The notes beneath the pieces were generated by a model, which searched no databases, was not told where the DNA came from, and was given only the letters and a program-made list of their open reading frames with translations. A DNA stretch of 64,000 nt. Source: Bugula neritina. Its lineage: Eukaryota > Bryozoa > Gymnolaemata > Cheilostomatida > Bugulidae. Positions within the stretch are counted from its first letter, which is position 1; each line of letters opens with the position of its first letter. Shown one piece after another: positions 1 to 64,000 of the stretch. Where the stretch lies: contig OZ037770.1 of assembly GCA_964035545.1 (NCBI GenBank), positions 4,507,662 to 4,571,661 on the forward strand, written 5' to 3'. A program made the position numbers and the translations under genes.

Positions 1-152
1 ACAATTGAAATTTTTAATGCTTTCACAAACGTAACATACATATATTTTCTCAGGATAAATCTAATTCCGTTGAACTAAATGCCAAGTTTTACCAATTAAA
101 ATACCGAAACCAGAACTCGTAGCTGAAACAACAAAGCAAGCAGTGAACTCAC

Positions 153-2185
153 CAACAGGTGTGAAGTGAACATAGCAGAAATACGAGTTTGCATGTAGGA
201 GCCATACGGAGTTATCTTTTCAGTAATACCTTCCATCATTTTGATAATGTTTTTAGCATTGCCATTAGCTTCCTGAACCCTTTAAAGCAATCTAATTCAA
301 TTGCAAAACTTGAATGGAGCCAATAATTAAAAACTGAAAATGAAGTCATTTTTTTGTTCTTAGTTTGCAGTCACAGTTGTCGTTTTGATAAAGATACAAA
401 ATATTGTTATTAAAAACTTTTTTAATAAAAAGATGCTGATGTATCACTAATGATAAAGTACATCATATGACATGTGTGGATCCCAAAAGTAACAGTTATA
501 AGATAAAAGTCAAATATACTATGTGAAATTGAATATGTTATATAACATTTGCTGATACCTCATGACACATTGTCAAGCATACGGTATTGGGCTGCATGCA
601 CTGCAAAAAGCTTCAATGTGAAGCTTGCTATGTTAATTATAATCAGCAAAGTACTGGATCAGATCACATCTCAAATCAAGTCATAGTTCAAGTCAATTAT
701 GGCAATGCATGACTATAGTGTTGAATGAATTGAAAATACAATATAACCAATGAATAGCTCTATAACAGCATTTATCACAGTTTCTAAAATTCGTTTTGTA
801 TTCATAGTACCAAAAACTCAAGCAACAAATAGTTCAAGTCTTTGCTATAAAGTTATTAAATACAATTTTATTGATTCCATATTCTATAAAACTATTGTCA
901 CCACTAGGATCCGATCCCGCACTAACCATTACACCAAAATGTCTATTGGATAATCGCAATAATACGCACTTGCTGAAAACTTAACTCATTCCAGAAAATT
1001 TTTGAAGACAAGTTGCATATAGTCAACACTCTAACTAAGTCCACAGGTAAGTTGAATAAAATTAGCTTGAGTAAACTTTGAGAATTAGTAAGTTATTTAG
1101 CTGTCCCATGCATAAAGAAGGTAGACAACTTAAAAATAATTCTTAGGTATTTCATGAACTACACATTGCTACGCTTCGGGCCGTCATATACCAACCCCCT
1201 AATTTACTTGAAAGAGAAAAGAAACTTACTTGTCTATGGCCTCCATTACCATCAGAACAAATGTGCCACTGTTGGCTTTAGCCAGTTTATCAATATTATA
1301 TCTAACATCGGCTATAGTCACACCCCCAACAAACTGGTCATAGAACAAAGGTTTTACAACGGCAGAAGACAGTCTTTTACCCAGAATTCTCTGTGTCCTT
1401 TCAAATATCTGTAACAAAACAATTGCTGCTCAATACTCTACAAATATTTTCCAACTGAGAAATAATATATGTACAGAACTAACAATATTCTATAACATTG
1501 TTCCACCTTTATATTATGTCTGTTTAAATTACTGAGTGAAGCACATCACCAATTGATGTGATGGCAAAGGTAACTGATATTATTGACTTCGATAATATTG
1601 CTAAAGAATATTTTATTAACTTTTTTATTTACTTTGCTTTCTATAAAATTAGCCTACATAATAATTGGCAAATTTCCAAGTCTTACTGGTTAAAAGTTGT
1701 ATGCTCCTACCACTTATCACAATATTATATTGAGTTATAAGAAGCACACTAAGATGTAAGTTATAATAAACTGTCATATCACATTGTGCAATTTTACAAC
1801 TTCACTATAATAAGATAATGATGTGCAATATTATATAAAGTTGTGGTGTTTTGTAATACGATACCCTATATAATTTACATAATAAGTTTCAAAAGTAACG
1901 TAAAGCAAGCCTTAGTATGTAACACATAACCTCTGCCGAACTGCTGACGAATGTCCTGTTGGAACAGACTCTGAAGACTGTCAGAGCTCTCACAATCTCC
2001 CACAATGACTTCTCTTTGAAAGCTTGCTTGTGATCAGTGAAATCCAAATCTACAACTGGAGATGTCGCTGTATCTTCTGCAACCGTTTCTTGGTTGATTA
2101 AAACGGCCTTTTGCTGACGGGGCAAGACAGTTGATAAATATTTCTGCTGCCGAAAAGGTCGGGCAGAGAGTTTGAGAAAAGACAT
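153..2185 (-). CDS. PRODH: Proline dehydrogenase, mitochondrial (N-terminal part; three exons seen, runs off left edge)
   Basis: Oxidises proline to pyrroline-5-carboxylate with FAD, on the inner face of the mitochondrial inner membrane. Exon 1, complement(1931..2185), starts at the ATG at 2185 (the frame is open further but without an ATG). It gives an Arg-rich, acid-poor leader fitting a mitochondrial presequence, then LDFTDHKQAFKEKS and LWEIVRALTVFRVCS, the conserved N-terminal block of animal PRODH. Exon 2, complement(1230..1408), has acceptor TTACAG and donor GTAAGT and encodes ILGKRLSSAVVKPLFYDQF, matching the family's LLGxRL...TFYGHFVAGE block. A third exon, complement(153..272), flanked by TTCAG and GTGAGT, encodes a stretch ending YMQTRISAMFTSHLLV, which fits the AIKLTAL strand of the barrel but is divergent. 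Exons 1 and 2 join in phase. Exon 2 ends in phase 2 and exon 3 begins in phase 0, so an exon between about 273 and 1229 (expected to carry the YSVEED and ARTYFY blocks) is one I could not locate. Confidence 0.75.
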
Positions 2186-3669
2186 TACTGGACAAGTCAA
2201 AATCTGAGTGCAAATTAAACTTGTTTTACAAAACAATGTGGTGGGAGAATCTAATGTCAGCTGTCAAGTGTGGTTACTGCAGAATGTGTTGTACTGTGAA
2301 CAGTAAACTTCTAACACTCAGTTTGATTGGCCTAACAGGAGTGTCTGGTCAGTTACTTACAACAAACCAGACACTGTGTAACATATTAATATAACACTGA
2401 AGTAAAGATTTACACTATAATCTAATTATAATATTATTTGCCTACATCAGTCTTGGTATATATAGCTCCCTTCCAAGGACTGCATTGTGCAAACGATTTT
2501 CTCATTGATGCATGGGGACAGTGTCTTTAAGGACACAAATCCATTCAAACGGTTCTATCAAATGAAAATGATGCGAAGCTGATTTATGTATCGATGCCCT
2601 TTAACCTTTTGGTGCGAAGCCTTTCAATCAAGTCGGATAAACTCTTTTGTCGCAGAGGCAGAGATCGGTAATCGTACTGGCTCTAGTTACATAGTTACAG
2701 GATGTAAGCAATAAAATTCTCCAACTACGACTAAAAACTAAAATGTTATTTCACAACCAATTTGAACAAATTATTTCGTGTATTTTAGCTGCCATTATTT
2801 CAAATAGTTATTTGTCACTGTGAATCTTCGTAATTTTTCTGTGATTGTAAAGAATTAAACTTCCAATGGCTAAAACAAGCCAACGGCTAGTTTGAAAGTA
2901 GGTTTCATTCTGAAAACATTTAGTAAGCCTTTATTTTATGCACCATGAAAAGTAAGGCATTCATTTGTTAAAACCTTTAAAATTTAAAAAAAGTTTGACG
3001 CAATGAATTTAATTTAGCAAAAACCAAGATAGAGTGAGTGGTGTAAAGTACCATGAAGTAGTAGCACTAACTCGATATTAGCCATATCTGTCGGCAATAT
3101 GCCGCTGCAGGAATGCATGTTTTGCTGGCCACATTAAATGGCTGAATAGTCTTAGAGCACATTATTTAGAAAAAAAGACATCTTCGCACAAATTGCCTGT
3201 AGCACTGTGTTCCTTTTATTCTGTATAACCCGGGCAGGAATATTTGTGAAAAGGTAGTTAGTGTGTTGTAAAAGCTTAATATAAATTATAAAGACAAAAT
3301 TTCATTGCAGCAACTTGGATATATGACTATGAAGTTATATGCACCTACATATTGACTGAAAAATTTATTTTTGTGTTTAGTGTTTTTATTAAATATCCAG
3401 GTTCAAAATAACCACTTTTGGAAATTCATGCTGTCTTTAAAACAATTACAACATAAATTTTTTGCATCAGTTTAGGATTGCTTGTTTTTAATCCTAAATG
3501 TTAGCTATATTCTAAAATTAGTGTCAGCATAATGGTGGTATCATCACTGCATGCAAGAAATGCTGTTTCATTAGGTTTTGTTTAATTTTGATATTTTATG
3601 CTATTATGTGATAAAAACTGTAAGTTTTAGTGCACCAACTGTGAGTACTATTACTACCACTGCTACTAG

Positions 3670-3731
<62 letters not shown>

Positions 3732-3938
3732 ATAGTACTACTAATAGTACTACTGCTGCTGCTTCTACTAATACTCTGATTACAGCCACTATAACTACTG
3801 CTACTACCACCAGATCAAAATTGTCATTGACACATTGTTCAATACAAAACTAAAGAAATGAACTACTCAAATTTATGAAATAAAATTTTATTTTGGTTCA
3901 CTTTGCATATAGAAAATATAAATACTAATGAAATGGGT
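2186..3938. other. Intergenic spacer with ACT microsatellite
   Basis: Lies between the start of PRODH (leftward) and the end of RPF1, so it should hold the PRODH promoter; I see no clear core-promoter motif. The only structured feature is a trinucleotide tract, listed separately. The ORFs here come from the tract itself. Confidence 0.5.
3649..3805. repeat. ACT/AGT trinucleotide microsatellite
   Basis: An almost uninterrupted run of ACT units (densest about 3669-3730), decaying into ACTAAT, GCT and ACC variants on the right. It produces long poly-Thr and poly-Val ORFs on the two strands, which I consider artefacts. Confidence 0.9.
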
Positions 3939-5020
3939 TCAGAGATTAAACTTCCGACGGCTGGTATCCATTTCATGTCTCTTGTGCATCCATTCATATT
4001 CACCGAACTTGGAGTCAAACGTCCCCTTCTGAATAGAACGCAGTTTGAGTGTGAATCTTGGGCCAAGCTCGTGCAAACCACACTTCTTCTCATTGCGGAA
4101 CTGAAAATGACATACAGTAGTAATAGTAGAGCAGTGTTTGAACTATACACTATAATATGTAATATCATTTGTAATATAATACAGCAGCTTTAGCTAACAT
4201 AATAATGATAATTTGAAGTAAAATATTTTATATAATACACAGATATCTATTTAAAAAGAAAATACTGATCTCCAATGATATCTAGATTAATGGGTACAAA
4301 CTTGATATCTCCAGTTTTTAGCTAGTTTCACAATTTAGTTGCTAATGTATATGTCTTTTTTGTCCTATTCTAAGAAAATTTTAATAAGTATGAGGGCTTT
4401 ATCAAATTTTGCTTGAATTCCTATACTTGAACCTAATCTTTTATTGAATTGGGAGATGAGGACCAGAATGAAAAACACCCTCATAGTTCATATAAATATT
4501 TAGCTTGTATTACGACAATGATGCTGCATTTCAAGGTTGGAACTTGGAACTCCCAACTCTAAATCTCCAAATTGGAGAATCTCTTACTACTGCCGTGTTG
4601 AAGGTCCAATGCACTCAGTCACCTGCAACTCGGAGCTGCTTGTAGAATGATTCAACTAAAACCATCATTAGCCCAAGCTCTAGTTCGTCATTTTTTTTGG
4701 GGGGGGGGGAAGGTGCTTGCTACATTCAATTCAATCTAAAGGAAAGATGCTGCCTTTCTCCATTACTTCTAAACCACCGGGGTTTCTCTACCACAACTAA
4801 TCTAATAACAACTGTCCCTCACCTGATATCTGTGATGTCTAAAGAAGATGAAGTCTCTTTGATTGTGAAATGTGACGACCCTGCGACCATTGAACTGAGG
4901 GTCATGAGGGAACAGCGAGGCAAACATCCTTCCCACGGTCAGCCCTAGCCTTGTGTTGAAGTTGTTGAGTATTACCTCTGGAAGAGGGGATGTCGTCTCC
5001 CCAGCCTTCCTTATTTCAGT
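3939..5020 (-). CDS. RPF1: Ribosome production factor 1, C-terminal two exons
   Basis: A Brix-domain nucleolar protein needed for assembly and rRNA maturation of the large ribosomal subunit. Exon complement(4823..5020), acceptor TTTCAG and donor GTGAGG, encodes [20 protein letters not shown] and NPQF-like/[14 protein letters not shown] motifs, near-identical to the middle of animal RPF1. The last exon, complement(3939..4100), acceptor TTTTCAG, encodes [20 protein letters not shown] and [10 protein letters not shown], then TGA at 3939-3941: the exact C-terminus of the family. The two exons are consecutive and join at the HHRYQ/FRNEKK position. The N-terminal half (GRTxR region of the Brix fold) should lie to the right, before about 7.1 kb; I did not find it. 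Either it is in exons I failed to recognise or this is a partial copy. The visible part is not disrupted. Confidence 0.85.
4101..4822 (-). other. RPF1 last intron
   Basis: 722-bp intron with clean GTGAGG donor and TTTTCAG acceptor on the minus strand. It includes a short poly-G run (about 4691-4710). The ORFs inside show no protein resemblance. Confidence 0.6.
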
Positions 5021-5440
5021 CTGAAACAAGAAACATCATAGCAAATAGCTGTGGAGATGCTGGATTACTCATTGTTTATTTGTACCCTTAATATAGCTAT
5101 AGGTAGTCCACCAGTATGTCTCACATGTTAGTTGAAACATCTCTTTACATTGATTGATTGATTGATTTATTTATTACATATCACAAACATGACAACACGT
5201 TGCAAAATTCAGTGTTAGGATAAGTCCATACTATACAGTGTGATAACATTGTATTGGCCATGCCCATTCCCTTATATTATCAATATGCAGTCAACTACAT
5301 ACTATGACCTTGTTACATAATAGAATACAAGTATGTCAGGCATCAGACCAACTGAGCAACAGGAAGTAACAAGAGAGGACAACATATGATTGAATCAAAA
5401 TCAATATCAACACTCAATATTCCCCTAAAAAAAAACTCAC

Positions 5441-5646
5441 GCAAGTTTATAGTCGCTATCCCTGTGAGAAACCCCTGATAGAAAGGGTTTTTGTTAGAAC
5501 GGGCTAAGGACATGTTCAAATGAGGCACAGGAGCAATTATGACTGGATGCTCTTCCTAACATCACCAATGGCCTTTGTCGGGGTTTGAACCCACAACTTC
5601 GTGTTCACAAAGCGAACACTCTAACCCCTAGACCACGGCTGCTCCC
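5441..5646 (-). mobile_element. tRNA-derived SINE, copy 1
   Basis: Read on the minus strand the element starts GGGAGCAGCCGTGGTCTAGG. It carries a pol III A box (TGGTCTAGGGG) and, after a suitable gap, a B box (GGTTCAAACCC), the internal promoter of a tRNA-derived head. The body then has CCATTGGTGATGTTAG followed by AAGAGCATCCAGTCATAATT. The same body occurs on the plus strand at 31.6 kb, so it is a dispersed family. The flank toward lower coordinates (5150-5185) has ATTGATT repeats that may be its tail. The body motif AAGAGCATCC recalls the 3' ends of some invertebrate RTE-type LINEs; that is from memory and not verified. Confidence 0.75.
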
Positions 5647-7162
5647 TAAAAAGATGGAACCAAACTAAATTGTGCTCTGCTACTTTCATGACATTCAGTC
5701 AAAAATTCAATTTTGTCGAGTTGAAAATTTCACTGAGTTGAATTGCATTGGAAAAGCCACTCATCAATTTTTTTTCACTTGCCACAACTTAATTGGCCGA
5801 TTTTAGAATAACAATCAATGGGGAAGATAACTCTTTGTAGATATTGATATTCAATTATGACTCTAGAGACTGGATGACATACTTATAGTATGTTTATAAT
5901 TATATTGTCTAAGTTTTCTCAATTATTGCATTAATGATGTCAACTTGACAAATTCACTACAGTTTCAAATGGCATCAACTAACTAACTTAGAAAGGGAGT
6001 TTCCACATCAATATGATTTCAATGGGTTTCAGTTTTTAACTATAAAGGGGTACTCAGCCGAGTGAAATTGACTGAAACTCAGTAATTTAATATATTAAAA
6101 AAATTAAAGAACTTAGGCTATCTCCATTTCTCCACTACTGCTCCTGAATGCTTTATAAGTTTAGGTTTAGAAGTAAAAGGTTAAGTCCTTCAAAGGAAGT
6201 GACTTATTTAGCTATATGACTTATTTATAACGCAGGTTATTCTGAATTTCCAAATGACTGCCCCTACTTTGAGATGAAATCCCAGGTACTGGTCACCTTA
6301 GCTTACTTTTCAAACATGTCTCACTACAAGAGGGGGCCCAGGTAAGAGCCCAGAGTGAAACTGATAAACTGAACTGTAGGGAACGAAGAGGTCACATCCC
6401 CTCATACTGGGAGAGTAGCAGCTCGAATCTACACGACAACTGACCAATAAAAAAACAGAAATCAAAGAGTATTAGCCTGTGAATGTACCTGAGTGTAATT
6501 TACTGGGTTGGAGCTAAGGCTAACAAATATATTCCAACTACAAACAATTATTGCTGAAACCACTGAAGTGATGCTACAGCATAGAAAGTGTAATCAACTA
6601 TGTGAAATATCAACAGAGAAATAATACATCCGAATTAAATTTAAATAAGTTTGTGCCATCCACTACTTTTACTGTCATTACAGAGCTTGGTAACCTTGCA
6701 TTAATCAAGAAATAGCGTATTATGTACGTTTTATCTATATTGTTCTCCACTAGAAAAGATAAAAACCTATGACTTAAGCATAGAATTCTTTTAAGAGAAA
6801 ACAAGAGTCAATATCTGGTTAGTATCAAGGAAACAGGGACTATGATATTGTAGACTTTTATTTAGTGGTTTGTGCAGTGCTACATGATAGAATGGATAAT
6901 TAGTCCATGATAGTGTTACTTTAGTACTTATATAAAGGCTACTAGCATTGGGAGTGATCAGTCAGTGAGCGACTCAGATACTCAGTGAGTGAGTTTATTA
7001 AATAATAATTCAAACAACCTGCAGGACCCATTCACTGACTAAACTAATGGATATCCAAGCCAGTTAATGAATTACAGAGTAGATATACAAATGTCTCATT
7101 CAAATCAAGACTCAAATCAGTGTAGACCTGTCAGAAATAGTCAACAAGTGAAAACCTCACAG
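5647..7162. other. Intergenic or intronic DNA, no gene recognised
   Basis: AT-rich. This is where upstream RPF1 exons would be expected; I checked the minus strand for Brix motifs by eye and found none. A slightly more GC-rich stretch at 6240-6430 has no readable protein. Confidence 0.4.
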
Positions 7163-8041
7163 CTAGAAATCTACAGAATAATTCCGAAGGGTATAAAATG
7201 TCTCACTATGAGAAGAAAGCAACAGGAAACGAAATAAACTCATGTCACGGAATACCAATATAATACATTTCCCTCGCAAGGGAAATGAAGCCCTGACTTT
7301 GCTATTCATACGAGCAACATCTCTAACATAAATACAATGAGTATACAAGAGTGTAAAGATACAAATATTTTACCTCCTGAAACAAAAGAGACAGGTGAGC
7401 AGCACTACCACAATGATAATGACACACAGCGCTACAGCCAGTCCAGTGATTATCATATCCCCCTGAGTTAGACCTCCACCACTACCTCCTTTGCCAGTTG
7501 TTGATGACGTAACTACATCTGGAGTCACTGCAAACATAAATATCAAAATATCAGAATATTGTGAGTTCTGTGGAATCATTCAAATATAAAAAACCATATT
7601 TTCAAACCACTAATCATTTGTTGATAATTATTAATAACCAATCACTGCCAACTATGAGTATTAAAGTTTATGCTAATCATGAAATGGAATAGGAGCATCA
7701 GATATGTACAGTTCTCTCTTTCTATCTCACAGATAAAGTTCTCACAAAACTGCACAAGTCATGAGAAGGGCTTGGACCCTCAGTTTGTGGCTTTTGTATG
7801 TGTGTAGGGAGAAAATGTGGTATGGATCAGTGAGTTAAATCTGGTATTCTACTATGTCATGAATTGAGGTTTCGTTAGCTTAGTGAGATACAGAGGGAGC
7901 ATAATAATCCAAAACATAATATTTTATACAAAACTAGACATAAATATCGTGCTGTATTCTCATAGCATTTATTAGAAACTAACTAGAATTTGCAGTTGCA
8001 GCTTGCAGAATCACCATGAAGCATACCCACAGCAGAGCCAT
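7163..8041 (-). CDS. Small type I single-pass membrane protein (three-exon model)
   Basis: I do not recognise a family. Model: exon complement(7984..8041) begins at an ATG preceded by a TTTGTAG acceptor (so probably a 5' UTR exon lies upstream) and encodes MALLWVCFMVILQAATA, a good signal peptide. Exon complement(7374..7527), acceptor TTTGCAG and donor GTAAAA, encodes a short Ser/Thr/Gly-rich ectodomain (SSTTGKGGSGGG), then a strong transmembrane segment (LAVALCVIIIVVVLLTCLF) and basic FRR. Exon complement(7163..7205), acceptor CTCATAG, gives a short cytoplasmic tail with two tyrosines (YTLRNYSVDF) and a TAG stop. Phases agree at both joints (1 and 2), giving 84 residues. The signal peptide, phase agreement and membrane segment in the right order support it. 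A cloned cDNA would settle whether exon 3 is real. Confidence 0.5.
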
Positions 8042-9941
8042 AATCCACGCAGCTATCTTCTACAAATTAAAATAATGGTGAAATGAGTGGTTGAAAAAAT
8101 ATTACACTAAGATAAGATGAAAGTTAAAGAAACATATTGATTAAAATATTTAGTAAAAAGATCAGCATTTTAGCCCTAAAATAAAATAGCCATCACAGCT
8201 ATTCTGAAAATTAAAATATTCTCAGCAGAAGCTGGTCATTTCATGAAAACGTTCTATAGGCTTCGTGTTTCAGCCTAGACTAGTAGACACTATTATTAGC
8301 AAAGTTATTCTCTCATATTATATCCTATAAGTGCAGGATATGCTGCCTAACATACTATTTACATTGATAAAATAGAAACATTCCCGCAGCATTTTAATAG
8401 TAAGTCATCACCTAGGGAGGGTGTTGGTAGCCCCCCCTCCCCAGAGGAAAACAACAAAACTGTCACAAAAAACTGGAGAACCTTATTAAAACATATTAAA
8501 TCTAACTTAGTTTTTAATTATTGATGGTGACTTTTCATGGTGACTTTGAAACAAGCAAAATTGAGAGACTTTTTCTGATTATTTCTTCAATTTTAATCTG
8601 AAGAAAATCTGAGAAAATTTATTTTTATAAACTAATTCTACTTGCAGCCTATACTTGATACTTTACTTTAACATAAATAAATAAATATGTCTGAGCAAAG
8701 TTTAAAACTACGTTAAAGTTTATTGTCACCTCTACTTATTAGGCAGAAGACAGGAAGCAGGGGTTTGCATTGTTCAGTGACTAGTCAATATTTCAAAGGC
8801 TCATTTAACATTTTTACTTGAACATTTTCTTTCTAGTGCTTCATTTCTATTTTTGAGCAGTTCCTGTTTTGCATTACAGCCAAGAACAATTTACGTAACT
8901 TAAAGCTTAATGCCTGCTTAGAATCCACATTGCATTAGGCTCAGTATATATGCATCCAATTATGTTGGCAAAGAAAGCTTGATTTATAAATCCCCATTAA
9001 AAGTAAAGCCTAGTTACAGAAAATTATTTTAAAATTTATTCTATTTCTATAACTTATTATTGCAACATCTAACTTAATTTAAATAACAACTTGTTTTAGA
9101 ACTTCCATTTTCAAAGCAACAGAAATTCAGAATATTGTTTTGAGATACCTACACAATAGTTTATCTATCAATTTATTCACTAGAACAAATTAAATACAAA
9201 ATCACAATCAGCAGAGCTAATCACAGCTAATAGCATACTATGCTTTATAACGCTGACTATGTTTTCAACAGTAGCAGAAGATACTTATATTGATATTTAC
9301 AATGAGCAAAAATTTAAATTATGCCCTAAAAATCAAAAGACCAGGCTAGACCTAACTATCACTTGTAGTCAATTATTATAATTATAATGATAATTATGTC
9401 AATGCTACAATTCAAGCTGTTAATATTATTATTATTATTATCATACTAATACTCATTATAATAATCAACTATAAAGAAAGGTATAGTCATTGGGATTGTA
9501 ACACTAACAGCCATACTTATACTCCTAATAACAATGGCAATGATATTCATATTAAATTTGATAAGATACATAACTTTGTGAACACTAAAAATTAATAGTA
9601 AGAGAGAATAATTTAAACTTCAAATTATATATAACAATTAACATGAAAACTTACTGATACTAAAACTAATACTAATATTACAATCATAATGATAATCATA
9701 ATACCAATATTATTAAGAAAGTCATTATTAATTTGGAGATCATTATTGATTATTCAATATGAATATGAATATCACTATGAACACCGGAATACGTTGACAA
9801 TCACAATGACACTGATACGTAATTTTGAAGAGCAGAATGAATATGTTGTCAAAATCAAACTCAATGTGTTTTAGTATGAGTTTCATTCCTAGTTCTACTT
9901 TAATATTAGTAACCTTAAAACTAAAAGAGAGTGAGTTCAGG
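8042..9941. other. AT-rich intergenic DNA
   Basis: No gene seen. From about 9365 it becomes runs of ATT/ATA/TAATAA-type near-repeats. The overlapping ORFs around 9.69-9.96 kb are low-complexity shadows. Confidence 0.5.
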
Positions 9942-10014
9942 AACAAATAACGCGTAATAATCACACATAATTATTATGTGTTATTATATTTAATTTTATT
10001 ACGCGTTATTTGTT
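9942..10014. repeat. Nested inverted repeat (hairpin/cruciform)
   Basis: Perfect 19-nt arms AACAAATAACGCGTAATAA (9942-9960) and their complement at 9996-10014. Inside is a second hairpin, CACATAA/TTATGTG (9963-9979). The CG-containing arms stand out from the AT-only surroundings. It could be a tiny MITE-like element or a cruciform-prone site. Confidence 0.75.
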
Positions 10015-10135
10015 ACTATTACTATTAGTATTACATTTACTATTAGTATAAGTATTAGTATTATGATAATAGTAATAGTAATACCATTGGCAATAGTGAG
10101 TAACACTAGTAATAGTAATACTAAGAGTAGGAGTG

Positions 10136-10276
10136 TAGTACAACTACTACTAGACCTAGTAGTACTAGGTTTAGTAGTACTAGTACTACTAGTAGTACCA
10201 GTACTAGTAGTAGTACTAGTAGTACTACTAGTAGTACTAGTACTAGTAGTAGAGTACAGGTACTGAGTAGTACTAC
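10136..10276. repeat. Self-complementary AGTACTAG-type repeat tract
   Basis: About 140 bp made of AGT, ACT, CTAG and GTAC words arranged so that the two strands read almost alike. Any part can pair with many others. It gives opposite-strand pseudo-ORFs (Val/Leu-rich on plus, Ser/Thr-rich on minus) that I do not regard as genes. Confidence 0.8.
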
Positions 10277-11340
10277 ATCGAGACTGAGCAGTGAAAACTG
10301 ATGGTGATATGTACATATTAAAATATAAACTTATCCAAGTGATTAAATTACTTTGGTCAAATATTAATAAAATTATTAGCGACGCTAACCATTTATTTTT
10401 AACTTTAGAGTGCAACACTAACTCACCCACTGCCACTGTGACACTGACTGGAAGCAGCTACATTCTGTTGCAAAATGAGAAATGAATTAAATATTGTCGG
10501 TTTCAGCGGCTAGAGCGGCAAGAGTCAGCAATCAAAATGTATTGGATGCAGTGGGGGAGGGGGTGAGGTGCCGCTTAGTACACAACGATATTTTATGGAT
10601 TTACTACTACGTCTGAGGCCTATTTTAATAATCGATTGAAAATTACGACTTTGCTACAATACCATAAAACTAGGTGATCGATGGAAGCACAACTCTTATT
10701 TTAACAAACGGCAATTTCGTGTACGTCGTAAATTACCCTGTTCCCTGTAATCTGAAAATATTATAACAATATTATTATAGAGAGATCTGAATAATTTATA
10801 GACCCAAAAGTTGTAATTTTTTATTTTTTCAATTATATTTTTTTTTCAAATATTTTTTTTATAATTGTCACTACCCCAATTAGAAAACTTAAAACTTGTT
10901 TTCGAAACAGAGTAGAGACGACTCTGAACATAATTGCTATGATACTAGACAGCAGTAGATGCCATCATATGCAATTTGTATAATTTCCCCGATAATATCG
11001 AAAAAAACATATTGCAATCTAAATATTGTTTTTATTATGACCATAAATATTATTAGACGTCAAAATAGAATAATTACGCACTACAATTTTAAAAAACTGT
11101 TTGTAGCTGTAGTGCTTTTATCACAATAACTTTCTCACATTCAGCTCTTTCCAGCCTTAGTTTATTAGGTCTCAGATGACTTATTCGATGGCGATAGTAA
11201 TGTGGTTACTAGTTAATCGCTAACTCTAAGTCTAATAGTTATTTATTATGCTACATTTTACTCTATAACACAGGCTGTTTCATTTTCTTAATTACTGCAC
11301 CTACCTTAGGCGAGCCATAACATGACAATGCTACCAAAAT
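10277..11340. other. AT-rich intergenic DNA
   Basis: No gene or RNA recognised. There is a short G-run (about 10550-10572) and T-rich stretches near 10820-10860. Confidence 0.4.
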
Positions 11341-11347
11341 AGAGAGG

Positions 11348-11780
11348 TTAGCCCAGATTCCCTACAGAAACCTGGATACAGCCGGCAGATGCTGGCCTTT
11401 GAGGCACACTCTTGACAAGTAGATGCTGAAGAGGGAGAGCTGTCTCGAATACATCAAAGGATCCACCAGTCGCAATCACTGCAGCTGCACCGGCCTCCAC
11501 AGAAATCTCCATATTGCTAGAATTGGTGCGAGGTCTGCAGGCTGGAAGGCCAGTGCATCCCATCAGCAAGTCAAGGTGCTGAAAGACTGGTTCAGCATTC
11601 TAACTCGGGACCTAAAGCATTGTATGGAGAATTTAGACGACTCTGATGGCAGTCCCTGCATCTGGAGCAAGAAGTACTGCAGAGGCCGCACTCATTTTTA
11701 TACACACAAGCATGATGTTGTAATACTGTTAGATTCTATTGGTTATCTTTTGTTAATGCAGGTGGCTGGCTATATTATGT
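11348..11780. other. GC-richer segment of unknown nature, possibly a coding relic
   Basis: Composition rises clearly above the neighbourhood. The minus frame from 11569 to 11348 reads through non-repetitive sequence including ISVEAGAAAVIATGG, and the plus frame 11423-11779 is also open. Neither resembles a family I know. The minus frame is closed upstream by stops between 11570 and 11700, although the segment there (MSAASAVLLAPDAG on minus) has similar composition. It could be a decayed transposon ORF or an isolated exon. Confidence 0.25.
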
Positions 11781-11799
11781 AGCCAGGTACTTTCTTTGT

Positions 11800-13640
11800 C
11801 TAGTTTCTTCTCCTGTTATATAATTAGAGGGCCTGATTGTGACCTTTCTTATTCAGTTGTGTTTTTTAATACCGTGTTTATACTCTAGCGCAAAAAAACA
11901 AAAATAGCTTAAATTAAAGATATATATATAGTGTACTAACTTAAGTAAAATAACCCACATGTTCAAAGGTTTATCAGCCTAACTCAACCCGCACGTAATT
12001 CTTGCGTATTACTAAGACGCCAAATTACTACAATATCTCACAAAAATTTCGATATTTTAGTGAATTTGCTAATTAATACTGTTGTAGTTTTGTGCACTAT
12101 TCTTTAGGGTGTTATTGCGCGCTCAATAAATACTGCATATCACTGTGAGGTTATGTGAAGAACCGAACCAGTTGATTATTTGACGAGAGAACTGTATTAG
12201 TATTTCAAGTACGCACTTGCAATAAAAAGTCATATATATATATAAGTATAAAGAAGAAAAGAGTACAATTAGTAAAATGTTGCACAAGGTTAACCTGTCT
12301 ACTTAACTACCATCGTCTAGACTGGTGTAGATACTGGACGGCATTGTTTATATATGAGGGGTTGATCTTGATTGGATTAATAAGGTTCTGGTGTTGTCAC
12401 CATAAAGGGTGATACGGTGCCACACAGGGAAGCGCTATAACTAGCGGAGTTGTCCTCCTTGAGACAATAGTTGCACCATAATATATTGTAAGTCTGTAGC
12501 AGGGGCACTGAAGGGTGTGCTTCCCTAAACCACTGCAACATACTATTAATATTAGCTAGTGTTCTATTTCTTACATTATCTTTTTTAACCTATATATAAT
12601 TTACTTGTAGTTATAGTTTATTTCCACTTAGATCTATAGTTTTGTCTTAGACCTCAACTGTCTAGCTTCTGCACTGCATTCATGCAGCTGGATGAAGTCA
12701 TACAAGTATTTTGTACCAACATGACTCTGGAGTAGGTTTATTCATAGCAACTGTATTATTTCTTCTTATAAACAGCATATAATTATACTTTATTATTATA
12801 TTATTTAGTTGTCATGTTGTACTATTATATATAGCATCATTATAATGGTATAGTATTATTGCATAATGTATAGCATCCTTATATCATAGCATTGTTATAT
12901 ATAGTATCATCTTATAGTTTTGTTATGTATAGTAATATTGTATTGCATTATTGTGTAGTATTATTATATAGTACATATAGTTGTAGTAACTCTTTATTGA
13001 GTACAGCTGCATGCATAGTAATAATATAGATATTTTATATATTATTATAGGATATTATAATAGGCTACAGGGTGTCATTATGCAGTAGTCTGGTAAACTT
13101 TGTTTTGGTTTGATATTATATTATATTATATTAGTCTTCATAAGTATTTCACTAAGTCTGCCCTTCTTTTTCACATAAAAATATGTGTGTGATGTGTTTA
13201 AAATATTTAAAATTATATAGTACTTTTCTATAAGACAACATTATGATTAAAGTTCTGTTGATTAGTAAAAGTATTATACAGTTAGTTGAACAAAATATTA
13301 TTATATAATATGTTGCATGCTTGTGAGCACTCATACATAACCTTGAATGTTAAATTAAGTACAAATGCATAGTGTATGATTATATACAGTAATCATATAT
13401 TTGTGTGTATTAGTATTGCATTCATTTAATACTATACTCTATTTTATTTCAAAATATGTAGAAATTTATTGCAACTAAAACGTAATTCCACATGCAAGTG
13501 TTATGATATCATAATATATTTAGTACTGAAAAATTTCATTCGGTATTAAAGACCTATATTTGCTATCATTACATGTTTAGTATTAAGAATTAACATGGTA
13601 AATCACTTACCTCTCGTTTGTACTGACAATAGAACTATAA
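11800..13640. other. AT-rich intergenic DNA with TATA-type repeats
   Basis: No gene recognised. Runs of ATTATATA and TAGTATTAT words fill 12780-13130. The segment 12360-12540 is more mixed in composition and has a small hairpin (TCACC/GGTGA near 12400); I cannot name it. Confidence 0.4.
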
Positions 13641-13649
13641 TATGTTTTT

Positions 13650-14030
13650 AGGTTATGGAATCTACAGGAGTTACAGATACTAGACATATCAGAGAATAAC
13701 TTCACCAGTCTATACCATCTTCAGTGTGCAGACTGAAAAAATCTGCTAGAACTCAAGTTAATCTTCAATGACTGCATGACATCGTTGAATCAGCTGAGAT
13801 ACTATACTGCTAACACATCTTAGTTCTTTATACTAGGTGGTTGTAATGCTCTTATACAGCTCCTCCACTATAAACCTGTAAGAAAGAGGGTTAAATGCTG
13901 TGAGACAATACTACACACATTTGGCTAAAGGAGCAGGTAGAAATATTCCATTCGCTACAATAACTGTATTGTGAAAGACCAGCTTGCAGAGCACTAATAG
14001 CAAGTGGTGTCTGCAGGCTGACAATGTTTG
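13650..14030 (+). pseudogene. Relic of an LRR-ROC exon (decayed paralogue of the 34.3-57.2 kb gene)
   Basis: The DNA runs parallel to 52280-52620: LRR codons giving LQILDISENNFTSL, then a region matching the ATACTACAGCTAACACATCTT stretch of the intact gene, then AATGCTGTGAGACAATACTACAC, then GGTAGAAATATTCCATTCGC. Similarity ends inside the Walker A region, where the sequence is scrambled or deleted. Frameshifts and stops (for example TGCAGACTGAAAAAATC) break the frame. The acceptor-like TTTTTAG just upstream suggests the copy kept its splice site. No LRR-array or caspase exons are seen beside it, so it is an isolated fragment of a duplicated locus. Confidence 0.8.
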
Positions 14031-16180
14031 CACATATTAGGCTTATTTTACCATTGTATAAGTATATGATTTCACCTGTGAAATTTGCCTGGTTTACCTA
14101 GCTTATGATGTCATTTCCTGTCACTTTACACTCTTGCAGTGTTTCATTTCACTGTATATCATATAATGATTATTTTAATTGATTTGTTTGTTTTGTTTGT
14201 TTGATTTGTTTTGATTATTTCAATTATATATAATTGTTGTCTATTAATTCAACGTTATTTACTAGTTATTTATACCTCACCTACAATCTCAGAGCTAGTT
14301 TACTAAATTTTGCTTATATTATTACGGTTCAATTATTTCTGACCAATATATAATGCAAACACCTGTTCTTTATTTTGAAGGTAATTAGTTGTAATGCTTT
14401 TTCTCCGTTAGTCATCAGCATTATTGCCTTTTTCAATTTTTTCATCTAAAATTCAATTTTATACTCTATGAATAAATTGTATGTGTTTATTATGAACCAA
14501 GTCATTTATGAGTTCTAATAATTACACTCAAACGTAGAACTTTGTTTAGTTTTGAAAGACAAATTTATTGTCTAAAAGTTTGAAGCTAAAGAAACTAGTA
14601 AAAAGTTTCGATCTTTCATGGCAGCTGGTTGATAGAACATTTCAGCTGTAAAACGTACATTTAGGTTGGATAATAAACTTATTATAATTGGCGTGTTTAC
14701 AATTCTACAAAAAATGGTAAAAGTGTGGCTATACGTTGTGTGACAGCTATAGTTAATGCCTAATACTTGAATAAATAAAATTCAGTTAGTTTGCACAATT
14801 TTTTTAACTATGCTTATTTCTCCCTAAAACTTTGTTAATTTAGTGGTAAACAATTTTCTATAGCAGCATATTTTATTGAATGCATAGAAAGGCAAAATAT
14901 TCTATTGATCTAAAGAACATAATTATACTCCGATATGTGATACAGTATAAATATTATACTTATTTATATAATTGACAAATGAATACAGCTGCGTAGTGAA
15001 AAATAATTGCCTGGCTGGGATTCGAACCCGTGACCTCTGGCTAACAAGTACACCACTGGACTTCTATAGGTATATTCACATGCAACACTACACATAGATG
15101 TGGTTTAAAAGTTTTTGAAAGTATTGTTGATATCCATTATAATAATGAGTATTGACATAGTTTAGTAAAAGCAGTATTCAGTGACCAATTTTGATAATGT
15201 CTCTCTATGTGTTCAAAGTTGCATTTTATGTAACCGTTTCAGAATGAAATTTTGTTCAGTAGATGCACAGATTTTCAAATTTTACTAGTGGTTATACTTT
15301 TACATATTTCATTGTCCTAAATATTATAATATGGATATACAATATATGTATCATTTACTAAAGAAATATTACTTTGAGACCTACAAATATTATTGATATA
15401 ATGGTGACTTAACGTCATATATATCAGAATTCACTCTTAATTGCCTGCCACCAGATTTGTTGGAAAAACAATTAGCATGAAGTTCAGCATAAAATTATTT
15501 GATGCTATAATATGGATTATGTATTTCATTAAGGAGAAAGGATAGGCTGAGTCAAACGCTGCAGTTGTGTTCTATACAATGTATTTGTTATCACAAGGGG
15601 ATCATCAGGTGAGCAGAAACTCTGCATATTTCAAGTTGATAAATTTTTGTGTGTAGTAATACCTATGTCAGATCAACAGCTATATTTGAATGTTTGACAT
15701 TTTCGAACATATGTAGAATGCTACATTGTAGTATAATATCATAATAAAATAGTATATTGAATATCATAGACAGTGACTAGTGAGAAAGTTGTCTCCCCTA
15801 ATGCATTCCAATACACTCACCAGCTTGCAAAGTTAGAACAAATCACACATAAATCCTCAAATATTAATTAATGCAATAATATAAATATAATAAACTAGTA
15901 TATTATTGATATTGATATTGATATTGATTGCGTGGAGCTTCGTGGAGCCACGCAACAACACTAAATTTATAACGTTTTCAACTCAAAGATAAGCATAAAA
16001 TTTAAAAACAACTATTTTTATTAATAAAATAAATTTTAATAACATAAATTCAAAAGTATTGTATTTTTATGCAACATGGCAGCCGCGAAAATTTAAACTT
16101 CTAAAATTCTAAAATTTAAACTTCTAAAATTTAAACTTTATTTTGAATAATTCATAAAATTAAAAAGTAGTTGCAGCTTC
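14031..16180. other. AT-rich intergenic DNA
   Basis: No gene recognised. Contains the tRNA-like relic (separate entry), an ATTGAT tandem run (15903-15927) followed by a GCGTGG/CCACGC hairpin (15929-15952), and repeated TTCTAAAATTTAAAC words at 16095-16140. Confidence 0.4.
15007..15065 (-). repeat. tRNA-like relic or SINE head
   Basis: On the minus strand: GGTCACGGGTTCGAATCC, a perfect B box with T-arm, preceded by GTCCAGTGGTGTACTTG (A-box-like) and TTAGCCAGAG. The 3' CCAGCCAGGCA has no matching 5' acceptor strand, and I cannot fold a full cloverleaf. I therefore call it a tRNA pseudogene or the head of a SINE, not a functional tRNA. Confidence 0.5.
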
Positions 16181-16354
16181 AACACAGCGTGCTAGGGGTG
16201 TTTTTGTTTTTAAAGTAAGAATTTAATATTGAATAGGGTGGTTCCTCCACCAAGTCGGTCTGATTCTGAATGAGTCAGACTGAAACTAAAAACGAACCTC
16301 ACTATAGTTACATAAAAGAACTAATAGAAGCAGCACCAAATGAGCAGTGACTAA

Positions 16355-18403
16355 GTGAAAATCGGACAACTCCGAGATATCACCACATACTTTAATAAGG
16401 TTCACCCTAGCTCATGCCCATGCAATCTTAGCGTGGATAAATTCATGAGTAACTACCACTATGAGTCTAAGAAATATGACTCAATGCACACCAAGGAAAT
16501 TTTACTTGTCACTAATATTCCAGACGACCACGAAGACTACCTTATGCTCACCAAGAGACATTTCCTCATACTATCCCAGCGGTATCACCCAGATAAAAAT
16601 ACCCCTGATCATGTTATAACCTGTCAAATCACTATGACGACACTGAATCAAGCACTCTGTGCTATTGAGGAAGATCATCACAAGAAAGGAGATGACAAGT
16701 CAGTTGTAGTCCAAGATGGTAAGATCTACACATATAGATCCAAAGAGATAATCACCTGCCAACACTATCGATGTGTTGCTGCATACTGCCATCCTGCATA
16801 TGAGGAGGATTGGATCCACCTTTTGCAACATGAATGGAGTACAGAACCAACTGCCATACAACAAGGTGTACAATTCGGTAACAACCAACAATCACTGTAT
16901 ATTACGGTGTTCAACACAGGTACAGTTTTTGTACAGGGAAACCTAGCTATATCTTATTCTCTCGAGAACATGGCTAGGCTTATTTCACTCTTGCCCAAAG
17001 ACAAGAAACTGGACTCAAGAAAAAGACTCTCTGCACTAAAGAATGCAATGAAGCTCTTCCCCAAACCAGTATACCACAGAACAGAGCCTGTAATACCAGC
17101 ACTCACATTTGAAACGTACCAACCTTCAAATAACAGCATGTTACGCAGTGAGTCTGAACATGATAACGACATGACCTCCACAATCCTAGGCGAGGATAAT
17201 ACCATCAACTCAATCCAACTCAACCACCAGTTCCAAAGCATGGGAGACACTCAGCACGAACCCTCACTAAGCACAGCATTGCTCATGATGCGTAAGTTAG
17301 AACAAAAACTTCTCTCCATGGAATCTGATCACCAAAAATGCCGAAGGGAAATGGAAAGGCGCATCGAAAAGTTGGAAAAAGAAAACAGAGAGCTGCGGCA
17401 TACAGTCGGGCCAAAGGTCAGCTACCTCTTACAGCAACCCCACCTTCAGAGACAACAGATAACTGAAGACAACAAAACACACAGTCCTACTACTTCAACA
17501 CAATCCATCACTGTCAACAACACCAATGAAAACCAGGACAAGCATAATGATGAGGGCAAGTGGACAACTGTGACACATGGGAAACCCACAAAAAGAAAAA
17601 CACAGTCACCTACCAAAGCTTCCACAAATACAGAAAAAACAGGAAGCATCCAATTCCGGATAGAGAAAGTTGTAATAATAGAAAACATCACCAACACCGA
17701 AAAAGCCAACTCAGATGATAAAGTTAGGAGAGAGATTGGTAAGCACATAGACAAAGTAATAATAGACAGGATAACACACTACCCCCACAAGAAAAGCAAA
17801 CTGATGATCCAAGTAGCCACGGAAGAGATGAAAGAATTGGTCGTAAGAAAATGGAAACCCGAGAAAATATTTGGTTCTTCTAGCATCAGACTCCCCACTA
17901 AGCAAGTTGAGAATACTGTAGGTGTAGCAAAAGGAGTTCCCCTGGATATGGACGACGATGATCTCAAGAATGATCTTGACCAGTTGTTTTCAGACACAAC
18001 ATTTGTCCGGATGACCAAAGGCCCCACTAAACAAAAGCTCAGAGCAGTGAAGATCTTCTTCAAATCTCCAGAAGACCTAGCAAAAGCAATCGAGGGAGGT
18101 ATGAAATTAGCCAGTCAAAGTCAATATGTTAGAGTAGAGGCCCTGAAATGGAGGCCTCATGTAAGGCACTGTACAAATTGCTGGCGTTTTGGACACTCAT
18201 CATCACAATGTGAAAGTGAAAAAGCCTGCCCACACTGTGGGGAAGGCATCGATGTCAGCTCTCATTTAATATGCGCTGAACAACCTACTTGTAGAAACTG
18301 CAAAGGCAACCACAGCTCTGATCAAAGAAACGAATGCAGCGAGTTTAGGAGAAGACTAGCCAAAATCACCCAACGACACCAAGAGCTTCAAAATGGCGAT
18401 TAA
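16355..18403 (+). CDS. LINE ORF1 protein (J-domain-like N-terminus, coiled coil, RRM-like, three zinc knuckles)
   Basis: Nucleic-acid-binding chaperone expected to coat the LINE RNA. The frame opens right after a TAA at 16352-16354. The first codon of the open frame is GTG, and the first in-frame ATG is at 16445 (residue 31 of the open frame), the likelier start. Residues about 57-105 contain LSQRYHPDKNTPDH with an HPD at 78-80 between two helical segments, which looks like a DnaJ J domain. Residues about 305-352 form a charged coiled coil (MERRIEKLEKENRELR). Residues about 430-600 hold RRM-like material with the VAKGVP motif usual in Jockey/I ORF1. The C-terminus has CTNCWRFGHSSSQC, CPHCGEGIDVSSHLIC and CRNCKGNHSSDQRNEC knuckles. 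It is uninterrupted, unlike ORF2. An upstream mini-ORF (ATG AGC AGT GAC TAA) ends just before it. Confidence 0.85.
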   Translation: MKIGQLRDITTYFNKVHPSSCPCNLSVDKFMSNYHYESKKYDSMHTKEILLVTNIPDDHEDYLMLTKRHFLILSQRYHPDKNTPDHVITCQITMTTLNQALCAIEEDHHKKGDDKSVVVQDGKIYTYRSKEIITCQHYRCVAAYCHPAYEEDWIHLLQHEWSTEPTAIQQGVQFGNNQQSLYITVFNTGTVFVQGNLAISYSLENMARLISLLPKDKKLDSRKRLSALKNAMKLFPKPVYHRTEPVIPALTFETYQPSNNSMLRSESEHDNDMTSTILGEDNTINSIQLNHQFQSMGDTQHEPSLSTALLMMRKLEQKLLSMESDHQKCRREMERRIEKLEKENRELRHTVGPKVSYLLQQPHLQRQQITEDNKTHSPTTSTQSITVNNTNENQDKHNDEGKWTTVTHGKPTKRKTQSPTKASTNTEKTGSIQFRIEKVVIIENITNTEKANSDDKVRREIGKHIDKVIIDRITHYPHKKSKLMIQVATEEMKELVVRKWKPEKIFGSSSIRLPTKQVENTVGVAKGVPLDMDDDDLKNDLDQLFSDTTFVRMTKGPTKQKLRAVKIFFKSPEDLAKAIEGGMKLASQSQYVRVEALKWRPHVRHCTNCWRFGHSSSQCESEKACPHCGEGIDVSSHLICAEQPTCRNCKGNHSSDQRNECSEFRRRLAKITQRHQELQNGD

Positions 18404-20861
18404 TGTGTGTCAAATAAACATTAATGGCATGTCAAACAACACTATAATGGCCCTGGAAAGATATGTCTGGAGTAGAGATTTAGACATAATTTGCCTTTCA
18501 GAAACTAAAATAGCTGAACTCCCACTTGGTAGTCTACCAAATATGAAATGCATTCTTAGACCCAATCCAGTTAGCGCTAAACAGCGTGGAGTGGCATTAC
18601 TTGTGAAGAATGACATTCATATCACCAGATACTCAGAACTGGAGCCATTAAATGCAGACATGATAGTCACTGTCTGCCGAGTCGCAGGCCTTCGCTACTT
18701 CGTTTGTTCTGTGTATGAGAGTGATAGACTGCAGGACATTCTAACAGCCACACAAAACATCATAAACCACATGCCATCCATGAAAATAGATGGTCTCATG
18801 TTACTTGGTGACCTCAATGCTCGTCATGAATCATGGGGAGACCATCAACAAAACCGTGCTGGTATTACCTTGCTGGACTTCATACAAAGATTGAACATGG
18901 AGGTTGTCTACAAACACGACAAACCCACATTCCTGTGCGACAATGGCTCAAGCTACATCGACTTATTTATTGCTACCGAAAATATAGCCAGGCATTGCAA
19001 GAATCAATTTACTGACGACACAGTTGAACTTTTCACCGGCGCTCCTCATAGAGGACATGTGCCAATAATCACGATGCTTGACAAACAAAAATCCACAGTC
19101 ATGCCCACGAAGTACTTTAGATGGAACGAAGCTGACTGGTACTCGTTCAGTTACACAGTGGAAACTATGTGTGAACAGCACATGGCAGATTTCTGTACAT
19201 CATCAGATCCTGACAACATCTGGAAGACTCTCAAAAGGATATTACTCAAGTGTAAAGAGCTCTTTGTTCCAATGGCAGTCTCTAACGCCCATAATAAACC
19301 TTACTGGAACAAGGAACTTTCTGAGATGTCAACACGGCTCAGAGAGGCAAGGAGACAATTCAAATATCGATCCTCTTACAAAAATGGAGATAAATTAGAC
19401 CAAATCAAAGCACAATTCAAAGCGATGCTAGCTGCAGCTCAGCAAAGATACCTTGAGTCAAAATCAAAGAAACTCAATGACCACAACGGAGAAACCTTCT
19501 GGAAGGACTTCAAATCTCTATTCTATAAAAAGGGAGAGAACCTAGTAGGAGATCTTGTCGGCGCAAACGGGGAGATCATTGAAGATGACGTAAGCAAAGC
19601 AGAACACATGTTCAACAAAATATTTGGGGGGTTAAGTAACTATTGTCCTCCAGCATCACCAACAATGACCCAAAAGCCTACCATACCCTTATATAACAGT
19701 CAGCTTCAACAGCTGAGTCAACCCATCACAATTCAAGAGATAACGCAAGCACTCGCCAAACTAAAAACCTCAGGAAAAAGCAGTGACTTCGATGGTATCC
19801 ATCCAAAAATGCTGAAACAGGGAAAGAACTTTTTTTTTGATTGCCCTGCATTGCTTATTTAACAAGATTCTCTCCACCCATCAATGGCCATGGAATTCAT
19901 CTAACCTGGTCATTTTCCTAAGGAAACCTGGGAAGAAAGACTACAAAGATGTCAGCTCATACAGACCCATCACAATAAGCTCTGACGTTGGAAAAACACT
20001 AGAGAGAATAATGGAACAACGTCTCAGATCACTGGTTGAAACTTGGTCACTAATACCAAATTCACAATTTGGATTCAGACAGGGAAGAAGCACATTGATG
20101 TATTTACTCAACCTTTTGACTGAAACCACACACTACACTAAAAGCAGATTATGTACTGCTGCACTGTTCTTAGACCTGCAAAAAGCCTTTGACACAGTCA
20201 ATCACCAACACATGATTTACCGCCTGCAAGAATTAGGACTGGAAGGTAACTACCTCCATGTTATTGACTCCTTTCTCACCAAGAGAGAAATCAGCCTCAA
20301 AATCAACAACTACATTCACCCAGCAACAAAATGTCAAATAGGCCTCCCACAGGGGAGTGTGCTATCTCCACTTCTCTTTATCATATACATCAGAGACATG
20401 CTGTCAAGCATAGACGGTACAGGATTACAATATGCCGATGACTGCACTATTTTGATGACTGGAAAAGACTCTTCAGAACTACAGATAAAAATTGAGAACA
20501 ACTGCCAACGGATACAAACCTGGATGGATCGATGGAACCTACTCATCAACTACCAGAAAACAGAAATTGTGGTATTTAATGGAGATATCACACCCCCAAT
20601 TATAAATGCTAACACCATACAAATTTCCACCTCCTCCAAGGTTCTTGGTATAACTGTTGATGACCATCTAACCTTCGAAAAACAGTACAGCACAAGTACT
20701 AAATGTCTCACTCAACGTATGAATATGCTGAAACCATTTATCTACGCTGGGCTTAGCCCAGACACCTCAAAGAAAATTCTCACACAAGTGATCATGCCAA
20801 AAGCTCTCTACGGCGCCTCTCTATGGGACTACAAAACCAAGATCTCCCTGCACACTTATAT
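18393..20861 (+). pseudogene. LINE ORF2, 5' part: endonuclease and reverse transcriptase, frameshifted
   Basis: Starts at an ATG overlapping the end of ORF1 by 11 nt (ATGGCGATTAA), an arrangement suited to termination-reinitiation. Residues 1-230 are an APE-like endonuclease: QININGMSNN, LSETK, LLGDLNARHESWG, and GHVPIITML near its end. The frame then breaks at the T run near 19829-19838 and continues in the next frame with the reverse transcriptase: SSYRPITISSDVGKTLERI, FGFRQGRSTL, LFLDLQKAFDTVNH, GLPQGSVLSPLLF and the catalytic LQYADDC. It is cut at 20861 by the Gypsy insertion. The break at a homopolymer suggests a one-base slip, either real or a sequencing error. Confidence 0.85.
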
Positions 20862-21166
20862 TGTGGTGGTTCGTGGAACTACCAGCAGCACAACATGTAG
20901 GGTCGCGTAATTGACCCGGAACAATGGATAGCCAATTAGCGTAGTTGATAGTTAGCAGCAATTGTAGTTTCCCGCTGCTAAGTCAGTCGAAGCTAGAGTG
21001 TGAAATAGATTAGATGTGTAACTTGTTGGAAATAATGTATCGTGTTTTTATAATGTATAATTGTGTATAAAATATACTCGTTCACTCGACTTAGCCTGGT
21101 GCAGTTCTATACTAGATAAATAGACTCTCTGGATAGCATATCAACCCTAATCTGAAAATTATAACA
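20862..21166 (+). repeat. 5' LTR of Gypsy element 1
   Basis: Begins TGTGG and ends TAACA. Contains a TATA-like TGTATAAAATATACTC near 21062-21077, a plausible promoter, followed by a likely start/R region. Confidence 0.95.
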
Positions 21167-21184
21167 GTGGTGGCAGCGGTGGGA
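21167..21184 (+). promoter_or_regulatory. Primer-binding site, tRNA-Leu type
   Basis: Directly after the LTR, TGGTGGCAGCGGTGGGA is the complement of TCCCACCGCTGCCACCA, which I recall as the 3' end (with CCA) of a eukaryotic tRNA-Leu. It would prime minus-strand synthesis. The tRNA identity is from memory. Confidence 0.7.
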
Positions 21185-21197
21185 TAGTGCATCCAAG

Positions 21198-22157
21198 ATG
21201 GAGACTGAAAATGCTGAAACTCAACCACCGGCAATCGAAGGTGAGCGTAGAGACAATGCTGTAGAGACAATGCCTGTTAACCATGTAGTAGAGGAACGAA
21301 GGGTTCCGCGAGAACTAGTTGAATACCGCTACAGGTTAAAGGCGCCCACCTTCACGGGTGAAGAGGAGGTGGAACAATTTATCCAAGAGTTTAGCGACGT
21401 AATGGACGTCGCTCAGTGGCCCCCTAGGGTGGCCCTGCTGAAGCTTAGAATGGCATTGATGGACAAAGCCAAGCCCTATGGGCTGGGCGTAGACATTGAT
21501 AATATCTTTGCTTCTCTGCGGGCCCGTTTTGGCCTCTCGACTACAGATGCCAGGGCCCGATTACAGAGGTTGCGGCGTGATCCCCGCACCCCGCTGCGGG
21601 AGCATGCCACCGCGGTCATGAAGCTGGCACAGATCGCGTACAGCGACTTGCCCCCAGTCAACCGCGAGAGGTACACCCTCGACGCTTTCATAGCATCTGT
21701 CGACGATCTGGGTCTCCACCACCAGTTTCTAGCTAGGGGAGTCACCACCGTTGAAGATGCTCTGACTGAGGGGGAAGCTTACCTCCTAGCTAACCAAATG
21801 CATAAAAGTCGCGGAAGCTCCCGCCAAGTGGAGATAGACCGCGCAGACACGGCCGCGGGACAAGGGGAGGAAACCCCCGCCGCGGCTGCCGTGTCCCAGT
21901 TGGCGACGGCATCAAAAGTCACTCAACTGACAGACATGCTAGCCAAGCTGATAGCAACACTGACCCCACAAAACCCAGTGAGTACCGCCCCTGAGCCCAT
22001 GCGGCCATTGGCGCCGCCACAGGGAGAAACAGTCAGTTTTTGCTGGGAGTGCGGAAATCAAGGACATTTCCGCCGATATTGTCCCTTCCTAAATCAGGGG
22101 TTAAACTACCGCGGCCCGCAGATGTTCCCACCTTCCGCGGGCCGACGAAACCTCTAG
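21198..22157 (+). CDS. gag: Gypsy element 1 Gag
   Basis: 319-residue structural protein that packages the element RNA. ATG at 21198, 32 nt past the LTR end. The central region (VEQFIQEFSDVMDVAQWPP, YTLDAFIASVDDLGLHHQF) has the capsid-like helical pattern of Gypsy Gag. The C-terminus has one zinc knuckle, CWECGNQGHFRRYC. The last part overlaps pol and contains the frameshift signal. The same protein is recognisable, damaged, in element 2. Confidence 0.9.
   Translation: METENAETQPPAIEGERRDNAVETMPVNHVVEERRVPRELVEYRYRLKAPTFTGEEEVEQFIQEFSDVMDVAQWPPRVALLKLRMALMDKAKPYGLGVDIDNIFASLRARFGLSTTDARARLQRLRRDPRTPLREHATAVMKLAQIAYSDLPPVNRERYTLDAFIASVDDLGLHHQFLARGVTTVEDALTEGEAYLLANQMHKSRGSSRQVEIDRADTAAGQGEETPAAAAVSQLATASKVTQLTDMLAKLIATLTPQNPVSTAPEPMRPLAPPQGETVSFCWECGNQGHFRRYCPFLNQGLNYRGPQMFPPSAGRRNL
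21234..21247 (+). promoter_or_regulatory. Candidate 5' splice donor inside gag
   Basis: CGAAG|GTGAGC, a near-consensus donor 43 nt into gag, leaving one base of a codon. The acceptor at 26981/26982 needs exactly one base, so splicing would fuse the first 14 Gag codons to ORF3 in frame. Inference only. Confidence 0.45.
22100..22144 (+). promoter_or_regulatory. -1 ribosomal frameshift signal between gag and pol
   Basis: Heptamer G TTA AAC (22100-22106) in the gag frame, a 5-nt spacer, then an all-GC 8-bp stem CGGCCCGC (22112-22119)/GCGGGCCG (22137-22144) with a 17-nt loop. GTTAAAC is a known -1 slippery heptamer. Slipping moves ribosomes into the pol frame, which is the -1 frame here. Element 2 keeps TTAAAC at the same place (50201-50207, minus). 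Confidence 0.7.
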
Positions 22158-25100
22158 GGAAGAAGAAACGCAGGTCACCCAGACGGGCACCGCGTACTGG
22201 CAACCAACAGTGGCAACAGCCGCGACGGACCAGCAAGGGGCTTCGCCCCGCGGCTGCCTTTTCTATGCCCCTTCACAACAGATTCACAGGGCTACAAGTC
22301 CAAGAATCTGGATGGGAGCACACAAAGGTAGCTGAGAAACCAGCCTCGGCACCCCCGAGGCCTACCTATCACCGCCCCAAGAGACCCCCTTCGCGACCCA
22401 AAGCGAGGGAGGTACTCCCTGCGAGAGTCAGGCCTGAAGGGAGAGTTCAGGTGCAGCCCCATGGGAACAGCTATTTCTTGCCCGGTAAACTGGAAGGCAA
22501 AGCTGTTACTTTTCTCATTGATTCGGGCTGTACCACGAACCTCTTAAGCCGCCAACTCTTCGACACCCTCAGTGCTAGGGTCAGGGGCGAGATGGAAGCA
22601 TACGAAGGGGAATACGGCACCCTAGCTGACGGGTCGTGCCTTCCCTTCTATGGTATAATTGAGCTGACGGGACGAGTCCGCGATCAAACGATCCAAGAGA
22701 CGTTCATCGTCAGTCAGCTCAAGGAGGATGCTATCCTCGGGATGCCGTTCCTTAAACGGCACGGATGTCACATAGATTTTAGCAGATCTGCAATGATGAT
22801 GTCCGGGCGGGAACTCGCCTGCGTCGACAAGTTCGGCTGCCCTTTAGTGGGAGGTGTGCAAGTGGTACGCAACCGTACCATACCAGGCCGCTCCCGGGCT
22901 ACCATTCACTGCAGGGTGAATAGTAGCCGGATCTCTGGACTCGGGGTGGTTGAAGGCGCGCACGAAAAGATCCAACTTGCCAGCAGTCTGAATCAGCTGA
23001 CTGAGCAAGGGGAGATCTTAGTGCAGTGCGTCAACCCCTTTACCGAGCCTATCAAGCTCCCGGCTGGGTCGATGCTGGGCCGTTTTCACTCTGTTCAAGA
23101 GGGAGACGTAGGCCCGTCGCTGGGTGATGCGACAGAGGCACCCCCTCGACACCCTATTCAAGGACGAGGGGCAGTCCCAACACATCTCCGGGAGTTATAT
23201 GAAACAGCCAGTGGCGGCTGCGCGAGTAACAGGGAACGCCAAGCTATGGCTAAGTTACTACGCGACTACGGTGATGTGTTCAGCAGCGGAGAGCATGACG
23301 TGGGACTGACTGGAATTGTCAGACACGAAATACCGCTGACTGCAGGGACAGTCCCTGTCCGGCAGCCCACACGCAGGCTGGGGCCGGAGAAAGAGAAGGA
23401 GGTTAGCCGACAAGTACGGGATCTTCTGGACCGGGGACTGATAGAGCCCGCCCATAGTGCGTGGAGCTCGCCAGTTGTACTGGTCCGGAAGAAAGACGGC
23501 AGTTGGCGGTTCTGTGTGGACTACCGCAAACTCAATAGCGTAACCATACAGGACGCCTACCCTCTACCTCGTATTGACGAGTCATTGGACGCCCTAGCCG
23601 GCAGCAAGTACTTCAGTACGTTAGACTTGCTAAGCGGCTATTGGCAGGTTCCTCTGAGTCCCGACGCCCAAGAGAAAGCGGCGTTTATCACACGGGACGG
23701 TTTGTGGAAGTGGAAGGTGCTGCCCTTCGGGTTAACCTCCGCCCCAGCCACCTTCCAGAGGCTGATGGAACAAGTCCTTAGCGGACTCCATTGGAAGACA
23801 CTGCTGGTCTACCTCGATGATGTCATCGTAATCTCTCCAGACTTCGAGACACATGTCAGTCGTCTGCAGGAGGTTTTCGAGAGACTCCGAGGTGCCGGTC
23901 TTAAGCTCAAACCTTCCAAGTGCGCTCTGTTGCAGCCGGAGGTCAAGTACCTGGGGCACGTTGTCGGTCGAAACGGCGTGGCAACGGATCCCGAAAAGGT
24001 ACGGGCAGTAGAAGACTGGGTCACCCCTCAAGACTTGACCGGACTCCGGGCTTTCTTGGGGCTGGTAGGGTATTACAGGCAATACATACCAGACTTTGCG
24101 GGCATAGCCCAGCCGTTAAACCGGCTTACCGCAAAGGGAGTGACGTGGCAGTGGACTCCAGTCGAACAAGAAGCGTTCGACCGCCTCAAGGGCTGCCTCC
24201 TAACGGCGCCCATCTTGGCCTACCCAGACCCCACTCTGGAGTACATCCTAGACACGGACGCCAGTGACCAGAATGTTGGCGCTGTGCTGTCACAAGTGCA
24301 GGAAGGCCGAGAAGTAGTAGTAGCCTACTACAGCAAGTCTCTCTCTCCCGCTGAACGAAATTACTGCACTACCCGCAAGGAGCTGCTGGCAGTAATCAAG
24401 TCAGTGAAGCACTTCAGACCATACCTATATGGCAGGAAGTTCCGGCTGCGTACGGATCATGCCTCGCTGATCTGGTTGTGCAGGAGAGCAGAGCCCTCTA
24501 GTCAGGTCGCCCGGTGGCTCGAAATCCTAGCTGAATTCTCGTACCGGATCGAACACCGACCGGGCAAGAGACACAGCAATGCGGATGGGTTGAGCCGCCG
24601 ACCTGACGGAGGTTGCAAACAGTGTCTCAACATCGAGAGGAGGGATGGAGGTCCCCCTCGATGCGAGTTGGAGACGCTGGCTCATCACGGAGTACCGTTT
24701 GACTGGGATCAAGGTCAACTCAGGCAAAGAGTTGATGAGTCCCCGGAGGATATACAAAACCTCCGCGCCAACCCTGTACTGGCCGGTAATGTTCGAGAGC
24801 TGAGGAAGCTCCAAGAAGAGCTGCCTGGAGTCGTGGCAGACATCTACCGGGCCAAAAGGGAAGGGCGACGACCCAGCGAGGAACGCATAAGACAGGGATG
24901 CGCCGAATTCCGGCTATACTGTCAGCGTTGGGACTCGCTGCGGATCGGGCAGGATGGGTTGCTAACCATCTCTCTAGCTGCCAGCGGCAGACACCCGGAA
25001 AGGAAGAGGGTAGTCTGCCCCACAGCCATCCGCCGTGAGTTGATTTGGGATACTCACAAGCAGGCCCACGCAGGGGTCAAGCGAGTGATGTCCAAATTAC

Positions 25101-26668
25101 GACTCCGGTGGTATTGGCCGCAGATGGAGCGTGACGTCCGGCTCAGAGTCAAACAGTGTGAGATCTGCCAGGCCAGTAAGCATAGCCGCCCCCCTGGTGA
25201 AGCAGGACGGCGGAGGCTATATGCTGGTAGGCCCTGGCAAGTAGTCGCTGTAGACCTGGTCGGACCCATGCCCCTGACCCCCAGAGGCAATAATTGGATC
25301 CTAGTACTAACCGACCACTTTACTAGGTGGGCGGATGCTCTGGCTATCCCAGATGCATCAGCCCCAACAGTGGCCAGGGCACTAGACCAACATGTATTCT
25401 GTTATTTTGGGCTTCCCGAACAGATACACTCTGATCAAGGCGCTCAATTCCAGTCTCAACTGATGAGCGACCTTTGCCACCTCTGGGGAGTAAATCAGAG
25501 CAGGACCACCCCCTACCACCCTCAAGGTAACGGGGTGGTGGAGCGCAACAACCGGATGTTAGGTGATGCGCTCCGGAGTCTCCTCCTTGGACGAAGTCAA
25601 GAGGAATGGGATACGGTGTTGCCGCAAGTCATGCGTGCATACCGTAGCACCCCACACACCAGTACTGGTGAGACCCCAAACCTCTTGATGCTCGGGAGAG
25701 AGACTCGTGTCCCTGACCATCTCACCTATCACGTTCCAGAGCAAGATAACTCAGTCCACGAGTATGCCAGTGAACTAGTGGAACGGATGAAGGCCGCACA
25801 CGAGATACTGCGTCAACAGCAGTGGAAGGTGCGGCACGAAGATTCCGATGAACCACCCCTCTATCAAAGAGGAGATAAGGTGTGGATGGTCAATTACCGT
25901 AGGCGCCGCGGACAGGCTGATAAGCTGAAGCCTAAGTTCGTAGGCCCCTACGTGGTCGTCGAGGCTATGCCCAATCATACGTACAAGATTGAGCGCTCAG
26001 GACAGGTGTCTATCCAGAATGAGTCTCGCTTGAAACCGTATTGGGCTAGCCCCGGCGGAGTGGGAGAAGCCCCCCCGTTGTTAGAGCCCAGGAGGCAGAC
26101 AACAACGCGCGGGCGACGGCGGCATGGACCTGAATACGAAGTGGTCATACCGCGGGAAGAAAACTTGGTGAGAGAGGAGCGGCAGCTTCTGGCAACAGAA
26201 GCGTGTCCGCCACCGCCAAGTCTAATTCCATCACTTCCAGAAACCGAGCCGGTTCCGGAAGTGCAAACCCCCACGGAGGGAGGGGCTCCATCCGGAGAAC
26301 AAGAAGAGGTGACTGCTGACGGTGAAGTAGAGACGCCATTAGAGGCCCCTACTAACGAACCGGCAAGCGTGTCACCCCCCCTAGAAAGGGGACAGCGTAC
26401 GAGGCAACCCCCCGCATACTTGAAGGACTTCGTATGTGACTGCGTTAAAAGCGGCACACATGAAAGTCTAGGGGAAAACCGTACGAGAAAAGAATCGAGC
26501 AAATGTGGGAGTTGTCAACACCACGGAAATATCAACTTTTGTATCGGCGGAAGTAGGAACAAAATTCATCCGCCGGGTGCACAAAGTCTTAATCACGCAC
26601 CCCAACCACGTTGCTCGATCTTTTCATACGCTGATGCAGTCAAGAGTAGATGTGTTTCTAAGCAGTAG
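22104..26668 (+). CDS. pol: Gypsy element 1 Pol polyprotein
   Basis: Expressed by -1 frameshift from gag (the frame is open from 22040). Numbering from 22040: protease with [12 protein letters not shown] near residue 160; reverse transcriptase with [17 protein letters not shown] and catalytic YLDD near 590; RNase H starting [17 protein letters not shown] near 737; integrase with an H-H-C-C zinc domain (CEICQ near 1040) and D-D-E core seen as VAVDLVGP near 1070, HSDQGAQF near 1130 and GVVERNN near 1167; a GPY/F-type module (KPKFVGPYVVVE near 1300); then a Pro/Glu-rich tail ending at TAG 26666-26668. Order PR-RT-RH-IN is that of Gypsy/Metaviridae. No stop or frameshift is visible. Confidence 0.95.
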
Positions 26669-26981
26669 TTCAAACCATTTCACATATTCAGTATGTCTTA
26701 CGACAACAGATCGTGGGGTGAGTTAACTATATCTTAATACGAAACTAGATTGCATCGCTCAGCTCTGACTCACTGAGTCAATCGAGCTGGAGATAGGTTA
26801 GTGAAATACCGTAGTAAGAACTTAGTTTGACTTAGAGATTTTTATAATCTCATTGCAATACGGTTCTGTCTGACTATTCACTATCATTAATCTCTACGAG
26901 GTAACTGAATTAGGAGTTGCCAAGCTGTTCAAGCTGACAACACAGCAGTGTAATGTACTAACACTGTTGAAACTTTTTCAG
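26669..26981 (+). other. Non-coding spacer between pol and ORF3 of element 1
   Basis: 313 bp of AT-richer sequence with stops in all forward frames. It ends in a strong 3' splice site: ACTGTTGAAACTTTTTCAG at 26963-26981. Part of it probably acts as an intron for a spliced ORF3 message. Confidence 0.55.
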
Positions 26982-27769
26982 ATTACACTCGACCCGCTAC
27001 AACCAGGGTACGGGATAGAACACTTCCCGCTCCGTATCCGGAGGACTATGCTAGTGGTGACCGGCCTGAGCCACTACGCCGCCGTTGGCGGTGGGTGTCT
27101 CCACAAACCGAAGAAGAAATAGAAACAGCCTGGGGGTCCAGAGGACGGACGAGATGCCAGATCTGTGGTGAAGATTGCGCCTCTCACCGCTCCCTTAAAC
27201 TACACGTCAATGCCCATCTCCTACTGACCTTCTGCCCCTGCGGGTACAATGATGTGTATCCTTACCCCGTCACCAGACACAGAGCGGCGGGCTGTTTCCC
27301 TGGAGAAAACTATGTGGTCGACGCTAAGCTGTACCCGGAGTTCCTCACATATATACGACCCCTGGTAAAGAAGGCCATGCTACTAGCCGTTCTATCCTCG
27401 GGGTTCCAAAGTGTGTTAGACAACGCCCGCCAACAATCCCCGTTGGTGTCTGACCGCCCTCCAATTACCTACACCCCCGAGGAAACTACATATCCAGAAG
27501 AAGGAGAGATCTCCCCTACCCCGGCGAAGAGACGGACCAGGTCCCCCAATCCACCATTACGCCGCAGACGGACACCGTCCCCAGACCCAGTACGACTAGC
27601 TACAGTAGAAGAACGCCTCCTACGATTACAAGAAGAGTTCACCCAGCTGGCGCCAGATCTACTCAACACTACCACAGGACTCTTCCAGCTGAAGGGATCC
27701 GTATGCCGTATGAAACGGAAACTGCGTACATGCCAAGCCAAGCACCGGCGTGCCCAACAAGGACTCTAG
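26982..27769 (+). CDS. Gypsy element 1 ORF3: zinc-finger accessory protein
   Basis: The frame is open from the acceptor at 26981 to a TAG at 27767-27769 and has no early ATG (a GTG lies at 27095), so a spliced or fused start is likely. It contains a C2H2 finger, C-x2-C-x12-H-x3-H (CQICGEDC...HVNAH), then FCPCG-x11-H-x4-C, a region with LYPEFLTYIRPLVKKA, a Pro/Arg-rich basic stretch (RRTRSPNP, RRRRTPSPDP), and a C-terminal helical segment (VEERLLRLQEEFTQLAPDL). I do not recognise it as an envelope: no signal peptide or membrane segment. The homologous ORF in element 2 keeps the finger pattern, so it is a conserved gene of this lineage, perhaps DNA- or RNA-binding. Confidence 0.75.
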
Positions 27770-28049
27770 TATGCTACCCAGAATACTCCACATTTGGTGA
27801 AGAACCAAACTCGTGTAAATGCTTAACTGCTAGACAGGTTATTCCTTGTCTAATACCACAGCTAGCTAGTATTCCTCGTCTATCTACAGCTGGCCAATTG
27901 TATGCAACGGATCGTTATAACGACTCTGTGTATTATTATGTCTCTTCCTGTATATTATGTATTATTTTTGTCCACTGATGTATGCAATTACTACTGAATG
28001 TTTTTTTTATATATGTATCAGAAAGATGGCTTTCTGCTGGTGGGGGCGG
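27770..28049 (+). other. 3' untranslated part and polypurine tract of element 1
   Basis: No gene. The last bases before the 3' LTR, TGGTGGGGGCGG (28038-28049), form the purine-rich primer for plus-strand synthesis. Confidence 0.7.
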
Positions 28050-28354
28050 TGTGGTGGTTCGTGGAACTACCAGCAGCACAACATGTAGGGTCGCGTAATT
28101 GACCCGGAACAATGGATAGCCAATTAGCGTAGTTGATAGTTAGCAGCAATTGTAGTTTCCCGCTGCTAAGTCAGTCGAAGCTAGAGTGTGAAATAGATTA
28201 GATGTGTAACTTGTTGGAAATAATGTATCGTGTTTTTATAATGTATAATTGTGTATAAAATATACTCGTTCACTCGACTTAGCCTGGTGCAGTTCTATAC
28301 TAGATAAATAGACTCTCTGGATAGCATATCAACCCTAATCTGAAAATTATAACA
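28050..28354 (+). repeat. 3' LTR of Gypsy element 1
   Basis: 305 bp, identical by eye to the 5' LTR; followed by the ATAT target duplication. Confidence 0.95.
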
Positions 28355-28358
28355 ATAT

Positions 28359-28995
28359 CAAACTGCTACTCGGAGCTCACTACAACCCTCCCACCGAATC
28401 ACTACACTTGTTGGCAAACATCCCACCAGTAAACCTTGTATACACCAAAGAAAGATTGCAATTAATCAGAGGATTGGTAAAAACTGATAACGTATCCATG
28501 CTCTCGGACACACCTCGAAGCGCAATTACCCTAAAGTTCATATCAGACATAAAGAAACTGGTCCACCGGACAACTAAATTAACAGATCTACAACCAGTAG
28601 ATCTTACAAGGCACAAGATCACCAACTGCATACAAAATGAATAGACACGCCAATGGAATGCACAGCTCGCAACTGGGATATGCCCATATGGCATACTCTC
28701 TGTTCTGGAACCGGAACATTTGTTCCACAAACCACTACCATTGAACAACAGGAGAAAAGATGTTGGGGCATTATGTGATCTTCTCACTGGTCACAGCAGG
28801 CTCCTTTCTTTCCAATACAGGATAAATCTTACATACACCCCAGTATGTACTTGTTTAATAGAAGAAGAAACAGCGTATCACTACATGTACTTGTGTGCAG
28901 ACTATGATGTCGCCAGAGCTCATACTAGCCCCTCCACGGATAACTGGGAATCAGTCATTTCATTCTTGAACCTCACTAGAAGACTGATGTTCTAA
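28359..28995 (+). pseudogene. LINE ORF2, 3' part
   Basis: Continues ORF2 in the same frame after the Gypsy element is skipped (7,497 bases between 20862 and 28359, a multiple of three). It carries one in-frame TAG at 28642-28644 and ends at 28993-28995. Near its C-terminus is CTCLIEEETAYHYMYLC, the C-x-C...H...C motif found after the reverse transcriptase in many LINEs. The single stop may be a point mutation of a Gln codon. Confidence 0.8.
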
Positions 28996-29150
28996 TTACC
29001 CAGAACAGATGACAACCAAGGCCAGGCTATAACACTCATACACTCAATATAGTACTCAATACAATCTTTATTTTCAAGCATCATATTGTATTTATATAAT
29101 AATATTATATGTACCTTATAATATTAAAAAAAAACAAAAACAAAAAAAAC
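28996..29150 (+). other. LINE 3' UTR and A-rich tail
   Basis: Non-coding, ending in AAAAAAAAACAAAAAC and a further A run. Consistent with the 3' end of the LINE. Confidence 0.6.
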
Positions 29151-31595
29151 TGTTATACAAATATACTGTAGATTGTATTTTTTTATACATTCGAAAATAT
29201 TAACTTTCATCTTTGCCTGCAAATAGAGGTATTTTCTTTTTTTCTTGTATTATTTTATCAATAAAGAGTTCATCATCAATATATTATTGATTATTGGCGC
29301 AGATAGATGAAAACAATGAAAGCTGTATTTAGCCGCGAGAAGAAAACTCTACAGTGAAAATAATAGATAGCGCATCGTTTCTAACCAACGTGAGTATTTG
29401 CTTTTCTTTGCCGTTTCCGACTTACTTCCTAGCTGACCAAGAGTCACGAAATTCCCAACTCGTTAATTTTTAATCCACCATTCCCTGTTATGGTAGTTTC
29501 ATTTATTTTTTCTTGTTTTCAAATTGCTGTAATAAAATAATTAGGTGCATAAGTGTGAATTATGATCATCTCTACATTGGCACGTAATCGTTTTGATTAT
29601 CAGGTTATACATATAGTTATACTGATACTTATAGTTATATTATTTATAACTTATAAGTTATAACTATAACTATAAGTTACAGTTATACCTATTGGTTATA
29701 CTTATACTAATAATTATACTTATACTTATAGTTACAGCAATAACTTATTAGTTATCATTAATATTATGATTGTGATATCATTATCACCATTATGATAAAT
29801 TGATTATCATTATGGTTTAGAAAACCATAATCATAATGATAATTACTTTTACTTTATCAATATTATTATGATTATTGTTATCATTATCATCATTATGGCG
29901 TTAATATTACTACTACTATTAGGCTAAATATAATGATAATCATAACGATTAAGTTAAGCTGATTATGCCTGGTATTCATATTGATATAGTGATATACTCA
30001 CAGTCATACCGTATATAGTAATACTGATAGTAACAGTGAATAACAGAATAAGCGATAATATTAGTAATGCTGATTATAGTTTTGTTTACAATCACAATAA
30101 TGTAATATGAGTAACATAAGCATTAATGGTTGTCAGCATAGTCTATTACTCTATAGCAATAGTATTGCTATAACTATTAGTATTAGTTATCATTAATAAT
30201 TCTAATGATACTGTTAGTATTATGCAACTTGTAATACGAATATAGATATATGATAATTTGATATTAACCATATATCCATGACCAGAATGATAATGTAATG
30301 CTAATACTAATAATAATCCTGAAAATAAGTAAGACTCTGGATATCAGTATCAATATAAATATGATTGTTTATAATATTGTTATGTACTATTTGTATTAGT
30401 ATGCATCATAGTGATATTTATTGATATTTATGATAATTATTAACCATTACTATGCCAACACTTAGCTTTATTGTTTATATTAAGCCTAATGACTATGCTG
30501 ATTATTATATATTTTATCTGCAGTACCCACGGCAACACCCGTAGGCAATTTTGTTTAATAGTTAGGATTGAACTATATCATGATATTATTTTAAATTGAT
30601 TTGATATTTTTTTGGCAATAACCAAATGCACAAACAAAGCCACATGTTGATAGTGTAATTGTTGATTGTTTTTTAAACTTCAAATTGATTCTTCTTACAG
30701 TGTTTCTTCGAAGTTTTTACTCCAATATATGTCAGAAAGTTTGCCATCTGCGTCTGCATGTAAAGTTGCATAGTTTTTAACATGATTGAAATAGTTTTGT
30801 AATTTTTTAGTGCATTAGTGAGCTCTTGTACTTGGTTTTCACAAATTACGTTATTCTAGATACACTCTAACATTTGTCAGATTGTATTTCAGTCATTAAA
30901 TAAATCAAGCTGTTCAAGTATATACAGCTATTGAAGTATCATCACTGCTGCTTAGGCTGGTTTTAGTTATTGAACTTTGTTAGAGGTTGTTGCGTAGTAT
31001 TCCTTGTTGGTTTGAGTTATGTTTATGTGTGTTCTAGCTACATTGCTTGTCTCAATACGATATAGTATGTCATTGTTTAACAACTATATGGTAATATTTG
31101 AAGAAACTTGTGTGACAAAGCAAACTAAATCATCTCAAGGTGTGTTCTCAGCTTCATGAGTGTTTTCATGTTTGCTAAAATTTAGTTTTGAGGCTATTGT
31201 TATAGCCATAGGTTAAGTTGTTTTTATGTAAAGGTTTTCATCACTTTAGTATCTGTAATTGTTTTATATAATTTATTTTAGTGATCTCCTAATCTTTATT
31301 ATAAGTTAATTTAATGAACACCATCCATTAGTATTTCCAGTTCATCTGCCTTGAGATCCGCAGCTTCTTTAGGATTTTCTGTTTCCAACATATAAATTAT
31401 TTCACAGACAACAAAATAGCTTTATATTACTGAGAATGGTGGATAGATTTTTTGCAATAGGAAATATGTGAAATATGTGTTTAACAAACCACTTAATCAA
31501 AGTGTATGTGTTAACCAAATAAGATATTTGATTTAAGGATGTTGTATTTGCATAAATCAATTTATAAGTTAGCTATATATAGCTATGGTTCTGCA
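29151..31595. other. AT-rich intergenic DNA with self-complementary TATAAC/ATTATCAT tracts
   Basis: No gene recognised. 29600-29760 is built from TTATAGTTATA/AACTATAAGT words, and 29770-29900 contains inverted ATGATTATCATTATGGTTT arms around 29820. All ORFs are short. Confidence 0.5.
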
Positions 31596-31800
31596 TGGTC
31601 TAGGCCCTAGGGGTTAGAGCAGTTGTCTATAGTAAACACAAATTCTGGGGTGGGAGTTTAATAAACGCCATTGGTGATGTTAGAAAGAGCATCCAGTCAT
31701 AATTGCTCCTGTGCCCACCTAAATAGGTCTTTAACCCAATCTAACAAAAGCCCTTCCATCAGGGTTTTCCCCAAAGATGATGACTATAAACTTGTGGTAG
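31596..31800 (+). mobile_element. tRNA-derived SINE, copy 2
   Basis: Same family as the copy at 5441-5646, in the opposite orientation. CCCTAGGGGTTAGAGCAGTT stands for the A-box head, with a degenerate B box (GGGAGTTTAATAA). The conserved body CCATTGGTGATGTTAG / AGAGCATCCAGTCATAATTG, CTAACAAAAGCCCTTCCATC and GACTATAAACTTGTGG all match. It is more diverged than copy 1 in the pol III promoter, so an older insertion. Confidence 0.75.
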
Positions 31801-31930
31801 TTTTTCTATATGACTATGGCTATGCCATAGTCATAATGATATGCTATACTAGTTGGCTCATCCATTACTTGTTTTGACTGCCTTTGTTTTTATGGTTTGC
31901 TTCTCACAGAGATAAATATTCTTTTTATAG

Positions 31931-32003
31931 ATGACTGTATGTGTTTGAGTGTAAGAAAAAATGTCGAATCTGCTGGTTCAGCCTCCAACTGATGGATCTC
32001 TGG
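31931..32003 (+). CDS. Possible alternative first exon of the LRR-ROC-caspase gene
   Basis: After a TTTTTATAG acceptor-like sequence, an ATG at 31961 opens 14 codons (MSNLLVQPPTDGSL) and ends at G|GTATGTG in phase 1. That phase fits the exon starting at 34776. It could be an alternative start, the end of another gene, or chance. Confidence 0.25.
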
Positions 32004-32068
32004 GTATGTGTATTTAAACTATTTATTCATGCGCAACTCCTGACTTGGCGGATTGTCACTGTAAATAG

Positions 32069-32960
32069 TTGGCACTAATATTCTACCTTACACTAATAGT
32101 CTACCTTACACTAATACTCTACCTTACACTAATAGTCTACCTTACACTAATACTCTACCTTACACTAATGGTCTACCTTACACTAATAGTCTACCTTGCA
32201 CTAATGGTCTACCTTACACTAATAGTCTACCTTACACTAATATTCTACCTTACACTAATATTCTACCTTACACTAATAGTCTACCTTACACTAATGTTCT
32301 ACCTTACACTAATAGTCTACCTTACACTAATATTCTACCTTACACTAATATTCTACCTTGCACTAATATTCTACCTTGCACTAATATTCTAGCTTACACT
32401 AATAGTTTACCTTACACTAATATTCTACCTTACACTAACAATCTACCTTACACTAATATTCTACCTTACACTAATATTCTACCTTACACTAATAGTCTAC
32501 CTTACACTAATAGTCTACCTTACACTAATATTCTACCTTACACTAATAGTTTACCTTGCACTAATATTCTACCTTGCACTAATATTCTAGCTTACACTAA
32601 TAGTTTACCTTACACTAATATTCTACCTTACACTAATAGTCTACCTTACACTAATATTCTACCTTACAATAATAGTCTACCTTACACTAATATTCTACCT
32701 TACACTAATATTCTACCTTACACTAATATTCTACCTTACACTAATATTCTACCTTGCACTAATAGTCTACCTTACACTAATAGTCTACCTTACACTAATA
32801 GTCTACCTTACACTAATATTCTACCTTACACTAATATTCTACCTTACACTAATATTCTACCTTACACTAATATTCTACCTTACACTAATAGTCTAGCTTA
32901 CACTAATAGTCTAGCTTACACTAATAGTCTATCTTACACTAATATTCTACCTTGCACTGG
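32069..32960 (+). repeat. 18-bp minisatellite
   Basis: About 49 tandem copies of CACTAATANTCTACCTTA (N is G or T), with scattered variants (CCTTGCA, CTAGCTTA, CTAACAAT). 18 is a multiple of 3, so the first 320 bp form a spurious ORF of Leu/Ile/Tyr hexapeptides. Lies about 1.4 kb upstream of the ATG of the large gene. Confidence 0.95.
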
Positions 32961-34313
32961 TTGAGGTGACTGGAAAACATCTTCCCCTCACTATCTTACT
33001 GTCATCACTTTAAATCCTCTTCTAGTAATTGTCTCTTCCCAGCAGTAAATACATATTAAGAGTAGAAATAGTAAAACTATGTAAGTCTCTAATTAGTGCT
33101 ACAGAGTAGGAGATACAGACTACAAATCTCTGTGTATGTAGCCTTGTTATTCATTGGTACAAATTAGGTATAGCAGTGCATAGGTATGCTGTAGGGTATC
33201 ATCTTTTATAGTTGGTTCAGCATGGAACAACAGCAGATCAACTGTGATTTTTTTATAGCTATTCTATTTTCATCATAAGTATAATTATATGAGAGGATAT
33301 CAAATTTCAAGCTATAAGGATTGTCTTTATTTATCAATCTACAGAGTTTCTAATAGCTAATTTATGTTTGGTCTCATTACACATTATTTGCTATGCTAAC
33401 TTGACCAAACAGGAAGTGCTACTTTCATATATATATGAAACAATTAAGAGTGTAGCTATAAGTTGTATGTTTTATTCAGTTTAAATAACTACAAAATACT
33501 TAATTTGACAAAAGGTGAACATAGCTACTGGGCCACATGTTTCAATAGCACTGCAGCTAGTAGAGATCAGTAATCTTGTAGAGTTAGTCATGAATTGTGG
33601 AATTTCCACTTCTCCTTTGGCTGCATAGCACAGTGTTTAGATATAGTCATGTTGTAGTACTTGGTCTATTTATATAAGAGGTTATAAATTACTGGGTGAT
33701 GACTATTCGATACAGCTTCGTTCAGAAGTAAAATATTATGTAATACTTCTGCCTTTGAGGAATTTCTGAATGCAGTTTAGGATTCTGCTGTTACACTGTT
33801 TTAACTACCTTGTAGCTTGTGTATTAAACCACTACTATTGGATGCTGTCACATTGTTATATTTAATTACCTTTTTGTATAAGAATATATATATTACTGTA
33901 TCTAGCTTTGTTTAGCCCACTATATAAGTGATTGAAATATTCCAAAAATTCCTGCGATATGAGTTCTTTGCATTTTCCGTAAACTGTGTTAAGTCAAATA
34001 AAAACTATCACTTTCTGTTTGAGTCACAACTTATTCAACTTTAAAGTGTTTGATGCAAAGGAATATTAGTAATGATTATTTATTTATATATAATAAATTA
34101 TATAAGTGTTTAAGAAAGTTGTCAAAGTCCTTGAATTAAATTTGTTGACCTGATGTTTTGTTCAGCCCTTTCTGGGAAAATTTATGTACTAAAATACTGA
34201 AAACAGCAGGTGACCATATTTTATTACTTCATGTATAATAAATGTTTTAGATGGAGTTGTTACACCTTAGCTGATACTTATTACCAAGAAAGACAATCTA
34301 CTATTTGGTAGCC
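32961..34313 (+). other. Upstream region of the LRR-ROC-caspase gene
   Basis: No gene recognised; probably promoter and 5' UTR. There is no clear TATA box that I would defend. Confidence 0.4.
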
Positions 34314-37300
34314 ATGGCAACAGCTGGTGAGTGAATTTAAATACTCTTTTATTCACTTATTTCTTGGAAAATAGAAATATATAAACTCTGAAGATATGTT
34401 GATGTTGTGCCACCAGAATTTAATATAAATCTATAAAACTATTTTATTATCATGCACTACTCTCTATAGCACTGTTTTATGTCACCAATTAGCGTATTGC
34501 TTTGAGAATAGTAGAATAGATAATATTATGCAAGCAGTTGGGTTAGAGTTGTGTTATCTCAACACAATAAACACTGAACTATAAACTATACATTAAATGA
34601 TTATTTAGAAAGAATATAAAGCTATCCAATAAAATAAATATTAGTCATTGTTATGATTACTGAAATCTACCATATAATAAATTTATTCAAGCAGTAGATA
34701 TGACAGGTGTCACAGCGACATACATCACCTGCTAGCACTGTGTAATAATCACACTGTCACTGCATGATGTTACAGAGAAGATGAGAATCTGGTTCAGACA
34801 TTCTGGACAGCCACCTGTAAGCTGGTCAGATGTAAGGAGAGCTGATACCAAGTTATATACTACTGCTGAGGTGAAACGTGAAGTTGGGAGTTATTACATC
34901 ACAGATCTCAAGCTGAGAGGGAAAATTCCAAGTAACATTGGAGAGATTGCAGGTAAAGCCCTGTGTCTACATGTTTCTAACCTGACTGACAGAGCAAGTC
35001 TAGACAAGTGAGTGTCTATTAAAATAGCTGTGTAAATGTTAAACAAGTTCATTTATTAAATAATGATAATACTGCTATTTATGATGATGGATAAAATATA
35101 ATGGATAATATAATATAAAATATACCTGATTGAATACACCACTATAGTATACAGAGTACATACTACTATTTGTGTTATTTATTAAATAATAATGGATAAT
35201 AGACACTGAAGCTGAAGCATATTTTTGCTCATAATATATTCATACAGTATAATATAAATCAACATAGTAATATGTGCAACATTGTATGTAATCCAAATGA
35301 GCTTATAAAACTGCCTCTACTGCTACTTCATAATATATGCTGAATCTAAGCATGCTTTTGCTCATAATATATGCATACAACATAATATACATCAACATAG
35401 TAATATGTGCAACAATGTATGTAATTCAACTAAGCTTATAGTTGTATAGAAACTAGGAAGTGCAAAACTGCCTCTACTCGATATCACTGACTAAATCATG
35501 TTTTATGTATATATAGCTAAAAATATGAGTAATGCACAGTCTATAATATATTATACAAAAGACTATGTTATGCCCGCAACTGCAACTGCAAATGTTATTC
35601 AATATATTAATTTACAGAGCATTGTAGAGTGAGGCCTTGTGTACTATAAACTGACAGCTAAGCTTGCTAAATGAAGCTTCCTCTTCTCACCTACAACATA
35701 ATATTATAAGTGAAACTTTTTGTGTTTTTGTGTTAACAATAAGTGCGTTTCTTGCATATTTTACTTAGTTAAATACACAAGTAGCATGATATAATAGTAT
35801 ATATTATTTTGATATGGTAGACATAAATACATGACACACTTTATATTACAGTCTATGTAAGCTGACTCAGTTAGAGAAACTAGACATAGGATGGAATCAT
35901 CTCGACATAGTACCAGAATTTGTGTCATCACTCACATCAATTAAAGAGTTGAATATGGAAAACTGTAAATTATCTACTCTACCTGAGAGGTTTGTGGAAC
36001 ACAGTCCTTTTTGTTTCAAACACTAAATAATTCACATGTTGATATAATGCGTACCAAGTATTGCTAATTAGTATGTCACTATGTGTTGAAAAGCATAAAG
36101 CTATAAATTACGTACTTCTTGAGGCTATACGATATTAGAGTTTTTGAAAACTTGAAAATAAATATGTTTCAGTTATCTGGCATTACATTTCCTATTGCTA
36201 TAAAACCTTTTTAACAAATATTATAACACCCAATTGTAGTTTACTATAGTGTGTATTTCTCATCAAATGGTTGTTACTTTGAATATGCCTTAGCGTAATA
36301 AATTTGCTACTTGGATATTTTACCTGATGGAATATGCAGTGCATGCTATGATACAGTAGACTAAATATATCACATACTTTATATTACAGCCTTATTAAGC
36401 GGACTCAGTTAGAAAAACTATACATAGGATTGAATCCTCTCTACACAGTACCAGAAGTTGTGTCATCACTCACTTCACTGAAAGAGTTGAATATGTGGGA
36501 ATGTAATTTATCTACTCTACCTGAGAGGTTTGTGTGCCACAACAAATTTTATATATCACTTTTAACATTCAATAATTGTTATTCTGAAGCAGAATTTCAA
36601 CACAGTAAATACTACATTGAGATGTTTATACTTTTTCTCTGCAAAAACTACATATGAATCTCACAGTTTCTGGGGATATTGTCAATTAGCACACTGTCTA
36701 GAAGTTTCCTCTGCTTCACAAGTTCTTTTATAGTGTTTCTATATCTTTTTGAATATTTCCCATGATAGGTTGACTGGGCTGTTTTTCAGTAATCGCTTTA
36801 ATAACTCTTTTCATTATAATATAACTATAGCTACTTCTGTACACATAATTGGTATATATTATATTATTATAGTAACACAGCTTCTTATTATTGTTTAATT
36901 TGAATACACAAGTGCTATATACAGTATTTATATAATATTATCCTGGTACAGTGAATTACATATATTACACACTTTATATTACAGTCTGTGTCAGCTGACT
37001 CAGCTAGAGAAACTTGAGCTAGCAAGAAATTCTCTCCACACAGTACCAGAAGTTGTGTCATCACTCACAGCACTCAAAGAGTTGAATATGGGGAGCTGTA
37101 AATTATCTACTCTACCTGAGAGGTTTGTGGAACACAGTCTTTCTTGTTTCAAACACTCAATAATTCACATGTTGATATAATGCTTACCAAGTATTGCTAA
37201 TTAGTATGTCACTATGTATTGTTGAAAAGCATAAAGCTATAAATTACATATTTCTTGAGGCTATATGATATTAGAGTTTCTCAAAACTTGAAAATAAATA

Positions 37301-40300
37301 TGTTTCAGTTATCTGGCATTACATTTCCTATTACTATGAAACCTTCTCCAATAAATACTATAGCACTCGCTTGTAGTTTACTAGAATCTAGTTCACATTA
37401 AATGCTTATTAGGTTTCGGTATTTCACTTTGAATTTGCTTTGTTGCAATAAATATGTTTCTTGGATATTTTACTTGATTGAATACACAAGTAGTATATAC
37501 TATTACCATGATACAGTGGATTAAACACGTAACGCACTTTATATTACAGCCTGTGTAAGCTGACTCAGTTAGAGAAACTGGACATAGGATGGAATCCTCT
37601 CAACACAGTACCAGAAGTTGTGTCATCGCTCACATCACTTAAAGAGTTGTATATGGGGAACTGTAAATTGTCTACTCTACCTGAGAGGTTTGTGGAGCAC
37701 AGTCTTTCTTGTTTCAAACACTCAAAAATTCACATGTTGTTATAATGCTTACCAAGTATTGCTAATTAGTATGTCACTATGTATTGTTGAAAAGCACAAA
37801 GCTATAAATTACATATTTCTTGAGGCTATATTGAATTAGAGTTTCTCATTACTTGAAAATAAATATGTTTCAGTTATCTGTCATTACATTTCCTATCGCT
37901 ATAAAACTTTTTTAACAAATATTATAGCATCCACTTGTAGTTTACTATAGTGTGTATTTCTCATTAAATGGTTATTAGAGCCTTCTGTACTTTACTATGA
38001 ATATGCCTTAGCGTAATAAATTTGCTATTTGGATATTTTACTTGATTGAATATGCAGTGTTTGTTATGATACAATAAATTAAATATATCACATACTTCTT
38101 ATTACAGCCTGAGCCAGCTGACTCAGTTAGAGAAACTGTACATAGCAGTGAATCCTCTCAACACATTACCAGAAGTTGTGTCATCACTCACATCACTTAA
38201 AGAGTTGAATATGATAGGCTGTGAATTATCTACTCTACCTGAGAGGTTTGTGTGTCACTACAAATTTTATATCATTTTTAACGTTCAATAATTGTTATTT
38301 TGTAGGAGAATTTCAGCACAGTAAATACTACATTAAGATGTTTATACTTTTTCTCTGCAAACCCCCATACGAATCTTAACGTTTCAGAGGATATTGTCAA
38401 TTAGCACACTATCAGTTGTATAGTTGATTATTATTCACACACTGAGTATATATAATAATTGAATACTTGTATGCTATTATAATAAACTGTTAACTTCTCA
38501 TGCTCTGCATGTAATATGCTACAATAAGTTGCTTGGTTGTTAAATTGTATATAGTTTTACCTGGTTGAAAACAAAATGTGAATACAGTATAAAGTTTTAT
38601 GGTAATGCAGACTACATATATATGTGAATATAGTGAATATAGTGAATATAGTATAAAATATTATAGTAATGCAGACCACATATATATCATACACTTTATA
38701 TTACAGCCTGTGTCAGCTGACTCAGTTAGAGAAACTAGACATAGGATGGAATCCTCTCAACACAGTACCAGAAGTTGTGTCATCACTCACATCACTTAAA
38801 GAGTTGAATATGAGGAGCTGTAAATTATCTACTCTACCTGGGAGGTTGGTATTGCACAATATTATCTCTGTTTCAAACATTCAATATTTCACTTCTTTAA
38901 TGCTTATCAAGTAGTGTTATGCTATTTTATTATATATTGCCAACGTATGTTAAAAAACCTATAGATATGCATTTTCGAACTTGTCCAATAGTTTGTGCTA
39001 AGGTGGAAATAATACAGCCTCATGGTATGCTATTGTATATCCTTATATCACAAGAACCTTTTGTAATGAATAATAAAACAGCCATCCGCAGTGTACTGGC
39101 AATCATGGTAATAATCGAATCTTTCTTAGCTTCTTGCGTCAATCACTTTGACTATCCATTACTGCAATGAATTTTTTTCTGAACTTTTTACCTGACTGAC
39201 TGTGCTTAGCAATATAACATGTACAGTGTATATTATTATGACACAGTAGACTACATATATCATACCCTTTATAATTATTGCAGTCTATGCCAGCTGACTC
39301 AGTTAGAGAAACTAAACTTAAGAGGAAATCCTCTCAACACAATACCAGAAGTTGTGTCATCGCTCACATCACTTAAGGAGTTGGATATAAAGAGCTGTAG
39401 ATTATCTACTCTACCTAAGAGGTTTGTGGAACACAGTCTTTCTTGTTTCAAACATTCAATAATTCACATGTTGATATAATGCTTACCAAGTATTGCTAAT
39501 TAGTATGTCACTATGTATAGTTGAAAAGCATAAAGCTATAAATTACAATTTTCTTGAGGCTATATTGTATTTGAGTTTCTCAAAACTTGAAAATAAATAT
39601 GTTTCAGTTTTCTGGCATTACATTTCCTATTGCCATAAAAAGTTCTTCAACAAATACTATAGCACCGCTTGTACTTTACTAGAATCTATTTCAGATTAAA
39701 TGTCTTTTACTTTAAATATGCCTTGTCAAAATAAATTTTTTTTGCATGTTATACCATATTGAATACACCACTGTAGTATACACAGTACATAATACTATCC
39801 TGATACAGTGGATTGCATATATTATGCACTTTATATTACAGTCTATGTCAGCTGACTCAGTTAGAGAAACTAAACATGAGAGATAATCCTCTCAACACAG
39901 TACCAGAAGTTGTGTTATCACTCACCTCACTTAAAGAGTTGTATATGTGGAACTGTGGTTTATCTACTCTACCTCAGAGGTTTGTGTGTTACAATAATTA
40001 TTTCTTTTGTTTTAAACATTCTATATTTCACTTCTTTAATGCTTCTCAAGTAGTGTTATGCTATGATATCATATATTGCCAACGTATGTTGAAAAACATA
40101 AACATGTATTTTTTTAACTTATCTAGTTGTTTGTCCTAATATAGAAATAATACAATTTTATAGTGAGCCATTGTATATCCTTATATCACAATACTTTTTG
40201 TAATCAAAAATAAAGCAGCCCTCTGCAGTTTACTGACAATCATGGTAATAATCGAATCTTTCTTAGCTTCTTGCGTCAAGCACTTTGACTATCCATTACC

Positions 40301-43300
40301 GGAATGAATTTTTTTTCTGCATTTCTTACTTGGCTGACTGTGCTTAGCAATATAATATGTACAGTGTATATTATTATGACACAGGAGACTACATATATCA
40401 TACCCTTTATAATTATTGCAGTCTATGCCAGCTGACTCAGTTAGAGAAACTAAACTTAAGAGGAAATCCTCTCAACACAGTACCAGAAGTTGTGTCATCA
40501 CTCTCATCACTTAAGGAGTTGGATATAAAGAGCTGTGAATTATCTACTCTACCTGAGAGGTTTGTGGAACACAGTCTTTCTTGTTTCAAACATTCAATAA
40601 TTCACATGTTGATATAATGCTTACCAAGTATTGGGAATTAGTATGTCACTATGTATAGTTGAAAAGCATAAAGCTATAAATTACAATTTTCTTGAGGCTA
40701 TATTGTATTTGAGTTCCTCAAAACTTGAAAATAAATATGTTTCAGTTTTCTGGCATTACATTTCCTATTGCCATAAAAAGTTCTTCAACAAATACTATAG
40801 CACCGCTTGTACTTTACTAGAATCTATTTCAGATTAAATGTCTTTTACTTTAAATATGCCTTGTCAAAATAAATTTTTTTTGCATGTTATACCATATTGA
40901 ATACACCACTGTAGTATACACAGTACATAATATTATCCTGATACAGTGGATTGCATATATTATGCACTTTATATTACAGTCTATGTCAGTTGACTCAGTT
41001 AGAGAAACTATACATAGGAGATAATCCTCTCGACACAGTACCAGAAGTTGTGTTATCACTCACCTCACTTAAAGAGTTGTATATGTGGAACTGTGGTTTA
41101 TCTACTCTACCTCAGAGGTTTGTGTGTTACAATAATTATTTCTTTTGTTTTAAACATTCTATATTTCACTTCTTTAATGCTTATCAAGTAGTGTTATGCT
41201 ATGATATCATATATTGCCAACGTATGTTGAAAAACATAAACATGTATTTTTTTAACTTATCTAGTTGTTTGTCCTAATGTAGAAATAATACAATTTTATA
41301 GTGAGCCATTGTATATCCTTATATCACAATACTTTTTGTAATCAAAAATAAAGCAGCCCTCTGCAGTTTACTGACAATCATGGTAATAATCGAATCTTTC
41401 TTAGCTTCTTGCGTCAAGCACTTTGACTATCCATTACCGGAATGAATTTCTTTTCTGCATTTTTTACCTTGTTGACTGTGCTTAGCAATATAATATGTAC
41501 AGTGTATATTATTATGACACAGGAGACTACATATATCATACCCTTTATAATTATTGCAGTCTATGCCAGCTGACTCAGTTAGAGAAACTACACATAGAAG
41601 GAAATCCTCTCAACACAGTACCAGAAGTTGTGACATCACTCACATCGCTTAAAGAGTTGGATATAAAGAGCTGTGAATTATCTACTCTACCTGAGAGGTT
41701 TGTGGAACACAGTCTTTTTTTTTAGTTTCAAATGTTCAATAATTCACATTTTGATATAATGCTTACCAAGTATTGGGAATTAGTATGTCACTATGTATTG
41801 TTGAAAAGCATAAAGTTATAAATTACATATTTCTTGAGGCTATATTGAATTAGAGTTTCTCATTACTTGAAAATAAATATGTTTCAGTTATCTGTCATTA
41901 CATTTCCTATCGCTATAAAACTTTTTTAACAAATATTATAGCATCCACTTGTAGTTTACTATAGTGTGTATTTCTCATTAAATGGTTATTAGAGCCTTCT
42001 GTACTTTACTATGGATATGCCTTAGCGTAATAAATTTGCTATTTGGATATTTTACTTGATTGAATATGCAGTGTTTGTTATGATACAATAAATTAAATAT
42101 ATCACATACTTCTTATTACAGCCTGAGCCAGCTGACTAAGTTAGAGAAACTATACATAGGAGGGAATCCTCTCAACACAGTACCAGAAGTTGTGTCATCA
42201 CTCACATCACTTAAAGAGTTGAATATGGAGAGCTGTGAAATATCTACTCTACCTGAGAGGTTTGTGTGTCACAACAAGTTTTATATATCACTTTTAACAT
42301 TCAATAATTGTTATTTTGAAGCAGAATTTCAACACAGTAAATACTACATTAAGATGTTTATACTTTTTCTCTGCAAAAACTACATATGAATCTCACCGTT
42401 TCTGAGGATATTGTCAATTAGCACACTATCTAGAAATTTCCTCTGCTTCACAAGTTATTTTATAGTATTTCTATTTCTTTTTGAATATCTCCCATGATAG
42501 GTTGACTGGGCTGTTTTTCAGAAGTCGTTTTAATAACTATTTTTATTATATTATAATTATAGCTACTTCTGTACACATAATTAGCATATATATTACATTA
42601 TTATAGTATCACAGTTTCTTTTTACTGTCTAATTGAATGCACAAGTGCTATATACAGTATCTACATAATAATATCCTGATACAGTGAATTACATATATTA
42701 TGCACTTTATATTACAGTCTATGTAAGCTGACTCAGTTAGAGAAACTAGACATAAGAGGAAATCCTCTCTACACAGTACCAGAAGTTGTGTCATCACTTA
42801 CATCACTTAAGGAGTTAAATATGGAAAACTGTAAAATATCTACTCTACCTGAGAGGTTTGTGAAACACAGTCTTTCTTGTTTCAAACACTCAATAATTCA
42901 CATGTTTTTATAATGCTTACCAAGTATTGTTAATTAGTTTGACAATATGTAGTGTTGAAAAGCATAAAGCTATAAATTACAATTTTCTTGAGGCTATATG
43001 ATATTAGAGTTTCTGAACACTTGAAAATAAATATGTTTCAGTTATTAGGCATTACATTTCCTATTGCTCTATAACCTTCTTTAAATAATCCTATAACACC
43101 TACTTGTGGTTTACTAGAATCTATTCCCCATTACATGCTTATTAGCTTTCGGTAGTTTACTTTGAATTTGTTTTGTTGCAATAAATTTGTTTCTTGAATA
43201 TTTTTCCTGATTGAATACACAAGTATGGTATAATATACAGTATATAATAATATCCTGATACAGTGGATTACATATATTATGCACTTTATATTACAGTCTA

Positions 43301-46300
43301 TGTCAGCTGACTGAGTTAGAGAAACTATACATAGGATCGAATCCTCTCAAAACAGTACCAGAAGTTGTGTCATCACTCACTTCACTTGAAGAGTTGGATA
43401 TGGGGAGATGTGAATTATCTAATCTACCTGAGAGGTTTGTGTGTCACTACAAATTGTACATCATTTTTAACGGTCAATAATTATTATTTTGTAGCAGAAT
43501 TTCAGCACAGTAAATACTACATCAAGATGTTTATACTTTTTCTCTGCAAACCTCCATATGAATCTCACCTTTACAGAGGATATTGTCAATTAGCACACTA
43601 TCTAGAAGATTCCCGACGTCACAAATAAGTTTATAGTATTCCAATATCTTTTTTGAAATGCTTCCCATGAGAGGTTGACTAGGCTTTTCTTAAGAAATTG
43701 TTTTATCAACCCTTTTCATTATATTATAATGATTGTTACTTCTGTACCCATAATTGGTATATATTGTAGTAATTTTAGTAATTACTAGTTTTGTGGGCTT
43801 CTAGCGAGCAATATCTTTATATTATCTTCCAATAATATCACGGCTTGTAACAGGAATGAATGATTTATTAATACGCAGTAAAAGTAGTAGCGAAACGATA
43901 CATCCAGTATCAAGGGTAAAAATATACATTTATCTTACACTAACTAGCTATCACACTCTGAGTATGGCTGCTATCTACATCCGGCGCCCTCCGCGCATCG
44001 CTGGGGGTCTCATGTGACGGATATCGGATTGGCTGGGGAGCACGTGGGATAACATACTACACTCCCCACTACACTGCCCCCCACCCCAGCAGGAAGCCCA
44101 CCTTCCTGATAATACCAAAATAAAAAAATAAAATAACAACAAAAAAACAATAAGATATCTGCATCACAAGATCAAAATTTATACTTAGGCCAACGGTTTA
44201 TTAAAAAAAAACATCTGGTTAAAATATAAAAATTAGGCACTATAAAACTAAGAGATTGTATCTGTACCAAGAGCTTTTTGTACGGCACCGAGAGATATGA
44301 TGTGTAGAGAGACGGTAAGTGAGGCACCACCTGCGGCGTAGATCAGGAGGACAGCTGGAAAGAGTTAGGGACAGGGAAATAGAGAGGGGAAAGAGAACGT
44401 CATCTACGACACTGGGGTTGTCACAAAGACGGGTGTCGGGGCAATGTGGAAGGTAGACACTCAGTCTTTATCATCTCTCTTGAGCTGGGCCACAGAGTCC
44501 CGGAGAGCCTTGAGTTCAGAAGCGGCGGCTGATATTCTAGACGCCAACCTCTCTCTCTCTAGTTCATGCATCCGTTGCTCCATCTCTCTTAGATTTCTAG
44601 CAACAGAGGAGTGGCGTTTGGGGATGAAGACTGCCATCGCCACTTACGAGAGGGTCGAGGGGAGACAGGTGAGGACGGGCATCATCTCTGGGGGACTTCT
44701 ATCCGTTGTAAGACTAGTCGGAGTACGATGTTGGGACGGGGCGCAGTGTGAGCGGGGGTGACGGGCGAGGTACCAGGAGCTTCCTAAGCCCAGGGGGTTT
44801 GGGGCAGGGTTCTTGGGTAATGGCACGGGGAGCGGGAAATTCTTGGCTCAGCCGTTCGTAACGAGCAGGGTCTGAGATGAATGGCTTGATGAGGCCGAGA
44901 AAAGTTGGGAAGGAAAGCTTGTCCACATTGTAGAGATGTCCAACGTGACACTCCATAGTCCTCTGGTGACGAAGGGTGTAGTCCCTGTGGTAGCTGTACT
45001 CCCCACAGGGGCAGAAGGTGGTGATGAAATGTTGATGGATGTGTACTCGGAGGCGGCGAGGTGTGGTGAAATGCTGTTGACACAGCCGGCAGGTGGTGCA
45101 GTTGTCGTTTCCTCTATCTTGTTGAATCATGTTCTCGGTATCCTGGGTAACCCAGCTAGACCGGGTTATGAGTATCTCCGGTAGTGTAGCGGAAGTAGGT
45201 TCCTTCTCCCAAGCCATCTCCAATGGTGGCATATCATCGTAGTTAGAAGAGCGAGTGATATCTGAAAGAGCAGAATTATTGTTAGATCGAATTTGATCTT
45301 TACAGCATAATTCTGATGACAATCGACTGTTACTAGTCTGAGAGTCATGCATATTTTTGTACGGCACTCGAGAGACTGTGTTTGGACGTGTAGACTGACT
45401 GAGAAACATTGTGTCAAGCTCCAGATCTAGTAGATCTCCGGCCATTGTTATGTCCTCGTCGTCTTTCACGTTTAGCCCAGTCTCCAGTAATTGTGATTCA
45501 ACCAGAGTGATTAAATCAGAATTAACTGATGTCAAACCCGTTTCCATAGATAGGAATACTAGGGCTAGGCAGGCTTACTTTGGAACTTGGTATTTGGAAT
45601 CATACTCAACGTTCAAGCTTGGATTTTAGTGGTTTTAGTATGTCTACCTTTGGTGATGTCAGCGTAAGAAAAGACTGGACAGCGTGTTTATTTCGCATGG
45701 CTAGAACTGTTTGCCCCGGGCGCAATAATTCCACCTAATACTCCGCCCTCGCAAAAGTTGATATTTTCGCGGTGTTCACAACTTCCTTCGTTTCGCTACC
45801 AGTTTCTCAGTACCGCACCCAGCTTGGCCTTCATGTCTGCCGCTTGTAACGCAGTCGCATACGAAGTCCCAAATATACTAGGGGTTGCCTAGTACGTTGT
45901 CCACTTTCCAAGGGAAGTGGTGTACTAATTGGGGGAGATGGTGTAGTCACTGCTCGTGGCGGTGTACTCACTGATGGACTGTTATGTTCCATCGGTGGCG
46001 TTTCCGGCCTACTATTGACTGCTGTATTATTTTCAAGATTTCCGGATACAGCCCTCCCCCGGGGGGTTTTGCACTTCCGGAGCTGAAACAGGTTCCGGAA
46101 GTGGTGGCGTTAGACTTGGCGCTGAGGGTGGTGGGCGCACTTCTGGTAACGGAAGTTGTCTTTCCTGCCTCACCAAGTCTTCTGCCCGCGGCATGACCAC
46201 TTCATACTCTGGTTCATGTCGTCGCCGCTAGCGCGTTGCTGTCTGCCTCCTGGGCTCTAACAACCGGGGGGGGGAAGGGGAAGTTCTCCAGCCGCACCTG

Positions 46301-49300
46301 GGCTAGCCCAATACAGCTTCAAGGGAGCCTCATTCTGGATAGACACCTGTCCTGAGCGCTCAAGCTTGTAGGTGTGATTGGGCATCACTTCAACTACCGC
46401 GTAGGGTCCCACGAACTTAGGCTGTAGCTTAGCCGCCTGTCCTTGACGCCTACGGTAGTTGACCATCCACACCCAGTCTCCAACTTTGTAGAGGGGTGGT
46501 TCCTCGGAGTCTTCTTTTCGCACCTGCCACTGAATTTCCCGTAGTATTGTGTGTGCGACCTTCATTTGCTTTACCAATTTGCTGACATACTCGTGGATGG
46601 AGTAGTCCTGCTCAGGAATGTGGTAGGTGAGGTCATCTGGCACCCTAGTCTTTTGAACGAGCATCAGGAGGTTAGGGGTCTCACCAGTACTGGTGTGCGG
46701 TGTGCTACGATAGGCCCGCATGACTTGCGGCAACACCGTATCCCATTCCTTCTGACTCCGGTCGAGAAGTAGACTGCGGAGTGCATCGCCCAGCATCCGG
46801 TTGTTGCGCTCCACCACTCCGTTTTCCTGGGGGTAGTATGGAGTGGTCCTGCTTTAATTTACTCCTCAGAGGCAGCAAAGATCGCTCATCAGCTGAGACT
46901 AAAATTGAGCCCCCTGGTCCGAATGTATATGCTCAGGCAAGCCAAAATAGCAGAATACATGTTGGTCCAGCACCCTGGCCACTGTTGGAGCGGACGCATC
47001 TGGGATAGCCAGAGCGTCTGCCTACCTAGTGAAGTGGTCAGTTAATACTAGGATCCAACTGTTTCCTCTGGGGGTTAGGGGCATGGGTCCGACCAGGTTG
47101 ACAGCCACCACTTGCCACGGCCTTCCAGCATATAGCCTCCACCGTCCCGCTTCACCAAGGAGACGACCATGCTTGCTGGCCTGGCAGATTTCGCACTGTC
47201 TTACTCTGATTCGTACATCACGCTCCATGCTAGGCCAGTACCACCGGAGTTGTAATTTGGTATGCACCCTCTGGGCTCCTGCGTGAGCCTGTTTGTGGGT
47301 GTTCCATACTAACTCCCGGCGGATAGCAGCTGGGCAGACTACCCTCTTCTTCTCGGGGTGTCTGTTGCTTGCGGCCAATGTCATGGTCAGCAGATAATCC
47401 GGCCCGATCCGCAGGGAGTCCCAACGTTGACAATACAGCCGTAATTCGGCGCATCTCTGCCTCAGCTTTTCTTCATTGGGTCGTCGCCCTTCTTTCTTGG
47501 CTTGGTACACGTCGGCTACCACTCCCAGAGGGTTTTCCTGGAGTTTTCGTAGCTCCCTAACGTTACTGGCTAAGACAGGGTTGGCGCGGAGGTTTTGTAC
47601 TACCTTCGGAGGCGTACCCGCCTTCTGTTGGAGTTGACCCTGGTCCCAGTCATACTCTATCTCAGGGTGGTCCAGTGCCGTCAACTAGGACCGCAGGGGA
47701 CTTCCATCCCTCTTCTCAATGTTGAGACACTGCCTACACCCTTCGTCTGGTCGCCGGCTCAGTCCGTCTGCATTGCCGTGCTTTTTACCGGGTCGATGTT
47801 TGATCCGGTAAAATAACTCGGCCAGGACCTTGAGCCATCTCGCGACCTGGCTAGACAGTTCTGCTCTCTTGCACAACCAAATCACAGAGGTGTGGTCCGT
47901 ACGCAGCCGGAACTTCTGGCCGTATAGATAAGGTCTAAAGGTCTTCACTGACTTGATTACTGCCAGCAGTTTCTTGCGGGTAGTGCAGAACTGTCGTTCA
48001 GTGGGTGAGAGAGACTTGCTGTAGTAGGCTACACTACTTCACTACGTTCCTGCACTTGCGACAGCACAGCGCCAACATTCTAGTCACTGGCGTCCGTGTC
48101 TAGGATATACTCCAGAGCGAAGTTTGGGTAGGCCAAGATAGGAGCCTCCAGCAGACGGCCCTTGAGGCAGTCAAACGCCCTCTGTTTGACGGAAGTCCAC
48201 TTCCAGGTCACCCCCTTTGCGGTGAGCCGATTTAACGGCTGTGCCACCCCTGCAAAGTCTGGTATGTATTGCCTGTAATACCCTACCCGCCCCAGGAAAG
48301 CCTGAAGTCCGGTCAAATCATGGGGGTAACCCAGTTTTCCACAGCTCGTACTTTTTCAGGATCAGTCGCCACGTAATGACGGCCGACGATGTGCCCCAGG
48401 TACCTCACCTCCGGCTGCAAGAGAGCGCACTTGGAGGGTTTGAGCTTCAGGTTGGCACCTCTGAGTCGTTCAAACACCTCCCGCAGACGACTGACGTGTG
48501 TCTGGAAGTCTGGGGAGATCACGATGACTTCATCGAGGTAGAGTAGCAGTGTCTTCCAGTGGAGCCCACTGAGGACCTGTTCCATGAGCCTCTGAAAGGT
48601 GGCAGGGGCGGAGGTCAACCCAAAGGGTAGTACTTTCGACTTCCACAGTCCGTCCCGTGTGATGAACACCGCCTTCTCCTGGGCGTCGGGACTCAGAGGG
48701 ACCTGCCAATAACCGCTCAGCAAGTTTAGTGTACTAAAGTACTTGCTGCCGGCCAGGGCGTCCAGAGATTCATCAATCCGGGGTAAAGGATAGGCGTCCT
48801 GTATGGTTACGCTATTTGGTTTGCGGTAGTCCACGCAGAACCGCCAACTGCCGTCTTTCTTCTGGACCAGGACAACCGGCGAGCTTCATTCACTATGTGC
48901 TGGCTCCTTCTCTTTTTCCGGCCCCAACCTCCTCATGGGTTGCCAGGTAGGGAGAGTCCCCGCAGCCAACGGTATCTCATGACAGACAGCTCTAGTCAGG
49001 CCCAAGTCATGGTCTCCGCTGCTGAACATTTCGTTGTACTCGCATAGCAACTTGGCCATAGCCTGTCGCTCCCCGTTGCTCGCGCAGCTATCACAGGACG
49101 ACTTGTACAACTCTTGGACATGTAGCGGGACGGTCCCCCGCCCTGGAGACGGGCGCTGTTGGGGACCTTCCGTCGCATCTCCCAGCGACGGCCCTATATC
49201 CTTTTCCTGAACAGAATGGAAACGGCCCAGTACAGACCCTGATGGTAGCTTTACCGCTTCTGAGAAGGGGTTGACACACTGCATCAAGATTTCTCCTCGT

Positions 49301-52300
49301 TCAGTCAGCCGGTTAAGACTACTGGCGAGTTGGAATCTTGCGTGCGCGCCTTCGACAACTCCCAACCCAGAGATCTGGCTACTGTTCACTCTACAGTAAA
49401 TGGTAGCCCGGGTACGGCCTGGTATTGTACAGTTCCGTATTACCTGCACGCCTCCCACTAGGGGACGGCCAGACTTGTTGACACAAGTGAGCTCCTTGCC
49501 GGCCATCAGTATAGCTGACTTGTTAAAGTCAATGCGGCAACCATGTCGCTTCAAGAATGGCATCCCTAGTATAGCATCCTCCTCTAGTTGGCTGATGACG
49601 AAGGTTTCCTGGATGGCCTGGTCGCGGACGCGTCCAGTCAGCTCTATAATACCGTAGAATGGGATACGCGACCCGTCTGCAAGAGTGCCAGGTTCCCCGG
49701 TATAGGGAGCTAATTCTCTCCTCTCCTTAGGGGGAAGAGCGTCAAAGACCCGACGGCTGAGGAGATTCGTGGTACACCCGGAGTCTAACAGGAAAGTGAC
49801 AGACCTGCCGGCCACCTTCCTGGTAAGAAATAGCTATCTCCATGTGGTTGTACCCTTACTCCCCCAGCGTGCTCGGTCTCGACCTGGTGGGGCAGTGCCC
49901 GTTTCGCCCGCGGTTTTCGGGGCCTCTTAGGGCGAGGTTTTCTCCGCGGAGGGGCGATTGGTTCCCCTCCGATGTCCGGATGGACCTTGCCAGCCGGCTC
50001 CATCTCTGGTAGCCAGCTGAAGCGGTTAGCGAGAGGCAGTGTGAATGGTTCCAGTCGCCGCTCTGGTCGACTGGTCCAACGGGGTGCCTGCCACTCGTGG
50101 GGGGTATACCGCGCTGTCCCTACGAACGCCCTGCGGTATCCACCTCGTGGTTCCTTCATTCTCGGCCTGCGGGGTTTGGAGGCGTCCGCGAGCCGTGGAA
50201 GTTTAATCGTTTCCCAGATTGCGGGCAACTCGAGCGGAGATTTCCTCGTGTGCCGCATCTTCAACATAAAGCAGCTGGCCTCAGAACCTCTACCCTCGGC
50301 CTCAAAGGTCCTTGGGTGGGTTCTGTTTGGGTTGGCACAGGCTAGGATCGCCACCAACTGTTCTAACATGGCTATCATGCGGTCCACCTCCGCTTCAAGA
50401 GGAAGGGTGGTGGTGGCGGCAGCCACTTGGACTGGATGGTCCGGTCCCGAAGTGATTTGTTGGGAGCTCACTTTAGCTCGATAGAATTGTTTGGCCAAGA
50501 TATAGGCCTCACCTTCATGCAGTGCATCCTCTATCGTAGTCACCCCTCTTGCATGAAGCTGGTGGTGTAAACCCAAATCATTGAGGAACTGTACAAAGGC
50601 GTCATAGGTGTAGTGTTCCCGGTGTGGTTCTGGCAAGTTGCTGTATGCGATCTGTGCCAGTCTCTTCACTAGGGTAGCATGATCCTGTAGTGGTGTGCGC
50701 ACTTCTTAGTGCAACCTTTGTGAACGGGCCCTGGCGTCCACAGCGGAGATGCCGAAACGGGCCCGCAGCGCAGCAAAGATCCCGTTTACACTGGATCCCA
50801 GTCCGTACGACTTGGCTTGTTTCGTCAGCGCCGTCCGTAGTTGAATCAGGGCTACTCGTGGTGGCCATCGAGTGATGGCCATGACTTCGTTGAATTCTCG
50901 AATAAATTGTTCAACATCTTCTAGGCCCGTAACATACTACACTTCCCACTACAACATTATATATTTTTATAGTAACACAGTTTCTTATTATTGTCTAATA
51001 AGTAAGAAAACTACTTTCTTATATTTATAATGACATCACATTGCAACATAATTGACTCAATCAACCGTATTGTGTAAAGCTCATTAGTAAAAAATCACTT
51101 AGTAGATTATATAGTATGTTTGATTTAGGTAATTCAAGTTCTACTTTTAATTATTTTGAAATAAAAGATCTGGTTTTATATTGTAAACCGAAGAGGACAA
51201 AAAAATTATTAAATATTGCAACTTTTTTTTTCATGCTCTCCTTTGGTTATCTATCTCCAATTCTCAGTGTAATAGAAGCCAATTTTTATCTTATTCCTGT
51301 TCTCAAACAGCCTGTTAATATATTGTTTCATAATTAATTTACAATTCTAAATTACGAATCAACTGGCCTTTAAAGGTGCAACATGTTCCTGCAAGCCGAT
51401 GACTTTCCAGAATTGTATTCTCTCATAGTGAAATAATTCACAACTTCTATTTCCTGTCTAGAAACTATAATACATTTATTAGGGTAATTAGTGAGAGGTT
51501 GTGGCAGAAGTATTTTATTTTACTTGAAATTACTTTAATGCTTTGCGTAGATGTTTCAGAGCTGTACTGTGTTTCTATTTTATGATAAATTGCATGTATT
51601 ATGGCACATAAAACAATATTCCTTATAATGATAACATCCATATAGTAGAATATCAGTGTGAACAGTTACTCAGTGATCAGAAGTGTCAGAAGTATTTTAT
51701 TTTCACTTCACATTACTTTAATGCCTTATGCAGATGCCACAGAGCTGTAGCCTACCATGTTCCTATTTGCTGATAACTGTATTATGGCACATTATACTAG
51801 GAATTTTCTACTCTGTGGTATAAAATACCATTCTTTCTAGTAGAATAACAGTGTGAACAGTTACTCAGTTATCTGCCATATAGAAAAAGATGATATATAG
51901 TATTACATGTAGGTTGTTGTCTTTTATGACAGTACTTAGTACAGATGTAGCACTTTTCTTACCAAATATATACTTACAATTATACTGTTACATTATATAT
52001 CTTTATAAAATACTTAAAATGTTATGCATCGTATATAATATGATACTCGTACATAATCGTAACTTAGACATATTTGTTTTCTTTCCTTAATTAATGTACT
52101 AATTCAAGGTATTGTATATAAACTTGCTATAGTAACTGCAACTTAGTACTATATTATGTGTAATTATTGTTATACTAATATTGGGTATCTTTATGAAAAC
52201 TATTATATCAATTACCTGTATAGCTAGGTCTAATAATAGAAATATTATATATTATTAGAATACAGAAATTAAAGAAGTTACAGAAACTCACAATTTCAGA

Positions 52301-55300
52301 GAATAAATTCACCAGTCTCCCATCTTCAGTGTGTGCATTGAGTAATCTGTACACACTGGATATATCCGAGAACAGATCCATGACATCCTTGAACCCGGAG
52401 ATACTACAGCTAACACATCTTGGGTCTTTCCATACATATGGATGTGATGCTCTTAAATCTCCTCCACTAGAAGTCTGTAAAAGAGGACTGGATGCTGTGC
52501 GACAATACTACACAGACTTGGTTAAAGGCGCTGGTAGAAATCTTCCATTTGCGACAATAGTCATGCTGGGGAACACCATGGCAGGAAAAACCAGTCTAAT
52601 CAGAACATTACAGAGCACTGACAAGAAGAGAGTTCTGACTGACAGAAGTCCTAATGCAGAGTATGATGAAACTACAAAAGTGTTTATGGTGGAAGAGGTG
52701 GAAGTAAATGGTACAACTCTTCGTTTCATAGATATGGGAGGCCAGGAGGTCTACCATATCACATACCATTTAACACTGAGACAAAATTGCGTACCAGTAA
52801 TTGTAGTCAACATGGAGCAGTATGATAAGATTTCAAATGAGTCTACAGACAGAGAGGCTGTGAGAAAGTTGGCTTTTGACTTCATGTCTCACCTCTATCT
52901 CACTCATCCAACTCTTGGTCCGCCTACCCTTGTCTTCACACACAAAGATAAGTTTTCGAGTGAAATTTTCCAACAGCTTCGAAAAAAGTTTCTTGAAGTG
53001 TCTGAGCAGTTTTGCAAAAATATTCTTGAAGAAGAGAAAAGTTTAGAAGGTGACTTTGCTCAAATTCAACATTTCACTGAATCGGACGGAAAAGTGTTTT
53101 CCAACGACAACATTTATGAGGTTGGGAAATTTGACGAGTACAAGATATTTGAAAAAATCAAAAAATATCTTCTTAAAAGTTGCCAACACTTTGTCAAGTC
53201 ACTTCCAAATGTTTGGGAGGATGTCAACAACAACATTCTGTCCTTGCAGACTTCACATAACACCTTTGATGAATTGTTGGCTGTGATAAACGGAAAGCAG
53301 GATAACATTGAAGCAAAGCAATTGGATCTGATTATCATGTACATGCATGATTGTGGCAAAGTTCTCTGGTATAAACATATTGATGCACTCAGGCCATACA
53401 TATTTCACAAGATCACGGAAATAACCAAGCTACTCTGTGTCTTGTATCATCATGATCCAGATATCTGGCAAAGTAGAGTGGATCAGTTCAAGCCATATTG
53501 CTGCAAAGAAGGAGTGAGGATTGAAAAAGAAGATTTTGGAGATTTTGTGAATTCATTTAGAATCAACGGCTTGATGACGAAATCTCTTCTTGAATATTTG
53601 ATCAGAAAAGAAACTTCGTTCACTGGTGATAATGATGTCGAAATTGCTGTTTGCTTGCTCAGAACATTTCGTTTGTTGTATGGCCCTTTGAATATTGATC
53701 CTGAAGAGTCTTACTTCATAATCCCTCAGTTTGCCAAAGAATCTTACAGCCTCTCCTACACTCAGCCAAAGGAGCTGATGCTTCATACCGACACGCAGTT
53801 TAATGGTCTGGCATTACCGCAGCATGTCTACCATCAGATGACGGTTGGTTTGCTGGAACTATTTGCTGATGATTCTGCCACAATACAGGTAAAGAAAAAT
53901 GGAGCAAATGTCTATCAAGATAGAATATACACACAGCTGATACATGATTATGAATCTAGGAGAGTTTTACTCTACACGTCATCTGATGCAAGTAATATCA
54001 CCAAAGCGTGGGAAAAACTCATTTCAGTCAACAATAACATCCTCAGACATGTGATGGAAACTTGGACTGCTAGTCGCCCAGTCACTGCCTGCATCTGTGC
54101 TCACTGCCTACTGCTAGGTGTTCCGTGCCCTAAAAAGTCTATTCATCCTAAATGGTGTTTTCGCTCCCTGAAGAAACCTTCACCAGTTGTCAAGAAGTGC
54201 AGCGGATCTTCAACAATTTTGTGCAATAATGAGGAAATCCTAAGAGCTCTGATTTTCCCATGTATGTATCACTAATAGTGTTTATTACTATGTTTTTAAA
54301 AATTAAAACTTTTGCCTACCACATAAATTATTTTCATTACTACAAACTCTAAACAAAACCTGCTAATTTTTTTTTAAAGCTGAAAATATTCAAAGAAAAG
54401 GCATTACGTCTCGTGTAGTAACATTCTCGTAAGGGTTCTGCCGCAACTTATATTTTAGCCACCATATAAGTTGATTACAGTATACATAGGAATATGTGAG
54501 CTGGTTGTAGTATATGTAGACTGGGTACATTATATGTAATATGTGAGCTGGTTGTAGTATATGTAGACTGACTGTTTTATTTAGGTGAGGCGTTGTCTGA
54601 GACAGAAACCGATGAGCTGGTGAAGCTATTGACTCAACTCAAACTTCGTAAACAGCAGAATGATGCAACCAGAATTGGTATATCTTTATGATACTCACTT
54701 TATCAAAATCAGCGATCTATCAATGTAGAACTTTATTTACATTGAATAGAAATGTTTTTAAAAGCTGATTTTTTTGTCAAGCGATCAAGGAAATGGCAAT
54801 TTTGCATTACTTCTAATTTTCAAATCCTGGTATTAGCCAATAAAATCATGTGACTGCAGATGATGATGGTGATCTGAGTGATCTCTCTGATGATGACGAC
54901 AATCTGTACCCTGATAAAGAGAATGAGGAAAGCGTGAAGTTAATACAACCCAACCTAAAGACTACCAAAAACCTGAGGCTTAAGAATCTTTTCTCAAATG
55001 CTGAAAAGGTTGGTGTATTAGTTTAGGGTCATAGTTCCTGCCGTTTAAGCATATGTTCACCTTATTCTATGGATTCTTATGTTTGTATAACTTATTCTTA
55101 AACAAAACCTTATAAACACCTGCATTTGTATCAAACTGACACTATTTACTGTTAGCTCTATTATTAGGCCATGTCTGCCTTAAACACGTTTAACTAGACG
55201 TACAAATATGTTAACTATTACTATCATTCATTACAGTGTTTAGTATGCTATTCTAACTATATTTGTATCCAGGTGTTCAGTATGACCAGAAAGAGGGGGA

Positions 55301-57249
55301 AAGCTCTGATAATAAACAACAAGAATTTTGTTGAAAGACCGGATTTATGCAGGGAAGGTTCAGATGCTGATGTTGAGAATATGTCTGTCATGTTGAGATC
55401 TCTCAAGTTTGATGTTGAGACACACACAGACCTGACAGCAGAGGTATGATATTATTGTTAGACTGAAAGCAACAGTATTCAAGCGTAGTAGCCTATAGCC
55501 TTCAGTTTATTGAAATGAAACTTGACACTTGAAGCAATTGAAGCAATTGAAGCAATTGAAGCAATCATATGTGACTATTATTTCAGTTTATCAATATCAA
55601 AAATAAGGAGTGTATAGGACACCCAAAAGATGTTTTCTGCTGGTCACAATTTTGTTTCATTTTTTGCACATTTTGAAATAATTATTTCATTCAATTATCA
55701 TAACTTTGTATCAGATATTTAACATAGTTATTTTCAAATTTGCAGGAAATGCTGTCTGCTGTCAAGTCTGAGATAAGAATAGAGAAAAACAATGGCTTGG
55801 GCTGTCAAATACTGGTTATTATGACTCATGGTGGAGAAGATAACTGTATCTATGGAACTGACCTTGAGCAGGTCAACCTTACAGACTTCTATGATTTGCT
55901 CGCTCCTTTGAGTCTGAAGCCTAAACCTACAGTTGTCATCCTAGAAGCCTGCAGTGGAGGTAATCACCCGTTAAGTAAATAACAGTATTTGTCTCGTTTA
56001 GTTGAGTAGTTTCAGTAGCAGAAACATCTCTGTGACTCAGCCATTAAAATTGTATTTATTGACTGTTTTCTTTTAATCTGAATTATTATATAAATTTATC
56101 CCAATACTTCTGTTACAGTAAACATTGAGGTGAATCTAGACAGATCTGGTCTTGCAGCAGCTCAAGAAGAAGAAACTGAAGCTGTCTCTTCTACACACTC
56201 TGAATCTGATGATGATATTGTATATCCTGAAACACCCAGTGTAATAAGACCCATCAGACCTGTCTCACCACCAGCACCTAGAATAGAAGAGCGTTGGACC
56301 AGACTAGATGTTGATAATCTTCTTGTTCTGAAGAGTAACGTCTGCTGTAAGTGTATACTAAATATTGATTGGCTAGTTTTACATGTGCACAGTTGCAGTT
56401 ATTCAGCAAGTTGTCTCTCCTTTATCCAATCTTTTAAACTTGCCTTTAAAAAATTATATGCAAACACTGCTCATTAAAACTGAACAAAATTTTAAAATAT
56501 ACTGAGCTTGCTCTGATTACATCATGCTTTTGGCTGCATTTAATATTATTATAGCATCAAAGAGACATCCTGAGTATGGATCTCCTATGATTAGAGCTCT
56601 AGTATCTTCAATCTACAAACATGCCAGTCACCGTGATCTCTACACCATCTTTCAGCAGGTAAGTTAAAAGCTCAAACGTTTTTTTGCTATTTTAACTTTT
56701 ACGCCAGAAACTATTCGTCATCGTGGCATCTCTTCCATCTCCATGTTCAAACCATCATGCCATTTGAAAGAAACAATTTAAGCTGTTCTGAGTACAAGAG
56801 AAAGTCATTCAGTGCTTTACTTGTTTGAATTGTGGAGTTTAGTCTCTGTTGTTACAGTTTCTTTAGAGTAATGGCTCAGTACTATATTGATAGTTTCTCT
56901 CCTCTTTTAATATGTTCTTGTAGTCTGCTAATAACTGGTCTCATTTATTAAATGACATTACTGTAGCGGACAACTTCAAAAGTTTTACTACTCAGAATTG
57001 TTAAAGTAGGATACAATATTCTACCAGCTGGGAGTTGTACCTTATTACTTTTAGTAGTGAATTGATGAACAGTCTCACTAGTCATTACTTACTCTACAGG
57101 TACAGACTAAACTAGTGAAGAAACTCTATGCAGATGAAAATTCAGAGAGAAGCAGAAATTTGATTGTAATCTGGAATACTCTTCCTTACCGTAAAAGACT
57201 TCACCTGTTTCCTGGCTTTGATGGATTTGGTAAAGAGGCCAAATCTTAA
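34314..57249 (+). CDS. LRR-ROC-COR-caspase fusion protein (24 exons, about 1,762 residues)
   Basis: Modelled exons: 34314-34326, 34776-35007, fourteen 138-bp LRR exons between 35852 and 43434, 52259-54261, 54585-54677, 54860-55008, 55273-55443, 55746-55959, 56119-56346, 56555-56658, 57100-57249. They sum to 5,289 coding bases with every junction in phase and no stop, which strongly supports one gene. The start is GCCATGG, a good Kozak context. N-terminal about 80 residues ([29 protein letters not shown]) lead into the LRRs; then ROC GTPase, COR-like region, acidic linker and a caspase. ROC-COR proteins act as GTP-regulated, dimerising switches, and caspases are activated by proximity, so I infer a sensor that drives proteolysis or cell death on ligand binding. 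No signal peptide or membrane segment: cytosolic. I do not know a described family with this architecture. A Gypsy element occupies its 8.8-kb intron. Confidence 0.85.
35852..43434 (+). CDS. Array of fourteen symmetric 138-bp LRR exons
   Basis: Exon starts: 35852, 36390, 36985, 37550, 38108, 38707, 39284, 39842, 40422, 40980, 41560, 42122, 42718, 43297; each exactly 138 bp, phase 2 at both ends, acceptor TTACAG or TTGCAG, donor AG|GTTTGTG (once GTTGGT). Each encodes 46 residues, two 23-residue LRRs: LTQLEKLxIxxNPLxTVPE then LTSLKELxMxxCxLSTLPER. All 14 are open. Because phases are identical, any exon can be skipped or duplicated without breaking the frame. The introns fall into three families by their first 100 bases (GTTTGTGGAACACAG, GTTTGTGTGYCAC, GTTTGTGTGTTAC), which shows growth by multi-exon duplication. 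Confidence 0.92.
39284..41697 (+). repeat. Tandem 1,138-bp two-exon duplications
   Basis: Exon starts 39284/40422/41560 and 39842/40980 are spaced by exactly 1,138 bp. Introns between them, including AATCGAATCTTTCTTAGC and GCATTACATTTCCTATTGCC stretches, are almost identical. This is recent unequal crossover of a unit with two exons. A second, larger duplication links 37.70-38.25 kb with 41.72-42.26 kb (exon offset 4,014 bp). Confidence 0.85.
43765..44073 (-). repeat. 3' LTR of Gypsy element 2
   Basis: 309 bp on the minus strand from TGTAGTGGGG to ATTACTACA, with an AATAAA signal near 43870. It is preceded (minus) by the purine-rich GGGGTGGGGGGCAG at 44074-44087. Unlike the LTR of element 1. 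Confidence 0.8.
44461..45547 (-). pseudogene. Gypsy element 2 ORF3: zinc-finger accessory protein
   Basis: Open from ATG at 45547 to 44714 (277 residues); a further fragment at 44643-44461 in another frame adds a coiled coil ([20 protein letters not shown]). It has C-x2-C-x12-H-x3-H (CRLCQQHF...HIHQH), then FCPCG-x11-H-x5-C and FLGLIKPFI, matching ORF3 of element 1 in order and spacing. A strong acceptor TTCTGCTCTTTCAG ends at 45262 inside the frame, followed by AT ATC ACT CGC, in the same phase and nearly the same bases as after the acceptor in element 1. The extra N-terminal part before it is not seen in element 1. Confidence 0.7.
45735..50235 (-). pseudogene. Gypsy element 2 pol, decayed
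   Basis: Pieces of one polyprotein in several frames: protease ([13 protein letters not shown], 49815-48886), reverse transcriptase (48834-48313), RNase H start (48316-48080), RNase H end (47948-47685), integrase zinc domain (47684-47022; [11 protein letters not shown]), and the integrase C-terminal half with GPY module (46817-46257; [10 protein letters not shown]). The catalytic YLDD is YLDE, another sign of death. Homology to element 1 continues to about 45735, including the pol tail and the ATATCAACTTTTG stretch after it. Confidence 0.85.
49972..50929 (-). pseudogene. gag: Gypsy element 2 gag, 5' truncated
   Basis: Starts in mid-protein ([16 protein letters not shown], matching VEQFIQEF of element 1). 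It has a TAA at 50708-50706, then [19 protein letters not shown]. The zinc-knuckle region has lost frame: the cysteines are recovered only with a one-base shift. ATTAAAC at 50207-50201 is the counterpart of the slippery site. The open frame continues past it into pol-frame sequence because of that shift. Confidence 0.8.
50954..52258 (+). other. Remainder of the intron before the ROC exon
   Basis: AT-rich. Contains an imperfect direct repeat: TCAGAAGTATTTTATTTT-like blocks at about 51503 and 51686, each followed by AGAGCTGTA and TACTCAG. No coding sequence. The acceptor used is ATTATTAG at 52251-52258; the later TACAG sites would give the wrong frame. Confidence 0.55.
52259..54261 (+). CDS. 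ROC GTPase and COR-like exon
   Basis: A 2,003-bp exon, residues about 726-1393. Three more LRRs come first ([30 protein letters not shown]). The GTPase has Walker [10 protein letters not shown] (K836), switch II DMGGQE (884-889), and FTHKDK (952-957) at the guanine-specificity site. A COR-like domain follows, recognised by [15 protein letters not shown] and by the winged-helix-like stretch ending in YFIIPQFA. The exon closes with a Cys-rich motif ([13 protein letters not shown]). The G4 site reads HKDK where Ras-type proteins have NKxD, a usual ROCO variation. All nucleotide-binding residues I can check are present. Confidence 0.88.
54585..55008 (+). CDS. Linker exons between COR and caspase
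   Basis: Two exons. The first (54585-54677) is helical ([17 protein letters not shown]). The second (54860-55008) is strongly acidic ([15 protein letters not shown]), then basic. The Asp clusters could be self-cleavage sites releasing the protease; that is inference. Confidence 0.75.
55273..57249 (+). CDS. Caspase domain exons
   Basis: Five exons, residues 1475-1762. The large subunit has [23 protein letters not shown] (Arg matching the S1-pocket Arg of caspases), MTHGGED with catalytic His1559, and LEACSG with catalytic Cys1600. The usual pentapeptide is QACxG; here it is EACSG. An acidic Ser/Pro-rich linker ([14 protein letters not shown]) stands where caspases are cut. The small subunit follows: [17 protein letters not shown] keeps the second S1 Arg but not the Trp of the usual SWR, then [17 protein letters not shown], and [17 protein letters not shown] matching the last core strand. 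Length and order fit a complete caspase fold. Stop TAA at 57247-57249. Confidence 0.85.
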
Positions 57250-58059
57250 CTCAATACATGACTCTATTTGTAATTTGTACAACACTCAGTTTAGGTTTGA
57301 CTAAAATTCTGTGACCATTAAACCTAAACAGATTATAGTGAGTTTGTGTGAATGGGTAATGATTACTTGACAGTCAAATTATCTATCAAATATTTTTGAC
57401 TTTTGTATCTTATTTTGAGTATAGAGCTATATACTGATAACATTTACTTCTGTAGATTAGCTTGTGATGTCATTTCATATTGAATAATCATATTACATGG
57501 TATACGCTGTACTGTCATATTACAGGAATGATAAAATCAGTTTATTTGTGATTTTGTATGTTCTGCCTATATAGATTACTATGTTATAGTATTTAGTATA
57601 ATATGGTTGCAGTTGATTTTCTGTCTTGTAAAACAATAACCATTCCTGCTTATATGGTTTTTACTTGGCCAAATTTGTTATCATTTATACTTTGATGTGA
57701 CACTAAGCGCTGACTATGTTGTTTTAGCACATGTTTTAACTGCTATGCTAACATTATTATGATAATTTCAGTCGCTTGCTAATATCTATCAAAAATTGCT
57801 CTTTACATATTATCAATAAATTTCATTCAAATAATTTATGTAAAGATTTTTAATTGCTTTTATTATTTCAAGTCTGTAAAATTTTCATTTCAATAATCGG
57901 TGACTTAACTAACAAGTCCTTCATCTACAAACAATAGTTATTAAATCTGTCATTTTGTTATCTGCATCTGCAAACCAATCATTTCTAAAATGAGCTAATG
58001 AAATGATGACATCACTTTTTATTGAATGCTATTCAGACATTTTGCGCAGATAGGGTTCA
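57250..58059. other. Region downstream of the caspase gene
   Basis: AT-rich. The nearest AATAAA-type sites are near 57816; I see no gene. Confidence 0.4.
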
Positions 58060-59165
58060 TTAGTCTGTGCAGACAGCTCATTTCGGAGAAGGAAAACTCC
58101 GATCTCAAACCTCCTCTGTCTTGCGAGGATACTCAACCCAGAGGAAGGCTTGGGGAGTAAACCCCAAGGACAAATCAGGGGTTGTAATTTATAACTTCAT
58201 TCTGGCAGCTACTGCGACGGCGCTGGTGCCGAACTGCAACGACCTATAGCAGCCCTGCTTTTCCTTTGGATATGCCAGCGACGTGGAGAGGAATGAAATG
58301 TTTCATGAACAACAGCTTGTTCTCCATATGTTCAATGACCAGTATGCACCCACACACCATTATTTTTTTCTTACTGAAGAAAACACTCCACCTTCACCTT
58401 CTGTGTAGACACAACACTGGGAGCAGCAGATACAATTTATAAGCTGTTTCTCGATTGGCGTTGATCAGGACACCAGGGGTTACTTCCGTCCGTGGGAGAG
58501 GCTTTTAGATTTCATTGTATAGCTGCTGCTCGCCATAAGCTAGGCAGTTCCCAGCCAGTTACGTGCTTTTTTGCCACTGTCTGCTCTCCTCATTGGGTGC
58601 ATGGGAAATAGGAGACAACTGAACAGCAAACTGCAACAAAATAATGAAAACTAAACGACCAGCTCTTATATATATATTTGGATGTTGGAGCCTCTGTTAT
58701 ACCATGCTCATTAACCTATCCATCAACTTACAGGCATCAGAGACACATAAAAAATGCTATTATAAACAACGAACTTAAGAGATTAGGCCTCGACATCACT
58801 ACCAGTTCAATAAATGTGGTTAGCTCGTTGTGGCACTCTAAAATAAGCACTACTGTTTTTATGGTAGTGGCGGAGTTCTAATTAACCAAGAGTATACGGA
58901 GTTGGTTTTTCAGTGAAGGACAGATTCTTTAATATGGTAGAGCCATGTATCAACAGCTTAGAGGGACATATGACATTTTGCCTCAACACTACCAGTGGCC
59001 CTGTCAACCTTGACAGTGTATATGCTCCAACACTATCCGCCACACCAGATGACAAGGACACGTTCTATAAGAACCTCACAACCATCACCAGGACCATCTC
59101 CAGCACACAACAATTTGAAGTAAATTTGTGTCTGACACCAGGTGTCACTATTGACGGTAAATAAT
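58060..59165 (+). pseudogene. LINE fragment with endonuclease remains
   Basis: The part at 58690-59130 reads, over frame changes and stops, like the start of a LINE endonuclease: KNAIINNELKRLGLDI (compare the usual ALIxRELxRLNIDI) and, further on, VNLDSVYAPTL followed by DKDTFYKNL, as in RTE/CR1-type proteins (SAYAPT...FYxxL). The GC-richer 58060-58640 with GGAGAAGGAAAACTCC may be its 5' UTR. No reverse transcriptase follows. Different from the Jockey/I-like LINE in this window. Confidence 0.55.
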
Positions 59166-59285
59166 CTCACTTAACAATGAGGGTCGGAATAGAATTCCCT
59201 TGTGCGGAAAACTAATTAAACTATCTAATACTGTTTGTTGCCAAATTATTTGCTAATGTGATTTTAATATTTTCCAGTGACTGTT

Positions 59286-59635
59286 GATTTCTGGTGTTCG
59301 GTAACAGTGCTGAAGTGTGATAGGGACACGGCTATGGTTCGCCGATTTATATCACAGCAACTGTAGTCAGAGACAGTGACAGAAATCTGATTCCTGATGT
59401 TCGAATCGCAGAGACTCGACAGGAATTCCGCAACGCAAGAGAGTCACTACAGTGGAAAAATGATTTCTGGTGTTCGGTAACAGTGCTGGAGCGTGACAGG
59501 GACACGGCTATGGTTCGCCGATTTATATCACAGCAGCTGTAGTCAGAGACAGTGACAGAAATCAGATTCCTGGGATTTGAATCACCGAGATTCAACAGGA
59601 ATTGCAGCGCAAGTAATCACCATTGACAAACCTAT
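59286..59635 (+). repeat. Tandem duplication, 176-bp unit
   Basis: Two copies starting GATTTCTGGTGTTCGGTAAC at 59286 and 59462, about 90-95% alike by eye, both running through CACGGCTATGGTTCGCCG and GTCAGAGACAGTGACAGAAA. Function unknown. Confidence 0.85.
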
Positions 59636-62600
59636 AGAAACTAACCACCACTATTGCCAACTCAATAGCAACCTAATCAAAGAGCAGAGTATTTCGCAAA
59701 GAATAAAATTTATTATATTTATAAGAGTCAATTATAAACATTACAGCAGGCAACAGTCGACTGACTGCTACTAAAAATTACAACTCTATTTATATCCATA
59801 TTACGGACGTCTTGGAGCACAAAACGGACGTCTTGGGGTACAACCAATTATTTACATACAAAAATTTTATAAAACTCAACAAATTTAATATAAAATTAGC
59901 ATTACAACTTGTATCAACCAATCACAATATATCAAAATTAGTTGACACAGCATAGTTAAGGTCATTCCCAGTGAAATATCATCTCATAATCTAGTCTCAG
60001 TTCCTAGTTGCTATTGCTCTGTGGGCGGCATGCGTATTGCCTACTTGTCATAATTTAGCATGAGATATAACAATTGCCAACAGACCATCAAATTAGCTAG
60101 GGCTGCACCTGTTTGCATTACAACCATCGCTACAATCTATTGAGCAAGTATGTGGTCATGGCAAGCCTCAGCATCACCTCATTATTATTAAAACAAGAGA
60201 CCAGTGGTTGGTTTCATGTGCAATGTACTTGATGTACAAAGGAAGATAATTTTTGTAACTTCTTTTTCAACTAACCATGTAAAACTCTTTCAGATTCTGG
60301 AAGCAAGCTAAATGCTAAAGCTAACTCAATATTTATCCATTTGCCTAGTCTAATAAAGTTGGTAATAATTACAGGCTTGACTACAACTTGACAAATAATT
60401 TAGAGATGCTCTTCTCTCAAAGCATACTGTTTTTATGCTAGACTAATAATCTATCTGTTCACTACCATTGACTAACTTGAAGTCAAAATTACCTTCATCA
60501 TTAAAATCCTCTTCTAGTTGCAAAAACACTTCTCATTGCTAAACTATTACAATCAGTTACAGACTCTGCACAATAGCTTAGAATAGTAAAGAGACTTGCA
60601 TATAGGTCAGATAGTCATGTGTGAGATTTTGTTGGTAGCTGTAATGATCAGATATGCAGAATTTTGTGTGGCCACTTTGAGTTTAGATGGTTTTGGTAAA
60701 GGATTTGATTGCTGCAAGTTTCTAATATAGCTAGTAGGTACTTTTGTGGTCCCATTGTACATTATTATAAGCATTAGACTGTGAGCCTGTGCTTTAAATA
60801 TAATATTCTATTTGCTCTCTGTTGTATACAGTCTAAACTTTAAAAGGCCCAATCAACCTTAAATTGCTTCTAGCTAAATGTCCAAAAGTTGGCTATGAGC
60901 TGTATCTTGTTGCCTTGCACTGAGAAATAAATTTGAGGGCAGCAAACAACTGGGCTCCTTTGTACTCCTGGCAGCTACTATCAATAGTTGGTTATCATAG
61001 CTGCGCAGTGTTCACTCAAGCATGATATCATCGGCTTGCTGTATACCAACTCAGAGCCAAGATTATCAACTATTTTATGTTTCTAAATTTAGCATTTAAT
61101 AGAAAAAGCTGCGTCTAGTTAGACTGACTGACGCTATGCTTGCCCGAGTGAAACACCCAAGATGAACAGTTTTAATCTTAGCTAGGCAAGAATTGAGAAT
61201 TTGAAGAGAAAACCTCCTTAAGATAAAAAAAGATGTCCACTGAATTCAGTTTTGTTTCCGGCCTGATAGGTGTCAGTTAATCAGCTCAGATATAACTAGC
61301 AATGCATTTTCCATTATTCTGATGCTGCAGTTATAATATTCCATAACAAGAATTGACTTAATAATTTAGGAATATGCAACAAATCAACCAGTTTTATTCA
61401 AGTTAACACCAGATAGCCATTGCTAAAAATCAAAACGAAAATCAGTGTGGATTTTCAAACATAATATAATATATATGTGACCAGTCGCGACAAAACCGGG
61501 GATGTGGCGGCGTTTATAAAGTGTAGTAAATGAAGGTTTAATTTGGATATACTTAAATTTGAAATTAATTTTCAGTTTTTAGGTTTTGAACTTTTCTAAT
61601 ACAAAAAAATCCAAGGATTTCAAAAATCATACTTTCGCAAGCATTTGATGATTCCTTCAGCTTCAAAATTCCATTTAAAGTTGGTAACTAAGGCATTCAA
61701 TTTGTTAAATGGTGAAAAAATTGCGAAGTTATCAAATAAAGAAAGAAGACAATTTTAGTCATTTTCATAGCGTGAGATCTTGCAAATTTATTTTTTATCA
61801 AATGAATTTAGCTTACACCTCTTTCTTCGCATTGTCAGAAGCATCGTATTTAAAATCGCAGGCTAGTTTTAGTTTTTCATCGTGCTCCATCCAAAGTTAG
61901 CTTTTAAGTTACTGAGCTGTTTTGCCCTTTGGTGATAAATGCTAAACTTAATTTTTATCTTTAGCGTTCAAGCTTAAAAATCACAACAATACAGGTAATT
62001 ATACTTAAAACCATCCTTTACGCTATTAACTTAGAATTGTTGCCAGGATTATTTGTAGTTATCAATTTATTTATATTCATACTATCACTAGGACTGGAGT
62101 ATGTCTATTCTTATTCTATACTACTACTAGATACTATTTAAATGACTCTCACTATGACTCACAGTTTGAGGTACGGTTACTCATAATGATAATCATAATG
62201 AATATTATTCATGATTTACTGATGCAGGTATTTGGCAGTAAAACTAAATGTAGCTCATTAATATTAATAGTATAAGTAATAATTAATAATTATAAATTCA
62301 CTATTTCAATTTGAGTCTGACTCTGAGTTTCACCTTCGGTCTTAAAACTTGATACTTATACTGATAGTATTATATTTATTAATTTATTCTATAGTTGATA
62401 TTTAAATTTACTTTGGACTTATTCTTAGTAACTTTTAGCCTCTGTCTTAGATTTTGTGAATACAGTTACTGATTACTATTACTATTACTATTACTATTAG
62501 TATTAACGTTAGGCCTACTAGTCAAGCTACCGTTTCCTTTTGTGATTTTCAAATTAGCTCAAAGTTTGATTTAAAATATAATGATAAAATCTTTATCACA

Positions 62601-64000
62601 TTATGCAGGCTTACAGTTACTGTCAAAACTCAATTGGTAATCCTATTTATATTGATAAAAGCATCACCTATAACCAAATTGAAATGGTAAATGTGATTAA
62701 ATGTAAATGAGTATAATGATGAAATATTAATGTGAGTTCATATTGATTCTATAGTTGACTGACTTAGTTCTTCAATAAGTTACTTTTAGTCTTATTTAGT
62801 GAGTAGTAACACTAAATGAATGCATAAATAGTCTAAACTTTTTAATTTTATTATAAAGGATGAGCAAAAGTTTATTCATATTTTAAAGTAATTTATTGAA
62901 TTCAAATTGATTTCATAGTAAATGTCTTTAATATATTCAGTTGCATTTAGCTAGCTTTTTTACTCAATTAAATGCCTGAGTGGTTAATAGTTATCGAAAG
63001 ACATTGCTTCAAAATTGCCAATTGCAGATATGCTAGATATTCAAGTGCATAATGTGTAATTTTACTGATAATACTATGTTAATGTAGAATAATACTATAT
63101 TTTGTACATTTTAGAAAGTGGGCTTATGAGAGCATTCGAGTGAAGACTTATACCTACACAACTCTACTACCTATCAATCTAACACTCCTAATGTAGACAC
63201 TCTGAATTTTGGCTTGCAAGGTTATGGCTTGTGCTTATTTCATTCATAAAAAGGTTTGCAGTCTTTTAATGATGTGCTTAAAAATTTTCAACAATTTTTT
63301 TAATTTAAATTGTTCTGTTTAAATGCTGATAAAATGCAGGATGACAATTAACTGCTGCCATAATAGTACCACAAGACTGTTTAACCAACTAATTTTTTAT
63401 AATATAACTGCGTATATATAGTTTCTAATCAAGCTACCGTTTTCTTTTGTTATTTAAAAAAGTCAACATTGTACTTGCAGCTCTGAAATAGACAATAGAT
63501 GGGTAGATTGGCAGAATAGATGTCAAGTAGCGGCATCTATAATTGCTAGAAAATCAGCTGATGATAGTGATGAAGCTTTTGCCACATACATGATGTTATG
63601 TGTCCATACTCTGTAAACTCATATTATGAAGACCAAGGAAGTAGAAAGATGAAAAGTGCCTTTTTTGCAAAAACCGTAGAAGCTACCTAATTTTCTTTTC
63701 TTGATAAGAGTTAATTCAAGCATAATGGTTGTATCCAAGCTCGATTTGTTACTGCATTTAATTAGTTTTTTTAAAATAATGTATTTGATGTTTTAAATGT
63801 GAATATTAATGCCTAATAAAACTCAAAAGTTCTAATCGCTGATTTTATGTTCATATTTTCAACATCAATTGCTAAATTTAATTGCCGTTAGAGATTATAA
63901 AGATATTTATGAATGAATCTCGAATGATCTCATAATAGTCAAATGATTTTCTCATAAGTGTTCTACTCATTAAGCAATAACTATGAAACAGCACAGCTCA
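59636..64000. other. AT-rich intergenic DNA
   Basis: No gene or RNA recognised in about 4.3 kb. A short direct repeat ACGGACGTCTTGG occurs at about 59803 and 59824. TTACTATTAC runs at 62470-62510. ORFs are short and without resemblance. Confidence 0.45.

Follow-up and report, generated by a model that had tools for sequence, protein, structure and literature searches.

Does the DNA at 34314-57249 (+) of this stretch encode a single protein in which a leucine-rich-repeat (LRR) sensor is joined to a caspase, and what could such a protein do? The stretch as a whole (the window, 64,000 nt) corresponds to C6:4507662-4571661 of a genome of 215.8 Mb in 295 contigs. Our best explanation, to which we give a probability of about two in three, is that the gene belongs to a lineage-expanded set of single-chain receptors made of an LRR horseshoe, a Roc-COR GTPase, an acidic linker and a caspase, which would be activated by dimerisation and act in defence or cell death.

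The gene model was rebuilt with the raw sequence as the sole start and independently of the exon list of the first-pass annotation. It comprises 24 exons on the + strand (34314-57249) with a CDS of 5289 nt and 1762 aa; all 23 introns are GT-AG, every junction is phase-consistent and there are zero internal stops. The phase-consistent 24-exon model of the first-pass annotation is thus reproduced with the same exon count, as is its total of about 31 LRRs. Exon 1 (34314..34326, 13 nt) holds the ATG start codon, its boundary being placed by phase with exon 2 (34776..35007), which covers the N-terminal region and runs into the first LRR. The LRR array consists of 14 exons of exactly 138 bp with two LRRs each, to which exon 17 adds about 3 repeats. 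Exon 3 (35852..35989) is the first of these cassettes (phase 2-2), and the others are exons 4-16 (36390-36527, 36985-37122, 37550-37687, 38108-38245, 38707-38844, 39284-39421, 39842-39979, 40422-40559, 40980-41117, 41560-41697, 42122-42259, 42718-42855 and 43297-43434). After intron 16 (43435..52258, 8824 nt), exon 17 (52259..54261, 2003 nt) contains the last LRRs, the Roc GTPase and COR, as placed by the model and Pfam, and ends at the donor CCAT/gtatgt. Exon 18 (54585..54677) is a short linker of 30 aa, found in the model and in paralogs, and exon 19 (54860..55008) is an acidic linker with a motif of 15 residues, recognised by its recurrence across loci. The caspase p20 is split, based on the model and Pfam, between exon 20 (55273..55443; IINNKNF, REGSD) and exon 21 (55746..55959), which has the His (THGG) and the Cys (EACSG). 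Exon 22 (56119..56346; model and paralogs) contains a long acidic inter-subunit linker and the start of p10, with 11 motif residues. Exon 23 (56555..56658) belongs to p10 and has SKRHPEYGS, aligned by eye to SWRNPKRGS, which we take to be the corresponding caspase motif. Exon 24 (57100..57249; model and paralogs) carries the end of p10 and the stop TAA at 57247-57249. The model is a prediction from genomic DNA, and at that level the observation of an LRR-Roc-COR-caspase gene is confirmed.

Concerning the domains, a Pfam profile search of the translation placed the LRR families, Roc and Peptidase_C14 above their cut-offs, the LRR families far above. Roc scores 31.7 bits (cut-off 27), and its G motifs are GNTMAGKT (aa 830), DMGGQ (884) and THKD (953); GxxxxGK[ST], DxGG and THxD are intact in each of the 21 paralog loci that are aligned over these motifs. 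COR-A reaches 19.9 bits in this copy (E 7e-4), under the curated cut-off of 35.3, and because COR is weak here the Roc-COR exons of the paralogs were aligned. Of 22 available Roc-COR exons, 19 entered the alignment; L018 and L022 were dropped for a stop, and L029 was left out. Each of the 19 matches both Roc and COR-A at E <=0.01, the best COR-A match having E 2.2e-11, and five match COR-B. The profile of this alignment matches structures of LRRK2 as well as structures labelled 'Rab family protein', which we take to be C. tepidum Roco. With Roc followed by COR and with G1, G3 and G4 intact, the protein is predicted to be a Roco (Roc-COR) GTPase. The first-pass annotation had described a ROC domain with intact P-loop and DxGGQ, a COR-like region and a C-terminal caspase with its His and Cys, and had proposed a search of the translation for these three domains; ROC and the caspase agree with its description, whereas the COR-like region stays below the Pfam cut-off in this copy and is borne out by the COR-A matches of the aligned paralog exons.

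The caspase part is the stronger match, with 101.5 bits for Peptidase_C14 (cut-off 21.4), the catalytic His in THGG (1558), the catalytic Cys in EACSG (1598), the Arg of the REGSD stretch, and the p10 region in exons 23-24; by profile, His, Cys and p10 it is a predicted caspase. Its PDB matches come from caspases 3, 6 and 7 or from reconstructed ancestors of these (best 60 of 178; best 60 of 107), the top one being an ancestral effector caspase at E about 7e-19. Based on these best matches among those listed, the predicted caspase is of the animal type. The Gln of the QACxG motif sits in the Asp-binding pocket of caspases. It is replaced by Glu in this gene (EACSG) and its clade, is kept in the C7 clade, and gives way to Val or Leu in the clade at 33 Mb of C1. 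Cleavage after Asp may therefore be changed in this gene, and cleavage preferences may differ between clades.

These substitutions suit a different role for the same chain, in which the caspase part would be a regulator or scaffold (with altered specificity, or a decoy, for which cFLIP is the comparison) and would, for example, tune apoptotic signalling. The SQGC found where the His motif is expected in the paralog L021 (C6:15.22 Mb) points the same way. The His and Cys are, however, visible in 27 of 28 caspase rows and the first substrate Arg in all 28 (among the rows are three repeats of genes already included and, per set, one caspase not linked to Roc), and exons 20-23 have a low dN/dS of 0.06-0.33 in comparisons with the paralogs L030 and L031. 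We consider this regulatory role unlikely, and an active caspase within a receptor remains the preferred reading.

No CARD, DED, PYD or death domain exceeds its cut-off in this gene in Pfam, and a match to the EDAR death domain (18.2 bits, cut-off 27) falls within the LRRs. NACHT and NB-ARC ATPase families have zero Pfam matches at E up to 0.1; the predicted switch is Roc. The defence and NCBIfam libraries gave nothing notable; matches of the XopL, XopAE and XopAC types lie in the LRRs at 21-27 bits (cut-offs 450-600). NLR inflammasomes combine an LRR sensor, an NTP switch and a caspase output. They use a STAND ATPase and recruit the caspase via CARD or PYD, whereas the protein predicted here has Roc and a covalently attached caspase.

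Known eukaryotic Roco proteins differ from the predicted protein mainly in what follows COR. As far as the accessible sources describe them, LRRK1/2, MFHAS1 and DAPK1 share the Roc-COR tandem, with LRRs in LRRK and MFHAS1 and a link to cell death in DAPK1, but they end in a kinase or a death domain or have no effector, whereas a caspase is found here. The three Roco groups set out in the accessible part of PMC6337361 include no caspase. Trichoplax has at least 17 Roco genes, some of which are joined to CARD, death or TIR domains, and 37 Roco genes are cited for Ectocarpus (PMC4104024, accessible text). Trichoplax is thus, like the present case, an animal with many Roco genes joined to extra domains; a caspase domain is not named in that text, and a caspase link would there go through adaptor domains. 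As many as forty domain combinations of animal Roco proteins are given in the available text of PMC11378527, and a caspase could figure among them. The word Roc is absent from the portion available of a sponge study (PMC8242945).

Regarding the LRRs, the symmetry of the 138-bp exons (phase 2-2) means that duplicating or skipping any one of them would preserve the frame. When the 14 LRR exons are compared, the concave-face residues are hypervariable, with a pN of 0.41 at six positions vs 0.08 elsewhere and an overall pS of 0.15; only 1 of 100000 random six-column sets reached this pN. As the local pS at these positions is raised too (0.27), the local pN/pS is 1.5, not 2.7, vs 0.58 elsewhere. 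These values come from a simple pN/pS count, with no codon site model, at positions which follow the general LRR consensus and were chosen after the sequence had been seen. The LRR surface is diversified. A strict search for cassette exons upstream of exon 17, covering 21 paralog loci, detected 138-bp cassettes in four (L012, L015, L016 and L017) and 69-bp single-LRR exons in L024. A looser count of LRR motifs, covering the 18 of these loci that hold 2.3-3.1 kb of upstream sequence, found same-strand upstream motifs in 12 and none within that distance in the other six (L013, L014, L022, L023, L026 and L027); the opposite strand gave 1 motif in all, and shuffled sequence gave 0.02-0.24 per locus.

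A comparable pattern has been described for the LRR-ROCO genes of brown algae, read as candidate immune receptors, in which 72-bp LRR exons are shuffled and the concave face is under positive selection (PMC11378527, as far as the text is available). Both systems share an LRR-Roc-COR expansion, phase-2 LRR cassette exons and diversifying concave-face positions; the algal genes have one LRR per 72-bp exon, whereas two per 138-bp exon are found here, apart from the 69-bp exons of L024. Three algal members carry another C-terminal peptidase domain (IPR009003), and the word caspase is missing from the main text of that paper (PMC11378527). The algal expansions lend some, though unspecific, weight to an immune role over a non-immune one, namely developmental cell death or self-recognition between colonies or cells, with LRRs that would recognise self partners. 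Expansion and concave-face diversification would suit any recognition system, including that one, whatever the ligand may be. Even so we hold a non-immune role of the family to be rather improbable, and continue with receptors for defence or cell death.

Whether sensor and caspase are one gene depends first on how consistently the two parts occur together. At least 66 sequences in the genome, this gene included, match exon 17 over all or nearly all of its length with 57-100% identity, and 63 of them have no stops; since 66 of 157 candidates were scored, the family size is a lower bound. A further 23 COR-A hits do not overlap these matches, giving a union of 89 listed Roc/COR exons. Caspase exons were gathered both by Pfam and by the exons of this gene, and all counts cover the matches listed. 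A same-strand caspase exon lies <=8 kb downstream of 60 of the 66 Roc-COR exons and <=3 kb downstream of 57, an opposite-strand caspase exon lies downstream of none, and one of the 66 has an upstream caspase within 8 kb. When positions were randomly shifted by 20-200 kb, 1000 draws put on average 1.6, and never more than 6, of the 66 within 3 kb. For the union, 84 of the 89 listed exons have a same-strand caspase within 16 kb downstream and 0 an opposite-strand one; the other five have none within 20 kb among the caspase matches listed. Many of the Roc-COR copies are clustered on C6, C1 and C7. The family is expanded, apparently in a lineage-specific way, to some 84 loci in which Roc-COR and caspase exons are linked; a few of these loci have stops.

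Among 20 COR-A loci that were fetched, 18 have caspase exons and two (L009 and L010) do not; judged by eye, the latter look like ordinary Roco genes. The 18, together with three chosen loci and the window, form a set of 22 loci with both parts, in all of which the order and strand of the detected exons are identical. The distances between these loci in exon 17 and in the caspase exons correlate (r 0.97, 0 of 10000 permutations), while nine close C7 copies show no such correlation (r -0.11). Exon 19 is placed in order between Roc-COR and the caspase in 17 of the 22 loci, at E up to 0.5 and with several weak matches, and its motif has related LSD-x-SD forms elsewhere; exon 18 was detected in 2 of 21 paralog loci, which are the two closest among those fetched.

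The paralogs L030 (94% in exon 17) and L031 (87%) have exons 17-24 of the same lengths, with the splice dinucleotides kept and the same stop codon. Purifying selection is seen over exons 17-24 as a whole (dN/dS 0.22 for L030 and 0.30 for L031), and exon 24 is weakly constrained (0.85 and 0.72). On another reading there would be two neighbours: an LRR-Roc-COR gene whose frame closes with the stop at 54273-54275, and a separate downstream caspase gene. In its favour, a read-through of exon 17 meets a stop after a few codons both in this gene and in L030 and L031, and co-duplication could keep such neighbours together. The donor CCAT/gtatgt, however, is identical in L004, L007, L029, L030 and L031 (the sixth paralog, L028, is unaligned there), and beyond it the sequence diverges in L004, L007 and L029, the nearby stop being kept in L030 and L031. 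Also, the linker exons are in phase and under purifying selection (dN/dS against L030 and L031: exon 18, 0.19 and 0.36; exon 19, 0.37 and 0.27), and the strand agreement in the linked loci is total (84 same, 0 opposite), with 57 of 66 within 3 kb. We regard the two-gene reading as highly improbable. Chance chaining of exons, or another artefact, is ruled out by phase, paralog collinearity and dN/dS.

The single-gene reading is therefore well supported at the level of genomic DNA. The first-pass annotation had proposed a single-chain sensor and executioner: linkage, exon order, splice sites, the linker exon and purifying selection uphold the part about one polypeptide, and the role of sensor plus executioner is plausible, with added support from the hypervariable concave LRR residues.

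How would such a receptor work? Caspase activation occurs by dimerisation. Roco proteins dimerise via Roc-COR, and a nucleotide-dependent monomer-dimer cycle has been proposed for them (PMC6337361, accessible part). Taken together, the simplest reading of the predicted protein is a ligand-gated caspase activated by dimerisation, and we infer ligand binding, dimer-gated activation, self-cleavage and an immune role in the following order. The concave face of the LRRs would bind a ligand, microbial or danger-related, and binding would alter both the nucleotide state and the dimer state of Roc-COR. Two chains would thereby come together, and the caspase domains that they carry could dimerise and become active by proximity. 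The caspase might then free itself by cutting Asp-rich sites in the exon 19 linker and in the inter-subunit loop of exon 22, and the freed enzyme would cleave targets, the outcome being cell death or a response of the inflammatory type.

The order LRR-Roc-COR-caspase is already known from bacteria. The accessible text of PMC8195603 describes bacterial conflict proteins in which fast-evolving N-terminal LRRs, an AP-GTPase(Roc) and COR are followed by one of at least 24 kinds of C-terminal domain, one kind being a caspase, and an AP-GTPase with COR in bacterial conflict systems is also reported in the part available of PMC7159879. The claim of the first-pass annotation that no LRR-ROC-COR-caspase protein had been described was thus too strong, since a literature family with this order exists in bacteria (PMC8195603, accessible text). 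As far as they are described there, the bacterial proteins resemble the present ones in order, in having a caspase as a possible effector and in several paralogs per genome, and their predicted role against invaders is akin to the reading preferred here. They differ in that their effectors vary among paralogs, whereas 84 of 89 listed loci here are linked to a caspase, and in that the caspase here is of the animal type and the counterpart proteins are bacterial. One scan of prokaryote genomes with two tight conserved patterns gave 81 pattern matches and zero relatives. Horizontal transfer of the whole gene from bacteria is not favoured, given the animal-caspase matches and the absence of a relative in that scan. 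A search limited to open-licence literature found no description of an animal Roco-caspase protein. The novelty thus lies in the occurrence of this order in an animal, in the scale of the family and in the animal-type caspase.

A broader proposal, which we make tentatively and at somewhat less than even odds, is that the family forms a bilaterian NLR-like immune repertoire on a Roco chassis. Its some 84 linked loci would mostly encode predicted one-chain 'inflammasomes', with symmetric LRR cassettes whose in-frame duplication, shuffling or skipping would diversify recognition both in the germline and by alternative splicing, and would be an animal counterpart, using an animal caspase, of the bacterial LRR-Roc-COR-caspase proteins. 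Roco GTPases are known mostly through LRRK2 of Parkinson's disease. If the preferred receptor reading is true, an animal caspase would have a sensor and a GTPase switch of its own attached directly, free of adaptors, in an arrangement multiplied to some 84 loci, and the family would offer a test of Roco GTPases as dimerisation switches for proteolytic output. It would also connect cell-death signalling in animals with the bacterial conflict proteins that share this layout. The LRR ligand, the GTPase state and the caspase activity are modules that can be assayed separately.

Some caspase exons and loci stand apart from the linked set. Based on the Pfam listing, 64 of 150 caspase-exon matches have no listed Roc/COR exon <=9 kb upstream (on C2, C4, C8, C9 and others), and a few of these apparently unlinked exons are linked at 10-15 kb. 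The unlinked exons look like further caspase genes in an apparently large caspase set. L018 and L022 (both on C7) have a stop inside the Roc-COR exon, and these two loci and L021 are possibly pseudogenes or inactive members.

COX1 is found on contig C295, with a further copy on C6. Of the mitochondrial codes compared, the invertebrate code 5 suits this COX1 best (496.6 bits, vs 469.1 with code 4, 474.5 with code 9 and 489.1 with code 13), which indicates a bilaterian invertebrate, probably a protostome, and makes a sponge or cnidarian source unlikely; a pattern of the silicatein type, a weak test for a sponge, had no match. Extra COX1 copies lie on C17, C65 and C196, one of which lacks TGA codons; the extra copies are possibly symbiont or foreign material in the assembly. 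The window also contains several repeats around the gene, whose Ty3/gypsy-like and LINE-like names are family labels that we presume from their open reading frames. Upstream of the gene (21165-26668, + strand) lies a Ty3/gypsy-like retroelement whose pol frame is long and open, and a related-looking, frame-broken copy, seen by its ORFs, occupies about 44700-50900 of intron 16 on the - strand. A LINE-like set of ORFs at 16355-20910 (+ strand) consists of a zinc-knuckle ORF followed by an endonuclease and reverse transcriptase. An 18-bp minisatellite of about 49 copies occupies 32073-32958 and is open in more than one frame.
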